From: an uncultured Rhizobiaceae group bacterium
GTDB taxonomy: Bacteria; Pseudomonadota; Alphaproteobacteria; Rhizobiales; Rhizobiaceae
Direction: 5' to 3'
DNA: 38,169 nucleotides
NCBI GenBank assembly: GCA_938010435.1
Contig: CALLUS010000029.1
Span: 1-38,169, forward strand
Shown: in pieces, positions 1 to 38,169 of the stretch
How positions within the stretch are numbered: position 1 is the stretch's first letter
Layout: the number at the start of each line of letters is the position of its first letter
Notes under the pieces: generated by a model
What the model was told of the DNA's origin: nothing
Database searches by the model: none
Seen by the model: the letters and a program-made list of their open reading frames with translations, nothing else
Made by a program: the position numbers and the translations under genes

Positions 1-134
1 ATCTCGTCATACGCCTTGAAGTCGCCGAAATACTTCGTAATCGCAGCGGTCAACGTCGTCTTACCATGGTCAACATGACCAATCGTGCCGATGTTACAAT
101 GCGGCTTATTACGTTCAAACTTTTCTTTTGCCAT
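1..134 (-). CDS. tuf: Elongation factor Tu, N-terminal fragment (runs off the window)
   Basis: Only about the first 44 codons are present; the rest lies beyond base 1. The translation opens [20 protein letters not shown] and continues into the P-loop GHVDHGKTT, which is the signature of EF-Tu, the GTPase that delivers aminoacyl-tRNA to the ribosome. The ATG at 134 is preceded by a strong Shine-Dalgarno (GGAGG on the minus strand, bases 141-145) at 6 nt. It is the last gene of a str operon (rpsL-rpsG-fusA-tuf), 95 nt downstream of fusA. Identity is certain; completeness cannot be judged. Confidence 0.97.
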
Positions 135-151
135 CTTGGGCCTCCAATTTC

Positions 152-167
152 CGCACCCCTTGGTGCG
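152..167 (-). repeat. Small hairpin in the fusA-tuf spacer
   Basis: A perfect 6-bp inverted repeat (CGCACC, 4-nt loop, GGTGCG) lies just upstream of the tuf ribosome binding site. There is no T-tract, so it is not a terminator. It could affect translation or processing of the tuf message; that is inference. Confidence 0.5.
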
Positions 168-229
168 ACTCTGAATTTCGTTTCAATCAAACCAAACAGT
201 TTGCACCGACTGGGTAGATTGGGATTTCG

Positions 230-2320
230 TTATGCGTATTTCTCGACAACTTCGTCTGCAACTGCCTGAGGCACCTGCTCGTAGTGATCAAATGTCATGG
301 TGTACTGTGCACGACCCTGGCTCATTGAGCGCAGGCTATCCACGTATTTGAACATATTTGCAAGAGGAACCATTGCGGTTACAACTTGGTCAATGCCACG
401 GCTTTCCGTACCAGCCACTTGACCACGACGTGATGACAAGTCACCGATAACGTCGCCCATGTAGTCTTCAGGTGTCACCACCTCAACCTTCATGATTGGC
501 TCAAGCAATTTGGCACCAGCTTTTTGAGCACCCTCACGGAACGCTGCACGCGCTGCGATCTCGAATGCTAGAACACTGGAGTCAACATCGTGATAAGCAC
601 CATCAAACAAAGTAGCTTTCACACCGAGCATTGGGAAACCAGCGACCGGACCATTGTCCATCACAGACTGAATGCCCTTTTCAACACCCGGGATGTATTC
701 TTTTGGAATGTTACCGCCAACAATCTTAGATTCGAACTCGAATTCTTCACTGTCGGGGTTTGGTTCGAATACGATTTTAACACGCGCGAACTGACCAGAA
801 CCACCAGACTGCTTCTTGTGCGTGTAATCGATTTCAGCTTCGCGGGTGATTGTCTCACGATAAGACACCTGCGGAGCACCAACATTCGCCTCAACACCAA
901 ATTCACGCTTCATACGATCAACAAGAATATCGAGGTGCAATTCGCCCATACCAGAAATAATGGTCTGACCACTCTCTTCATCTGAACGCACACGGAAAGA
1001 CGGATCTTCCGCAGCCAGACGGTTGAGCGCGATGCCCATTTTTTCTTGGTCGCCCTTTGTCTTGGGCTCGATCGCAATTGAAATAACCGGATCGGGGAAT
1101 TCCATGCGCTCAAGAACAACAGGCTTCAACGGATCACAAAGTGTATCACCCGTTGTGGTTTCTTTCAGACCAGCAATTGCAACAATGTCGCCAGCGTAAG
1201 CTTCTTTAATATCAACACGGTCATTGGAGTGCATCTGCAACATACGACCGATACGCTCTTTCTTACCTTTAACCGTGTTCATCAAAGAACCACCAGTTTC
1301 AAGCATACCGGAATAAATACGGCAGAACGTCAAAGAACCAACAAACGGGTCGTTCATAATTTTGAACGCCAACATTGAGAACGGTTCATCATCAGAAGAC
1401 TCACGAACAGTCTCTTCCTCGGTCTTTGCATCAATACCTTTAATAGCAGGCACATCAAGCGGCGAAGGCAAAAAGTCAGTGACAGCCTCAAGAAGAGGCT
1501 GCACGCCTTTGTTTTTAAACGCGGTTCCGCACATCATCGGGAAGAAATCTACATTGATGCAACCCTTACGGATCAAAGCGCGGAGCTTATCAACGTCAGG
1601 CATTTCACCTTCCAGATATGCTTCCATTGCTTCTTCGTCAGCCTCAACAGCAGTCTCAATCAAAAGCTCACGATATTCTTCAGCTTTATCTTTGAGTTCG
1701 TCACGAATGTCGCGAACGTCCCAGCTCGCGCCGAGCTCTTCACCCAACCAGACGTGCTCTTTCATTTCGATCAGATCGACGATGCCCTCAAACTCGCTCT
1801 CAGCACCGATTGGCAACTGAAGAACAGCAGGCGTAGCGCCCAAACGCTCCTTCACAGTCTCAACACAACGGTAAAAATCAGCACCGATTTTATCCATTTT
1901 GTTGGCATAGATCATGCGCGGCACGTTGTAGTTGTTCGCCTGACGCCAAACCGTTTCAGTTTGCGGCTCAACACCAGCATTAGCATCCAACAAAGCAACC
2001 GCACCATCAAGCACACGCAATGAACGCTCAACTTCAATCGTGAAGTCCACGTGACCGGGCGTATCAATAATGTTGTAACGACGCTTAGTTCCGTCACGAC
2101 CTTCCCAAAAGGTAGTTGTCGCAGCAGAAGTAATTGTAATACCGCGCTCTTGCTCTTGCTCCATCCAATCCATGGTTGCAGCGCCATCATGCACCTCAGC
2201 CATTTTGTGAATTTTACCAGTGTAATAAAGAATACGCTCTGTCATCGTGGTTTTACCCGCATCGATGTGAGCCATAATACCGAAGTTACGGTAATTCTTT
2301 AGATCGTATTCGCGTGCCAT
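230..2320 (-). CDS. fusA: Elongation factor G
   Basis: This encodes translocation factor EF-G, a 696-residue cytoplasmic GTPase that moves tRNA and mRNA through the ribosome and helps recycle ribosomes. The G1 motif AHIDAGKTT is at residues 17-25, followed by the switch region ERGITI, the G3 motif DTPGH and the G4 motif NKMDK. The C-terminal half carries the usual EF-G domains, including the stretch [17 protein letters not shown] and an intact end. The length is normal for the family and the frame is unbroken. It lies between rpsG (73-nt gap) and tuf (95-nt gap) in the conserved str order, so co-transcription with the ribosomal protein genes is expected. The Shine-Dalgarno before the ATG is weak, which fits coupling to upstream translation. 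Confidence 0.99.
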
Positions 2321-2393
2321 AATTTCAAATCTCGAATTGGAGGAACGATTGTTACTCTGTTACCAACGAATTTAATTCAGCTACCGCAGGTGA

Positions 2394-2864
2394 TTACCAA
2401 CGGTAGTGAGAGAATGCTCTGTTTGCTTCAGCCATTTTGTGCGTGTCTTCACGCTTTTTGACAGCCGAACCACGGTTGTTTGCAGCATCCATCAATTCAC
2501 CAGAAAGACGCTCAATCATTGTTGTTTCGTTGCGCTTGCGTGCAGCGGAAATCAACCAACGAATAGCAAGGGCCTGACGGCGCTCTGTACGCACATCAAC
2601 AGGAACCTGATAAGTTGCACCACCAACACGGCGGGAACGAACTTCAACCTGAGGAGCTACATTTTCCAAAGCCTGATGGAACATTGGAAGGGGTTCAGCT
2701 TTCGCCTTTTCCTCAACCTGATCCAGCGCACCGTAAACGATCGCTTCAGCTTTAGATTTTTTACCGTCAAGCATGACGGCGTTCATGAATTTGGACAAAA
2801 CCAGATCACCAAACTTAGGATCCGGATTGATTTCGCGTTTTTCTGCGCGGTGACGACGTGACAT
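2394..2864 (-). CDS. rpsG: 30S ribosomal protein S7
   Basis: The 156-residue product is the usual length for bacterial S7, the primary 16S rRNA-binding protein that nucleates assembly of the 30S head. The N-terminus [20 protein letters not shown] and the internal stretch [19 protein letters not shown] are diagnostic. The C-terminus [15 protein letters not shown] is complete. A good Shine-Dalgarno (AAGGAAGAG on the minus strand) precedes the ATG at 5 nt. The gene starts 12 nt after the rpsL stop and belongs to the same operon. In E. coli S7 acts as translational repressor of this operon; no such site was identified here. Confidence 0.99.
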
Positions 2865-2876
2865 CTGTACTCTTCC

Positions 2877-3248
2877 TTACTTAGGACGCTTGGCGCCGTA
2901 TTTCGAACGGCGCTGCTTGCGATCTTTAACGCCCTGCGTGTCGAGCACGCCGCGAATGATGTGATAACGAACACCGGGCAAATCTTTTACACGGCCGCCG
3001 CGGATCATAACCACTGAGTGTTCTTGAAGGTTGTGCCCCTCACCCGGGATGTAACCGATAACTTCAAAACCATTGGTCAAACGGATCTTAGCAACTTTAC
3101 GCAAAGCCGAGTTCGGCTTTTTTGGAGTTGTTGTGTAAACACGTGTGCAAACACCGCGCTTTTGCGGATTCTGCTCCATTGCCGGAACTTTACTACGCTT
3201 GATTGGCGCTTTCCGGGGATTACGAACCAGTTGGTTGATGGTCGGCAT
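2877..3248 (-). CDS. rpsL: 30S ribosomal protein S12
   Basis: The 123-residue product is S12, the decoding-centre protein of the 30S subunit. It begins [13 protein letters not shown] and contains the invariant [15 protein letters not shown] segment with both lysines (43 and 44) where streptomycin-resistance substitutions are usually found, so the wild-type state is present. The second conserved loop, [12 protein letters not shown], is also intact. The start is supported by AAAGGA about 7 nt upstream. It is the first gene of the minus-strand str operon; the promoter must lie in the 558-nt region upstream. Confidence 0.99.
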
Positions 3249-3806
3249 GACACATCCTTTATATTAGAGCCCGCTCATATCACCGTTTCCGGTGGGAGGA
3301 TGGGCCGTTTCACCTATATGACCTTCCGGGCTGTCACCTCAGAAAATCGTGCGTATTTCTCGAACAATGATGATCTTCAAAAGAAAACCAACACTCCACA
3401 TACGTAAAAGCACCATCAGGCAGCATCACCACCGAGGCACTTTTCAAATGCAGAGGAGTAGAAGTAAAATCTTCAACTCGTGCTCTAAAACTTTGTTTCG
3501 TATAAACAAACTTCGTTTGAGTAGGGTATGTTCCAACGCTCGGCGCGTCGAATCTCCAAACTCACGTGGGCTTGATATGGGCGGGTTCTAGTCCCAACAC
3601 CCTATTCGGTCAACCCTTTTTCAGTGTTTTTCGTGCTTGCAATGAAGCTATGTCAAAACTGCATTTCTCAGCATTACCAGCGTGGAATAAGGTAATGAGC
3701 CGCTTCATAGTGCTGTCCAATTGTTCAGCTGCCGTTCATTTGCCATAGTTCATGGTAAAATTATCCATCGGTCGATCTACTGGCCGGATAAACGGGGATC
3801 ATAAAT
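3249..3806. other. Gene-free region between rpsL and the OmpA-domain gene
   Basis: This stretch of 558 nt separates two divergent genes and must hold the str-operon promoter (minus strand) and the promoter of the OmpA-domain gene (plus strand). No convincing -35/-10 pair stood out. Short ORFs here have no family resemblance. A GAAA-loop hairpin lies at 3281-3294, and an AT-rich inverted repeat (TTTGTTT, 5-nt loop, AAACAAA) lies near 3490-3510. No tRNA or recognisable ncRNA was seen. Confidence 0.5.
3281..3294 (-). repeat. GAAA-tetraloop hairpin in the rpsL leader
   Basis: On the minus strand the leader reads CACCG-GAAA-CGGTG, a 5-bp GC-rich stem closed by a GNRA-type loop, about 33 nt upstream of the rpsL start codon. 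It could be part of a translational control structure, but the function is inferred. Confidence 0.45.
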
Positions 3807-4355
3807 ATGTTTGCAAGAATCGCACTTGCTGTCACACTCACAGCTTCCACTTTCGCCACTTCAACTCTCGCTTACGCACAGTCCACGCCCAGCGCGAAGC
3901 GCATCTACAAACAGTTGAATGCTCCTGCTCAGGCAAACTCAGGCCCAAGAGTTGGATTGCGCGAATTGAAGCGAAATCGCAAATTGCGCGCGCGCCTCCC
4001 CTCAATCAATATCCAATCCATTAATTTTGAATTCGGTTCTGCCCGCATTTCTGGCGCCGAGCGTTGGAAAGTGCAAAACATCGCAGATGCATTGTTGCGC
4101 TTTCGTCGCGGTCGCAATGAAAGGTTCCTCATTGAAGGTCACACGGATGCTGTTGGTACACGGTACAACAACCAACGTCTTTCAGAAGCTCGCGCCCGTT
4201 CTTTGAAGAGCGCTCTGGTATCTTGGTTCGGCGTTCCTCGACGCATGCTGGTAACGGCGGGATATGGAGAAGACTTGCTGGTTGTACAAACCCAAGCTCC
4301 TGAATGGCGCAACCGTCGTGTTACTTTGCGCCGCGCCACCCAGTATTTGCGTTAA
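3807..4355 (+). CDS. OmpA-family (OmpA/MotB C-terminal domain) envelope protein
   Basis: This 182-residue protein has an N-terminal Sec signal (hydrophobic stretch about residues 4-20, likely cleavage after AYA near residue 24). A short basic linker is followed by an OmpA-like peptidoglycan-binding domain at about residues 70-178. Domain hallmarks are INFEFGSARIS near 72-82, IEGHTDAVG with Asp114, NNQRLSEARARS with Arg129, and the terminal RNRRV. Asp114 and Arg129 correspond to the residues that grip meso-diaminopimelate in the family. There is no beta-barrel and no obvious lipobox, so it is probably a soluble periplasmic cell-wall binder rather than a true OmpA porin. The Shine-Dalgarno is weak (GGGGA). 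The nearest downstream gene on the same strand is a PilZ protein 80 nt away. Confidence 0.85.
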   Translation: MFARIALAVTLTASTFATSTLAYAQSTPSAKRIYKQLNAPAQANSGPRVGLRELKRNRKLRARLPSINIQSINFEFGSARISGAERWKVQNIADALLRFRRGRNERFLIEGHTDAVGTRYNNQRLSEARARSLKSALVSWFGVPRRMLVTAGYGEDLLVVQTQAPEWRNRRVTLRRATQYLR

Positions 4356-4435
4356 ATTTTACTGATAATGTCAATCATGCATTAATATAGTTGAATTACC
4401 CTGCCTAAAGGAAGTTTATATTAAGTGGGGAATAT

Positions 4436-4735
4436 ATGTTTAAACCGGCAAATCGCCCGAACCGTTTGGTGCGTTCAGCAGTCCCTACGAATAAAAGACG
4501 CGAACGCCGTGTCGAATTGGCCAAGGCAGCAAGCATTTGCGTGATCGATACCGGCCAAACGATTAGCTGTACCTTGCGCGACATTCATACACGTGGTGCA
4601 CGTATCAGCGTGATGTCACATGGTGGCATTCCTGACGAATTCATTTTGAAAAGCCGTCAAGCGGACCTTGAAACAAAAGCACGTGTTGCTTGGCGTCGCG
4701 GCAACGAACTTGGGGTGCGTTTCCTGAAAGTCTGA
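4436..4735 (+). CDS. Short PilZ-domain protein
   Basis: The 99-residue protein consists almost wholly of a PilZ fold (about residues 18-97), the family of c-di-GMP receptors. The N-terminal RxxxR motif is visible as R21-R-E-R-R25. The second motif, normally D/N-x-S-x-x-G, reads D49-I-H-T-R-G54, so the serine is replaced by His51. The rest (GARISVMSHGG, then VAWRRGNELGVRFL) matches the beta-barrel core and end of the small stand-alone PilZ proteins common in Rhizobiales. The start is supported by GGGGA about 6 nt upstream. Whether it still binds c-di-GMP is uncertain; it could be a degenerate partner-binding PilZ. Confidence 0.82.
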   Translation: MFKPANRPNRLVRSAVPTNKRRERRVELAKAASICVIDTGQTISCTLRDIHTRGARISVMSHGGIPDEFILKSRQADLETKARVAWRRGNELGVRFLKV

Positions 4736-4837
4736 TTTTTTCAAACGTCCGCTTATCAAACAACGCTTAACTCAAAATTTTGAAACTTGCACAACCTTGT
4801 GACCGCCGCTAAATGCGCTGAATAAGGGAGAATGCGC

Positions 4838-5821
4838 ATGTTTAAAAAAGTCAAATGGAGTTTGGGCATAATTGCCGTATTACTGGGGCTTACGTTCATG
4901 TTCGGCCCCCGTGAAAAAGCAGACCTGACAATCACATTTGATCCTAATTCTATCAGTGATGATTTAGACACCTACTTGGCAAAATCTGAATCCCGGTTCA
5001 CTGACATTACACTAGGCGCTGAGAAACAAATCATCTGGCACGACAGTGCCAACAAAAAACAAACACGCAATGCTGTAGTTTACATACATGGCTTTTCTGC
5101 CACTCTCGAAGAAATACGTCCCCTACCCGATTTGGTCGCAAAAGCCCTCAAGGCCAATTTACTCTACACCCGCCTTACCGGTCATGGCCGCAGTGGTGAT
5201 GCTATGGCTGAGGCTAGCGCGAATGATTGGTACAATGACGTGGTGGAGGCGATCATTATTGCCAAAAAACTGGGCCGTCGCGTTTATATTATGTCTACAT
5301 CCACTGGCGGTACATTGGTCACGCAAATGGCCGAAGATTTTAGATTGATGGGCCGTATTCGCGGCTTGATCATGATTTCTCCAAACTTCGGCGTCAAAGC
5401 CCCCGGTTCCAGTTTGCTGGGTATTCCGTTTGCACGCCAAATACTTCCACCAATTGTCGGCGCGACGCGCACGTTTGAACCATCCAATGCCAAACACGGC
5501 AAATGGTGGACCACAGAATACCCGTCGGTCGCTTTGTTACCCATGTATGCCAGCGTTCAGCAAAGCCTTCGTGTGAGCGTAGAGGGCATCGCAACAAAGG
5601 CTTTGTTCATCTACCATCCCGACGACCAAGTTGTGGATGCAACAGTTACCAAACAGATTGCCACGCGTTGGGGCATAAACGCGGGTGCTAAAGGTGATAT
5701 TTATGAAGTTACAAAGGCTGAAGACACCTATAATCATGTGATCGCGGGCCGTATTTTGAGCCCATCCAACACACAACCTCTTGCGGACAAAGTTGTCAGC
5801 TGGATCAAAGGATTAAAATGA
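4838..5821 (+). CDS. Membrane-anchored alpha/beta hydrolase (esterase/lipase-like)
   Basis: The product (327 residues from this start) has one N-terminal membrane segment or signal anchor (residues 6-24) followed by an alpha/beta-hydrolase fold. The oxyanion region YIHGFSA is near residues 82-88 and GHGRSGD near 115-121. The nucleophile elbow STSTGG places the serine at 155. An Asp in HPDDQVVD (about 263) and His300 in DTYNHV complete a plausible triad. An ATG also exists at 4832, but the ribosome binding site AAGGGAG (about 4823-4830) would sit directly on it, while 4838 has about 7 nt spacing, so 4838 is preferred. Its stop overlaps the start of betB (ATGA). The substrate is unknown; the coupling hints at a choline- or betaine-related ester, which is inference. 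Confidence 0.85.
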
Positions 5822-7290
5822 CCGTTTCTGCGCAACCCAAAACATCTCATTACATCAATGGCCAATATGTTGATGATACATCGGGAGAAGAGTTTAAGAC
5901 ACTTTATCCCGCTACAAGTGAAACGGTGGCAACAATTCACGCAGCAACACCTGCTATTGTCGATCAAGCAATTGCCTCAGCCAAAGTTGCACAAAAAGCA
6001 TGGGCTGCCACACCCAATGTCGAACGCGGGCGCATATTAATCAAAGCTGCCGAGATCGTGCGTCGTCGCAATGACGAAATCGCGCGTATCGAAACCTTGG
6101 ATACTGGCAAAGCCATACAAGAAACTCTGGTAGTGGATGCGAACAGTGCTGCAGACAATTTGGAATATTTCGGCCAAGTGGCCGCGACGCTAATCAATGA
6201 GCAAATCCCAATCGACGGTAATTGCTTCGCTTACACATTGCGTGAGCCGTTGGGCGTGGTCGCAGGCATTGGTGCTTGGAACTATCCTATTCAAGTGGCC
6301 AGCTGGAAAGCGGCACCATCGCTGGCTCTCGGCAATGCACTTGTCTTTAAGCCATCCGAAATGACACCTTTGTCTGCACTCATACTGGCCGAGTGCCTGA
6401 CTGAGGCTGGACTGCCGGATGGTGTGTTCAATGTCATTCAAGGTATGGGTCCGGTAGGTGCGCAAATGACGACCCATAAGGACGTGGACAAGGTCACCCT
6501 CACAGGCTCAATTCCCACTGGCGCGAAAGTCATGGCGTCAGCTGCCGAAAGCTTAAAGCATGTGACCTTGGAATTGGGTGGCAAGTCTCCGCTGATTATT
6601 TTTGATGATGCCGACTTAGACAATGCAGTGTCTGGCGCAATCCTCGCCAACTTTTATTCCACGGGGCAGGTTTGTTCCAACGGTACACGCGTGTTTGTTC
6701 AAAACGGTATTCGCGAAGCTTTCACATCCCGCCTTGTGGAACGTACGAAGGCGATCAAATTGGGCGACCCGCTCGCCCCAGACACACAAATGGGGCCGAT
6801 GATCAGCAAACGCCAGTTCGACATCGTGAACAACTATATCGACAAGGGCAAAGAAGAGGGAGCAACATTGCTCACAGGCGGAGGCTCTCCTTCCCTACAG
6901 GGTTTCGAACAAGGCCATTACATCGAACCCACGATTTTTGACAATGTCACTGACGATATGACAATCGCCCGTGAAGAGATATTCGGACCAGTTCTTTCGT
7001 TGTTCAATTTTGATAATGAAGCAAGCGTGATCGAACGCGCCAATGATACCGAATTTGGCTTGGCTGCTGGCGTGTTCACCAAAGACATTGCTAAAGGCCA
7101 CCGGGTGATTGCTCAACTGCAAGCAGGCACCACATGGATCAACAATTTCAATCTAACGCCAGTAGGCGTGCCGTTCGGTGGTTTTAAAATGAGCGGCATA
7201 GGCCGTGAAAACTCTCGCCACGCACTGGATTATTACAGCCAAGTGAAAAGCGTGTACGTGGAAATGGGCGGCGTTGATGCACCTTATTGA
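5818..7290 (+). CDS. betB: Betaine aldehyde dehydrogenase
   Basis: This 490-residue NAD(P)-dependent aldehyde dehydrogenase oxidises betaine aldehyde to glycine betaine, the second step of choline oxidation for osmoprotection or as carbon and nitrogen supply. The ALDH catalytic residues are present: Asn155 in GAWNYP, Glu252 in LELGGKSP, and Cys286 in [11 protein letters not shown], a form typical of BetB. The length fits BetB well. The ATG at 5818 overlaps the stop of the upstream hydrolase by 4 nt, suggesting translational coupling. No betA, betI or choline transporter lies nearby, so the usual bet operon is split. A related omega-aminoaldehyde substrate is possible, but BetB is the best call. 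Confidence 0.92.
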
Positions 7291-7314
7291 ACAAGTTTGC
7301 AAAGATAGTATCGG

Positions 7315-8151
7315 TTAAGTTCCAGGCAAACCACGGTTTGCCCACTGGGAACGTGGAATAGCGCTACCGACATTGAAATTGAAGGCCACGACAACAGTTG
7401 CCGCCTTGTCGACTTCGCAACGGAATTTAAGATTGATCCAACGTGCATTCTCGCGAAACGCAGCTTTATTCACCACTAATACGCTTCCTTTATACAACCG
7501 GTATGTTGGCAAACGGTCGGGCCAGTAAGGTGGGTTGGACCTGTTTAACTGACTGCGCAACTCCGTAACACAAAGCTGACCGACGCGTATGCCGCGTTTC
7601 AGGTCATTCTTCGCCGTTGTTGTTACTGCCGCCTTGGCTTTAGAACGCGAACGAGCTGTTTTTCTGGGTTTTGTTGATTTGGCTGGCCTAAAAACTGGTT
7701 TAGATGGTCGAGAAATGGACGTCTTTACCGTTTCCTGCTGGGACACCGATGGTGTACTCACAGCCGTTTCTCGCGTGCCCCGCTCTTTTACAAGTTCTTT
7801 AGAGCGCGATGTATTGACTACCTCTTTTTCGCGAACCGCACCCTCATCTGAAGGCTTGTTGGTGCCGGCATCCTTCTCGCCGAATTTGTAAACCGGATGT
7901 AATATTTGAGGAGGCGCAATCTTTGCCCGATCGCCCGAATTGGTTTTCTTGAGTTCAGGAACCGACCTTGCAATTGGCTTTGGTTTTTGTACCGGTTTTG
8001 GTTTCACTTTTTTGGGTGGCGGCACCAACTCAACTTGGATAGCCTTGGGTTTTTCAGGTTCCATGCTCAATTTCGGCAAGCCAACAATCAACACGAACAA
8101 TACAAATCCATGTATGAAGACTGAGACAAGGCTGCCTGAAGTGAATTTCAT
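7315..8151 (-). CDS. DUF930-family protein with a TonB-like proline/lysine-rich stretch
   Basis: From the ATG at 8151 the protein has 278 residues. An N-terminal membrane segment (about residues 7-26, ending GLPKLS) is followed by a Pro/Lys-rich spacer (EPEKPKAIQVELVPPPKK and KPKPVQKPKP). A long basic, low-complexity middle comes next, and then a C-terminal domain of about 90 residues beginning near RGIRVGQLCVTELRSQL and ending SQWANRGLPGT. That C-terminal pattern, with two cysteines and PRSQWANRGLP, is what I recall of DUF930, found in Rhizobiales proteins of unknown role. A longer reading frame exists to 8253, but the hydrophobic segment follows M at 8151 and CAGGT lies upstream. Architecture suggests a periplasm-spanning protein; the function is unknown. 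It converges with betB. Confidence 0.72.
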   Translation of the reverse strand: MKFTSGSLVSVFIHGFVLFVLIVGLPKLSMEPEKPKAIQVELVPPPKKVKPKPVQKPKPIARSVPELKKTNSGDRAKIAPPQILHPVYKFGEKDAGTNKPSDEGAVREKEVVNTSRSKELVKERGTRETAVSTPSVSQQETVKTSISRPSKPVFRPAKSTKPRKTARSRSKAKAAVTTTAKNDLKRGIRVGQLCVTELRSQLNRSNPPYWPDRLPTYRLYKGSVLVVNKAAFRENARWINLKFRCEVDKAATVVVAFNFNVGSAIPRSQWANRGLPGT

Positions 8152-8331
8152 TGTGACCTGATTTGCGTCTGCGACAAATACAGAATGAGAATATTGCGCG
8201 ACGCGCCGAATAACAATGCAACTCCGGCACACGGGTGGTAAAGTTTGCGCCATTTCGGCAACATACCGATTGTTTCAATCACATAATTTACCCGTTAAAC
8301 TCTATGCACATTTACACGGACCCTTTTCAAA

Positions 8332-9339
8332 ATGACCACCAACCCCACACTCGTTAAAGTCACACGCGGCAACATCGTCGAAAGCGTTCATAGCGGGTCA
8401 ATTTCCGTTATCGATGGCGACGGCCATACCGTTCTTGATCTAGGCGACACAGCCCTGCCCATTTTTCCCCGCTCTGCCATAAAAGCCATTCAGGCTTTAC
8501 CGTTGGTGGAGTCTGGTGCTGCTGATGCTTTTGGGTTTGGCGATACAGAGCTTTCGCTTGCTTGCGCTTCTCATTCCGGTGAGCCTGAACATATCGCCAA
8601 GGCGCGGGACATGTTGCAAACGGCCAAACTGGACGAAACGTGCCTTGAATGCGGTGGGCACTGGTCTTCCCAAGCTTGGGTGATGCGCGACCAGACCAAA
8701 CTCTATACCGACACACCGCCCGCCATTTGCAACAATTGTTCCGGCAAACACACCGGGTTTGTTTGCACAGCGGCGCACATGGGCATCGAAATCAAGGGCT
8801 ATATCAAACCTGAACATCAGATTATGGAAAATGTGCGTGTCGCATTGGAAGAAGTTACGGGCTCGGCCCATGACGTTGAATTGTGCGGAACGGACGGGTG
8901 TTCCATTCCCTCCTATGCAATCCCATTGAAAGCCATGGCCCATGGGTTTGCGCGCATGGCGACCGGCGTTCACCTTCAACCAGAACGCGCAACGGCAGGT
9001 AAACGCTTGCTGGAAGCTTGTATGGCTGCGCCGTTCTACATGGCAGGCACGGAACGCTTTTGCACCAAACTGATGGACCTTGGCGGTGGTCGCTTGTTCG
9101 CCAAAACAGGAGCGGAAGGTGTGTTTTGCGCTGCCATTCCCGAACTCGGCCTCGGCATTGCCCTCAAATGCAATGACGGCTCGTCGCGCGGATCAGAGGC
9201 GATGATGGCTGCAACCTTTGCCTATCTTTTGCCAGATGATGATCCGTTGCAACCCGGTCTGCAAAACCTTGCCCGGACAAAGCTCACCAATTGGAACGGT
9301 ATTCATGTAGGTGATGTGATGGGCGAAATTGAGATTTGA
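8332..9339 (+). CDS. Asparaginase, R. etli type II family
   Basis: The 335-residue enzyme belongs to the family of Rhizobium etli thermolabile asparaginase (PF06089), which hydrolyses L-asparagine to aspartate and ammonia and is unrelated to the E. coli-type enzymes. The residues known in the R. etli ReAV structure are all present at nearly the same positions: Ser48 and Lys51 in FPRSAIK, Ser80 in CASHSGE, Cys136 and Lys139 in CNNCSGKH, Asp188 and Cys190 in CGTDGC. No signal peptide is seen, so it is cytoplasmic. It diverges from the DUF930 gene with a 180-nt spacer and probably has its own promoter. It could supply nitrogen. Confidence 0.93.
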   Translation: MTTNPTLVKVTRGNIVESVHSGSISVIDGDGHTVLDLGDTALPIFPRSAIKAIQALPLVESGAADAFGFGDTELSLACASHSGEPEHIAKARDMLQTAKLDETCLECGGHWSSQAWVMRDQTKLYTDTPPAICNNCSGKHTGFVCTAAHMGIEIKGYIKPEHQIMENVRVALEEVTGSAHDVELCGTDGCSIPSYAIPLKAMAHGFARMATGVHLQPERATAGKRLLEACMAAPFYMAGTERFCTKLMDLGGGRLFAKTGAEGVFCAAIPELGLGIALKCNDGSSRGSEAMMAATFAYLLPDDDPLQPGLQNLARTKLTNWNGIHVGDVMGEIEI

Positions 9340-9408
9340 TGTTCAAAGAAAAGAACGAAACAAACGTCGATATATACAAACCTATGTGCGGTAACCGTTG
9401 TGAGTCCA

Positions 9409-10602
9409 TCAAGCAGTGGTTTGATCCGGTTTCGCATCGGTTGAAAACAAATATATGGTCAGCGAAAATACCAAGATGCCGAGATAGAGCCAAAACACAG
9501 CGTTAAAGCCGCTAATGGGGTCTTCCGGCACCGCGTTGGCGTCATATACAAATCCCGACACGCTTTGCATCGCGCCTGCTCCACCAATGGAGAAGAAGTT
9601 CAACAGTGTTGCGCCACGACCTGTCATGCGCGCTGGTACGAAAGCCAACCCGTGGGCCATGATGACCGGATACGCGACACCGCAAAAACCCAGAACAATC
9701 AGAAACCATGTGGCACGATCAACGTTTGAAACCGGATCAACCACCCACAACACCATCACCACGGCCATGATGGACGAACCACCAAAGATCACCCATTTAC
9801 GGGAATTCATAATGCGGTCGAGTGGTCCATAAATAATGCTGCCGACAACCATGGCGATTGCCACATAAAACGTAATCGAGCCGATCTGGCCTGCGTCCAA
9901 ACCATGCACTTGATCGAAATAAGGGCCAGACCAAAGGCCGCGCATATTGGCGATTACCGCATAGGTCATGGCCGTGATCGGGAAAATGAACCAGAGCGCC
10001 TTGATTTTCAGCAGCTCACGATATGAGCCAGCGCCCTTCCCGCCTGTGTCAAGTTTCACAGGATCGCGTACGAGCGCCAGCACTGCCAGAGTAATCAACA
10101 CTGTCACCGCAAACAGCCCCCAGACAACGGAACGCCAACCGTAGGCCTGTTCCGCCAAGGCTAATGGACTGGTGCCCAACAAGTTTCCAGCATTGCCGAA
10201 CGCGATGAAGAATGCAGACATGGTTGCAAATTGTGCAGGTGAATATGTCCGGCGGAAAATCACGAATGTCGCCATTAAAACGGGCGAACAGCCCACGCCG
10301 ATCAATCCCATGGCCGCAATGATCATCCATGGTGCAGAAGCCAGCGCAAATAACCCCGTACCTGCGCCAGCAAACACGCCAAACACCAGACCGCCCGTAC
10401 GTTTTGGTCCGAACCTGTCGAGCAGTGGACCAATGATGAACTGGCAAGCCGCAAACGCGAGAAACCACACCCCAAGCGCTTGGCTTAGTTGGTTATTGGT
10501 CATGCCCAATTCGGCAGATAAAGTGGGGGTCATTACCGCCATGAACGAGCGATAAAATTGGCTCATCACATAAGCGAACGCCAGGGCAGCAATACCAGCC
10601 AT
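9409..10602 (-). CDS. Major facilitator superfamily transporter
   Basis: This is an integral inner-membrane transporter with about 12 hydrophobic segments and 397 residues from this start. The N-terminal half contains QALGVWFLAFAACQFIIGPLLDRFGPKRTG, with the loop 2-3 motif G-x-L-x-D-R-x-G-x-K/R typical of MFS. The reading frame extends to 10692, but codons upstream of 10602 encode an unlikely Cys-rich stretch and lack a ribosome binding site, whereas CAGG lies about 8 nt before the ATG at 10602. The ATG at 10653 is the alternative. The substrate cannot be inferred. It stands alone, converging with the asparaginase gene and diverging from tRNA-Leu. Confidence 0.87.
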   Translation of the reverse strand: MAGIAALAFAYVMSQFYRSFMAVMTPTLSAELGMTNNQLSQALGVWFLAFAACQFIIGPLLDRFGPKRTGGLVFGVFAGAGTGLFALASAPWMIIAAMGLIGVGCSPVLMATFVIFRRTYSPAQFATMSAFFIAFGNAGNLLGTSPLALAEQAYGWRSVVWGLFAVTVLITLAVLALVRDPVKLDTGGKGAGSYRELLKIKALWFIFPITAMTYAVIANMRGLWSGPYFDQVHGLDAGQIGSITFYVAIAMVVGSIIYGPLDRIMNSRKWVIFGGSSIMAVVMVLWVVDPVSNVDRATWFLIVLGFCGVAYPVIMAHGLAFVPARMTGRGATLLNFFSIGGAGAMQSVSGFVYDANAVPEDPISGFNAVFWLYLGILVFSLTIYLFSTDAKPDQTTA

Positions 10603-10727
10603 AAGAAAACCTGAATGAAAAAACGTGCAACAACACATATTAGGCTTTGTCATTCGCGCAAAAGACGCTATCAGGCAAGCAATTCCTTGCAAGGCAGCAC
10701 AGCAATGTGTGAAAATAGCACGGAAGT

Positions 10728-10812
10728 GCCCTCATGGCGAAATTGGTATACGCAGCAGACTTAAAATCTGTCACCTACGGGTTTGCCGGTTCAAGTCCGG
10801 CTGAGGGCACCA
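10728..10812 (+). tRNA. tRNA-Leu, anticodon TAA
   Basis: The 85-nt gene folds as a class II tRNA. The acceptor stem pairs GCCCTCA (10728-10734) with TGAGGGC, followed by discriminator A and an encoded CCA ending at 10812. The anticodon loop CTTAAAA is flanked by GCAGA and TCTGT, giving anticodon TAA. A variable arm and the T arm GCCGG-TTCAAGT-CCGGC are present. It reads UUA codons (and UUG by wobble). Confidence 0.97.
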
Positions 10813-10813
10813 A

Positions 10814-10838
10814 CGTCAATTCGCAAAGCGAAATGACG
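10814..10838 (+). terminator. Stem-loop immediately 3' of tRNA-Leu
   Basis: Arms CGTCA-A-TTCGC and GCGAA-A-TGACG (11 bp with one A-A mismatch) enclose an AAA loop, starting 2 nt after the CCA end. No strong T-run follows, so it may be a weak terminator or a processing element for the tRNA precursor. Confidence 0.5.
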
Positions 10839-10956
10839 CGACACACTTTCCCAAATTTCATAGCGGCAGTCGTTTGTGAATCAAGAGAGGAAAAGCTTTG
10901 GTTTTGTGTTGTCTTACTCTACAGCGCTATTCCACTACCAAATCAAAATATAAAAC

Positions 10957-11817
10957 TCACACCTCATCCTCAATCACATTCCGCAGCAACCCCACCCCCT
11001 CAATCTCCACCTCCACCACATCACCATCCCTCATCCACACAGGCGGTTTGCGGGCGTGGCCTACCCCTGATGGGGTGCCCATGAGGACGATGTCGCCGGG
11101 TTCTAGGGTCAGGCCTTCGGTGATGTAAACGAGAGTTTCCACCACGGGGAACATCATCATATCTGTGTTGCTGGATTGCATAGTTTCACCGTTCAAGCGG
11201 CAGGCAATATCGAGACCTTTGGCCCCTGCCGGCAACTCGTCTGCGGTGACGAAAACAGGGCCGAGTGGGCCTGTGTCATCGAAATTTTTTCCCATAGACC
11301 ACTGGATGGTGTGGCGTTGGTATTCGCGCACGGACCCATCATTGCAGCACGTGTAACCCGCCACAGCATCCAATGCGTTTTCAGGGGTCAGGTGGCGGGA
11401 TTTTTTGCTGATGACCAATGCAAGTTCGGCCTCATAATCCAGCGTCTCGGACACTTTTGGGCGAATGAGCGGTTTGTTGTGGGCCACCATTGAGGTGACC
11501 GAACGCATGAAGACAGTTGGGAATGGTTGTTTCTCAAAAATGCCCTCGTTCACATGCTCCATATAGTTCAAGCCAAGACAGAGGATTTTACCGGGCGCAC
11601 GGATGGGGATATCCAAATCGAGATCTTCGAGCTTATGTTTGTGTTCATCACCAGCGCGATCTGCGATGGCTTGAATGACCCCGAATTCATCGTTTGCAAT
11701 GGCGTTTTGCAAATCGTTGGGCGCAGACTTATCTATGGCAGACACATCTATGACATCGTCACCAGACACCACACCAATGCGGTGTTCGCCGCCCGATTGA
11801 AAACTGACCAAACGCAT
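10957..11817 (-). CDS. Fumarylacetoacetate hydrolase (FAH) family protein
   Basis: The 286-residue enzyme has the FAH C-terminal fold, whose members hydrolyse or isomerise 2-oxo or acylpyruvate-type intermediates of aromatic breakdown. The metal ligands are visible as Glu129 and Glu131 in DYEAELALVI and Asp160 in CCNDGSVRE. The entry motif GLNYMEHVNEG lies near residues 82-92 and the terminal GDVVEVEIEGVG is intact. It is transcribed divergently from the GntR regulator, with overlapping promoter elements, so it is probably under its control. The substrate is not determined: homologues include ureidoglycolate lyase, 2-hydroxyhepta-diene-dioate isomerase and acylpyruvase. The gene context favours an aromatic ring-cleavage product. 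Confidence 0.87.
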   Translation of the reverse strand: MRLVSFQSGGEHRIGVVSGDDVIDVSAIDKSAPNDLQNAIANDEFGVIQAIADRAGDEHKHKLEDLDLDIPIRAPGKILCLGLNYMEHVNEGIFEKQPFPTVFMRSVTSMVAHNKPLIRPKVSETLDYEAELALVISKKSRHLTPENALDAVAGYTCCNDGSVREYQRHTIQWSMGKNFDDTGPLGPVFVTADELPAGAKGLDIACRLNGETMQSSNTDMMMFPVVETLVYITEGLTLEPGDIVLMGTPSGVGHARKPPVWMRDGDVVEVEIEGVGLLRNVIEDEV

Positions 11818-11871
11818 ATTGAAATCCCATGTTCACTAAGGCTGCAATGCTAGACTGCGCCAGATGTTGAA

Positions 11872-11899
11872 ACAATAAAAAAACGATATATTTTGCCAA
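11872..11899 (-). promoter_or_regulatory. Predicted promoter of the FAH-family gene
   Basis: On the minus strand TTGGCA (plus 11894-11899) and TATTGT (plus 11872-11877) are spaced by 16 nt. The -35 box overlaps the -35 box of the divergent gntR promoter and the palindrome at 11889-11902. Confidence 0.5.
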
Positions 11900-11902
11900 A
11901 TA
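11889..11902. promoter_or_regulatory. Candidate GntR operator
   Basis: TATTTTGCCAAATA is a 14-bp palindrome with one mismatched pair. It covers the -35 boxes of both divergent promoters, the position expected for an autoregulating GntR repressor. Confidence 0.5.
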
Positions 11903-11921
11903 CTATAAAAATCCACATAAT
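11893..11921 (+). promoter_or_regulatory. Predicted promoter of the gntR-family gene
   Basis: TTGCCA (11893-11898) and CATAAT (11916-11921) are separated by exactly 17 nt, each matching the sigma-70 consensus in five of six positions. The start codon is 38 nt downstream of the -10 box. Confidence 0.62.
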
Positions 11922-11959
11922 GAATTCACGTTCCCGATGCTTCAATAAAAGGCACAGCA

Positions 11960-12670
11960 ATGCAGAATGAAATTTTAAACGAGACGGGTTCTGCTGCTCC
12001 ATCAGACTCTTCCAGCCCGGAATCTTTGACCAGCCGCGCTTATTTACGATTGAAGCAAGATATCATTTCAGGTCGCTTGATGCCGGGGCGCAAGTTGAAG
12101 ATTGAAGAGTTGCGCCGACAATATGATATCGGCACGAGCCCCATTCGCGAAGCACTCAGCCTGCTAACTTCTGATCATTTGGTTGAACGTTGGGATCAAC
12201 GGGGCTTTCGCGTGGCGAATGTGAGCGAAGGCGAATTTTCAGAATTGCTCAAAACCCGATGCTGGCTGGAAGAGCGCGCTTTGCGTGAATCCATTGCCAA
12301 CGGTTCCGACGAATGGGAGGAACGGGTCGTTCTTGCCAATCACCGTCTGTCCCGCATTCCACGATCTGAAGCGAGTGATCATTTTGTGGCCAACGCGAAA
12401 TGGGAAGAAGCCCACAAGCATTTTCACATGACGATTATATCTGAATGTGGCTCTTCAATTTTGCTGAAATTTTGCAAACAACTCTATGATCAAAATATTA
12501 GGTACCGTCAGTTGTCCGGTTCAAAAGCCTATCCGAAACGGGATATTGCTGACGAACACAATGCGATCTGCCAAGCTGTGTTGGCGCGAGATGCAAACAA
12601 GGCCGCTACCCTGCTCATCGACCACTACAAAAACACAGGGACATTTGTGCACTCTGAATTGACGGTCTAA
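11960..12670 (+). CDS. GntR-family transcriptional regulator (FCD subfamily)
   Basis: The 236-residue protein has an N-terminal winged helix (about residues 25-90, with the recognition region IGTSPIREALSLLTSDHLVE and the wing RGFRVA). A C-terminal all-helical FCD ligand domain (about 95-230) follows, with His residues such as those in EEAHKHFH that usually bind a metal near the effector pocket. FCD regulators typically respond to carboxylic acids. It diverges from the FAH-family gene, and its last 4 nt overlap the end of the dioxygenase gene on the other strand. It is the obvious candidate regulator of the surrounding catabolic genes and is probably autoregulated through the palindrome over its -35 box. 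Confidence 0.9.
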   Translation: MQNEILNETGSAAPSDSSSPESLTSRAYLRLKQDIISGRLMPGRKLKIEELRRQYDIGTSPIREALSLLTSDHLVERWDQRGFRVANVSEGEFSELLKTRCWLEERALRESIANGSDEWEERVVLANHRLSRIPRSEASDHFVANAKWEEAHKHFHMTIISECGSSILLKFCKQLYDQNIRYRQLSGSKAYPKRDIADEHNAICQAVLARDANKAATLLIDHYKNTGTFVHSELTV

Positions 12671-13536
12671 ACGCTGGACAAAATAAAGTCGAAGTCAACG
12701 ACGTAGAATTTGTCAGGAAGGTCGCTTTTAATGGCCAAATCATCAGATATACCCTCTGTTGAACTGCGTTCCTGATATTCCATCACCAGTTTTTCCCGCA
12801 CGCCGAACACTGCGTCTTCATCAAGATATGGGTCGTCACTTGGGAACACTTCGGTGACGAGAGATCTTTGGCCACTGGCTGTCACGATGAAATGTAAGTG
12901 CGATGGACGCCAAGGGTGACGACCTGTTGCTCGTAACAATTCGCCAACCGGCCCATCTTCAGGAACGGTATAAGGAGCTGGGCGCACGGTGGAAAACAGA
13001 TAGCGGCCGTCGGCCCCTGTCGTCATACGCGCGCGCAAATTGTATTCAGGTTGTTTCTCGTCTTGCCCGGAATACAAGCCGTTGTCCGCGGTTTGCCAAA
13101 TTTCCAATTGAGCACCTTCAATAGGATCGCCACCTGTGGTGAGAACACGGCCTCCCACAACAACGGCTGGGCCTTCGTTTTCGCCTTTGAGATCACCACC
13201 CACAGGAACGTCTGGCGCGCCCAAAACATGGAACGGGCCTAGTACGCTGGAAGGCGTTCCATCTTCCGGAGAGTTCACCATATCTACCAAAGAGGACAGG
13301 CCCAAAACATCGGAAAACAGAACGAACTCATTACGCTCTGGCGTGGAAATTTCACCTGCGCTGTAGAGAAGTTCCAAACCTTTGCGCCATTCATCATGGG
13401 TCAAATCGGTCTCTCTGACAAAATCATGGAGGTGGTGCGCCAGCTTTTCCAAAATAAATTTGAGACGCTCATCAGTCTCCTCAACCACATAATCAAGAAA
13501 AGATTGGGTGATGGTATCCTTGGAAACGGTACGCAT
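12667..13536 (-). CDS. Intradiol ring-cleavage dioxygenase, hydroxyquinol 1,2-dioxygenase-like
   Basis: The 289-residue protein belongs to the catechol/hydroxyquinol 1,2-dioxygenase family: non-haem Fe(III) enzymes that open an aromatic ring between two hydroxyls (hydroxyquinol gives maleylacetate). An N-terminal helical dimerisation domain (about 1-100) precedes the catalytic beta-sandwich with SSVLGPFHVLGAP, GAQLEIWQTADNGLYSG and RHPWRPSHLHF. Fe ligands are assigned as Tyr155, Tyr189, His213 and His215; the last three keep the spacing of the N. simplex hydroxyquinol enzyme (197, 221, 223). The length (close to 293) also favours a hydroxyquinol enzyme over a plain catechol enzyme, but specificity is inferred. 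It is the last gene of the minus-strand operon, 24 nt after the TRAP large permease. Confidence 0.88.
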   Translation of the reverse strand: MRTVSKDTITQSFLDYVVEETDERLKFILEKLAHHLHDFVRETDLTHDEWRKGLELLYSAGEISTPERNEFVLFSDVLGLSSLVDMVNSPEDGTPSSVLGPFHVLGAPDVPVGGDLKGENEGPAVVVGGRVLTTGGDPIEGAQLEIWQTADNGLYSGQDEKQPEYNLRARMTTGADGRYLFSTVRPAPYTVPEDGPVGELLRATGRHPWRPSHLHFIVTASGQRSLVTEVFPSDDPYLDEDAVFGVREKLVMEYQERSSTEGISDDLAIKSDLPDKFYVVDFDFILSSV

Positions 13537-13560
13537 AATAAAAGCTCCTTTGCGGAAGGC

Positions 13561-14871
13561 CTAACCCAAAATTCCGGTAGAAAGTACCGGAAAGCGGATG
13601 AGTAGAATAAGAACAAGCAACATGATGAAAGCGAATGGCAAAGCTCCCAAAAACACGTCTTTTAAAGAAATTGTAGGGTCGTTCAAACTCGCTTTGATCA
13701 CGAAACAGGAAATACCAAGCGGTGGCGTGAGCAGCCCGATTTCTGCACCAATTACGGTGACAATGCCGAACCATACCAAGCTCATGCCCATGGATTCAAC
13801 CAACGTTATGAAGAGCGGGACCACAATGAGAATGATGGAAGCTGTGTCCAAAATGGTTCCCAAGAACAACATCAACAACACATAGATCACCATCACCTCA
13901 AAGAAGCCGAATTGGCGCGCCTCAAGGAAAGTACCGAGTTCATTGGGCAAGCCTGCATAGCCGAGCATTCGGCTGTAAAGCGATGCCATGGCAATGAGGA
14001 ATAATATGGATGCTGTGATGTGGCCTGTCTCAATGGCTGTTTCCCAGAGACCACGGGCTGAAATTTTGCGCCGCGCCAATGCAATCAAAAGCGCAGCCAA
14101 TGCGCCGGCAGCACCCGCCTCAACGGGCGTAAGCCAGCCTGTATAAATACCGCCTAAGACAATGAAAATCAGCAATACCGTTGGCAAAGTTTTGTCTGCA
14201 ATCTCTGCATAAGACAACGGTTCGCCCACAGCCTCAGAAATGGATTCCCCCAAATAAGATGGATACAGTTTTCCGGAAATGAATATCCACATAATGTAGG
14301 CAGCGGTCAGGATAAGGCCTGGCACAATGCCTGCCAAGAACATGTCACCCACAGATTGCTCCGAAACAAATGAGTAGATGATCAGCATCGCGCTTGGTGG
14401 GATAATCATGCCCAATACAGACGAACCTGCCACCACGCCAACCGCGAACCTTTTGTTGTAATTGAGCTTACGCATTTCAGGTACGGCAATGCGGGTGAAC
14501 ACAGATGCAGACGCAATTGAGGACCCTGTGACAGCGGCAAACACTGCATTCGCGCCAACCGTCGCCACACCCACGCCCCCCGTGAGTGCACGGAACGCAC
14601 GGTTCATCACAGCATAGATATCAGTCCCTAACCCCGCTCGGGATACCAAAAGTCCCATAACTGTGAAAAGCGGAATGGTGGCGAACGGATATTCCGTGAC
14701 CCCGTCCCCCACTGCCACTTTCAGAAAATTGAAAGCAAGGATCGATTTACCGCTAATCAGCCAAATCGATACGAATGAAACAAGACCAAGTGCAACCGGA
14801 ATGTAGACGCCCAGATACACCAAAGTAACAATCGCGATGACCGAATAGGCACCAATTTCAACGGGACTCAT
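13561..14871 (-). CDS. TRAP transporter large permease (DctM family)
   Basis: This 436-residue membrane protein with about 12 hydrophobic segments is the large subunit of a tripartite ATP-independent periplasmic transporter, which uses the sodium gradient. Family stretches such as FPFATIPLFTVMG-like (here YPFATIPLFTVMGLLVSRAG), GSSVLGMIIPPSAMLIIYSF and GILTPPLG-like (here GLLTPPLGISCFVIKAS) are visible. The ATG overlaps the stop of the small permease (ATGA), which supports co-translation. Within the operon it lies between the small permease and the ring-cleavage dioxygenase, suggesting that the imported compound is an aromatic or organic acid. Confidence 0.93.
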   Translation of the reverse strand: MSPVEIGAYSVIAIVTLVYLGVYIPVALGLVSFVSIWLISGKSILAFNFLKVAVGDGVTEYPFATIPLFTVMGLLVSRAGLGTDIYAVMNRAFRALTGGVGVATVGANAVFAAVTGSSIASASVFTRIAVPEMRKLNYNKRFAVGVVAGSSVLGMIIPPSAMLIIYSFVSEQSVGDMFLAGIVPGLILTAAYIMWIFISGKLYPSYLGESISEAVGEPLSYAEIADKTLPTVLLIFIVLGGIYTGWLTPVEAGAAGALAALLIALARRKISARGLWETAIETGHITASILFLIAMASLYSRMLGYAGLPNELGTFLEARQFGFFEVMVIYVLLMLFLGTILDTASIILIVVPLFITLVESMGMSLVWFGIVTVIGAEIGLLTPPLGISCFVIKASLNDPTISLKDVFLGALPFAFIMLLVLILLIRFPVLSTGILG

Positions 14872-15485
14872 ACCGGGCTCTCCCCGTCATCCACCATTGC
14901 AGCTTGTCGGTTTCCTAAGATCACCTTGAAAGCGAAGATGATGGCACATGTTGTAACGCTGAACACGATGGCTAGTTTTGCAGGCCACCATGGGGCCGTA
15001 AAAATCCCGGGTGTTCCAAAATATTCACACCGTGCAAATGCGTCTGACAAATCCACCAAGAAGTCACCTGTTGGTGCCGGGCCGAATTCGGGTTGTGAGA
15101 AAAAGTGGCAAGACTCAAATGACTCTGTAAATTCTGGCCACATTGTCCAAGCGATCAGCGCCATAAAAATGCATGCAGCCAGGTCAATGGTTCGCGATAA
15201 AATATTTGCAAATTTAGGATGCTTCCCATCCATCAGGCCAAGAAAGCCATCTGACCGTGTGAGCCGATTGTGACGCACAACATCTGGCAACTGCAAGAAC
15301 ACGATCAGCACCAGAGAGAAGATAACGACTTCAACAACGCCTTTCAAAGGCGCGTGGAAAAGACCGCGGGCAATCACGTCAACATTCATTATTGCAACAA
15401 GCCCAAATATCACCAGTGTTCCGATGGTGTTGGCCAGAGTCGCAATCGTCAAAAAAGGTTTATAAAGACGGTGGACAGAATTCAT
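14868..15485 (-). CDS. TRAP transporter small permease (DctQ family)
   Basis: The 205-residue protein has four predicted membrane segments typical of DctQ, with the conserved GVVEVVIFSLVLIVFLQLPDV region in the second. The start is placed at the ATG at 15485 because GGAG lies 8 nt upstream; the GTG at 15494 would overlap that site. Between the third and fourth segments there is a longer loop than I expect for DctQ (about residues 120-165), with two cysteines (126 and 153). A family alignment would show whether this is a true insertion. It follows the binding-protein gene by 26 nt and overlaps the large permease. Confidence 0.9.
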   Translation of the reverse strand: MNSVHRLYKPFLTIATLANTIGTLVIFGLVAIMNVDVIARGLFHAPLKGVVEVVIFSLVLIVFLQLPDVVRHNRLTRSDGFLGLMDGKHPKFANILSRTIDLAACIFMALIAWTMWPEFTESFESCHFFSQPEFGPAPTGDFLVDLSDAFARCEYFGTPGIFTAPWWPAKLAIVFSVTTCAIIFAFKVILGNRQAAMVDDGESPV

Positions 15486-15511
15486 AAAAAACACTCCACC
15501 GTCTTCAAGAC

Positions 15512-16612
15512 TTAAAGTTCGCTTGCCCAGTCACGCACAGGCGTCATGCCTGCCGCTTTGAGCTTGGCGGAATAGGCTTTGAGCATATCTGAACCTGGTG
15601 CACCGGCTTTATCCAATTTTAAAGCCCAGTCTTTTGCAATGTTCGGCATGGATTTTGCCCATGCGGCGCGGGCCTCAGCGGACAATTCCACCACTTTGCC
15701 ACCACCCGCTTTGTACGCATCCAACGAAGACTTCGCACGATCCATGGCGATGCCGGCAACATGATCACGATACTCAACCGCAACCTGCTTGAGTACATCT
15801 TTCACTTCGTCAGGAAGCTTGTCCCAAACATCTTTATTCACTGTAACGGTCTTTGAGTTCACAGCACCGAGATCAACCTTCAACATATATGGGGCAACTT
15901 CAGCAATTTTGAACGTTTTAGCCGCTTCCGGCCACAACATTGCAGCGTCCACTACACCCGTTTGAACCATGTTGTAGAAATTTGGTAGGCCACCGCGAAC
16001 GCCAGCTGCACCTTCAATTCCCTCGAGATAGCGTAGATTGTAACCAGCACCAGCGACCTTCTTACCTTTTAGGTCGTCCAAAGAATTGATCGGTGTTTTG
16101 GAGAACAACTGATACGTGTCCAACACAACGCCTGTTGCCAGATAGACTTGGTTTTCCGCATTCAGTTCCTTCGTCATTTGCGGAAATTCTTTCGCAATTT
16201 CATCAACCGCTTTCGCCACAACACGTGCGTCCGGCGCTATGAATGGCGTAACCGCAGAAATACCTTGGCTCGGCAGTTTCGAGTTGTGGAAAATAGTTGT
16301 GACGATGCCGATGTCACCAAGACCCAACTTAATGCCTTCCAGAACACCGCGTGGCTTCACGATTTGTCCGCCATAAGCTTCTTGCCAGTTAATCGCGTAT
16401 TTATCAGACGCTTTAAGAAGTTCGTTCACGCGTGGAATGAAGAATCCCGAAAATTCTTTCACCCACATGGCGCGCGCGGGATAACCGTCAATGGCAATCA
16501 TATTGATAGTTTCTGCTGCATTGGCAGAGACGATGTTTCCGCCCGTCAAAGCGGTGAGCGAAACACCCATAGCCAAAAGGCTGCGGCGTGAGAATTTTTT
16601 GATATCAAACAT
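15512..16612 (-). CDS. TRAP transporter substrate-binding protein (DctP family)
   Basis: This periplasmic solute receptor has 366 residues from the ATG at 16612, which has a strong ribosome binding site (GGGAGG, about 7 nt upstream). The N-terminus MFDIKKFSRRSLLAMG is followed by a hydrophobic stretch and ANA|A. The SRRSLL sequence resembles a twin-arginine signal, so export might be through Tat. The DctP fold is indicated by DIGIVTTIFH, LDDLKGKKVAG, GVVDAAMLWPEAA and the helical C-terminus. The ligand cannot be read from sequence. It is followed by both permease genes and preceded by the OsmC gene (48 nt). Confidence 0.9.
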   Translation of the reverse strand: MFDIKKFSRRSLLAMGVSLTALTGGNIVSANAAETINMIAIDGYPARAMWVKEFSGFFIPRVNELLKASDKYAINWQEAYGGQIVKPRGVLEGIKLGLGDIGIVTTIFHNSKLPSQGISAVTPFIAPDARVVAKAVDEIAKEFPQMTKELNAENQVYLATGVVLDTYQLFSKTPINSLDDLKGKKVAGAGYNLRYLEGIEGAAGVRGGLPNFYNMVQTGVVDAAMLWPEAAKTFKIAEVAPYMLKVDLGAVNSKTVTVNKDVWDKLPDEVKDVLKQVAVEYRDHVAGIAMDRAKSSLDAYKAGGGKVVELSAEARAAWAKSMPNIAKDWALKLDKAGAPGSDMLKAYSAKLKAAGMTPVRDWASEL

Positions 16613-16660
16613 AGTTTTTCCTCCCAGATAAATTTTGTTTTGGTTAGACCAGCACACAAA

Positions 16661-17122
16661 TCATGCGCTGATCCATTCTTCGTCGATGATCGTTCCTGCC
16701 TGTTTGAACAGTTTTGACAGCGGACAGAATTTTGTCACTTCAGCGCTGAGTTTTGTGAGATCAGAGTCCGACACTGTAGTGCCTGTTTGAATTTTCAACG
16801 TGATTTTTTGAAATGGCACATCAATTTCTTCCACGAGCGTGACGCCTCTGCGATCGAACTCGCACACAGCATCAATGGTTAAATGTCCGATCTCGATGCC
16901 GAGACTGTTCGCACATTTATGGCCGATCACATTGGTACAGCCGATCAACGCCGATATTGCTGTATCCGTGGGTGTTGGCCCAAGATTGGTACCACCACGT
17001 TCCGTTGGTTCATCAATCGCAAAATTCAAATCTCGAACAGCCACGTTAGCAAGCGAATGCGAAGGACACTCGCCATTAGCGCGAAGCTTCACAGTCGTTT
17101 TTGGTCTGACATTCAACGCCAT
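16661..17122 (-). CDS. OsmC-family protein
   Basis: The 153-residue protein has the OsmC/Ohr fold, which in characterised members reduces organic hydroperoxides through two cysteines. Both are present, one in ALIGCTNVIGHKCA (central helix) and one in TKFCPLSKLF near the C-terminus. The length is usual. It is the second gene of the operon, 27 nt after the nitroreductase and 48 nt before the TRAP binding protein. Membership in a catabolic operon suggests protection from peroxides or electrophilic intermediates, or an enzymatic role on an intermediate; neither can be settled from the sequence. Confidence 0.88.
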   Translation of the reverse strand: MALNVRPKTTVKLRANGECPSHSLANVAVRDLNFAIDEPTERGGTNLGPTPTDTAISALIGCTNVIGHKCANSLGIEIGHLTIDAVCEFDRRGVTLVEEIDVPFQKITLKIQTGTTVSDSDLTKLSAEVTKFCPLSKLFKQAGTIIDEEWISA

Positions 17123-17149
17123 TGGGCGACCTCATTCAACAAATAGCAA

Positions 17150-17830
17150 CTAAGCATGGGAACAGACTTCATCGAAGTCAAAGCGCGGAAGACGCTGGAA
17201 CAGTGCAGTCTCGTCCGCAACACCAATGTTGCATAAGAAATTCGATCGCAATGTCGTGCCTGCAAAAAACTCTTCGTCAACAATCTTGTTAGAAAAACCA
17301 GACATCGCGCCAACATCAAGCCCCATGGCCCGTGCGGCGATCATTAAATACCCACCTTGCAAGGTTGAATTACGATAGGCTGTGTCCAAAATATAATCTG
17401 GATTTCCATCATAGAGATGGCGGCGATCATCGTGTGGAAAGAGCTTGGGTAGTTCTTTCCAGAAGTCCAGATCATAAGCGACGATTACGGTTAGCGGCGC
17501 GCCCATGACCTTTGGAACATTCGCAGGTTTGAGAGATTTTGCCAAACGCTCACGACCTTCCTGCGACCGCACAAAGACAAACCGAGCAGGACAACCATTC
17601 ATACTGGTCGACCCCATTTTTACGATGTCATACATGCGTTGGATTTGCTCATCCGTAACAGGCGTGTCTTTCCAAGCATAGTGGGATCGTGCACGGGTTA
17701 AAATGAGATCGATGGATGCTTGATCCAGTGATGAAATTTCGTTTCGCAAATCCACAATATCTTGTTGTGCAGCGGCCTGTTGCACTTCCAAAGACGAAGA
17801 TTGGCTATTGCTGTTTTCAGTTGATGACAT
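17150..17830 (-). CDS. Nitroreductase-family protein (RutE/HadB-like)
   Basis: The product (226 residues from the ATG at 17830; a TTG at 17848 is possible) belongs to the flavin-dependent nitroreductase superfamily. It is close to the RutE/HadB branch: LTRARSHYAWKDTPV, MGSTSMNGCPARFVFVRS, NSTLQGGYLMIAARAMGLD and GAMSGF near the end. RutE reduces malonic semialdehyde in uracil breakdown, while HadB/TcpB-type members act as quinone reductases in chlorophenol pathways beside a hydroxyquinol dioxygenase. No other rut gene is present and a ring-cleavage dioxygenase lies in the same operon, so the quinone-reductase role fits better; this is inference. It is the first gene of the operon, divergent from the YCII gene. 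Confidence 0.85.
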   Translation of the reverse strand: MSSTENSNSQSSSLEVQQAAAQQDIVDLRNEISSLDQASIDLILTRARSHYAWKDTPVTDEQIQRMYDIVKMGSTSMNGCPARFVFVRSQEGRERLAKSLKPANVPKVMGAPLTVIVAYDLDFWKELPKLFPHDDRRHLYDGNPDYILDTAYRNSTLQGGYLMIAARAMGLDVGAMSGFSNKIVDEEFFAGTTLRSNFLCNIGVADETALFQRLPRFDFDEVCSHA

Positions 17831-17860
17831 TTCGAATTTCGCGATCAATTCTGTTGTCGA

Positions 17861-17890
17861 AAAATACCCATATTAATGTCTGACGGTCAA
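17861..17890 (-). promoter_or_regulatory. Predicted promoter of the nitroreductase-TRAP-dioxygenase operon
   Basis: On the minus strand TTGACC (plus 17885-17890) and TATTTT (plus 17861-17866) are 18 nt apart. The perfect palindrome at 17892-17905 begins 1 nt upstream of the -35 box. Confidence 0.5.
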
Positions 17891-17891
17891 T

Positions 17892-17905
17892 AAATATCGA
17901 TATTT
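17892..17905. promoter_or_regulatory. Perfect palindrome between divergent promoters (candidate operator)
   Basis: AAATATCGATATTT is a perfect 14-bp palindrome. It abuts the -35 box of the minus-strand operon and overlaps the -35 region of the YCII gene, so one bound regulator could control both. Confidence 0.55.
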
Positions 17906-17931
17906 TCTTTTCTCTATCCCTCGGATATAAT
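17903..17931 (+). promoter_or_regulatory. Predicted promoter of the YCII-family gene
   Basis: A consensus TATAAT lies at 17926-17931 with a weak -35 (TTTTCT, 17903-17908) at 17 nt. The start codon is 28 nt downstream. The weak -35 suggests dependence on an activator or control at the overlapping palindrome. Confidence 0.5.
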
Positions 17932-17959
17932 CTTCCTGACAAATCATAGGGAAAACATC

Positions 17960-18346
17960 ATGCCAACATGGGAAGAATACAAAACAGCAGCCAAAGAGCG
18001 AGGGTCTTTGGCGTTTGAGCTTTATGTTGTAGAAAGCACTCCAGCTAAAACACCGGATGACCTAAAAGCGAATCTACCAGATCATCTTGCCTATCAGGCA
18101 AAACTGGAAGCTAAAGGACGTTTGTTTCTGGCTGGACCCATGTCTAACCCAACTGGCGAACAAATGCTGGGAACAGGTCTCATCGTCTACCGCGCATCCT
18201 CCATGGAAGATGCACGAAAAATTGCAGAAGGTGATCCGATGCACAGCACAGGCACCCGCACATTTGTTTTGCGCAAATGGATGATCAACGAGGGCTCTCT
18301 CTCCCTATCACTGTCGCTGTCTCAACAAACGATCAAAGTGTCCTAG
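17960..18346 (+). CDS. YCII-family protein
   Basis: The 128-residue protein has the YciI/muconolactone-isomerase-like ferredoxin fold. The family's conserved His is His42 (LPDHLAYQAKLEAKG) and the Asp is Asp92 (AEGDPMHSTGTRTFVLRKW). This pair forms the catalytic dyad in TftG, the YCII enzyme that removes chloride from 5-chlorohydroxyquinol. Here the gene is divergent from an operon with a quinone-reductase-like nitroreductase and a hydroxyquinol-type dioxygenase, the two activities needed after such a step, so a related role is plausible. After the domain the C-terminus carries an odd Ser-Leu repeat (GSLSLSLSLSQQ). The substrate is unproven. Confidence 0.85.
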   Translation: MPTWEEYKTAAKERGSLAFELYVVESTPAKTPDDLKANLPDHLAYQAKLEAKGRLFLAGPMSNPTGEQMLGTGLIVYRASSMEDARKIAEGDPMHSTGTRTFVLRKWMINEGSLSLSLSLSQQTIKVS

Positions 18347-18381
18347 CCTGCTGTGCGACGCGGTTTACCCCGCGTTGCATT

Positions 18382-19620
18382 TCACTTGCCACGCACTGCA
18401 TCTTCGTACCACTTCACCAACATCTGACGCTCCTCGACAGTCATGTTGGAAAGATTGCCCGGCGGCATGGCGTGGCTGCGGCCGGCTTGAATGTAAATCT
18501 CACGTGCATATTTGGCGATATCCGTTTCCTCTTCCAAGATCACGTCCTTTGGCGGAACAATCATACCCTCCCACACAGGTTCTTTGGCATGGCACATGGA
18601 ACAACGTCCCTGCACCGTTTCGGCCGCTTGCTGAAAGCCTTTGGCCGACATGAACTGTTGTTGGCGTGGCGTAATCAGTGATGCATTGGCTTCACCGGTC
18701 GACAATTTTGGCACCGTGGACAACCAAGCTGCCAAGACGAACAGAATGGCCGTCGCCAACCATGTCCAAGACGGTCCTTTTCCTGTTGAATGCATGGTGT
18801 TGAAATAGTGACGAATTGTGACACCCATCAAGAACACGAGCGCTGCGATGATCCAGTTGTATTCAGTGGCAAATGCCAAAGGATAGTGGTTCGACAACAT
18901 CAGGAACAAGACAGGCAAAGTTAGATAGTTGTTGTGGGTGGAGCGTTGTTTGGCGATGACCCCGTATTTCGGGTCAGGCGAACGGCCTGCCTTCAGGTCG
19001 GCCACCACGATGCGTTGGTTGGGCATGATGATGAAAAATACATTCGCCGTCATAATCGTTGCGGTGAAAGCGCCTAAATGTAAGAGCGCAGCCCTACCTG
19101 TGAAGACCTCGTTATATCCCCAAGCCATGGCCACAAGCAGAACGAAAAGCAACACCATCAAACCATTCATATTGCCACCGATGAACTTGCTCTTGCAGAG
19201 GAAGTCATAAATCACCCAGCCAATGGCCAACGACCCCGCCGAAATCGCAATGGCTTGCCAAACCTGTAAATCTGCTTTGGCGCGGTCGATGAGAAAGAGC
19301 TCCGCCCCTGCCCAATACATTATTGCCAGCAATGCTGCGCCCGAAAGCCAAGTGGAATAGCTTTGCCATTTGTGCCACGTGAGGTGTTCGGGCAATCTCG
19401 CCGGAGCGACCAAATATTTTGTGGTGTGATAGAACCCGCCGCCGTGGACTTCCCATTCTTCGCCGTAAGCGCCTTCGGGCATGTCTTCAGCAGGTTTTAA
19501 AGAGAGATCGAGCGCGATGAAATAAAAGCTCGCACCAATCCAAGCCATGGCCGTGATGACGTGTAACCAACGCACGGCAAAGCCGAGCCAATCCCACATC
19601 ACTGCATAATCGTAATACAT
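18382..19620 (-). CDS. puuD: Urate hydroxylase PuuD (membrane urate oxidase with cytochrome c domain)
   Basis: This 412-residue protein has an N-terminal membrane part of about eight hydrophobic segments (opening WLHVITAMAWIGASFYFIALD) and a C-terminal cytochrome c domain. The haem motif C340-S-M-C-H344 and a likely axial Met in HAMPPGN (about 385) are clear. PuuD oxidises urate to 5-hydroxyisourate and passes electrons to the respiratory chain instead of to oxygen, so no peroxide is made. The start at 19620 has GGGAG about 7 nt upstream; upstream codons lack family resemblance. It is divergent from a LysR regulator, and the next pathway enzymes are encoded at 21606-24406. Confidence 0.93.
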   Translation of the reverse strand: MYYDYAVMWDWLGFAVRWLHVITAMAWIGASFYFIALDLSLKPAEDMPEGAYGEEWEVHGGGFYHTTKYLVAPARLPEHLTWHKWQSYSTWLSGAALLAIMYWAGAELFLIDRAKADLQVWQAIAISAGSLAIGWVIYDFLCKSKFIGGNMNGLMVLLFVLLVAMAWGYNEVFTGRAALLHLGAFTATIMTANVFFIIMPNQRIVVADLKAGRSPDPKYGVIAKQRSTHNNYLTLPVLFLMLSNHYPLAFATEYNWIIAALVFLMGVTIRHYFNTMHSTGKGPSWTWLATAILFVLAAWLSTVPKLSTGEANASLITPRQQQFMSAKGFQQAAETVQGRCSMCHAKEPVWEGMIVPPKDVILEEETDIAKYAREIYIQAGRSHAMPPGNLSNMTVEERQMLVKWYEDAVRGK

Positions 19621-19681
19621 AGCCTGCTCCCAAACGCGTTCTGGGCGTGTCCTTACGCAACGTTGCAGACATTGCCAAATC

Positions 19682-19712
19682 TGGAATTCAACAATAATAC
19701 CGATAAATTCCA
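19682..19712. promoter_or_regulatory. Spaced inverted repeat between puuD and the LysR gene
   Basis: TGGAATT and AATTCCA form a perfect 7-bp inverted repeat with a 17-nt AT-rich spacer. It sits midway between the divergent start codons, where a LysR-type regulator would be expected to bind. It does not match the short T-N11-A box closely, so the assignment is tentative. Confidence 0.35.
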
Positions 19713-19751
19713 AGCACTTTCAAATTTTTCAAGGCAATGATAGGAAGCCCC

Positions 19752-20648
19752 ATGCCTTACGTTGCCAATCTCCGCACTTTCATCCGCGTTTATGATCTTG
19801 GAAACATGTCTGCCGCGGGGCGTGATTTGCGCATTTCGGCGGCCGTGGCAAGCAGCCGCATTTCCGAATTGGAAAAGCACCTCGGCGTGCGCCTGTTCAA
19901 CCGCACCACACGCAGTTTGAAACCCACGGAACATGGGGAACTGTTTTACAAAGGTGCGACCAAAATTCTGGACACAATCGAAGAAGCGGAAGGCAGCATT
20001 GCCGACGTCACCGCCAGCCCGAAAGGGTCGGTGTTCATCGCGGCTCCTCTCGGCATCGGCAAAAAAATCATCGCTCCCCTCGTCCCATCATTCAAAGCGA
20101 AATACCCTGATGTGAATGTACGGTTGCGGCTCACCGACCGCAAGATTGATATCACCAATGAAGGGCTAAACGCCGCTTTCGTTTTGGGGCAATTGCCGGA
20201 TTCAGAAATGCGCGTCCGCTCGCTTCACAATTTCGAACGCCTTCTGTGCGCATCGCCCGACTACATCACAAAACACGGCATGCCGAAAGATGGCGCAGAC
20301 TTGCACAACCACCAATGCCTGCTGCTGCGTTTCCCGGGCTTGGAAGAATTTTACTGGACGTTGCAGATCGACGGCAAAAACATCCGCCACAACCTCAACA
20401 GCCCCATGGAATCCGATGATGGCGACGTGCTCACCGCATGGGCGCTAGAAGGCTGTGGCATCGTCAACAAAACACGGTTCGAAGTGGAAGACGCATTGGC
20501 CAGCGGCCAGCTAGTGGAAATCCTCAAAAACACCCCACCCACATCAATCCCATTCTCCTGCATCTTCCCCCACAAACGATTGCAAGACCCGAAAACAAGA
20601 CTGTTAATCGAGCACATGGTTGAAGGGTGTAAAGCGCGGTTGGGTTAG
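19752..20648 (+). CDS. LysR-family transcriptional regulator
   Basis: The product (298 residues from the ATG at 19752) has an N-terminal helix-turn-helix with the LysR signature GNMSAAGRDLRISAAVASSRISELEKHLGVRLFNRTTRSL. A periplasmic-binding-like effector domain follows (about 88-290). The ATG at 19752 is chosen over 19737 because AGGAAG lies just upstream of it. It is transcribed away from puuD across a 131-nt spacer, so it probably controls puuD and perhaps the other urate genes, with urate or an intermediate as effector; that is inference from position. Confidence 0.9.
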   Translation: MPYVANLRTFIRVYDLGNMSAAGRDLRISAAVASSRISELEKHLGVRLFNRTTRSLKPTEHGELFYKGATKILDTIEEAEGSIADVTASPKGSVFIAAPLGIGKKIIAPLVPSFKAKYPDVNVRLRLTDRKIDITNEGLNAAFVLGQLPDSEMRVRSLHNFERLLCASPDYITKHGMPKDGADLHNHQCLLLRFPGLEEFYWTLQIDGKNIRHNLNSPMESDDGDVLTAWALEGCGIVNKTRFEVEDALASGQLVEILKNTPPTSIPFSCIFPHKRLQDPKTRLLIEHMVEGCKARLG

Positions 20649-20761
20649 AGGTTTTGGTGCTGAATACAGAATTGTGTGAACGTCAGCATTGCGGACTTTT
20701 CAGACCTTCGTCGCAACTGTTCGAATGACTGGTATCAGAAAGTTCAAGAAACTTACTGACT

Positions 20762-21496
20762 CTAAAAGCTGCGTCCAAGCAATGCTAATGCCGAAAGGGT
20801 TGCCAGCCCAAGTGCCCATGGCCGAATTGCACCGCGCGCAAATCGAGCAGCCAGTGGGCGGGAGGCCCAAAGCGCAACTGGAACCAATGGTGCGAGTGAC
20901 GCCGCAAACGCAAGCTGTGGCAGCGTGAGAACGCCTGCGACGGATAACGCAATGATAGCTACGAGCGTTCCAAAACCATAGAAGGCGTTTTGAGTAGCAG
21001 CAGCCCTTCGTGTTTCAACATTAGCGTACAAAATGGCCATCGGAGGTGCCCCGATACCGGTAAGCGTACCCATCACACCGCTGACACCACCAGCAGCAAA
21101 GAGAGACCTGTTGGAAATAGGGAATGACAGCCCTAGTACAGTCAAACCAACTGCAAAAAGCACGACCAGCCCGACAATGATCGCCAATGAATCTGTGCCA
21201 ACAACAGCCGTAGCGATGTATGCGGCAATTCCAGCGCCCAAGATGCGACCCGTAAATCCGGCTGGTAAGTCCCGCCACTGAACAGCATCTCTGCTACTCA
21301 AAAGCGACCCCGAGCCGATCAGGAACCCGACGAGGACAACGGTTCCGGGCAACCATTCGGGTGCGACCATCGCCATAACTGGCGCTGCAAACATTCCGTA
21401 GCCTGCCCCAGATAACCGCTGAACAAGGGTCCCGACGAAGACTGTTATGGCACAAACAAGCCAAGGTCCGATTTCCGGCAGTAATGTAGGTGGCAT
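20762..21496 (-). CDS. Sulfite exporter TauE/SafE (TSUP) family permease
   Basis: This 244-residue inner-membrane protein has about eight hydrophobic segments arranged as two halves, as in TauE/SafE (PF01925). Typical features are the N-terminal VQRLSGAGYGMFAAPVMAMVAPEWLPGTVVL and a matching second repeat beginning ISNRSLFAAGGVSGVMGTLTGIGAPPMAILY. TSUP members move organosulfur compounds, sulfite or other small anions. Its substrate is unknown. It lies 109 nt downstream of the hydroxyisourate hydrolase gene on the same strand, inside the urate cluster, which raises the possibility that it exports or imports a purine-pathway anion. Confidence 0.85.
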   Translation of the reverse strand: MPPTLLPEIGPWLVCAITVFVGTLVQRLSGAGYGMFAAPVMAMVAPEWLPGTVVLVGFLIGSGSLLSSRDAVQWRDLPAGFTGRILGAGIAAYIATAVVGTDSLAIIVGLVVLFAVGLTVLGLSFPISNRSLFAAGGVSGVMGTLTGIGAPPMAILYANVETRRAAATQNAFYGFGTLVAIIALSVAGVLTLPQLAFAASLAPLVPVALWASRPLAARFARGAIRPWALGLATLSALALLGRSF

Positions 21497-21605
21497 TCTA
21501 AAAACGTCTCTCTATCTGCATCGCTAAATAATCATCTACGGAAATAGCGGTCATTTATCTATAGCGCAGCGTCCGGTAAAATGGGCTCGAAGCTGCCACT
21601 CCCCC

Positions 21606-21965
21606 TCAACTCCCCCGATAGGTCGAAAAACTGAACGGTGAAGCCAATAGTGGCACGTGGTAGTGGCTGGTTGCGTCGTCTATTCCGAAGCGAATGGGGA
21701 CCACGTCTATAAACGAGTGGTCGCTTTTTGGGGCGTGGCCTTTGAAATAGTCACCAATTTTGAACACGAGTTCATATGTTCCCACGTCCAATTCCCCTTT
21801 TGGAATGATCGGGCTGTTGGTTCTGCCATCATCATTGGTGATGGTGGATGTCATGTGCGTTCTGACTTCACCATCCAGTTTGTAGAGATCGATGGACACA
21901 CCTTCTGCGGGGCAACCGCGGGCAGTATCCAGAATGTGGGTGGTGAGAAAACCTTGCTCGGCCAT
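21606..21965 (-). CDS. uraH: 5-Hydroxyisourate hydrolase (transthyretin-like)
   Basis: The 119-residue protein is a transthyretin-related HIUase, which hydrolyses 5-hydroxyisourate (the product of PuuD) to OHCU. The conserved N-terminal FLTTHILDTARGCPA (His of THVLD type) and the C-terminal SHYHVPLLASPFSFSTYRGS, ending in the diagnostic YRGS, are both intact. The start at 21965 is preceded by GGAG at 7 nt; an upstream frame extension lacks support. No signal peptide is present. It diverges from the PuuE-UraD gene across about 159 nt. Confidence 0.95.
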   Translation of the reverse strand: MAEQGFLTTHILDTARGCPAEGVSIDLYKLDGEVRTHMTSTITNDDGRTNSPIIPKGELDVGTYELVFKIGDYFKGHAPKSDHSFIDVVPIRFGIDDATSHYHVPLLASPFSFSTYRGS

Positions 21966-22124
21966 GACGATCTCCAAATGCAATTTTGAACCTGCACTCT
22001 AAGATGATATTTGCAGCGCACAAGCAATAGGCATACATGACTTTCAGTTCTTCAAATAAATTTTGAATATCTCAACGATCATTCGTCTATATCATGGAAT
22101 GCAGAACTCAAAAGGAAGCTGTCG

Positions 22125-23567
22125 GTGCATTACCCTCGAAACATGCGTGGTTACGGACCACAAACGCCCGATCCCCATTGGCCGAACCCAAATGGCAAAG
22201 GGTCGGATAAAGGCGGCGCGAAAATCGCGGTGCAATTTGTGGTCAATTACGAAGAAGGTGGTGAGAACTGTACACTCCATGGGGACGCAGGTTCTGAAGC
22301 GTTTTTATCTGAAATCGTTGGCGCAGCTTCATGGCCGGACCAACGCCATTGGAACATGGAATCGATCTATGAATATGGCGCGCGGTCAGGCTTCTGGCGT
22401 TTGCACCGTTTGTTCACTGAAAACCATATTCCCGTCACGGTTTATGGCGTTGCCACAGCTTTGCAGCGTTCGCCGGAACAAGTGCAAGCCATGTTGGATG
22501 CGGATTGGGAAATCGCATCACACGGTTTGAAATGGGTAGAGTATAAAGACTTCGCCCGTGAAGATGAAAAAACCTGTTTGGATGAGGCCGTTGTGCTGCA
22601 CACTGCTGTCACAGGCGAACGTCCACGCGGATGGTATTTGGGGCGCTGCAGTGAGAACACAGTCGACCTTGTCACCGAAGAAGGTAGTTTTGATTATATT
22701 TCCGACACTTATGACGACGATCTGCCCTATTGGCGCAACCATGCGGACCGCGATCAACTGATTATTCCCTATACGCTGGATTGCAACGACATGCGCTTTG
22801 CCACACCGCAAGGGTTTAACTCTGGCGATCAATTCGAAACCTATCTGCGCGATACATTCGACACGCTTTATGCTGAAGGCCAAGCTGGTCAAGCGAAGAT
22901 GATGAACATCGGATTGCACTGCCGTCTCATTGGTCGACCCGGCCGATTGGCTGCGCTCAAACGTTTTATCGAGTATGCAAAGTCTCACGATGATGTTTGG
23001 TTTGCGCGCCGTATTGATATTGCAGACCATTGGGCCGCAACCCATCCGCCTGCTCCTCAAAAAGAACAACCATCGCTGGTCAGCAAGAACGAATTCGTTT
23101 CAAAATATGGTGGCGTGTTTGAACATTCTCCGTGGATTGCAGAGCACGCTTACGATGCTGGCCTTGGCGCGGCCAACGACACGGCAAACGGCTTGCATTA
23201 TGCCATGAAAATTCAGTTCCGCTTGGCAAGCAATGAACAACGCCTCGGCGTGTTGAATGCCCACCCAGACCTTGCGGGCAAACTTGCAGCAGCAAATCGT
23301 CTCACGGCAGAATCCACCAGCGAACAGGCAAGCGCGGGTCTGGATTCACTCACTGATGAAGAACGCGTCACGTTCACATCACTGAACAGCCAATACACCG
23401 AGAAATTCGGATTCCCCTTCATCATCGCCGTGAAGGGGCTGACCAAAGCGCATATTCTTGATGCGTTTAAAACACGGATCGACAATGACCGTGATACAGA
23501 ATTCAACACGGCCTGTTTGCAGGTTGAGAAAATCGCACTCCTGCGTTTGAAAGATTTACTGTCATGA
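22125..23567 (+). CDS. puuE: Allantoinase PuuE fused to OHCU decarboxylase UraD
   Basis: The 480-residue protein joins two enzymes. Residues about 1-308 are a PuuE-type allantoinase of the polysaccharide-deacetylase fold (AVQFVVNYEEGGEN, ASHGLKWVEY, GLHCRLIGRPGR), which converts allantoin to allantoate without the metal centre of classical allantoinases. Residues about 318-478 are UraD, which decarboxylates OHCU to S-allantoin (FEHSPWIAE with His334, HPDLAGK 380-386, FTSLNSQYTEKFGFPFI). The domain order is opposite to the reaction order (UraD acts first). The start codon is GTG at 22125 with AAGGAAG 6 nt upstream. Its stop overlaps the next gene (ATGA). The fusion would channel the intermediate between steps. 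Confidence 0.93.
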   Translation: MHYPRNMRGYGPQTPDPHWPNPNGKGSDKGGAKIAVQFVVNYEEGGENCTLHGDAGSEAFLSEIVGAASWPDQRHWNMESIYEYGARSGFWRLHRLFTENHIPVTVYGVATALQRSPEQVQAMLDADWEIASHGLKWVEYKDFAREDEKTCLDEAVVLHTAVTGERPRGWYLGRCSENTVDLVTEEGSFDYISDTYDDDLPYWRNHADRDQLIIPYTLDCNDMRFATPQGFNSGDQFETYLRDTFDTLYAEGQAGQAKMMNIGLHCRLIGRPGRLAALKRFIEYAKSHDDVWFARRIDIADHWAATHPPAPQKEQPSLVSKNEFVSKYGGVFEHSPWIAEHAYDAGLGAANDTANGLHYAMKIQFRLASNEQRLGVLNAHPDLAGKLAAANRLTAESTSEQASAGLDSLTDEERVTFTSLNSQYTEKFGFPFIIAVKGLTKAHILDAFKTRIDNDRDTEFNTACLQVEKIALLRLKDLLS

Positions 23568-24406
23568 CCACCAAACCCACGCGCACTTATTTCAAGCCAG
23601 AAGGTGGCCTGCCGCCGCAAACGGCACGTATGGATGAACGCGCGGTGTTCACCGACGCTTATGCTGTGCTTCCCGCCAACACGATGAGTGACATCACGGC
23701 GAGCTTCTTGCCCTTCTGGGACAAAACGCGGTTGTGGATCATCGCGCGCCCTCTTTCAGGATTTGCCGAAACCTTCTCCCAGTATATCATGGATGTGGAA
23801 CCCGACGGTGGAAGCGAAAAACCAGAACTCGACGACACAGCAGAAAGTGTTTTGTTCGTCGTGGATGGGAAAATGCGTCTGGTGATTGATGACGAAACTT
23901 TTGAAATGACCGAAGGCGGATATGCCTTCATTCCACCCGCTGCCAATTGGAGTGTGAAAAACACATCATCCAACAACGTGCGCTTTCACTGGATTCGCAA
24001 ACAATATGAAGCGGTGGACGGTATCGATGCACCAACGGCCTTTGTGGTCAACGAACAAGACATTGAACCCACCGTCATGCCAGACACCGAAGGCAAATGG
24101 GCGACAACACGTTTTGTGGATGCCTCAGACATGCGCCACGACATGCATGTGACCATTGTGACTTTCCAGCCCGGCGGTGTAATCCCCTTTCCCGAAACCC
24201 ATGTGATGGAACACGGGCTTTACGTGCTGGAAGGCAAAGCCGTTTACAAACTCAATCAAGATTGGGTGGAAGTGGAAGCCGGAGATTTCATGTGGCTGCG
24301 CGCCTTCTGCCCACAAGCCTGTTATGCAGGCGGCCCAACCCCGTTCCGCTATCTGCTTTACAAAGATGTAAACCGCCACGCGAAACTGGGAAGTTACGTA
24401 CGATAA
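23564..24406 (+). CDS. allE: (S)-ureidoglycine aminohydrolase (bicupin)
   Basis: The 280-residue protein has two cupin domains. It matches the ureidoglycine aminohydrolase family: YAVLPANTMSDITASFLPFW and RLWIIARPLSGFAETFSQYIM in the first half. The metal site in the second half has Glu211, His213, His217 and Gln251, the same spacing as the Mn ligands of the plant enzyme. It releases ammonia from S-ureidoglycine to give S-ureidoglycolate. It is translationally coupled to the PuuE-UraD gene (4-nt overlap). The step between allantoate and ureidoglycine (allantoate amidohydrolase) is not encoded in the window. Confidence 0.93.
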   Translation: MTTKPTRTYFKPEGGLPPQTARMDERAVFTDAYAVLPANTMSDITASFLPFWDKTRLWIIARPLSGFAETFSQYIMDVEPDGGSEKPELDDTAESVLFVVDGKMRLVIDDETFEMTEGGYAFIPPAANWSVKNTSSNNVRFHWIRKQYEAVDGIDAPTAFVVNEQDIEPTVMPDTEGKWATTRFVDASDMRHDMHVTIVTFQPGGVIPFPETHVMEHGLYVLEGKAVYKLNQDWVEVEAGDFMWLRAFCPQACYAGGPTPFRYLLYKDVNRHAKLGSYVR

Positions 24407-24449
24407 GAAATCCGATGGATTGGAATTGATCAATCTCAGCCGTGGGAAG

Positions 24450-25367
24450 CTATGCGACCTCGGTCACAGCGATTTCGGCCATTTTTAATATTGCTTCGCG
24501 TGAATCTGCCACCGCAATAAAGCGCGCGTTATGACAGAATTTTGCACCTTTCACCCCACACGCCTTTTCCAATTCACCGTCGGACAACCCTGCCCAAGAC
24601 GCTGGTAAATCCGCGCGTTGTTCGAAAGTCTCATCAGATAGTTTGATCCCGTTCAGCGTCCAATCTTCTCCACGCGGGTTCACCGTAAACAGGATATGGT
24701 CAGCGCCAGCTTTGTCCATTGCAGAACGGTACGGCATACCCATTGGCAACTCCAAAACCTTTGATGTGCCAGTTCTTTCAATTGCATCAGCAGCAATGCT
24801 TTGCGCCCGTGCCTTCGCCGCCGAATTATGGATACGCGCTTCGATAAAACTGCGTGCAATAGGCAGAGCTTTGAAAAACGCATCATCATTTGCTGTTGGC
24901 GAAGCATCATCAAATACAGGTTTCAAACTGCTCAGCAGCTCTGGCAAAGTCATCACAGATAACGGTCCCGCAACAGATGGTTCCATGGCACCGTTGTCCA
25001 TTAGATCGATGGGCAGCACAAATTTTGTATCGAATGATGCGTGGATCGATTCAATATCGTCCTGCGGCACATCCAGCGCTTCCAGATAGGCGCGTCCATA
25101 ATGCGTCCAGATCAAACCAAATGAACTGTAGGGCTGACCGTCTTTGCGCAATGGACCAGGGCGTTGGTGATGATCAAAGATTTGCGCTTCGGTATCATAA
25201 TCACCGCCCACATCATAAATAATTTTATCTGCCGCAGGTGTTGTCCAGTCGCGATCACGGGTGCGCAATAGTTCAGCTTCGGGATAAAGACGGGTCAGCA
25301 CGACGGACGACATCAACTCATCTGCGTGGAAACCACCGGAATGGGTGACAAGGTGGACGATAGACAT
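24450..25367 (-). CDS. MYG1 family protein (UPF0160, DHH-like phosphoesterase fold)
   Basis: The 305-residue protein carries the MYG1 signatures THSGGFHADE (residues 8-17) and YDVGGDYD followed by FDHHQ (Asp65, His66, His67), the metal-binding residues of a DHH-type site. Eukaryotic MYG1 is a 3'-5' RNA exonuclease; the bacterial role is unknown. The ATG at 25367 matches the family N-terminus (MSIVHLVTHSGGFH); codons further upstream encode a hydrophobic stretch without resemblance. It converges with the aminohydrolase gene and is monocistronic as far as can be seen. Confidence 0.88.
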   Translation of the reverse strand: MSIVHLVTHSGGFHADELMSSVVLTRLYPEAELLRTRDRDWTTPAADKIIYDVGGDYDTEAQIFDHHQRPGPLRKDGQPYSSFGLIWTHYGRAYLEALDVPQDDIESIHASFDTKFVLPIDLMDNGAMEPSVAGPLSVMTLPELLSSLKPVFDDASPTANDDAFFKALPIARSFIEARIHNSAAKARAQSIAADAIERTGTSKVLELPMGMPYRSAMDKAGADHILFTVNPRGEDWTLNGIKLSDETFEQRADLPASWAGLSDGELEKACGVKGAKFCHNARFIAVADSREAILKMAEIAVTEVA

Positions 25368-25478
25368 AAGAAAAATCCAAAAGGCAATAACAGCAAATTG
25401 ACTTGTGCAACGCAGCAAATCGTTTCAAAGACACGTCTTCACAGCGAATGATGTTCAAATCAATAGCTTGTATTGAAG

Positions 25479-25496
25479 TGGTCCAATTTAGGACCA
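25479..25496. terminator. Stem-loop between the polyol operon and the MYG1 gene
   Basis: TGGTCC and GGACCA form a perfect 6-bp stem with a 6-nt loop, 37 nt beyond the fructokinase stop. No T-run follows on either strand, so intrinsic termination is doubtful. Confidence 0.3.
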
Positions 25497-25532
25497 TCTA
25501 ACCTAAACAAAAGAGACTTAATGTTTAAGGTT

Positions 25533-26456
25533 TCAGACCATGTCTTTCAACAAAGGCGGGTTCGCTCCATCACGGGATGCTGTTATAGCTGCTGCCCTGT
25601 TTGCGTATAAGAGTGCGGTTTGAACGATTGGCTCGTCCAATGACCCGAGAACCGCTTTCTCCAAACTGCCCTGCTGGTTCAACGATGCGAGAAACCCAGC
25701 ACTGAATGTGTCGCCCGCGCCAACTGTGTCCGCGACTTTTATTTTGATGGCATCAGCTTTCACAACACCCGATTTCAAATGCGTTTCTGAGCCGTCGCCA
25801 CCGCGACTTAAAAGAACGATAGAAGCTCCCTCACCCAGCCATTTTTGGATTGCTTTATCGTGATCGCAGTCGGGTTCAATCCAACTCAAATCTTCATCAG
25901 ACACTTTCACAATGTCGCTGCGGGCAATCATACGGCGAACACGGGCACGGTGTTGGTCTTCGTTTTCAATAAAATTGGGACGAATATTGGGATCGATGTA
26001 GATGATATGATCGTCTGCGTTTTCGAGCAGCAAGTTTTCATAAGCACTGCCACATGGTTCCGGAATAAGACTAATCCCACCGAACAACAGTGTAGAGACT
26101 GATTTTGGAACATCGGGCATATCAGTTGTTTCAACCATACGACCTGCAGAACCATCATCGTAGAAGGTATATGTGGCATTGCCATCGCTGAGATCTACAA
26201 CAGCAAGTGTTGTAGGGCGGCCAGACCGAACGCAAAGACTATGATCAACAGACGCTTCTTCAAGGTTGGCGATTAGTGTGCGGCCAAACCCGTCTGTGGA
26301 AACACCAGATAGAAAACCGACAGACTGTTCCAACCTTCCAAGCGCAATGGCTGTGTTGAATACGGAACCACCGGTCACAGGCCGCAAGACATGTTCACCC
26401 GCGCCATTCGTGTCAGGCAACATGTCCATCAAGGCTTCGCCGCAACATAAAATCAT
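25533..26456 (-). CDS. Fructokinase / PfkB-family carbohydrate kinase
   Basis: The 307-residue protein is a ribokinase (PfkB) family sugar kinase. The N-terminal MILCCGEALMDMLPD and GGSVFNTAIALGRL match the sugar-binding motif, and DTVGAGDTFSAGFLASL is the second signature with the catalytic Asp of GAGD. As last gene of a sorbitol/mannitol operon, after two dehydrogenases that both yield D-fructose, it most likely makes fructose phosphate. The start at 26456 fits the family N-terminus; a frame extension to 26504 is unsupported. Gap to mtlK is 64 nt. Confidence 0.88.
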   Translation of the reverse strand: MILCCGEALMDMLPDTNGAGEHVLRPVTGGSVFNTAIALGRLEQSVGFLSGVSTDGFGRTLIANLEEASVDHSLCVRSGRPTTLAVVDLSDGNATYTFYDDGSAGRMVETTDMPDVPKSVSTLLFGGISLIPEPCGSAYENLLLENADDHIIYIDPNIRPNFIENEDQHRARVRRMIARSDIVKVSDEDLSWIEPDCDHDKAIQKWLGEGASIVLLSRGGDGSETHLKSGVVKADAIKIKVADTVGAGDTFSAGFLASLNQQGSLEKAVLGSLDEPIVQTALLYANRAAAITASRDGANPPLLKDMV

Positions 26457-26520
26457 AGTCAATTCCGATTCAATTGTCTCAAGCGACCTGTACTGCTGCC
26501 GCATTTGCTATGGTCCTGAA

Positions 26521-27987
26521 CTATCCGTTCAAATAAGCCTTAAGGGCTTTTTCTGTTCCGTCTGCCCAGATTAAACTTAACCAATGAGAAAAGCTTTCCT
26601 TAAAACGCATGTTGGAAGCAAGATCACCGTAAAGGTTGTCTTGATCCAACCAAGCTTGCGGTTCAATTCGAGCCGCTTTGGCGGCTTTAGTCAGATTGCC
26701 CCAAATAGGATCATTTGGTTCAATTATTGATCCATCTTCACGGGTGCCCTCGCACATTCTGGCCCAAATAGCTTCACTCAAAGCTAACCCTTTAATGCCT
26801 TCTTTTGTTTCCAATGCATCTCGTAACACGGGTAAAAGAAAGCCTGTGTGACGGGAAGAACCGTCAAAGGCCACACGTCGCACAGTATCGATAATGTCAG
26901 GGTTCGAAAACCGGTCAACGACAAGATCTACATAATCGGAGGGAGTCACATCAGGCACAGGATGAACGTGTGGCACGATCTCGTCTTCAGCAACTTTGCG
27001 ATAGAATGCGCTTATCAACGGATACTCCATGCAACCAGAGATCAATTCCACGGAGAGAACTTCACCAGCATTGGCAACAATCTGGTGGCCGCCATTTAAA
27101 ATGCGAATCTTCATGGCTTCGTAGGTGTGAACATCATCGGAGAACGTCACACCCACTTTATCCCAATCGGGACGTCCGGCACAAAACTTATCTTCGATCA
27201 CCCATTGGCGGAAATTTTCGTGTGTTACCGGCACAGTATCATCAATGCCAAAACCAGTTGCCAGTGCGATTTCCTTTTGCCCTGTGGCAGGCACAATGCA
27301 ATCCACCATCGAGTTGGGGAATGTGCAATTTTCTTCAATCCATTTAGCCAAGTCCGGATCAGTCAAATGCGCGAGGGACACAACTGTTTGTCGGCACAAA
27401 TCGCCATTGCCTTGAAGATTATCACAACTCTGAACTGTGAACGGATCAATACCTCCGTGGCGGCGTTGCTTTAATGCTGCGATGATCGCGCCAAACGCGG
27501 TTCGAGGTATATCGGGATTCGCAACGTCATATTTAATATCGTCGTGACGATTGTCGAACCCTTTGGATACCGGATCAATGTAATAGCCACTTTCTGTAAC
27601 CGTCAGTGACACAATACGGATTGCCGGATCAGCCATGCGTGTGATCAAGGGCTTATTCCCCTCTTCAATCGGCACATAGTCAATCATCGACCCAATCACT
27701 TCGGCAGAACGTCCCTTCGGGTCCAATTCAATCAGAGTCGTCAGATAGTCTTGCTCTGCCATTTTAAGACGTTGGGTTTCGTCGTAAGGGCGGACGCCTG
27801 CGCCGATAATCGCCCAATCGTGCGACTGCCCCTGTTGCATCAAACGATGAAGATACCAAGCTTGATGGGCGCGATGAAAATTACCAAGCCCAATGTGAAT
27901 AATTCCCGGCGTTAAGCCACCACGATCATAATTCGGACGTTTGATGTCATCCGGCAATTCTTGGAGCGTTTTGTTGGACAGTTTCAT
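26521..27987 (-). CDS. mtlK: Mannitol 2-dehydrogenase
   Basis: The 488-residue enzyme is a long-chain polyol dehydrogenase that oxidises D-mannitol (often also D-arabinitol or sorbitol) to the ketose with NAD. The N-terminal nucleotide-binding part has GIIHIGLGNFHRAHQAWYLH and the catalytic Lys-Asn-His set is Lys293, Asn298 and His301 in MKIRILNGGH. The length is typical. The ATG starts 1 nt after the smoS stop, so translation is coupled. It sits in the same place as in the Rhodobacter sphaeroides polyol operon (smoS-mtlK). Confidence 0.95.
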   Translation of the reverse strand: MKLSNKTLQELPDDIKRPNYDRGGLTPGIIHIGLGNFHRAHQAWYLHRLMQQGQSHDWAIIGAGVRPYDETQRLKMAEQDYLTTLIELDPKGRSAEVIGSMIDYVPIEEGNKPLITRMADPAIRIVSLTVTESGYYIDPVSKGFDNRHDDIKYDVANPDIPRTAFGAIIAALKQRRHGGIDPFTVQSCDNLQGNGDLCRQTVVSLAHLTDPDLAKWIEENCTFPNSMVDCIVPATGQKEIALATGFGIDDTVPVTHENFRQWVIEDKFCAGRPDWDKVGVTFSDDVHTYEAMKIRILNGGHQIVANAGEVLSVELISGCMEYPLISAFYRKVAEDEIVPHVHPVPDVTPSDYVDLVVDRFSNPDIIDTVRRVAFDGSSRHTGFLLPVLRDALETKEGIKGLALSEAIWARMCEGTREDGSIIEPNDPIWGNLTKAAKAARIEPQAWLDQDNLYGDLASNMRFKESFSHWLSLIWADGTEKALKAYLNG

Positions 27988-27988
27988 A

Positions 27989-28762
27989 TCAACTCATCCA
28001 TTGCCCGCCGTCGACATTATATGTCTGGGACAGGATGTAATCAGATTCGGTAGACGCTAGGAAAACCGCCATGCCCGCGAGGTCTTCAGGCACTGCAAAG
28101 CGACCAGCAGGCACGTTCGCTTCCACTTCAACTTTTTTCTCACCCGGCTTTTTGCCTTCCAGCTTGGCGAACAGTGAATCCACATGTTTCCAGTGATCTC
28201 CGTCCACAACACCCGGGGCGATTGCGTTAACATTGATCCCATGTTTGATGAGATTCAGACCAGCGGATTGGGTCATGGAAATCACGGCTGCTTTGGTAGA
28301 ACAATAAACCAAAACTAAGCTTTCTCCACGACGCCCTGCTTGCGAAGCCATATTGATAATTTTGCCGCCATGCCCTTGCGCGATCATTTGTTTGGCAGCA
28401 GCCTGCATGGCGAAAAGTGTGCCAGCTACATTGACAGAATAGAGGCTGTCATAGCTTTCGCGAGTAATATCAACCGTTTCTGCCGCATCAAAAAGAGCGG
28501 CATTGTTGATAAGAATGTCCAGTTTTCCCGTCTTCAAAATCACGGCTTCAATCGCAGCATCGATGCTGTCTTGCTGGCTTACATCGATATTGACGGCATA
28601 GGCTGCACCACCGAGTTCGGCAGCTGTTTGTTCAGCTGCGGCCAGATTAATATCAGCAACCGCGACTGTGGCACCCTCGCGAATATATGCTTCCGCGAAA
28701 CCACGACCAATGCCTTGTGCCGCACCTGTAATCAGAGCAGATTTTCCGTCCAGTCTGCTCAT
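27989..28762 (-). CDS. smoS: Sorbitol dehydrogenase (short-chain dehydrogenase)
   Basis: The 257-residue SDR enzyme oxidises D-sorbitol to D-fructose, and in homologues also galactitol or L-iditol. The NAD motif TGAAQGIG is at residues 12-19, NNAA at 86-89, the catalytic Ser140 in NMAS, and Tyr153/Lys157 in VYCSTKAA. The product and position agree with smoS of R. sphaeroides. Its ATG shares one base with the smoK stop (TGATG), a coupling arrangement. Confidence 0.95.
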   Translation of the reverse strand: MSRLDGKSALITGAAQGIGRGFAEAYIREGATVAVADINLAAAEQTAAELGGAAYAVNIDVSQQDSIDAAIEAVILKTGKLDILINNAALFDAAETVDITRESYDSLYSVNVAGTLFAMQAAAKQMIAQGHGGKIINMASQAGRRGESLVLVYCSTKAAVISMTQSAGLNLIKHGINVNAIAPGVVDGDHWKHVDSLFAKLEGKKPGEKKVEVEANVPAGRFAVPEDLAGMAVFLASTESDYILSQTYNVDGGQWMS

Positions 28763-29769
28763 CAGATGCGCAGTCCGGCATCATCAAACTTATGAATCTG
28801 AGATTTATCAGGTGACAAATAGACTGTGTCTCCATGCTTCACAGCTACATCACCAGCGGCTCTCACAGTCATCGGGTCACAGCCCTCTACACCATGAATG
28901 TGAATGAAAGTGTCAGACCCCAAATGTTCTGCAACTCCCACAGTGCCTTTCCAAGCACCCTTCACGGATTTGGTTGAGACTTTGATGTGTTCCGGACGAA
29001 TACCGATTGTATGAGCTTTGTGCTTCTTTGCTTCAGCACCTTCCAACAAATTCATTTTCGGTGAGCCGATAAACCCGGCCACAAATTTGTTGCGCGGTGT
29101 ATGATAAAGCTCCAGCGGAGTGCCAACCTGTTCGATTACGCCACCTTGCAACACCACAATTCTGTCAGCCATTGTCATGGCTTCCACTTGATCGTGGGTT
29201 ACATAAATCATGGTTGTCTTCAAACGTTTGTGCATCTCGCTGATTTCAAGACGCATGCCCACACGCAACGCTGCGTCTAGGTTTGACAATGGTTCATCGA
29301 ACAAAAATGCGGAAGGTTCACGAACAATAGCACGACCAATGGCAACACGTTGACGTTGACCACCAGAGAGTTGTCCCGGTTTGCGGTCCAGATAGTCGGT
29401 CAGGTTCAGTGATTTAGCGGCAGCTTCAATTTTCTCATCCTGCTCAGCCTGTGACATACCTGCCATTCGCATTGGAAACGCAATGTTCTTGCGCACGGTC
29501 ATGTGCGGGTAGAGCGCGTAAGATTGGAATACCATCGCGAGGCCACGTTTGGATGGTGGTACTTCGGTAACATCTTCACCGTCGATCAGAACCTTGCCTG
29601 CAGTCGTGTCTTCAAGGCCCGCAATCAAACGCAAGAGTGTGGACTTGCCGCAACCTGAAGGCCCAACAAATACAGCGAACTCACCTTCTTCAATGGTCAA
29701 GTTCAACGGTGGGATAACTTCGGTGTCACCGAATTTTTTCACCACATTTTCAAGTACAATCTGTCCCAT
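28762..29769 (-). CDS. smoK: Polyol ABC transporter ATP-binding protein
   Basis: The 335-residue cytoplasmic ATPase is of the MalK/UgpC type. Walker [10 protein letters not shown] is at residues 36-44, the signature LSGGQRQR near 134, the Walker [12 protein letters not shown] shortly after, and the H-loop [11 protein letters not shown] after that. A C-terminal regulatory OB-fold (TOBE) domain follows from about residue 240 (GIRPEHIKV). It energises import of sorbitol/mannitol by SmoE-SmoF-SmoG. It follows smoG by 9 nt and overlaps smoS by one base. Confidence 0.95.
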
Positions 29770-29778
29770 GGGTCTTCC

Positions 29779-30612
29779 TTATTTCACAGCGCCGAAGGTC
29801 AAACCTTGGACCAATTGTTTTTGACAGAACCAACCGAGCACAACGATGGGCCCAACGGCAGCCGCAGACACAGCCGACAGACGACCGAAGAACAGCCCCT
29901 CCGGCGCGCGGTTTCCCTCGATCAGTTTGGACAATGTTGCAGCGTCAGTCGTTGTGAGGCGCACCGTCCAGTAAGCTTCGTTCCAACAGAAGATGAAGCA
30001 TAAGAGCGCAGTTGACGCGATGCCACCCCATGCCAACGGAATGAGAATTTCTTTAATCTCACCCCAAGTGTTCACACCGTCCATTTGTCCCGCTTCGATG
30101 ATGTCTTTTGGGATCTCTTTGAAATAAGTGAAGAGCATCCAAACAACGATCGGCAGATTGATAAGCGCCAGCACAAGTACGATGACAAAATGGGTGTCGA
30201 AAATACCTGCTCCCTTAGCCAAAAATGTCATGGGATAAAGCACAGCCGCGGCGGGCAACATCTTCGTGGACAGCATCCACATCAAAATATCTTTGGTGTG
30301 GCGGGCCGGATTGAACGCCATCGCATAAGCAGCCGGAATGCCAACAAATAAAGCGACTGCAGTGGCCAGAACCGAAGTGATGACCGAGTTTGTCGCAAAG
30401 CGCCAATAGTCATAATTTTCAGTCATGTTTAAATAATTATCGAGTGTCGGTGTGAAGAAAAACAGGAATTCCGGCTTCACCGCATCGGCATCTGTTTTGA
30501 AACTGGTAAACACCAACCAAAAGATTGGGAAAAAGAAAACCATCGCCACAACCCACGCAAGGATTGGTCGACCAAAAATTCCAAATTTCGAGTTTTGAGC
30601 AACAATAGCCAT
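29779..30612 (-). CDS. smoG: Polyol ABC transporter permease (MalG type)
   Basis: The 277-residue inner-membrane protein has six hydrophobic segments. The EAA loop that docks on the ATPase is EAGQMDGVNTWGEIKEILIPL near residue 185. The length and the C-terminal end are those of MalG-type permeases. It lies 11 nt after smoF and 9 nt before smoK in the polyol operon and pairs with SmoF. Confidence 0.95.
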   Translation of the reverse strand: MAIVAQNSKFGIFGRPILAWVVAMVFFFPIFWLVFTSFKTDADAVKPEFLFFFTPTLDNYLNMTENYDYWRFATNSVITSVLATAVALFVGIPAAYAMAFNPARHTKDILMWMLSTKMLPAAAVLYPMTFLAKGAGIFDTHFVIVLVLALINLPIVVWMLFTYFKEIPKDIIEAGQMDGVNTWGEIKEILIPLAWGGIASTALLCFIFCWNEAYWTVRLTTTDAATLSKLIEGNRAPEGLFFGRLSAVSAAAVGPIVVLGWFCQKQLVQGLTFGAVK

Positions 30613-30623
30613 GGTGTTGTTCC

Positions 30624-31562
30624 CTACTCCATCAACGTCTTGCCAACAGCCCGCAACAAGAAAATTGCAACAATGTTGGCGAGGATAACTGCGAAAATTC
30701 CGGTAGCGCTGGCTGCGCCGATGTTGTTGTTGGCGAATTCACCAATCAGGTAAGGCAAGTTCTTATTGCCATTGCCTCTACTCACAATCTCAATCTCTGC
30801 ATAAAGTGAGAGATGGAAGATTGCTTGAATCATCACCACAATTGCAATTGGACGTGCCAAATGCGGCAGAGTGAGAAAACGGAATTGCGACCACTTGCCG
30901 GCACCGTCCAGAATTGCAGCTTCTTTTTGTTGCTCGTCTTCTGATTGCAGCGAGGTCATGAAGATCAACACCGCAAACGGCGTCCATTGCCACGTCACCA
31001 TCATGATCACAGCATAGGCCGCTGTTTGCGTCGCGCGAAACGAAATCGGTTCAAACTTCGGCCATAAAGAGAAAAACCAACCGACGGCAGGCGCGTCATG
31101 CAGCGAAGCAATAACGCCATTGATACCTTCAATCGCTAAGCCGTTCAGGCCCAGAACCGGGTCGAGGATCATGTTGATCCACAAAACAGCGTTCACCGCA
31201 GGCATGATAAAGAAAGGGGAGATCAGCAAGACCCGAACGATCCCCTGACCCGGGAAAGTCTTGTTGATTAACACGGCGATTAAAACGCCAAAAATAACGG
31301 TGAGGAAGAGAATGCTTCCAACGATAAACAAACTGTTTTGTACTGCGAACCAAAAATCTTTGGAATTCAGAACAAATTCATAATTGCCGAAGCCACGCCA
31401 ATTGCTAAACGAAGGCGATGTCCATTCCGGGCGATTGAGACTGTTGAGAACATAGCGGATGAACGAGAAAAACAGCGTCATCGCCAAAGGTACGATCATC
31501 CAAAACAACAACAGAATAACCGCTGGCGCCTGAAGTAAACGAGGTAGTTTCCTGCTGGACAT
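30624..31562 (-). CDS. smoF: Polyol ABC transporter permease (MalF type)
   Basis: The 312-residue inner-membrane protein has six main hydrophobic segments and the EAA loop KEAAILDGAGKWSQFRFLTLP in the third quarter. It is the partner permease of SmoG. It is separated from smoE by a 172-nt spacer that carries two hairpins; otherwise the operon is tightly packed. Confidence 0.95.
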   Translation of the reverse strand: MSSRKLPRLLQAPAVILLLFWMIVPLAMTLFFSFIRYVLNSLNRPEWTSPSFSNWRGFGNYEFVLNSKDFWFAVQNSLFIVGSILFLTVIFGVLIAVLINKTFPGQGIVRVLLISPFFIMPAVNAVLWINMILDPVLGLNGLAIEGINGVIASLHDAPAVGWFFSLWPKFEPISFRATQTAAYAVIMMVTWQWTPFAVLIFMTSLQSEDEQQKEAAILDGAGKWSQFRFLTLPHLARPIAIVVMIQAIFHLSLYAEIEIVSRGNGNKNLPYLIGEFANNNIGAASATGIFAVILANIVAIFLLRAVGKTLME

Positions 31563-31647
31563 GACCTGATTTCCCCTTAGAGACGAAAACTTCGCTAAGC
31601 GCTTTGCAATGAGATCTCAAATTTAAGATGCGTTGTTTACACAAGCA

Positions 31648-31673
31648 TTCGCAATAATACGGGTGATTGCGAA
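31648..31673. repeat. Hairpin 2 in the smoE-smoF spacer
   Basis: TTCGCAAT and ATTGCGAA form a perfect 8-bp inverted repeat with a 10-nt loop. It is the second hairpin met after smoE on the minus-strand transcript. Together with the hairpin at 31692-31719 it would protect or attenuate the mRNA between the binding-protein gene and the permease genes. Confidence 0.55.
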
Positions 31674-31691
31674 AACGACGTCTTAGAGTGG

Positions 31692-31719
31692 GAAAGTCCG
31701 GCATAAATGCCGGACTTTC
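31692..31719. terminator. Strong hairpin directly after smoE
   Basis: A perfect 12-bp stem (arms GAAAGTCCGGCA and TGCCGGACTTTC) with a 4-nt loop begins 15 nt after the smoE stop codon. No T-tract follows on the minus strand, so it is better read as an mRNA-stabilising or partial-termination element than as a full terminator. Confidence 0.65.
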
Positions 31720-31734
31720 TTGTTACTTAGCGTA

Positions 31735-33048
31735 CTAGTAGTAGCCAGCTTCTTTCATGATTGCGTCCGCAGCCGCTTGGGAAGCTTTCAAAGCTTCATC
31801 AATTGACTTCGCGCCGGAAAGAGCAGCAGCCATTTCTTGAGCAACAGCGCTACCTACTTCCGGAAATTCCGGAATAGCAGCAAACTGAACACCTACATAA
31901 GGTTTGATGTCTGTTGCAGCTGGTGCAGCAGAGTCAATTGCTGCCATCTCGGCTGCTGCGAAAGGCGCAGCGGCTTTGAATTCAGCAGACGCATAAGTTG
32001 ACGCGCGCGTACCTGTTGGAACACTGCCCCAACCGAAGTCCGGGTGAGCAGCAACAGCTTGGATGTAAGCTTTTGAAGTAGACCATTCGATGAACTTCTT
32101 AGCTTCTACAGTCTTTTCTGTTCCAGTAGGAACAGCCATAGCCCAAGCCCAAAGCCAGTTCGCACCTACCGGGTTACCAGCATTTGGAGACTGTGCGTAA
32201 GCAACGCCAGGAACTTTCAAGAAAGATGCAGCAATCGTTGCATCGATCCACATGCCACATTTGCCTTCGTTATAAAGCGCAAGGATTTCGTTGAAGGAGT
32301 TACCTTCTGATCCTGGAGGGCCATATTTACCGAGCAAGTTAACATACGCGGTGATTGCAGCTTTCCACTGAGGAGAGTCGATAGTTGGTTTGAAACCTTT
32401 GTCGAACCAAGCACCACCAAATGAATTCACCATAGTTGTGATGAACGCCATGTTGTCGCCCCAACCTGGCTTACCGCGCAAACATGCACCGTAAACACCA
32501 GCGTCCGGCTTGTGCATTGCTGCAGCAGCTTTTGTGATATTGTCCCAGCTGTCGTTGTCTTTGATTGCAACACCAGCAGCGTCAGCAAGGTCTTTACGGT
32601 ACATGACCATTGAAGACTCACCGTAGAATGGAGCAGCATAGAGCGTGCCATTGTAAGACAGACCATTGCGCATTGCCGGCAAAATATCGTCTACATCGTA
32701 TTCTGCACCGAAGTTCAGTGGCTCAATCCAGCCTGCTTTACCCCAGATTGGAGCTTCCTGCATGCCGATATTGATGATGTCATATTGGCCTCCGCCCGTG
32801 GCAGTGTCTGACGTTACTTGCTCGCGCAAAACGCCTTCTTCCAAAGAAACCCAGTTCAACTTAACACCAGTTTCTTTGGTGTAAGCTTCAGCAACTTTCT
32901 TCATGTTTTCCATGTGACCGTTGTTCACGATCGCGATTGTCAGTGATTTGGCATGTCCGTCTGCGAATGCAGAGGTAGCGCTAAGCGCCATTACAGAACC
33001 GGCTACGATTCCGAGAGCTGATTTGGAAATCATTTTTCCGAGTTTCAT
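31735..33048 (-). CDS. smoE: Sorbitol/mannitol ABC transporter substrate-binding protein
   Basis: The 437-residue periplasmic receptor has a clear Sec signal (MKLGKMISKSALGIVAG, hydrophobic core, SAFA|D near residue 29). The family-1 extracellular solute-binding fold follows, ending with the helical region QAAADAIMKEAGYY. It matches the polyol-binding group (YDIINIGMQEAPIWGKAGWIEPL; FYGESSMVMYRKDLADAAG). The start at 33048 has a very strong ribosome binding site (GGAGG, 7-8 nt upstream). It is the first structural gene of the operon, with its own promoter behind the LacI-type gene. Confidence 0.95.
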   Translation of the reverse strand: MKLGKMISKSALGIVAGSVMALSATSAFADGHAKSLTIAIVNNGHMENMKKVAEAYTKETGVKLNWVSLEEGVLREQVTSDTATGGGQYDIINIGMQEAPIWGKAGWIEPLNFGAEYDVDDILPAMRNGLSYNGTLYAAPFYGESSMVMYRKDLADAAGVAIKDNDSWDNITKAAAAMHKPDAGVYGACLRGKPGWGDNMAFITTMVNSFGGAWFDKGFKPTIDSPQWKAAITAYVNLLGKYGPPGSEGNSFNEILALYNEGKCGMWIDATIAASFLKVPGVAYAQSPNAGNPVGANWLWAWAMAVPTGTEKTVEAKKFIEWSTSKAYIQAVAAHPDFGWGSVPTGTRASTYASAEFKAAAPFAAAEMAAIDSAAPAATDIKPYVGVQFAAIPEFPEVGSAVAQEMAAALSGAKSIDEALKASQAAADAIMKEAGYY

Positions 33049-33080
33049 CGTGATTCCTCCCTGGGGTAAGATGAACCCAA

Positions 33081-33110
33081 AAAATAAGTCACTTTCGCAG
33101 CTTGAGTCAA
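33081..33110 (-). promoter_or_regulatory. Predicted smoE promoter
   Basis: On the minus strand TTGACT (plus 33105-33110) and TATTTT (plus 33081-33086) are 18 nt apart, giving a leader of about 26 nt before the smoE ATG. The palindrome at 33114-33137 lies 3 nt upstream of the -35 box. Confidence 0.58.
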
Positions 33111-33113
33111 CAT

Positions 33114-33137
33114 GAAACTTTACCCCTGTAAAATTTC
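33114..33137. promoter_or_regulatory. Candidate LacI-family operator of the polyol operon
   Basis: Arms GAAACTTTAC and GTAAAATTTC are complementary at 9 of 10 positions around a 4-nt centre (CCCT). The site lies between the end of the LacI-type gene and the smoE promoter, 3 nt from the -35 box. The AT-rich arms and lack of a T-run make a terminator for the upstream gene less likely. Confidence 0.6.
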
Positions 33138-33150
33138 TTTGCATTGAGCC

Positions 33151-34176
33151 TTAAGCTGACTCCCGCATAATCAGCTTACCTTCAAACAAAACTTCGGGCC
33201 GATCAGCAGTACGGCTTTCACCATTGATCATCCCAAACAGTAATTCAACACTGTGTTCGGCAATTGAACTGTAGTCTTGTGCCACAGTGGTAAGAGGCGG
33301 ACATGTGAATTGGGATTGTGGATGGTCGTCATGCCCCGCTATGCGCAAAGAGCACCCTTCCCCATACCCAACTTTAATATCGTTTTGATAAGCTGCAGCA
33401 ATCAGTCCAACGGCCAGTCTATCATTGCTGCAAAGAACCGTTTCGGATGGAAGCTTGCGTTCTACCATCAATCGATTGCCTTCTTTGAGACCAATATTTT
33501 CAAAATCCCAACCGGCCCCATCAACTTGCAGAACCATCGGATCATGACCGAGAGCTTGCATGGTTTTGATATAAGCATCACGACGTTTGTTGGCGTTGGG
33601 GTTGACCGGAGCCATTTCGAAAAAACATGGCGGCTCTCCAGTACGGCACAGATAATTGACGATCAAGCCGATACTTTGTGAATTGTCAGACCCGACAAAC
33701 GCTTCACCAACGTTTACATTGCTGTCGAACACGATTGTCGGCACTTCTTCTGCAAAACTCTGAACACTTTCAAAATCAGAACTGCGGCCTAGCGGGGCAA
33801 TCAATGCCCCTGCAGGGCGCAAAGATTGCAAGGTTGCCAGCGCGTTGTTTTCCAATTCCTGTTGACCATGAGAACTGAATACAAGAGGCCAAAAGCCTGC
33901 ATCAATGCAGCGGCGCTCAATCATACGCACGATCTCGGCAAAGAATGGATCAGCGGAATACGGCACCACAATGCCAATTGTCTTGGTCAGTTTGCGGTTT
34001 TGGTTGATTGCAAAAATGTTAGGCCGATAATCATAGCGCTCAAGTGCAATTTTAATTTTTCCGCGCGTCGTTTCACGCACACTGTCAGGATCGTTGAAAT
34101 ATTTCGACAAGGTTGGTCGAGATATCCCACTAACTTCAGCGAGTTCCTCCATTGTGTTGACTTTACGTCCGGCCAT
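33151..34176 (-). CDS. LacI-family transcriptional regulator of the polyol operon
   Basis: The 341-residue protein has an N-terminal LacI helix-turn-helix and hinge (NTMEELAEVSGISRPTLSKYFND, then ALERYDYRPN). A periplasmic-binding-like sugar domain follows (TKTIGIVVPYSADPFFAEIVRMIE onward). A strong ribosome binding site (GGGGGAAGG) precedes the ATG. It lies directly upstream of smoE on the same strand, with 102 nt between. R. sphaeroides smo is not classically described with this type of regulator next to smoE, so the link rests on position and on the palindrome. Effector is probably sorbitol, mannitol or a derivative. Confidence 0.9.
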   Translation of the reverse strand: MAGRKVNTMEELAEVSGISRPTLSKYFNDPDSVRETTRGKIKIALERYDYRPNIFAINQNRKLTKTIGIVVPYSADPFFAEIVRMIERRCIDAGFWPLVFSSHGQQELENNALATLQSLRPAGALIAPLGRSSDFESVQSFAEEVPTIVFDSNVNVGEAFVGSDNSQSIGLIVNYLCRTGEPPCFFEMAPVNPNANKRRDAYIKTMQALGHDPMVLQVDGAGWDFENIGLKEGNRLMVERKLPSETVLCSNDRLAVGLIAAAYQNDIKVGYGEGCSLRIAGHDDHPQSQFTCPPLTTVAQDYSSIAEHSVELLFGMINGESRTADRPEVLFEGKLIMRESA

Positions 34177-34250
34177 TTACCTTCCCCCATTTCAGTTTAC
34201 CGTTTCAATGCAGCTCAGGTTTCTTTTCTCCGACCCTTTGAAGCATCAAA

Positions 34251-34262
34251 CTAAAACTTTAC
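34251..34262. promoter_or_regulatory. Half-site resembling the smo palindrome, upstream of the LacI-type gene
   Basis: The stretch CTAAAACTTTAC contains AAAACTTTAC, which matches one arm of the 33114-33137 palindrome at 9 of 10 positions. The second arm is not recognisable. It may be a weak autoregulatory site. Confidence 0.3.
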
Positions 34263-34475
34263 GCATGCTCTTTTATTTTTAACAGTACGTTCATAGATTT
34301 TATTTCGTCAAGGCAATTTCATTGAATGCAATAGGCCGCACCACTGGATTGTGCGCAATATTTGTATAAAACTATGAAAGTGAAATGTGAGGCGGAAGCC
34401 CCGCCCTAATGACAATAAATGGTCGGAATTAACCAGCAATTGCTGCCAAATAAGAAATGAGAACTTGAACAGTTC

Positions 34476-35408
34476 ATGAAAGATATCGATCACAAAACCA
34501 TTATCTCCAACCTCACAGCTCAAGAACGTGAAGCGTTGCAAGAACAAACAGATTTCCATGGTCTGCGCCATTTTTCATTGCATACCGGAGCGATTGTTCT
34601 TTGCGGGGCTTTGATTGTTCATAAGATTCCATTTTGGTGGGCGCTTATGCCGGTTCAAGGTATTTTAATCTGTTTTCTGTTCACAACGTTGCATGAGACA
34701 GTTCATCAAACTCCTTTTAAAAACCCGACCCTAAATCTTTGGGTAGGACGCATTTGCGGGTTTCTGACATTTCTTGGACCCCACTGGTTTCGATATTTTC
34801 ATTTCGCTCACCACCGCTATACCCACGACCCTGAAAAAGATCCCGAACTTGCCAGCCCGAAACCCGGCACTCCGTGGCAGTATTTCAAGTATCTTTCTGG
34901 CATTCCTGAAACGGTCGAGCGGATAAAAACACTCATCCGCAATGCCACGCAGGCCAATAAAGACAGTTACGTGCCACCCCGTGGCAAAGGAAAAGTGATG
35001 GTGGAAGCTCGTCTACAAATGGGATTGTATGGTGCGATATCTCTATGTTCTCTGCTATTTTGGTCACCGGGCGTTTTGTATGCGTGGCTGATCCCATTCT
35101 TGCTTGGGGCACCTTTTCTACGCGGTTATCTGCTCGCGGAACACGCGGGCTGCCCGCATTCAGACTCCATGTTGGAAAACACCCGAACAATATTCACCAA
35201 TAGGATCGTTCGTTTCCTTGCTTGGAACATGCCTTTTCATGCGGAACATCATGCGTACCCGTCCGTGCCATTTCACAAACTGCCCGCCTTTCATGAGCAC
35301 ACACGAAACTACATCATGAATTTGGAAGACGGGTATTTCAGGTTCAACCGAGGATATTTTAGAGATCAATTGTCTGGCGATATGGTGGATGATGGCGCCT
35401 CAAACTGA
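34476..35408 (+). CDS. Membrane fatty-acid-desaturase-family protein
   Basis: The 310-residue inner-membrane protein belongs to the diiron desaturase/hydroxylase superfamily (PF00487). Three histidine clusters are intact: HETVH (73-77), HFAHHRYTH (109-117) and HAEHH (255-259), with an extra HAGCPH near 223-228. Hydrophobic segments at about 38-72, 92-102 and 185-222 make the usual hairpins. The substrate is not deducible; relatives act on acyl lipids, but also on amino acid-like compounds such as dihydrorhizobitoxine. Its stop codon lies inside the next gene (20-nt overlap), so the two are probably co-translated. It is divergent from the LacI-type gene across 299 nt. Confidence 0.88.
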   Translation: MKDIDHKTIISNLTAQEREALQEQTDFHGLRHFSLHTGAIVLCGALIVHKIPFWWALMPVQGILICFLFTTLHETVHQTPFKNPTLNLWVGRICGFLTFLGPHWFRYFHFAHHRYTHDPEKDPELASPKPGTPWQYFKYLSGIPETVERIKTLIRNATQANKDSYVPPRGKGKVMVEARLQMGLYGAISLCSLLFWSPGVLYAWLIPFLLGAPFLRGYLLAEHAGCPHSDSMLENTRTIFTNRIVRFLAWNMPFHAEHHAYPSVPFHKLPAFHEHTRNYIMNLEDGYFRFNRGYFRDQLSGDMVDDGASN

Positions 35409-36180
35409 ATCTGATTTAACAAGACCATCTGAATTGATCGCAAGCATGATGATGTATGCGCGGCCACAACTGGCCGATGCCCATCATCGTTTTTGGCAAT
35501 TAATCCGAAAGAATTTATTGACCGTTGGCATTGATAGCCCGCCCGCACTGTCTCAAAACTTGGACGAATTTGATGTTTGGAACCACCCTGGCCTTGTGTT
35601 GAGCCAGACTTGCGGAATGCCTTATCGGGCTTGGTTGCATGATAAAGTCGAACTGGTTGGGACACCCGATTACGGATTGAGCGATTGTCCAGCAGGATAC
35701 TATCGAAGCGCACTTGTTGTTCGAACAAATGACCCCCGCCAAGCGATTACCGACTTCAAAGATGCTACATTCGCTTACAACCAGACCTATTCGCAATCGG
35801 GTTATGCCGCCCCCTATTGGCATATCAAATCAAACGGGTTCTGGTTTCAAAACCGCCTACACACCGAACAACATCTGGAATCTGCTCATGCCGTTGTTCA
35901 ATCCCGCGCCGATATTGCCTCAATCGATGCTGTGACATGGCGACTTATGTGTGCGTTTGAAGATTTTCCAAAAAAATTACGTGTTCTGGATTGGACGAAA
36001 CCAACACCAGGATTGCCGTTGATTACAAGCGTTGCAAACAACAAACATGATATTTTTATCGCAGTTGAACAGGCGATCATTCAACTTGATATAAATGACA
36101 GAAAGCTTCTTGGGATCGAAGGATTAGTTCACATATCGAAAGATGACTATCTGGCAGTTCCTAATCCGCCAGAAGTCTAG
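35389..36180 (+). CDS. PhnD-like (phosphate/phosphonate-binding type) protein without a signal peptide
   Basis: The 263-residue protein resembles the type-2 periplasmic-binding fold of PhnD (PF12974). A characteristic run is YYRSALVVRTNDPRQAITDFKD, followed by FAYNQTYSQSGYAAP (S-x-S-G-x-x-x-P, about 135-142), where PhnD proteins hold the phosphonate. It has no N-terminal hydrophobic stretch from either start (35389 or 35392), nor a lipobox, so it should stay in the cytoplasm. No phn permease or ATPase gene is near. It overlaps the desaturase gene by 20 nt. It could be a ligand-sensing or enzyme-accessory protein; the function is unknown. Confidence 0.75.
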   Translation: MMAPQTESDLTRPSELIASMMMYARPQLADAHHRFWQLIRKNLLTVGIDSPPALSQNLDEFDVWNHPGLVLSQTCGMPYRAWLHDKVELVGTPDYGLSDCPAGYYRSALVVRTNDPRQAITDFKDATFAYNQTYSQSGYAAPYWHIKSNGFWFQNRLHTEQHLESAHAVVQSRADIASIDAVTWRLMCAFEDFPKKLRVLDWTKPTPGLPLITSVANNKHDIFIAVEQAIIQLDINDRKLLGIEGLVHISKDDYLAVPNPPEV

Positions 36181-36528
36181 GCCAATGCCATGCCACTTAC
36201 CTGTTCATGAATAGACGTGACACTCTTGCATGAATTGCGAGCGAATTTAGTAGGCCGCAACACATTGCTTGGGAACTTTTCTTCCACTTCTCCCGTTGTT
36301 TATGTGACACCATCATTGAATGAGCGATTTGCGCGAAAGACACTTAAGAAATGACGCAACTTACCTTTTTTGAAAATAACGCGCCCAATCAACCTCCCAC
36401 ATGACATTTTGGTCAAGATTGTACATAGCTCAAAATCGACTTTGCCATTTATTCGCCACGAACACCTCTTACCTATCGTCAATCACTGAAGTTATGTGGA
36501 CTCTCTATATGCTTACACAGGTAGAATT
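36181..36528. other. Gene-free region upstream of the small secreted protein
   Basis: These 348 nt contain no ORF with family resemblance on either strand. A promoter for the small secreted protein is expected near the right end, but no convincing box pair was seen. No hairpin of note or RNA gene was recognised. Confidence 0.45.
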
Positions 36529-36885
36529 ATGATCAGGTTTTCAAAAATTACGATCGCCGCGATTACTGCTCTTTTTGTCGCTTCCCCAATCGCATCTGCG
36601 CAGGAATTGACCCAAGACGAGGTCGTCGCAACTATGGTGGGCAAGCCAATTACAACACGCAGTTTCGGTGTACAAGTGAAGTTGCGGTTTGACGCTAACG
36701 GCGTATTGACCGCCAAGTCCTTCATTGGCGACTATGTTGGGAAATGGAGGCGTGGTGAAGGCAACCAAATTTGTAGCACTTTTGATTCCGGCCCTGCAAA
36801 AGGAACGCAATGTAACACCTACATCAAGGTCGGCGAAAATAGATATCGCACGTCTTCGGGAACCAATTTCACCTTAAATCAATAG
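36529..36885 (+). CDS. Small secreted protein of unknown function
   Basis: The 118-residue product starts with a clear Sec signal (MIRFSKITIAAITALFVASPIASAQ, likely cut after ASA near residue 24). The mature part of about 94 residues is predicted beta-rich, with GVLTAKSFIGDYVGKWRRGEG followed by two cysteines in ICSTFDSGPAKGTQC. The G-x-W...C...C pattern recalls small rhizobial secreted families such as DUF995, but I do not claim membership. The ATG at 36529 has AGG 7 nt upstream; the frame extends to 36496 without support. It directly precedes the insertion-sequence remnants. Confidence 0.7.
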   Translation: MIRFSKITIAAITALFVASPIASAQELTQDEVVATMVGKPITTRSFGVQVKLRFDANGVLTAKSFIGDYVGKWRRGEGNQICSTFDSGPAKGTQCNTYIKVGENRYRTSSGTNFTLNQ

Positions 36886-36939
36886 ACTTACAGTCCACTC
36901 ACGCGATTGATATCACGCCAAACTAGACTTGCCCGGTTA

Positions 36940-37737
36940 AAGTGAAGAGGCTTTCAATCTGTGTCGGCCATTTCAGCCTCGAATTTGATCAGCTATTTAT
37001 AGGCTGATACCTCATGCCGTCTGATGAGATTGTAGAACCCTTCGATATATAGGCCAAGTACATTTGTGGCTTGTTGCCTGGTTTGGAAACCGGTTCTCCA
37101 TACCTGTTCTGATTTGATGCCATTATCCCGCATCAAACGTGCAACACCATGACGACCACCCTGAACACCATCTTCACACAATTCAACATGCATACGTGGT
37201 GAACCACTCTCGACGGAGCTTTGCTTATCTGCCGTGCAGCGCATATATCTCATGAGAAAGCTCGAACCGAGGTTGAATGTGAGCGAGCAGCACCATGTCA
37301 TCCAGTTGACGCCGACTGGGGGCACGATGTTTCCAAGCATGGTACCTGCTTTCGCTGACACCGAGTACACGACAAAGACGGTGGAAGGGGAATTGTTTTT
37401 CGCCTCGTCAATGAGCTTGAATCTCATTCGTTGCCGGCAGGAGGTGTTTACATCGCCGAGAGAGGACTTCCCTCCTTGGCGAAAATTACGGCCCACTTTA
37501 AAATATCGCGCTTCTGGCGAAGAATTGAATTCTCCTTGCGCAACCGCGCCAGCTCTTAGTTTACATCGTCATGTGGGTCTGAAGATAAGCCAACCTCACG
37601 GTGAAGGCGTTTCCAACGGGTCAATATCGATAGACCAACGCCCAAGTCCTCCGCAATCGTACGACCGCTTGTTTCAATCAAGCGAACCGCTTCCCGTCTA
37701 AATTCCTCCCTGAATATCCGGTTCTTATTTGGTTATA
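36940..37737 (-). pseudogene. IS3-family element remnant (orfA and internally deleted orfB)
   Basis: On the minus strand an orfA-like reading begins near 37737 (RIFREEFRREAVRLIETSG, helix-turn-helix region, then the leucine-zipper ELARLRKENSILRQKRDIL). It is broken by an ATG-to-ATA start, a +1 base and an in-frame stop (VN*ELARL). orfB begins MRFKLIDEAKNN near 37429 and continues in another frame with LDDMVLLAHIQP and a stop. It resumes GSPRMHVELCEDG...RHGVARLMRDNGI and then jumps straight to KSEQVWRTGFQTRQQA...YIEGFYN. The whole DDE catalytic core is missing at that junction (about 37111-37120). The orfB tail is traceable to about 36940. Clearly dead. Confidence 0.88.
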
Positions 37738-37797
37738 GTACCCTCCTGTAGTTAGTGAAACTATCAGAAAATCCCCCCACTTTTTAAGGGCAAGTCC

Positions 37798-37881
37798 AAC
37801 ATCATGCCCTAATGCCAAATTCAATCCAATCTCTCGTAAAAGACGCAGAACGTCCTCATCTGAATAACGCTTCCTCGCCAT
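37798..37881 (-). pseudogene. N-terminal fragment of an IS407-type (IS3 family) orfA
   Basis: The 28 codons after the ATG at 37881 read MARKRYSDEDVLRLLREI and on to GHDV, the typical start of IS407-group OrfA. Resemblance stops abruptly near 37798, where the left part of the other IS3-type remnant begins. A Shine-Dalgarno GGAG lies 9 nt upstream of the ATG. The open frame continues to 37678 only by chance, through the junction. Confidence 0.78.
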
Positions 37882-37900
37882 ATCCGGAAACTCCAAAATT

Positions 37901-37929
37901 AGACTAACAATCGCCTAGGTGTTTAGTCT
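37901..37929. repeat. Inverted repeat upstream of the IS407-type fragment
   Basis: AGACTAA (37901-37907) and TTAGTCT (37923-37929) form a perfect 7-bp inverted repeat around a CCTAGG-centred core; with a one-base bulge the stem can grow to 9 bp. It may be a relic of an element end. Confidence 0.4.
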
Positions 37930-37975
37930 CGGCATTTGATGGTGCATTATTTTCTGCTGAATGGAAGGAAGCACT

Positions 37976-38169
37976 ATGGGACAAATTTTACATGGCAGCG
38001 CCACGACTACGCACGCAGTCCGAGCAGCAATACAGCGATCGCAGGCTTCGCTCGCGGAACTGAGCTAAACCTACAACATCAATCCCAAGACAGTTGCTAA
38101 ATGGCGCAAGCGCAAGAGCGTCGATGATTTCAAGACGGGGCCGAAAGAACCGCGCTCGACGGTGCTTAC
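37976..38169 (+). pseudogene. IS481-family transposase, 5' part with an in-frame stop (runs off the window)
   Basis: From the ATG at 37976 (GGAAGGAAG just upstream) the translation reads MGQILHGSATTTHAVRAAIQ, then RSQASLAELS, a TAA stop at codon 31, and TYNINPKTVAKWRKRKSVDDFKTG with PKEPRSTVLT to the edge. This is the helix-turn-helix start of IS481-family transposases. The frame is otherwise unbroken, so a single substitution (probably AAA/CAA to TAA) has inactivated it recently. The catalytic part lies outside the window. Confidence 0.88.

Follow-up and report, generated by a model that had tools for sequence, protein, structure and literature searches.

A conserved alphaproteobacterial gene cluster that probably imports an aromatic compound, opens its ring and splits the product towards malonate without the textbook reductase

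The window analysed here, a 38,169-nucleotide stretch of DNA from an uncultured Rhizobiaceae group bacterium, carries a compact island at positions 10957-18346. A preliminary description had read this island as nine genes, six in a minus-strand operon with YCII, GntR and FAH genes flanking it, and this reading was borne out: all nine open reading frames were found at the positions and on the strands claimed, and a profile search assigned each to the claimed Pfam family. From its 5' end, the operon encodes a RutE-like flavoprotein of the nitroreductase family, possibly a quinone reductase (17150..17848), an accessory OsmC-like protein (16661..17122, PF02566), the TRAP binding protein DctP (15512..16657, PF03480), the TRAP small permease DctQ (14868..15494, PF04290), the TRAP large permease DctM (13561..14871, PF06808, also above the cut-off of TIGR00786) and an intradiol dioxygenase of the hydroxyquinol 1,2-dioxygenase type (12667..13536, PF00775 and PF04444, Dioxygenase_C and Dioxygenase_N). 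These genes are closely spaced, with successive gaps of 27, 3, 17, -4 and 24 bases. The YCII gene (17960..18346, plus strand, PF03795) diverges from the operon. At the other end, a GntR/FCD transcriptional regulator gene (11960..12670, plus strand, PF00392 and PF07729) converges on the dioxygenase gene, the two overlapping by 4 bases, and an acylpyruvase-like hydrolase of the FAH family (10957..11817, FAA_hydrolase PF01557, E 1.7e-66) is encoded by a separate minus-strand gene, divergent from the regulator. A shared GntR operator of the loose pattern TNGTN2-4ACNA was found in neither of the window's two divergent regions; of 20 such regions examined in relatives, 4 contained it. A promoter and terminator scan gave nothing above shuffles.

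The gene-set search in other genomes that had been suggested was run on 34 loci with a related dioxygenase, with 9 other dioxygenase loci as controls at the same thresholds. Nitroreductase, YCII, TRAP and dioxygenase genes indeed co-occur in relatives: the TRAP, nitroreductase, YCII and GntR genes were each found again in 26 to 31 of the 34 loci (GntR in 31, this DctM in 29, the nitroreductase in 27). Since a single weak DctQ was all that the control loci showed of the island set above thresholds, the co-occurrence is not due to chance, and the gene set is a conserved unit. The carriers are alphaproteobacteria, several of them marine, and their lineages are not independent of each other; Nitratireductor sp. 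XY-223, Hoeflea poritis and Pararhodobacter oceanensis are cultured examples. Genome searches took in 10 of the 19 loci of one locus set, and the neighbouring genes classified were selected as recurring or informative-looking. Two control loci (L065 and L070) possess a different kind of TRAP system, with DctM at 43-47% and DctP at 30-34%, below thresholds.

The assignment of the dioxygenase to the hydroxyquinol type held. In a comparison with the PDB, its best solved relatives were PnpC and the 6-chlorohydroxyquinol and hydroxyquinol dioxygenases, with E values of 1.8e-71 to 7.9e-63 for hydroxyquinol-type enzymes against 6e-38 for the best catechol-type enzyme, and it fell below the cut-off of the catechol equivalog models. 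Tyr155, Tyr189 and His213 are kept in 31 of 31 aligned dioxygenases, and a second His of this Tyr/Tyr/His set, which we take to be the iron ligands, is present in the window's enzyme, where alone it was read. The pocket residues Leu73, Asp76, Val98 and Gly100 are likewise kept in 31 of 31. The pocket resembles that of ordinary hydroxyquinol enzymes, which counts against a ring with an extra hydroxyl.

The YCII protein had been likened to TftG. HI0828 and TftG are the best matches of its model among solved structures, Foldseek related its fold to HI0828, TftG and chloromuconolactone isomerase, and His42 and Asp92 are invariant in 22 of 22 sequences. The likeness stands as regards the fold and its conserved His and Asp, but the protein is not nearer to TftG than to HI0828: its sequence match to TftG is weak (E 0.014), and among the solved structures compared HI0828 scores better in both sequence and fold. 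The nitroreductase-family protein scored 267.3 bits against PRK05365, the RutE model (cut-off 152), this wider model being the only one reached. In the OsmC-like protein, Cys62, Cys70 and Cys133 are invariant in 16 of 16 sequences. The suggestion that it is a missing working enzyme of the pathway found no support: it occurs in 22 of the 34 loci, and because it is missing from the operon of several loci (L047, L048 and L051) that retain the TRAP, nitroreductase, YCII and dioxygenase genes, we ruled it out as the key enzyme. The plasmid of L051 carries a longer OsmC-family gene about 9 kb past the operon.

The island had been said to lack a maleylacetate reductase, which is correct and extends to its relatives: with a probe taken from one of the 9 controls, the reductase gene was present in none of the 34 loci against 5 of the 9 controls. 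The accompanying proposal, a hydroxyquinol/maleylacetate pathway with the reductase encoded elsewhere, found no backing in the window's genome, where no close maleylacetate reductase was detected, the best hit being an iron-alcohol-dehydrogenase match (32%, E 2.9e-22). A true maleylacetate reductase lies elsewhere in the genome in 7 of 27 cluster genomes; one of these seven, G742, has neither MatA nor MatB. A ring hydroxylase travelling with the unit was not found either: among classified neighbours an FAD hydroxylase occurs in L049 and L058 only, and the MhpA-type hydroxylase of L049 was rejected as a partner, being present in only 3 of the 26 cluster genomes searched and in none of 15 others. 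The window's genome has a 63% relative of this MhpA-type gene.

We then considered the FAH hydrolase. Its FAA_hydrolase fold contains the catalytic His/Glu and metal ligands, and H88, E91, E129, E131 and D160 are invariant in 21 of 21 sequences, with roles that we assume to be those of the FAHD1 residues. Among its solved relatives are L-2,4-diketo-3-deoxyrhamnonate hydrolase, the acylpyruvase FAHD1 and also maleylpyruvate hydrolase (E 7e-24), the closer ones including enzymes of 2,4-diketo acids. Its best NCBIfam model is a 2,4-diketo acid enzyme, below cut-off. The operon FAHs form one clade (support 89/88). Across cluster genomes, FAH and an unrelated LeuA-like enzyme stand in for each other: in 26 genomes, with an FAH threshold chosen after the hits were seen, 17 have FAH, 9 have the LeuA-like enzyme, and none has both or neither. 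These 26, also the basis of the hydroxylase count, are the 27 genomes searched for MatA less G078 (76% complete). The locus of G078, L058, has FAH, and G078 is not among the LeuA-like matches. Within the order, the LeuA-like gene was found in 7 of 397 genomes, and all 7 have the cluster; L041 is one locus with this enzyme. The enzyme contains a GxGERxGN stretch, presumably a feature of acetyl-CoA-condensing enzymes, and may thus differ from FAH in its reaction; perhaps it is CoA-dependent and yields malonyl-CoA directly. Moreover, MatA (malonyl-CoA decarboxylase) or MatB (synthetase) is encoded in 15 of the 34 loci, in several arrangements, and in 0 of the 9 controls. MatA was found by protein query in 21 of 27 cluster genomes. 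In the window's genome MatB lies on another contig, and the same query found no MatA. These patterns point to FAH as part of the system, where it would form a lower pathway with the relatives' MatA, MatB and LeuA-like enzyme.

All together, the cluster genes probably serve the uptake of an aromatic compound, followed by ring opening and by cleavage of the product towards malonate, with no part for the textbook reductase. From the gene set, its conservation, the lack of maleylacetate reductase in the loci, the MatA/MatB linkage and the FAH/LeuA-like alternation, all of which are observed, we infer the substrate, the intermediates and every reaction. Our tentative reading of the sequences, which we hold at somewhat less than even confidence, is aromatic catabolism via a hydroxyquinol-type ring with a further hydroxyl, leading to pyruvate and malonate. 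DctPQM would import a small anion, aromatic or quinone-like, that the flavoprotein would keep reduced, and the YCII protein would handle a quinone or lactone form. In the ring opened by the dioxygenase, the additional hydroxyl would sit next to the bond that is cleaved; the simplest such compound would be 1,2,3,5-tetrahydroxybenzene or one of its derivatives, and the product would be 2,4-dioxoadipate (malonylpyruvate), a 2-oxo acid. FAH would split a C-C bond of this product to pyruvate and malonate, the LeuA-like metal enzyme replacing it in other lineages; MatB would convert malonate to malonyl-CoA and, in most relatives if not in the window's genome, MatA would convert this to acetyl-CoA. 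A ring with one hydroxyl more would account for more of the data than the hydroxyquinol stage.

An ordinary hydroxyquinol cleavage to maleylacetate, which FAH would split in the manner of maleylpyruvate hydrolase to maleate and acetate without a reductase, seems rather unlikely to us. The dioxygenase pocket, the maleylpyruvate hydrolase among the solved relatives of FAH, fumarase genes in L044 and L046 and the reductase elsewhere in some cluster genomes speak for it. However, it leaves the MatA/MatB genes unexplained, and the closer FAH relatives include 2,4-diketo acid enzymes. Moreover, FAH acylpyruvases and LeuA-type enzymes both use 2-oxo acids; maleylacetate is not one and would offer the LeuA-like enzyme no such substrate. 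The cluster could also serve halogenated aromatics. TftG, TcpB/HadB and TcpC are enzymes of the 2,4,5-T and 2,4,6-trichlorophenol routes, and by analogy YCII would dehalogenate a halohydroxyquinol, the flavoprotein reduce the quinone and the dioxygenase open the ring. Bromophenols are present in the sea, and some of the carriers have a marine name or source (Pararhodobacter oceanensis, Pacificitalea); TftG is among the structural matches of YCII, and the dioxygenase lies near the 6-chlorohydroxyquinol enzyme (E 5e-69). Nevertheless, we consider such a route improbable: no monooxygenase recurs among the classified neighbours, the loci contain no maleylacetate reductase, HI0828 equals or betters TftG as a match, and the malonate genes are again left unaccounted for.

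Very improbable, finally, is that the transporter imports malonate, like that of matPQMAB, and that the MatA/MatB linkage stems from this, although in Sinorhizobium meliloti a GntR gene, matPQM, matA and matB adjoin (PMC5237526). Over 181 residues, DctP shares only 28% identity with MatP, and it belongs to a subfamily without the MatP arginine: 25 of 25 aligned proteins, including the window's, have Ala202 at this position. Three of its four cousins at 35-40% identity adjoin FAH genes, and no mat gene is seen in 17 of the 29 loci that carry this DctM, some of them truncated. We drew no ligand from the fold of DctP: Foldseek matched it to numerous TRAP proteins, which include both aromatic-acid and sialic-acid binders, and its structural model is of mediocre quality (pLDDT 73.6).

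The preferred reading, cleavage of a more hydroxylated ring, may amount to a central pathway through 1,2,3,5-tetrahydroxybenzene-type rings in bacteria, such pathways being known to date only in fungi, with an interchangeable FAH/LeuA-like last step and ending in malonate rather than 3-oxoadipate; this we regard as possible but doubtful. If true, bacteria would possess a new lower pathway that does without maleylacetate reductase and leads to malonate, and the exchange of one step between two unrelated enzyme families would offer a clean way into its chemistry. For genes publicly annotated as "C4-dicarboxylate TRAP transporter" and "malonic semialdehyde reductase", the reading also makes a named prediction that can be tested. 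Brown algae produce polyhydroxybenzenes in quantity. A tetrahydroxybenzene, hydroxyquinol and pyrogallol have been annotated together with phloroglucinol in fucoid algae (PMC13412289). Literature searches found no report linking hydroxyquinol, a TRAP transporter and OsmC, and none for malonylpyruvate or dioxoadipate; matches for three of the four terms hydroxyquinol, mat genes, FAH and TRAP were by title unrelated to hydroxyquinol, and among the matches listed no title concerned a bacterial tetrahydroxybenzene route.

Compared with known systems, the cluster shares with the hydroxyquinol pathway the dioxygenase family and pocket, whereas that pathway has maleylacetate reductase and the cluster loci have FAH or the LeuA-like enzyme and malonate genes instead. 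With the 2,4,5-T and 2,4,6-trichlorophenol routes it has in common a YCII fold, a nitroreductase-family protein and a dioxygenase near the 6-chlorohydroxyquinol one, but it has no monooxygenase that recurs among the classified neighbours and no maleylacetate reductase in its loci, and it has its own TRAP importer and FAH. It resembles S. meliloti matPQMAB in its adjoining GntR, TRAP, MatA and MatB genes, and differs in the binding-protein subfamily, the dioxygenase, YCII and FAH. In a fungal central pathway through 1,2,3,5-tetrahydroxybenzene (PMC13094099, PMC12388069), a DUF3500 protein is the proposed ring opener in Aspergillus nidulans; the proposed ring intermediate would be alike, whereas the cluster would open it with an intradiol dioxygenase.

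The nine genes attributed to window positions 10957-18346 in the preliminary description were borne out in coordinates, strands and families by an ORF check and family-model searches. The minus-strand run of nitroreductase, OsmC, DctP, DctQ, DctM and dioxygenase genes is very likely one transcript, because the gaps along it measure only 27, 3, 17, -4 and 24 bases. The YCII gene diverges from the nitroreductase gene; the plus-strand GntR gene and the end of the dioxygenase gene share 4 bases, and the minus-strand gene of the FAH-family hydrolase (FAH) diverges from GntR. A tRNA-Leu gene (anticodon TAA, 10728-10812) lies 144 bases from the FAH gene end, and an ORF overlapping it (10734-11084) is probably an artefact. 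Directly adjoining the island, at 18382-24406, is what by eye resembles a urate-degradation cluster (membrane urate hydroxylase, LysR, TauE-like, hydroxyisourate hydrolase and allantoinase-like genes). A Dioxygenase_C search of the genome itself (3.57 Mb, listed as 100% complete, the window being its contig 29) returned a single gene, the island dioxygenase. This genome seems to hold further aromatic routes independent of that enzyme: inspection by eye of contigs 17 and 30 (L100, L101) suggests PobA grouped with protocatechuate 4,5-cleavage genes and, in addition, a Box-type benzoyl-CoA cluster that includes an FAD hydroxylase.

The gene set recurs in other genomes, where the preliminary description had proposed to look for it. 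Dioxygenase relatives of 56-85% identity were found at 19 loci in a scan of named genomes; among 397 genomes of the order, 107 matched at E <= 1e-60; fifteen of these (own genome included) showed at least 55% identity and the next ones at most 48%. Among 385 genomes of the class six, own genome included, matched at E <= 1e-85. Our tally, at identity thresholds of our own choosing, comprised 34 cluster loci (23 of at least 18 kb; L052 and L057 were left out as copies of L041 and L043) and nine controls: seven of the 15 loci with a canonical-type dioxygenase from the order search, plus L085 and L086 from the class search. Three loci at 46-50% identity were sorted by their neighbours, L087 to the cluster (neighbours present), L085 and L086 to the controls (neighbours absent). 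GntR was found at 31 of the 34 cluster loci, DctM and DctQ at 29 each, DctP and nitroreductase at 27 each, YCII at 26, OsmC and FAH at 22 each, whereas under the same thresholds the controls had none of these save one weak DctQ; the TRAP systems of L065 and L070 are of a different kind and fall below threshold. In the dioxygenase tree, all cluster members but L087 fell to the same side of a 98/97 branch; L087 was placed with the canonical enzymes, while control L086 was placed among cluster members; both are long-branched rows of the kind on which the program warns.

Among solved structures, the dioxygenase stands closest to PnpC and to enzymes for 6-chlorohydroxyquinol and hydroxyquinol, with E values from 1.8e-71 to 7.9e-63; catechol enzymes match far more weakly, the best at E 6e-38. 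Leu73, Asp76, Val98 and Gly100, which with position 99 we take to be pocket positions of 1TMX, are kept in 31/31 dioxygenases; position 99 is Leu in the cluster versus Phe in 1TMX, and 15 canonical sequences likewise have Leu. By sequence comparison, the hydroxyquinol-type pocket appears to be retained.

That the island lacks a maleylacetate reductase was confirmed, and extends to the cluster generally: a probe taken from one control locus, itself nearest to solved maleylacetate reductases, matched 0/34 cluster loci and 5/9 control loci (its source included) at E <= 1e-5. True genomic copies (47-100% identity, E <= 3e-100) occur in 3/3 control and 7/27 cluster genomes; the best match in the own genome was only 32% (E 2.9e-22). 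Genes for malonyl-CoA decarboxylase (MatA) or malonyl-CoA synthetase (MatB) were present at 15/34 cluster loci versus 0/9 controls (Fisher 0.017, kinship ignored), or 14/33 versus 0/7 once the three loci sorted by neighbours were removed. They adjoin YCII (L036, L037, L048, L049, L051, L061, L084), follow the dioxygenase (L042, L045, L054, L087) or GntR (L047), or diverge from the dioxygenase (L039, L062, L063). Counted in cluster genomes only, MatA is present in 21/27, and 25/27 have a MatB of at least 57% identity, the exceptions being genomes G049 (best match 35%) and G742 (none). In the own genome, MatB (68%) lies on contig 7, and a genome-wide search found no MatA.

At L041, L043, L047 and their kin, a LeuA/homocitrate-synthase-like gene adjoins the cluster. 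Across 26 cluster genomes, 17 had a cluster-type FAH (E <= 2e-75) and nine the LeuA-like gene (E < 1e-220), none both and none neither (Fisher 3e-7; 5e-5 collapsed by genus where the genus was told, kinship above genus remaining); weaker LeuA-like matches, down to 1e-70, were absent from these genomes, and five control genomes had neither gene. In three LeuA-type genomes (G040, G080, G115) an FAH of 42-43% identity (E 4e-64 to 4e-66) occurs elsewhere and branches outside the operon-FAH clade (support 89/88, below the program's sure-branch mark). G024 and G181 carry their FAHs on other contigs; these belong to that clade and adjoin nitroreductase, OsmC and DctP. When up to four candidates per genome were scored, the LeuA-like gene (E <= 1e-120) was found in 7/397 order genomes, all seven among the 15 cluster genomes sampled. 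In G231 and G071 it adjoins an OsmC-DctPQM set (L131, L132), with the dioxygenase, MatA and MatB on a different contig. Such an alternation is what two unrelated enzymes serving one step would leave, though it could also mark two pathway variants. The LeuA-like version may be CoA-dependent, since the enzyme contains a GNGLGERTGN stretch, known from acetyl-CoA-condensing members. The copy at L041:11022-12317 reached the cut-off of none of the 25 NCBIfam models listed out of 28 matched.

FAH acylpyruvases and LeuA-type enzymes both require a 2-oxo acid, which intradiol cleavage yields only when a hydroxyl also stands on the ring carbon beside the cleaved bond; the hydroxyquinol-type pocket would ask for a 4-hydroxyl. 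Gene content and chemistry together thus point to 1,2,3,5-tetrahydroxybenzene or a substituted form. Such a ring would be opened to 2,4-dioxoadipate (malonylpyruvate) and this hydrolysed to pyruvate and malonate; MatA and MatB would be present because malonate is the proposed product, and in the own genome the route would end at malonyl-CoA (e.g. for fatty acid synthesis). We regard this cleavage and split as the best explanation, if a tentative one that falls short of an even chance. In the rival scheme, hydroxyquinol would be cleaved to maleylacetate and FAH would hydrolyse the latter to maleate and acetate. The gene content of G742 counts against our reading and is what this rival would predict: the cluster there comes with FAH, the genome has a maleylacetate reductase, and both MatA and MatB are missing. 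Maleylacetate, for its part, is not a 2-oxo acid. The solved relatives of FAH include a 2,4-diketo-3-deoxyrhamnonate hydrolase and also human acylpyruvase FAHD1, but HpaG-type isomerase/decarboxylases rank just as high; maleylpyruvate hydrolase is more remote. The nitroreductase, whose family we take to include HadB and TcpB, scores above cut-off with the RutE model, which bears the name malonic semialdehyde reductase. The suggested likeness of YCII to TftG held in part: TftG is among the top structural matches of its AlphaFold model (pLDDT 87.6), with HI0828 and chloromuconolactone isomerase, but a profile from 14 orthologues matched HI0828 more strongly (E 0.00055 versus 0.014). An MBL-fold gene at 7/34 cluster loci could encode a putative lactonase. 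The nearest NCBIfam model to the protein at L032:10708-11772 is GntH, far under cut-off, and such a gene also neighbours the second half of each of two split loci (L121, L122).

DctP has alanine at the usual TRAP arginine position in 25/25 sequences; to our knowledge this arginine is nearly universal in TRAP proteins. Cousins of 35-40% identity on Leisingera, Thalassospira, Pseudosulfitobacter and Pacificitalea plasmids likewise lack it, and those of the first three genera have FAH genes as neighbours, together with differing combinations of YciI, quinone reductase, GST and MBL genes. The Leisingera plasmid operon (L103:2219-12783) has the look of a sister pathway: alongside a related TRAP system it encodes YciI, FAH, a VOC-family protein, an acetoacetate-CoA ligase and two quinone oxidoreductases. 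At L062 and L063, whose ORFs are alike in size and order, a different TRAP system accompanies the dioxygenase and MatAB; the L062 neighbourhood also holds an arylsulfatase-like gene and one for a DASS/CitMHS-type transporter, as if the substrate were delivered as a sulfate ester.

The island enzymes all belong to known families, and in the literature searched, which excludes most subscription journals, we found no published description of the bacterial cluster. That it encodes a bacterial tetrahydroxybenzene central pathway, its last step catalysed by FAH or the LeuA-like enzyme and ending in malonate, is less likely than not. A tetrahydroxybenzene and hydroxyquinol have been annotated in fucoid algae (PMC13412289). 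Aspergillus niger converts gallate to tetrahydroxybenzene, and its growth on gallate was unimpaired after loss of 17 putative dioxygenase genes including the hydroxyquinol one (PMC12388069), which counts against the tetrahydroxybenzene reading. Unlike the malonate transporter of Sinorhizobium (S.) meliloti, whose binding protein MatP keeps the TRAP arginine, the island-type DctP is without it. A fungal central pathway through 1,2,3,5-tetrahydroxybenzene has been published, and is described in PMC13094099 as apparently confined to fungi so far; its proposed ring-opening protein has a DUF3500 domain (PMC12388069), whereas for the island we propose an intradiol dioxygenase.
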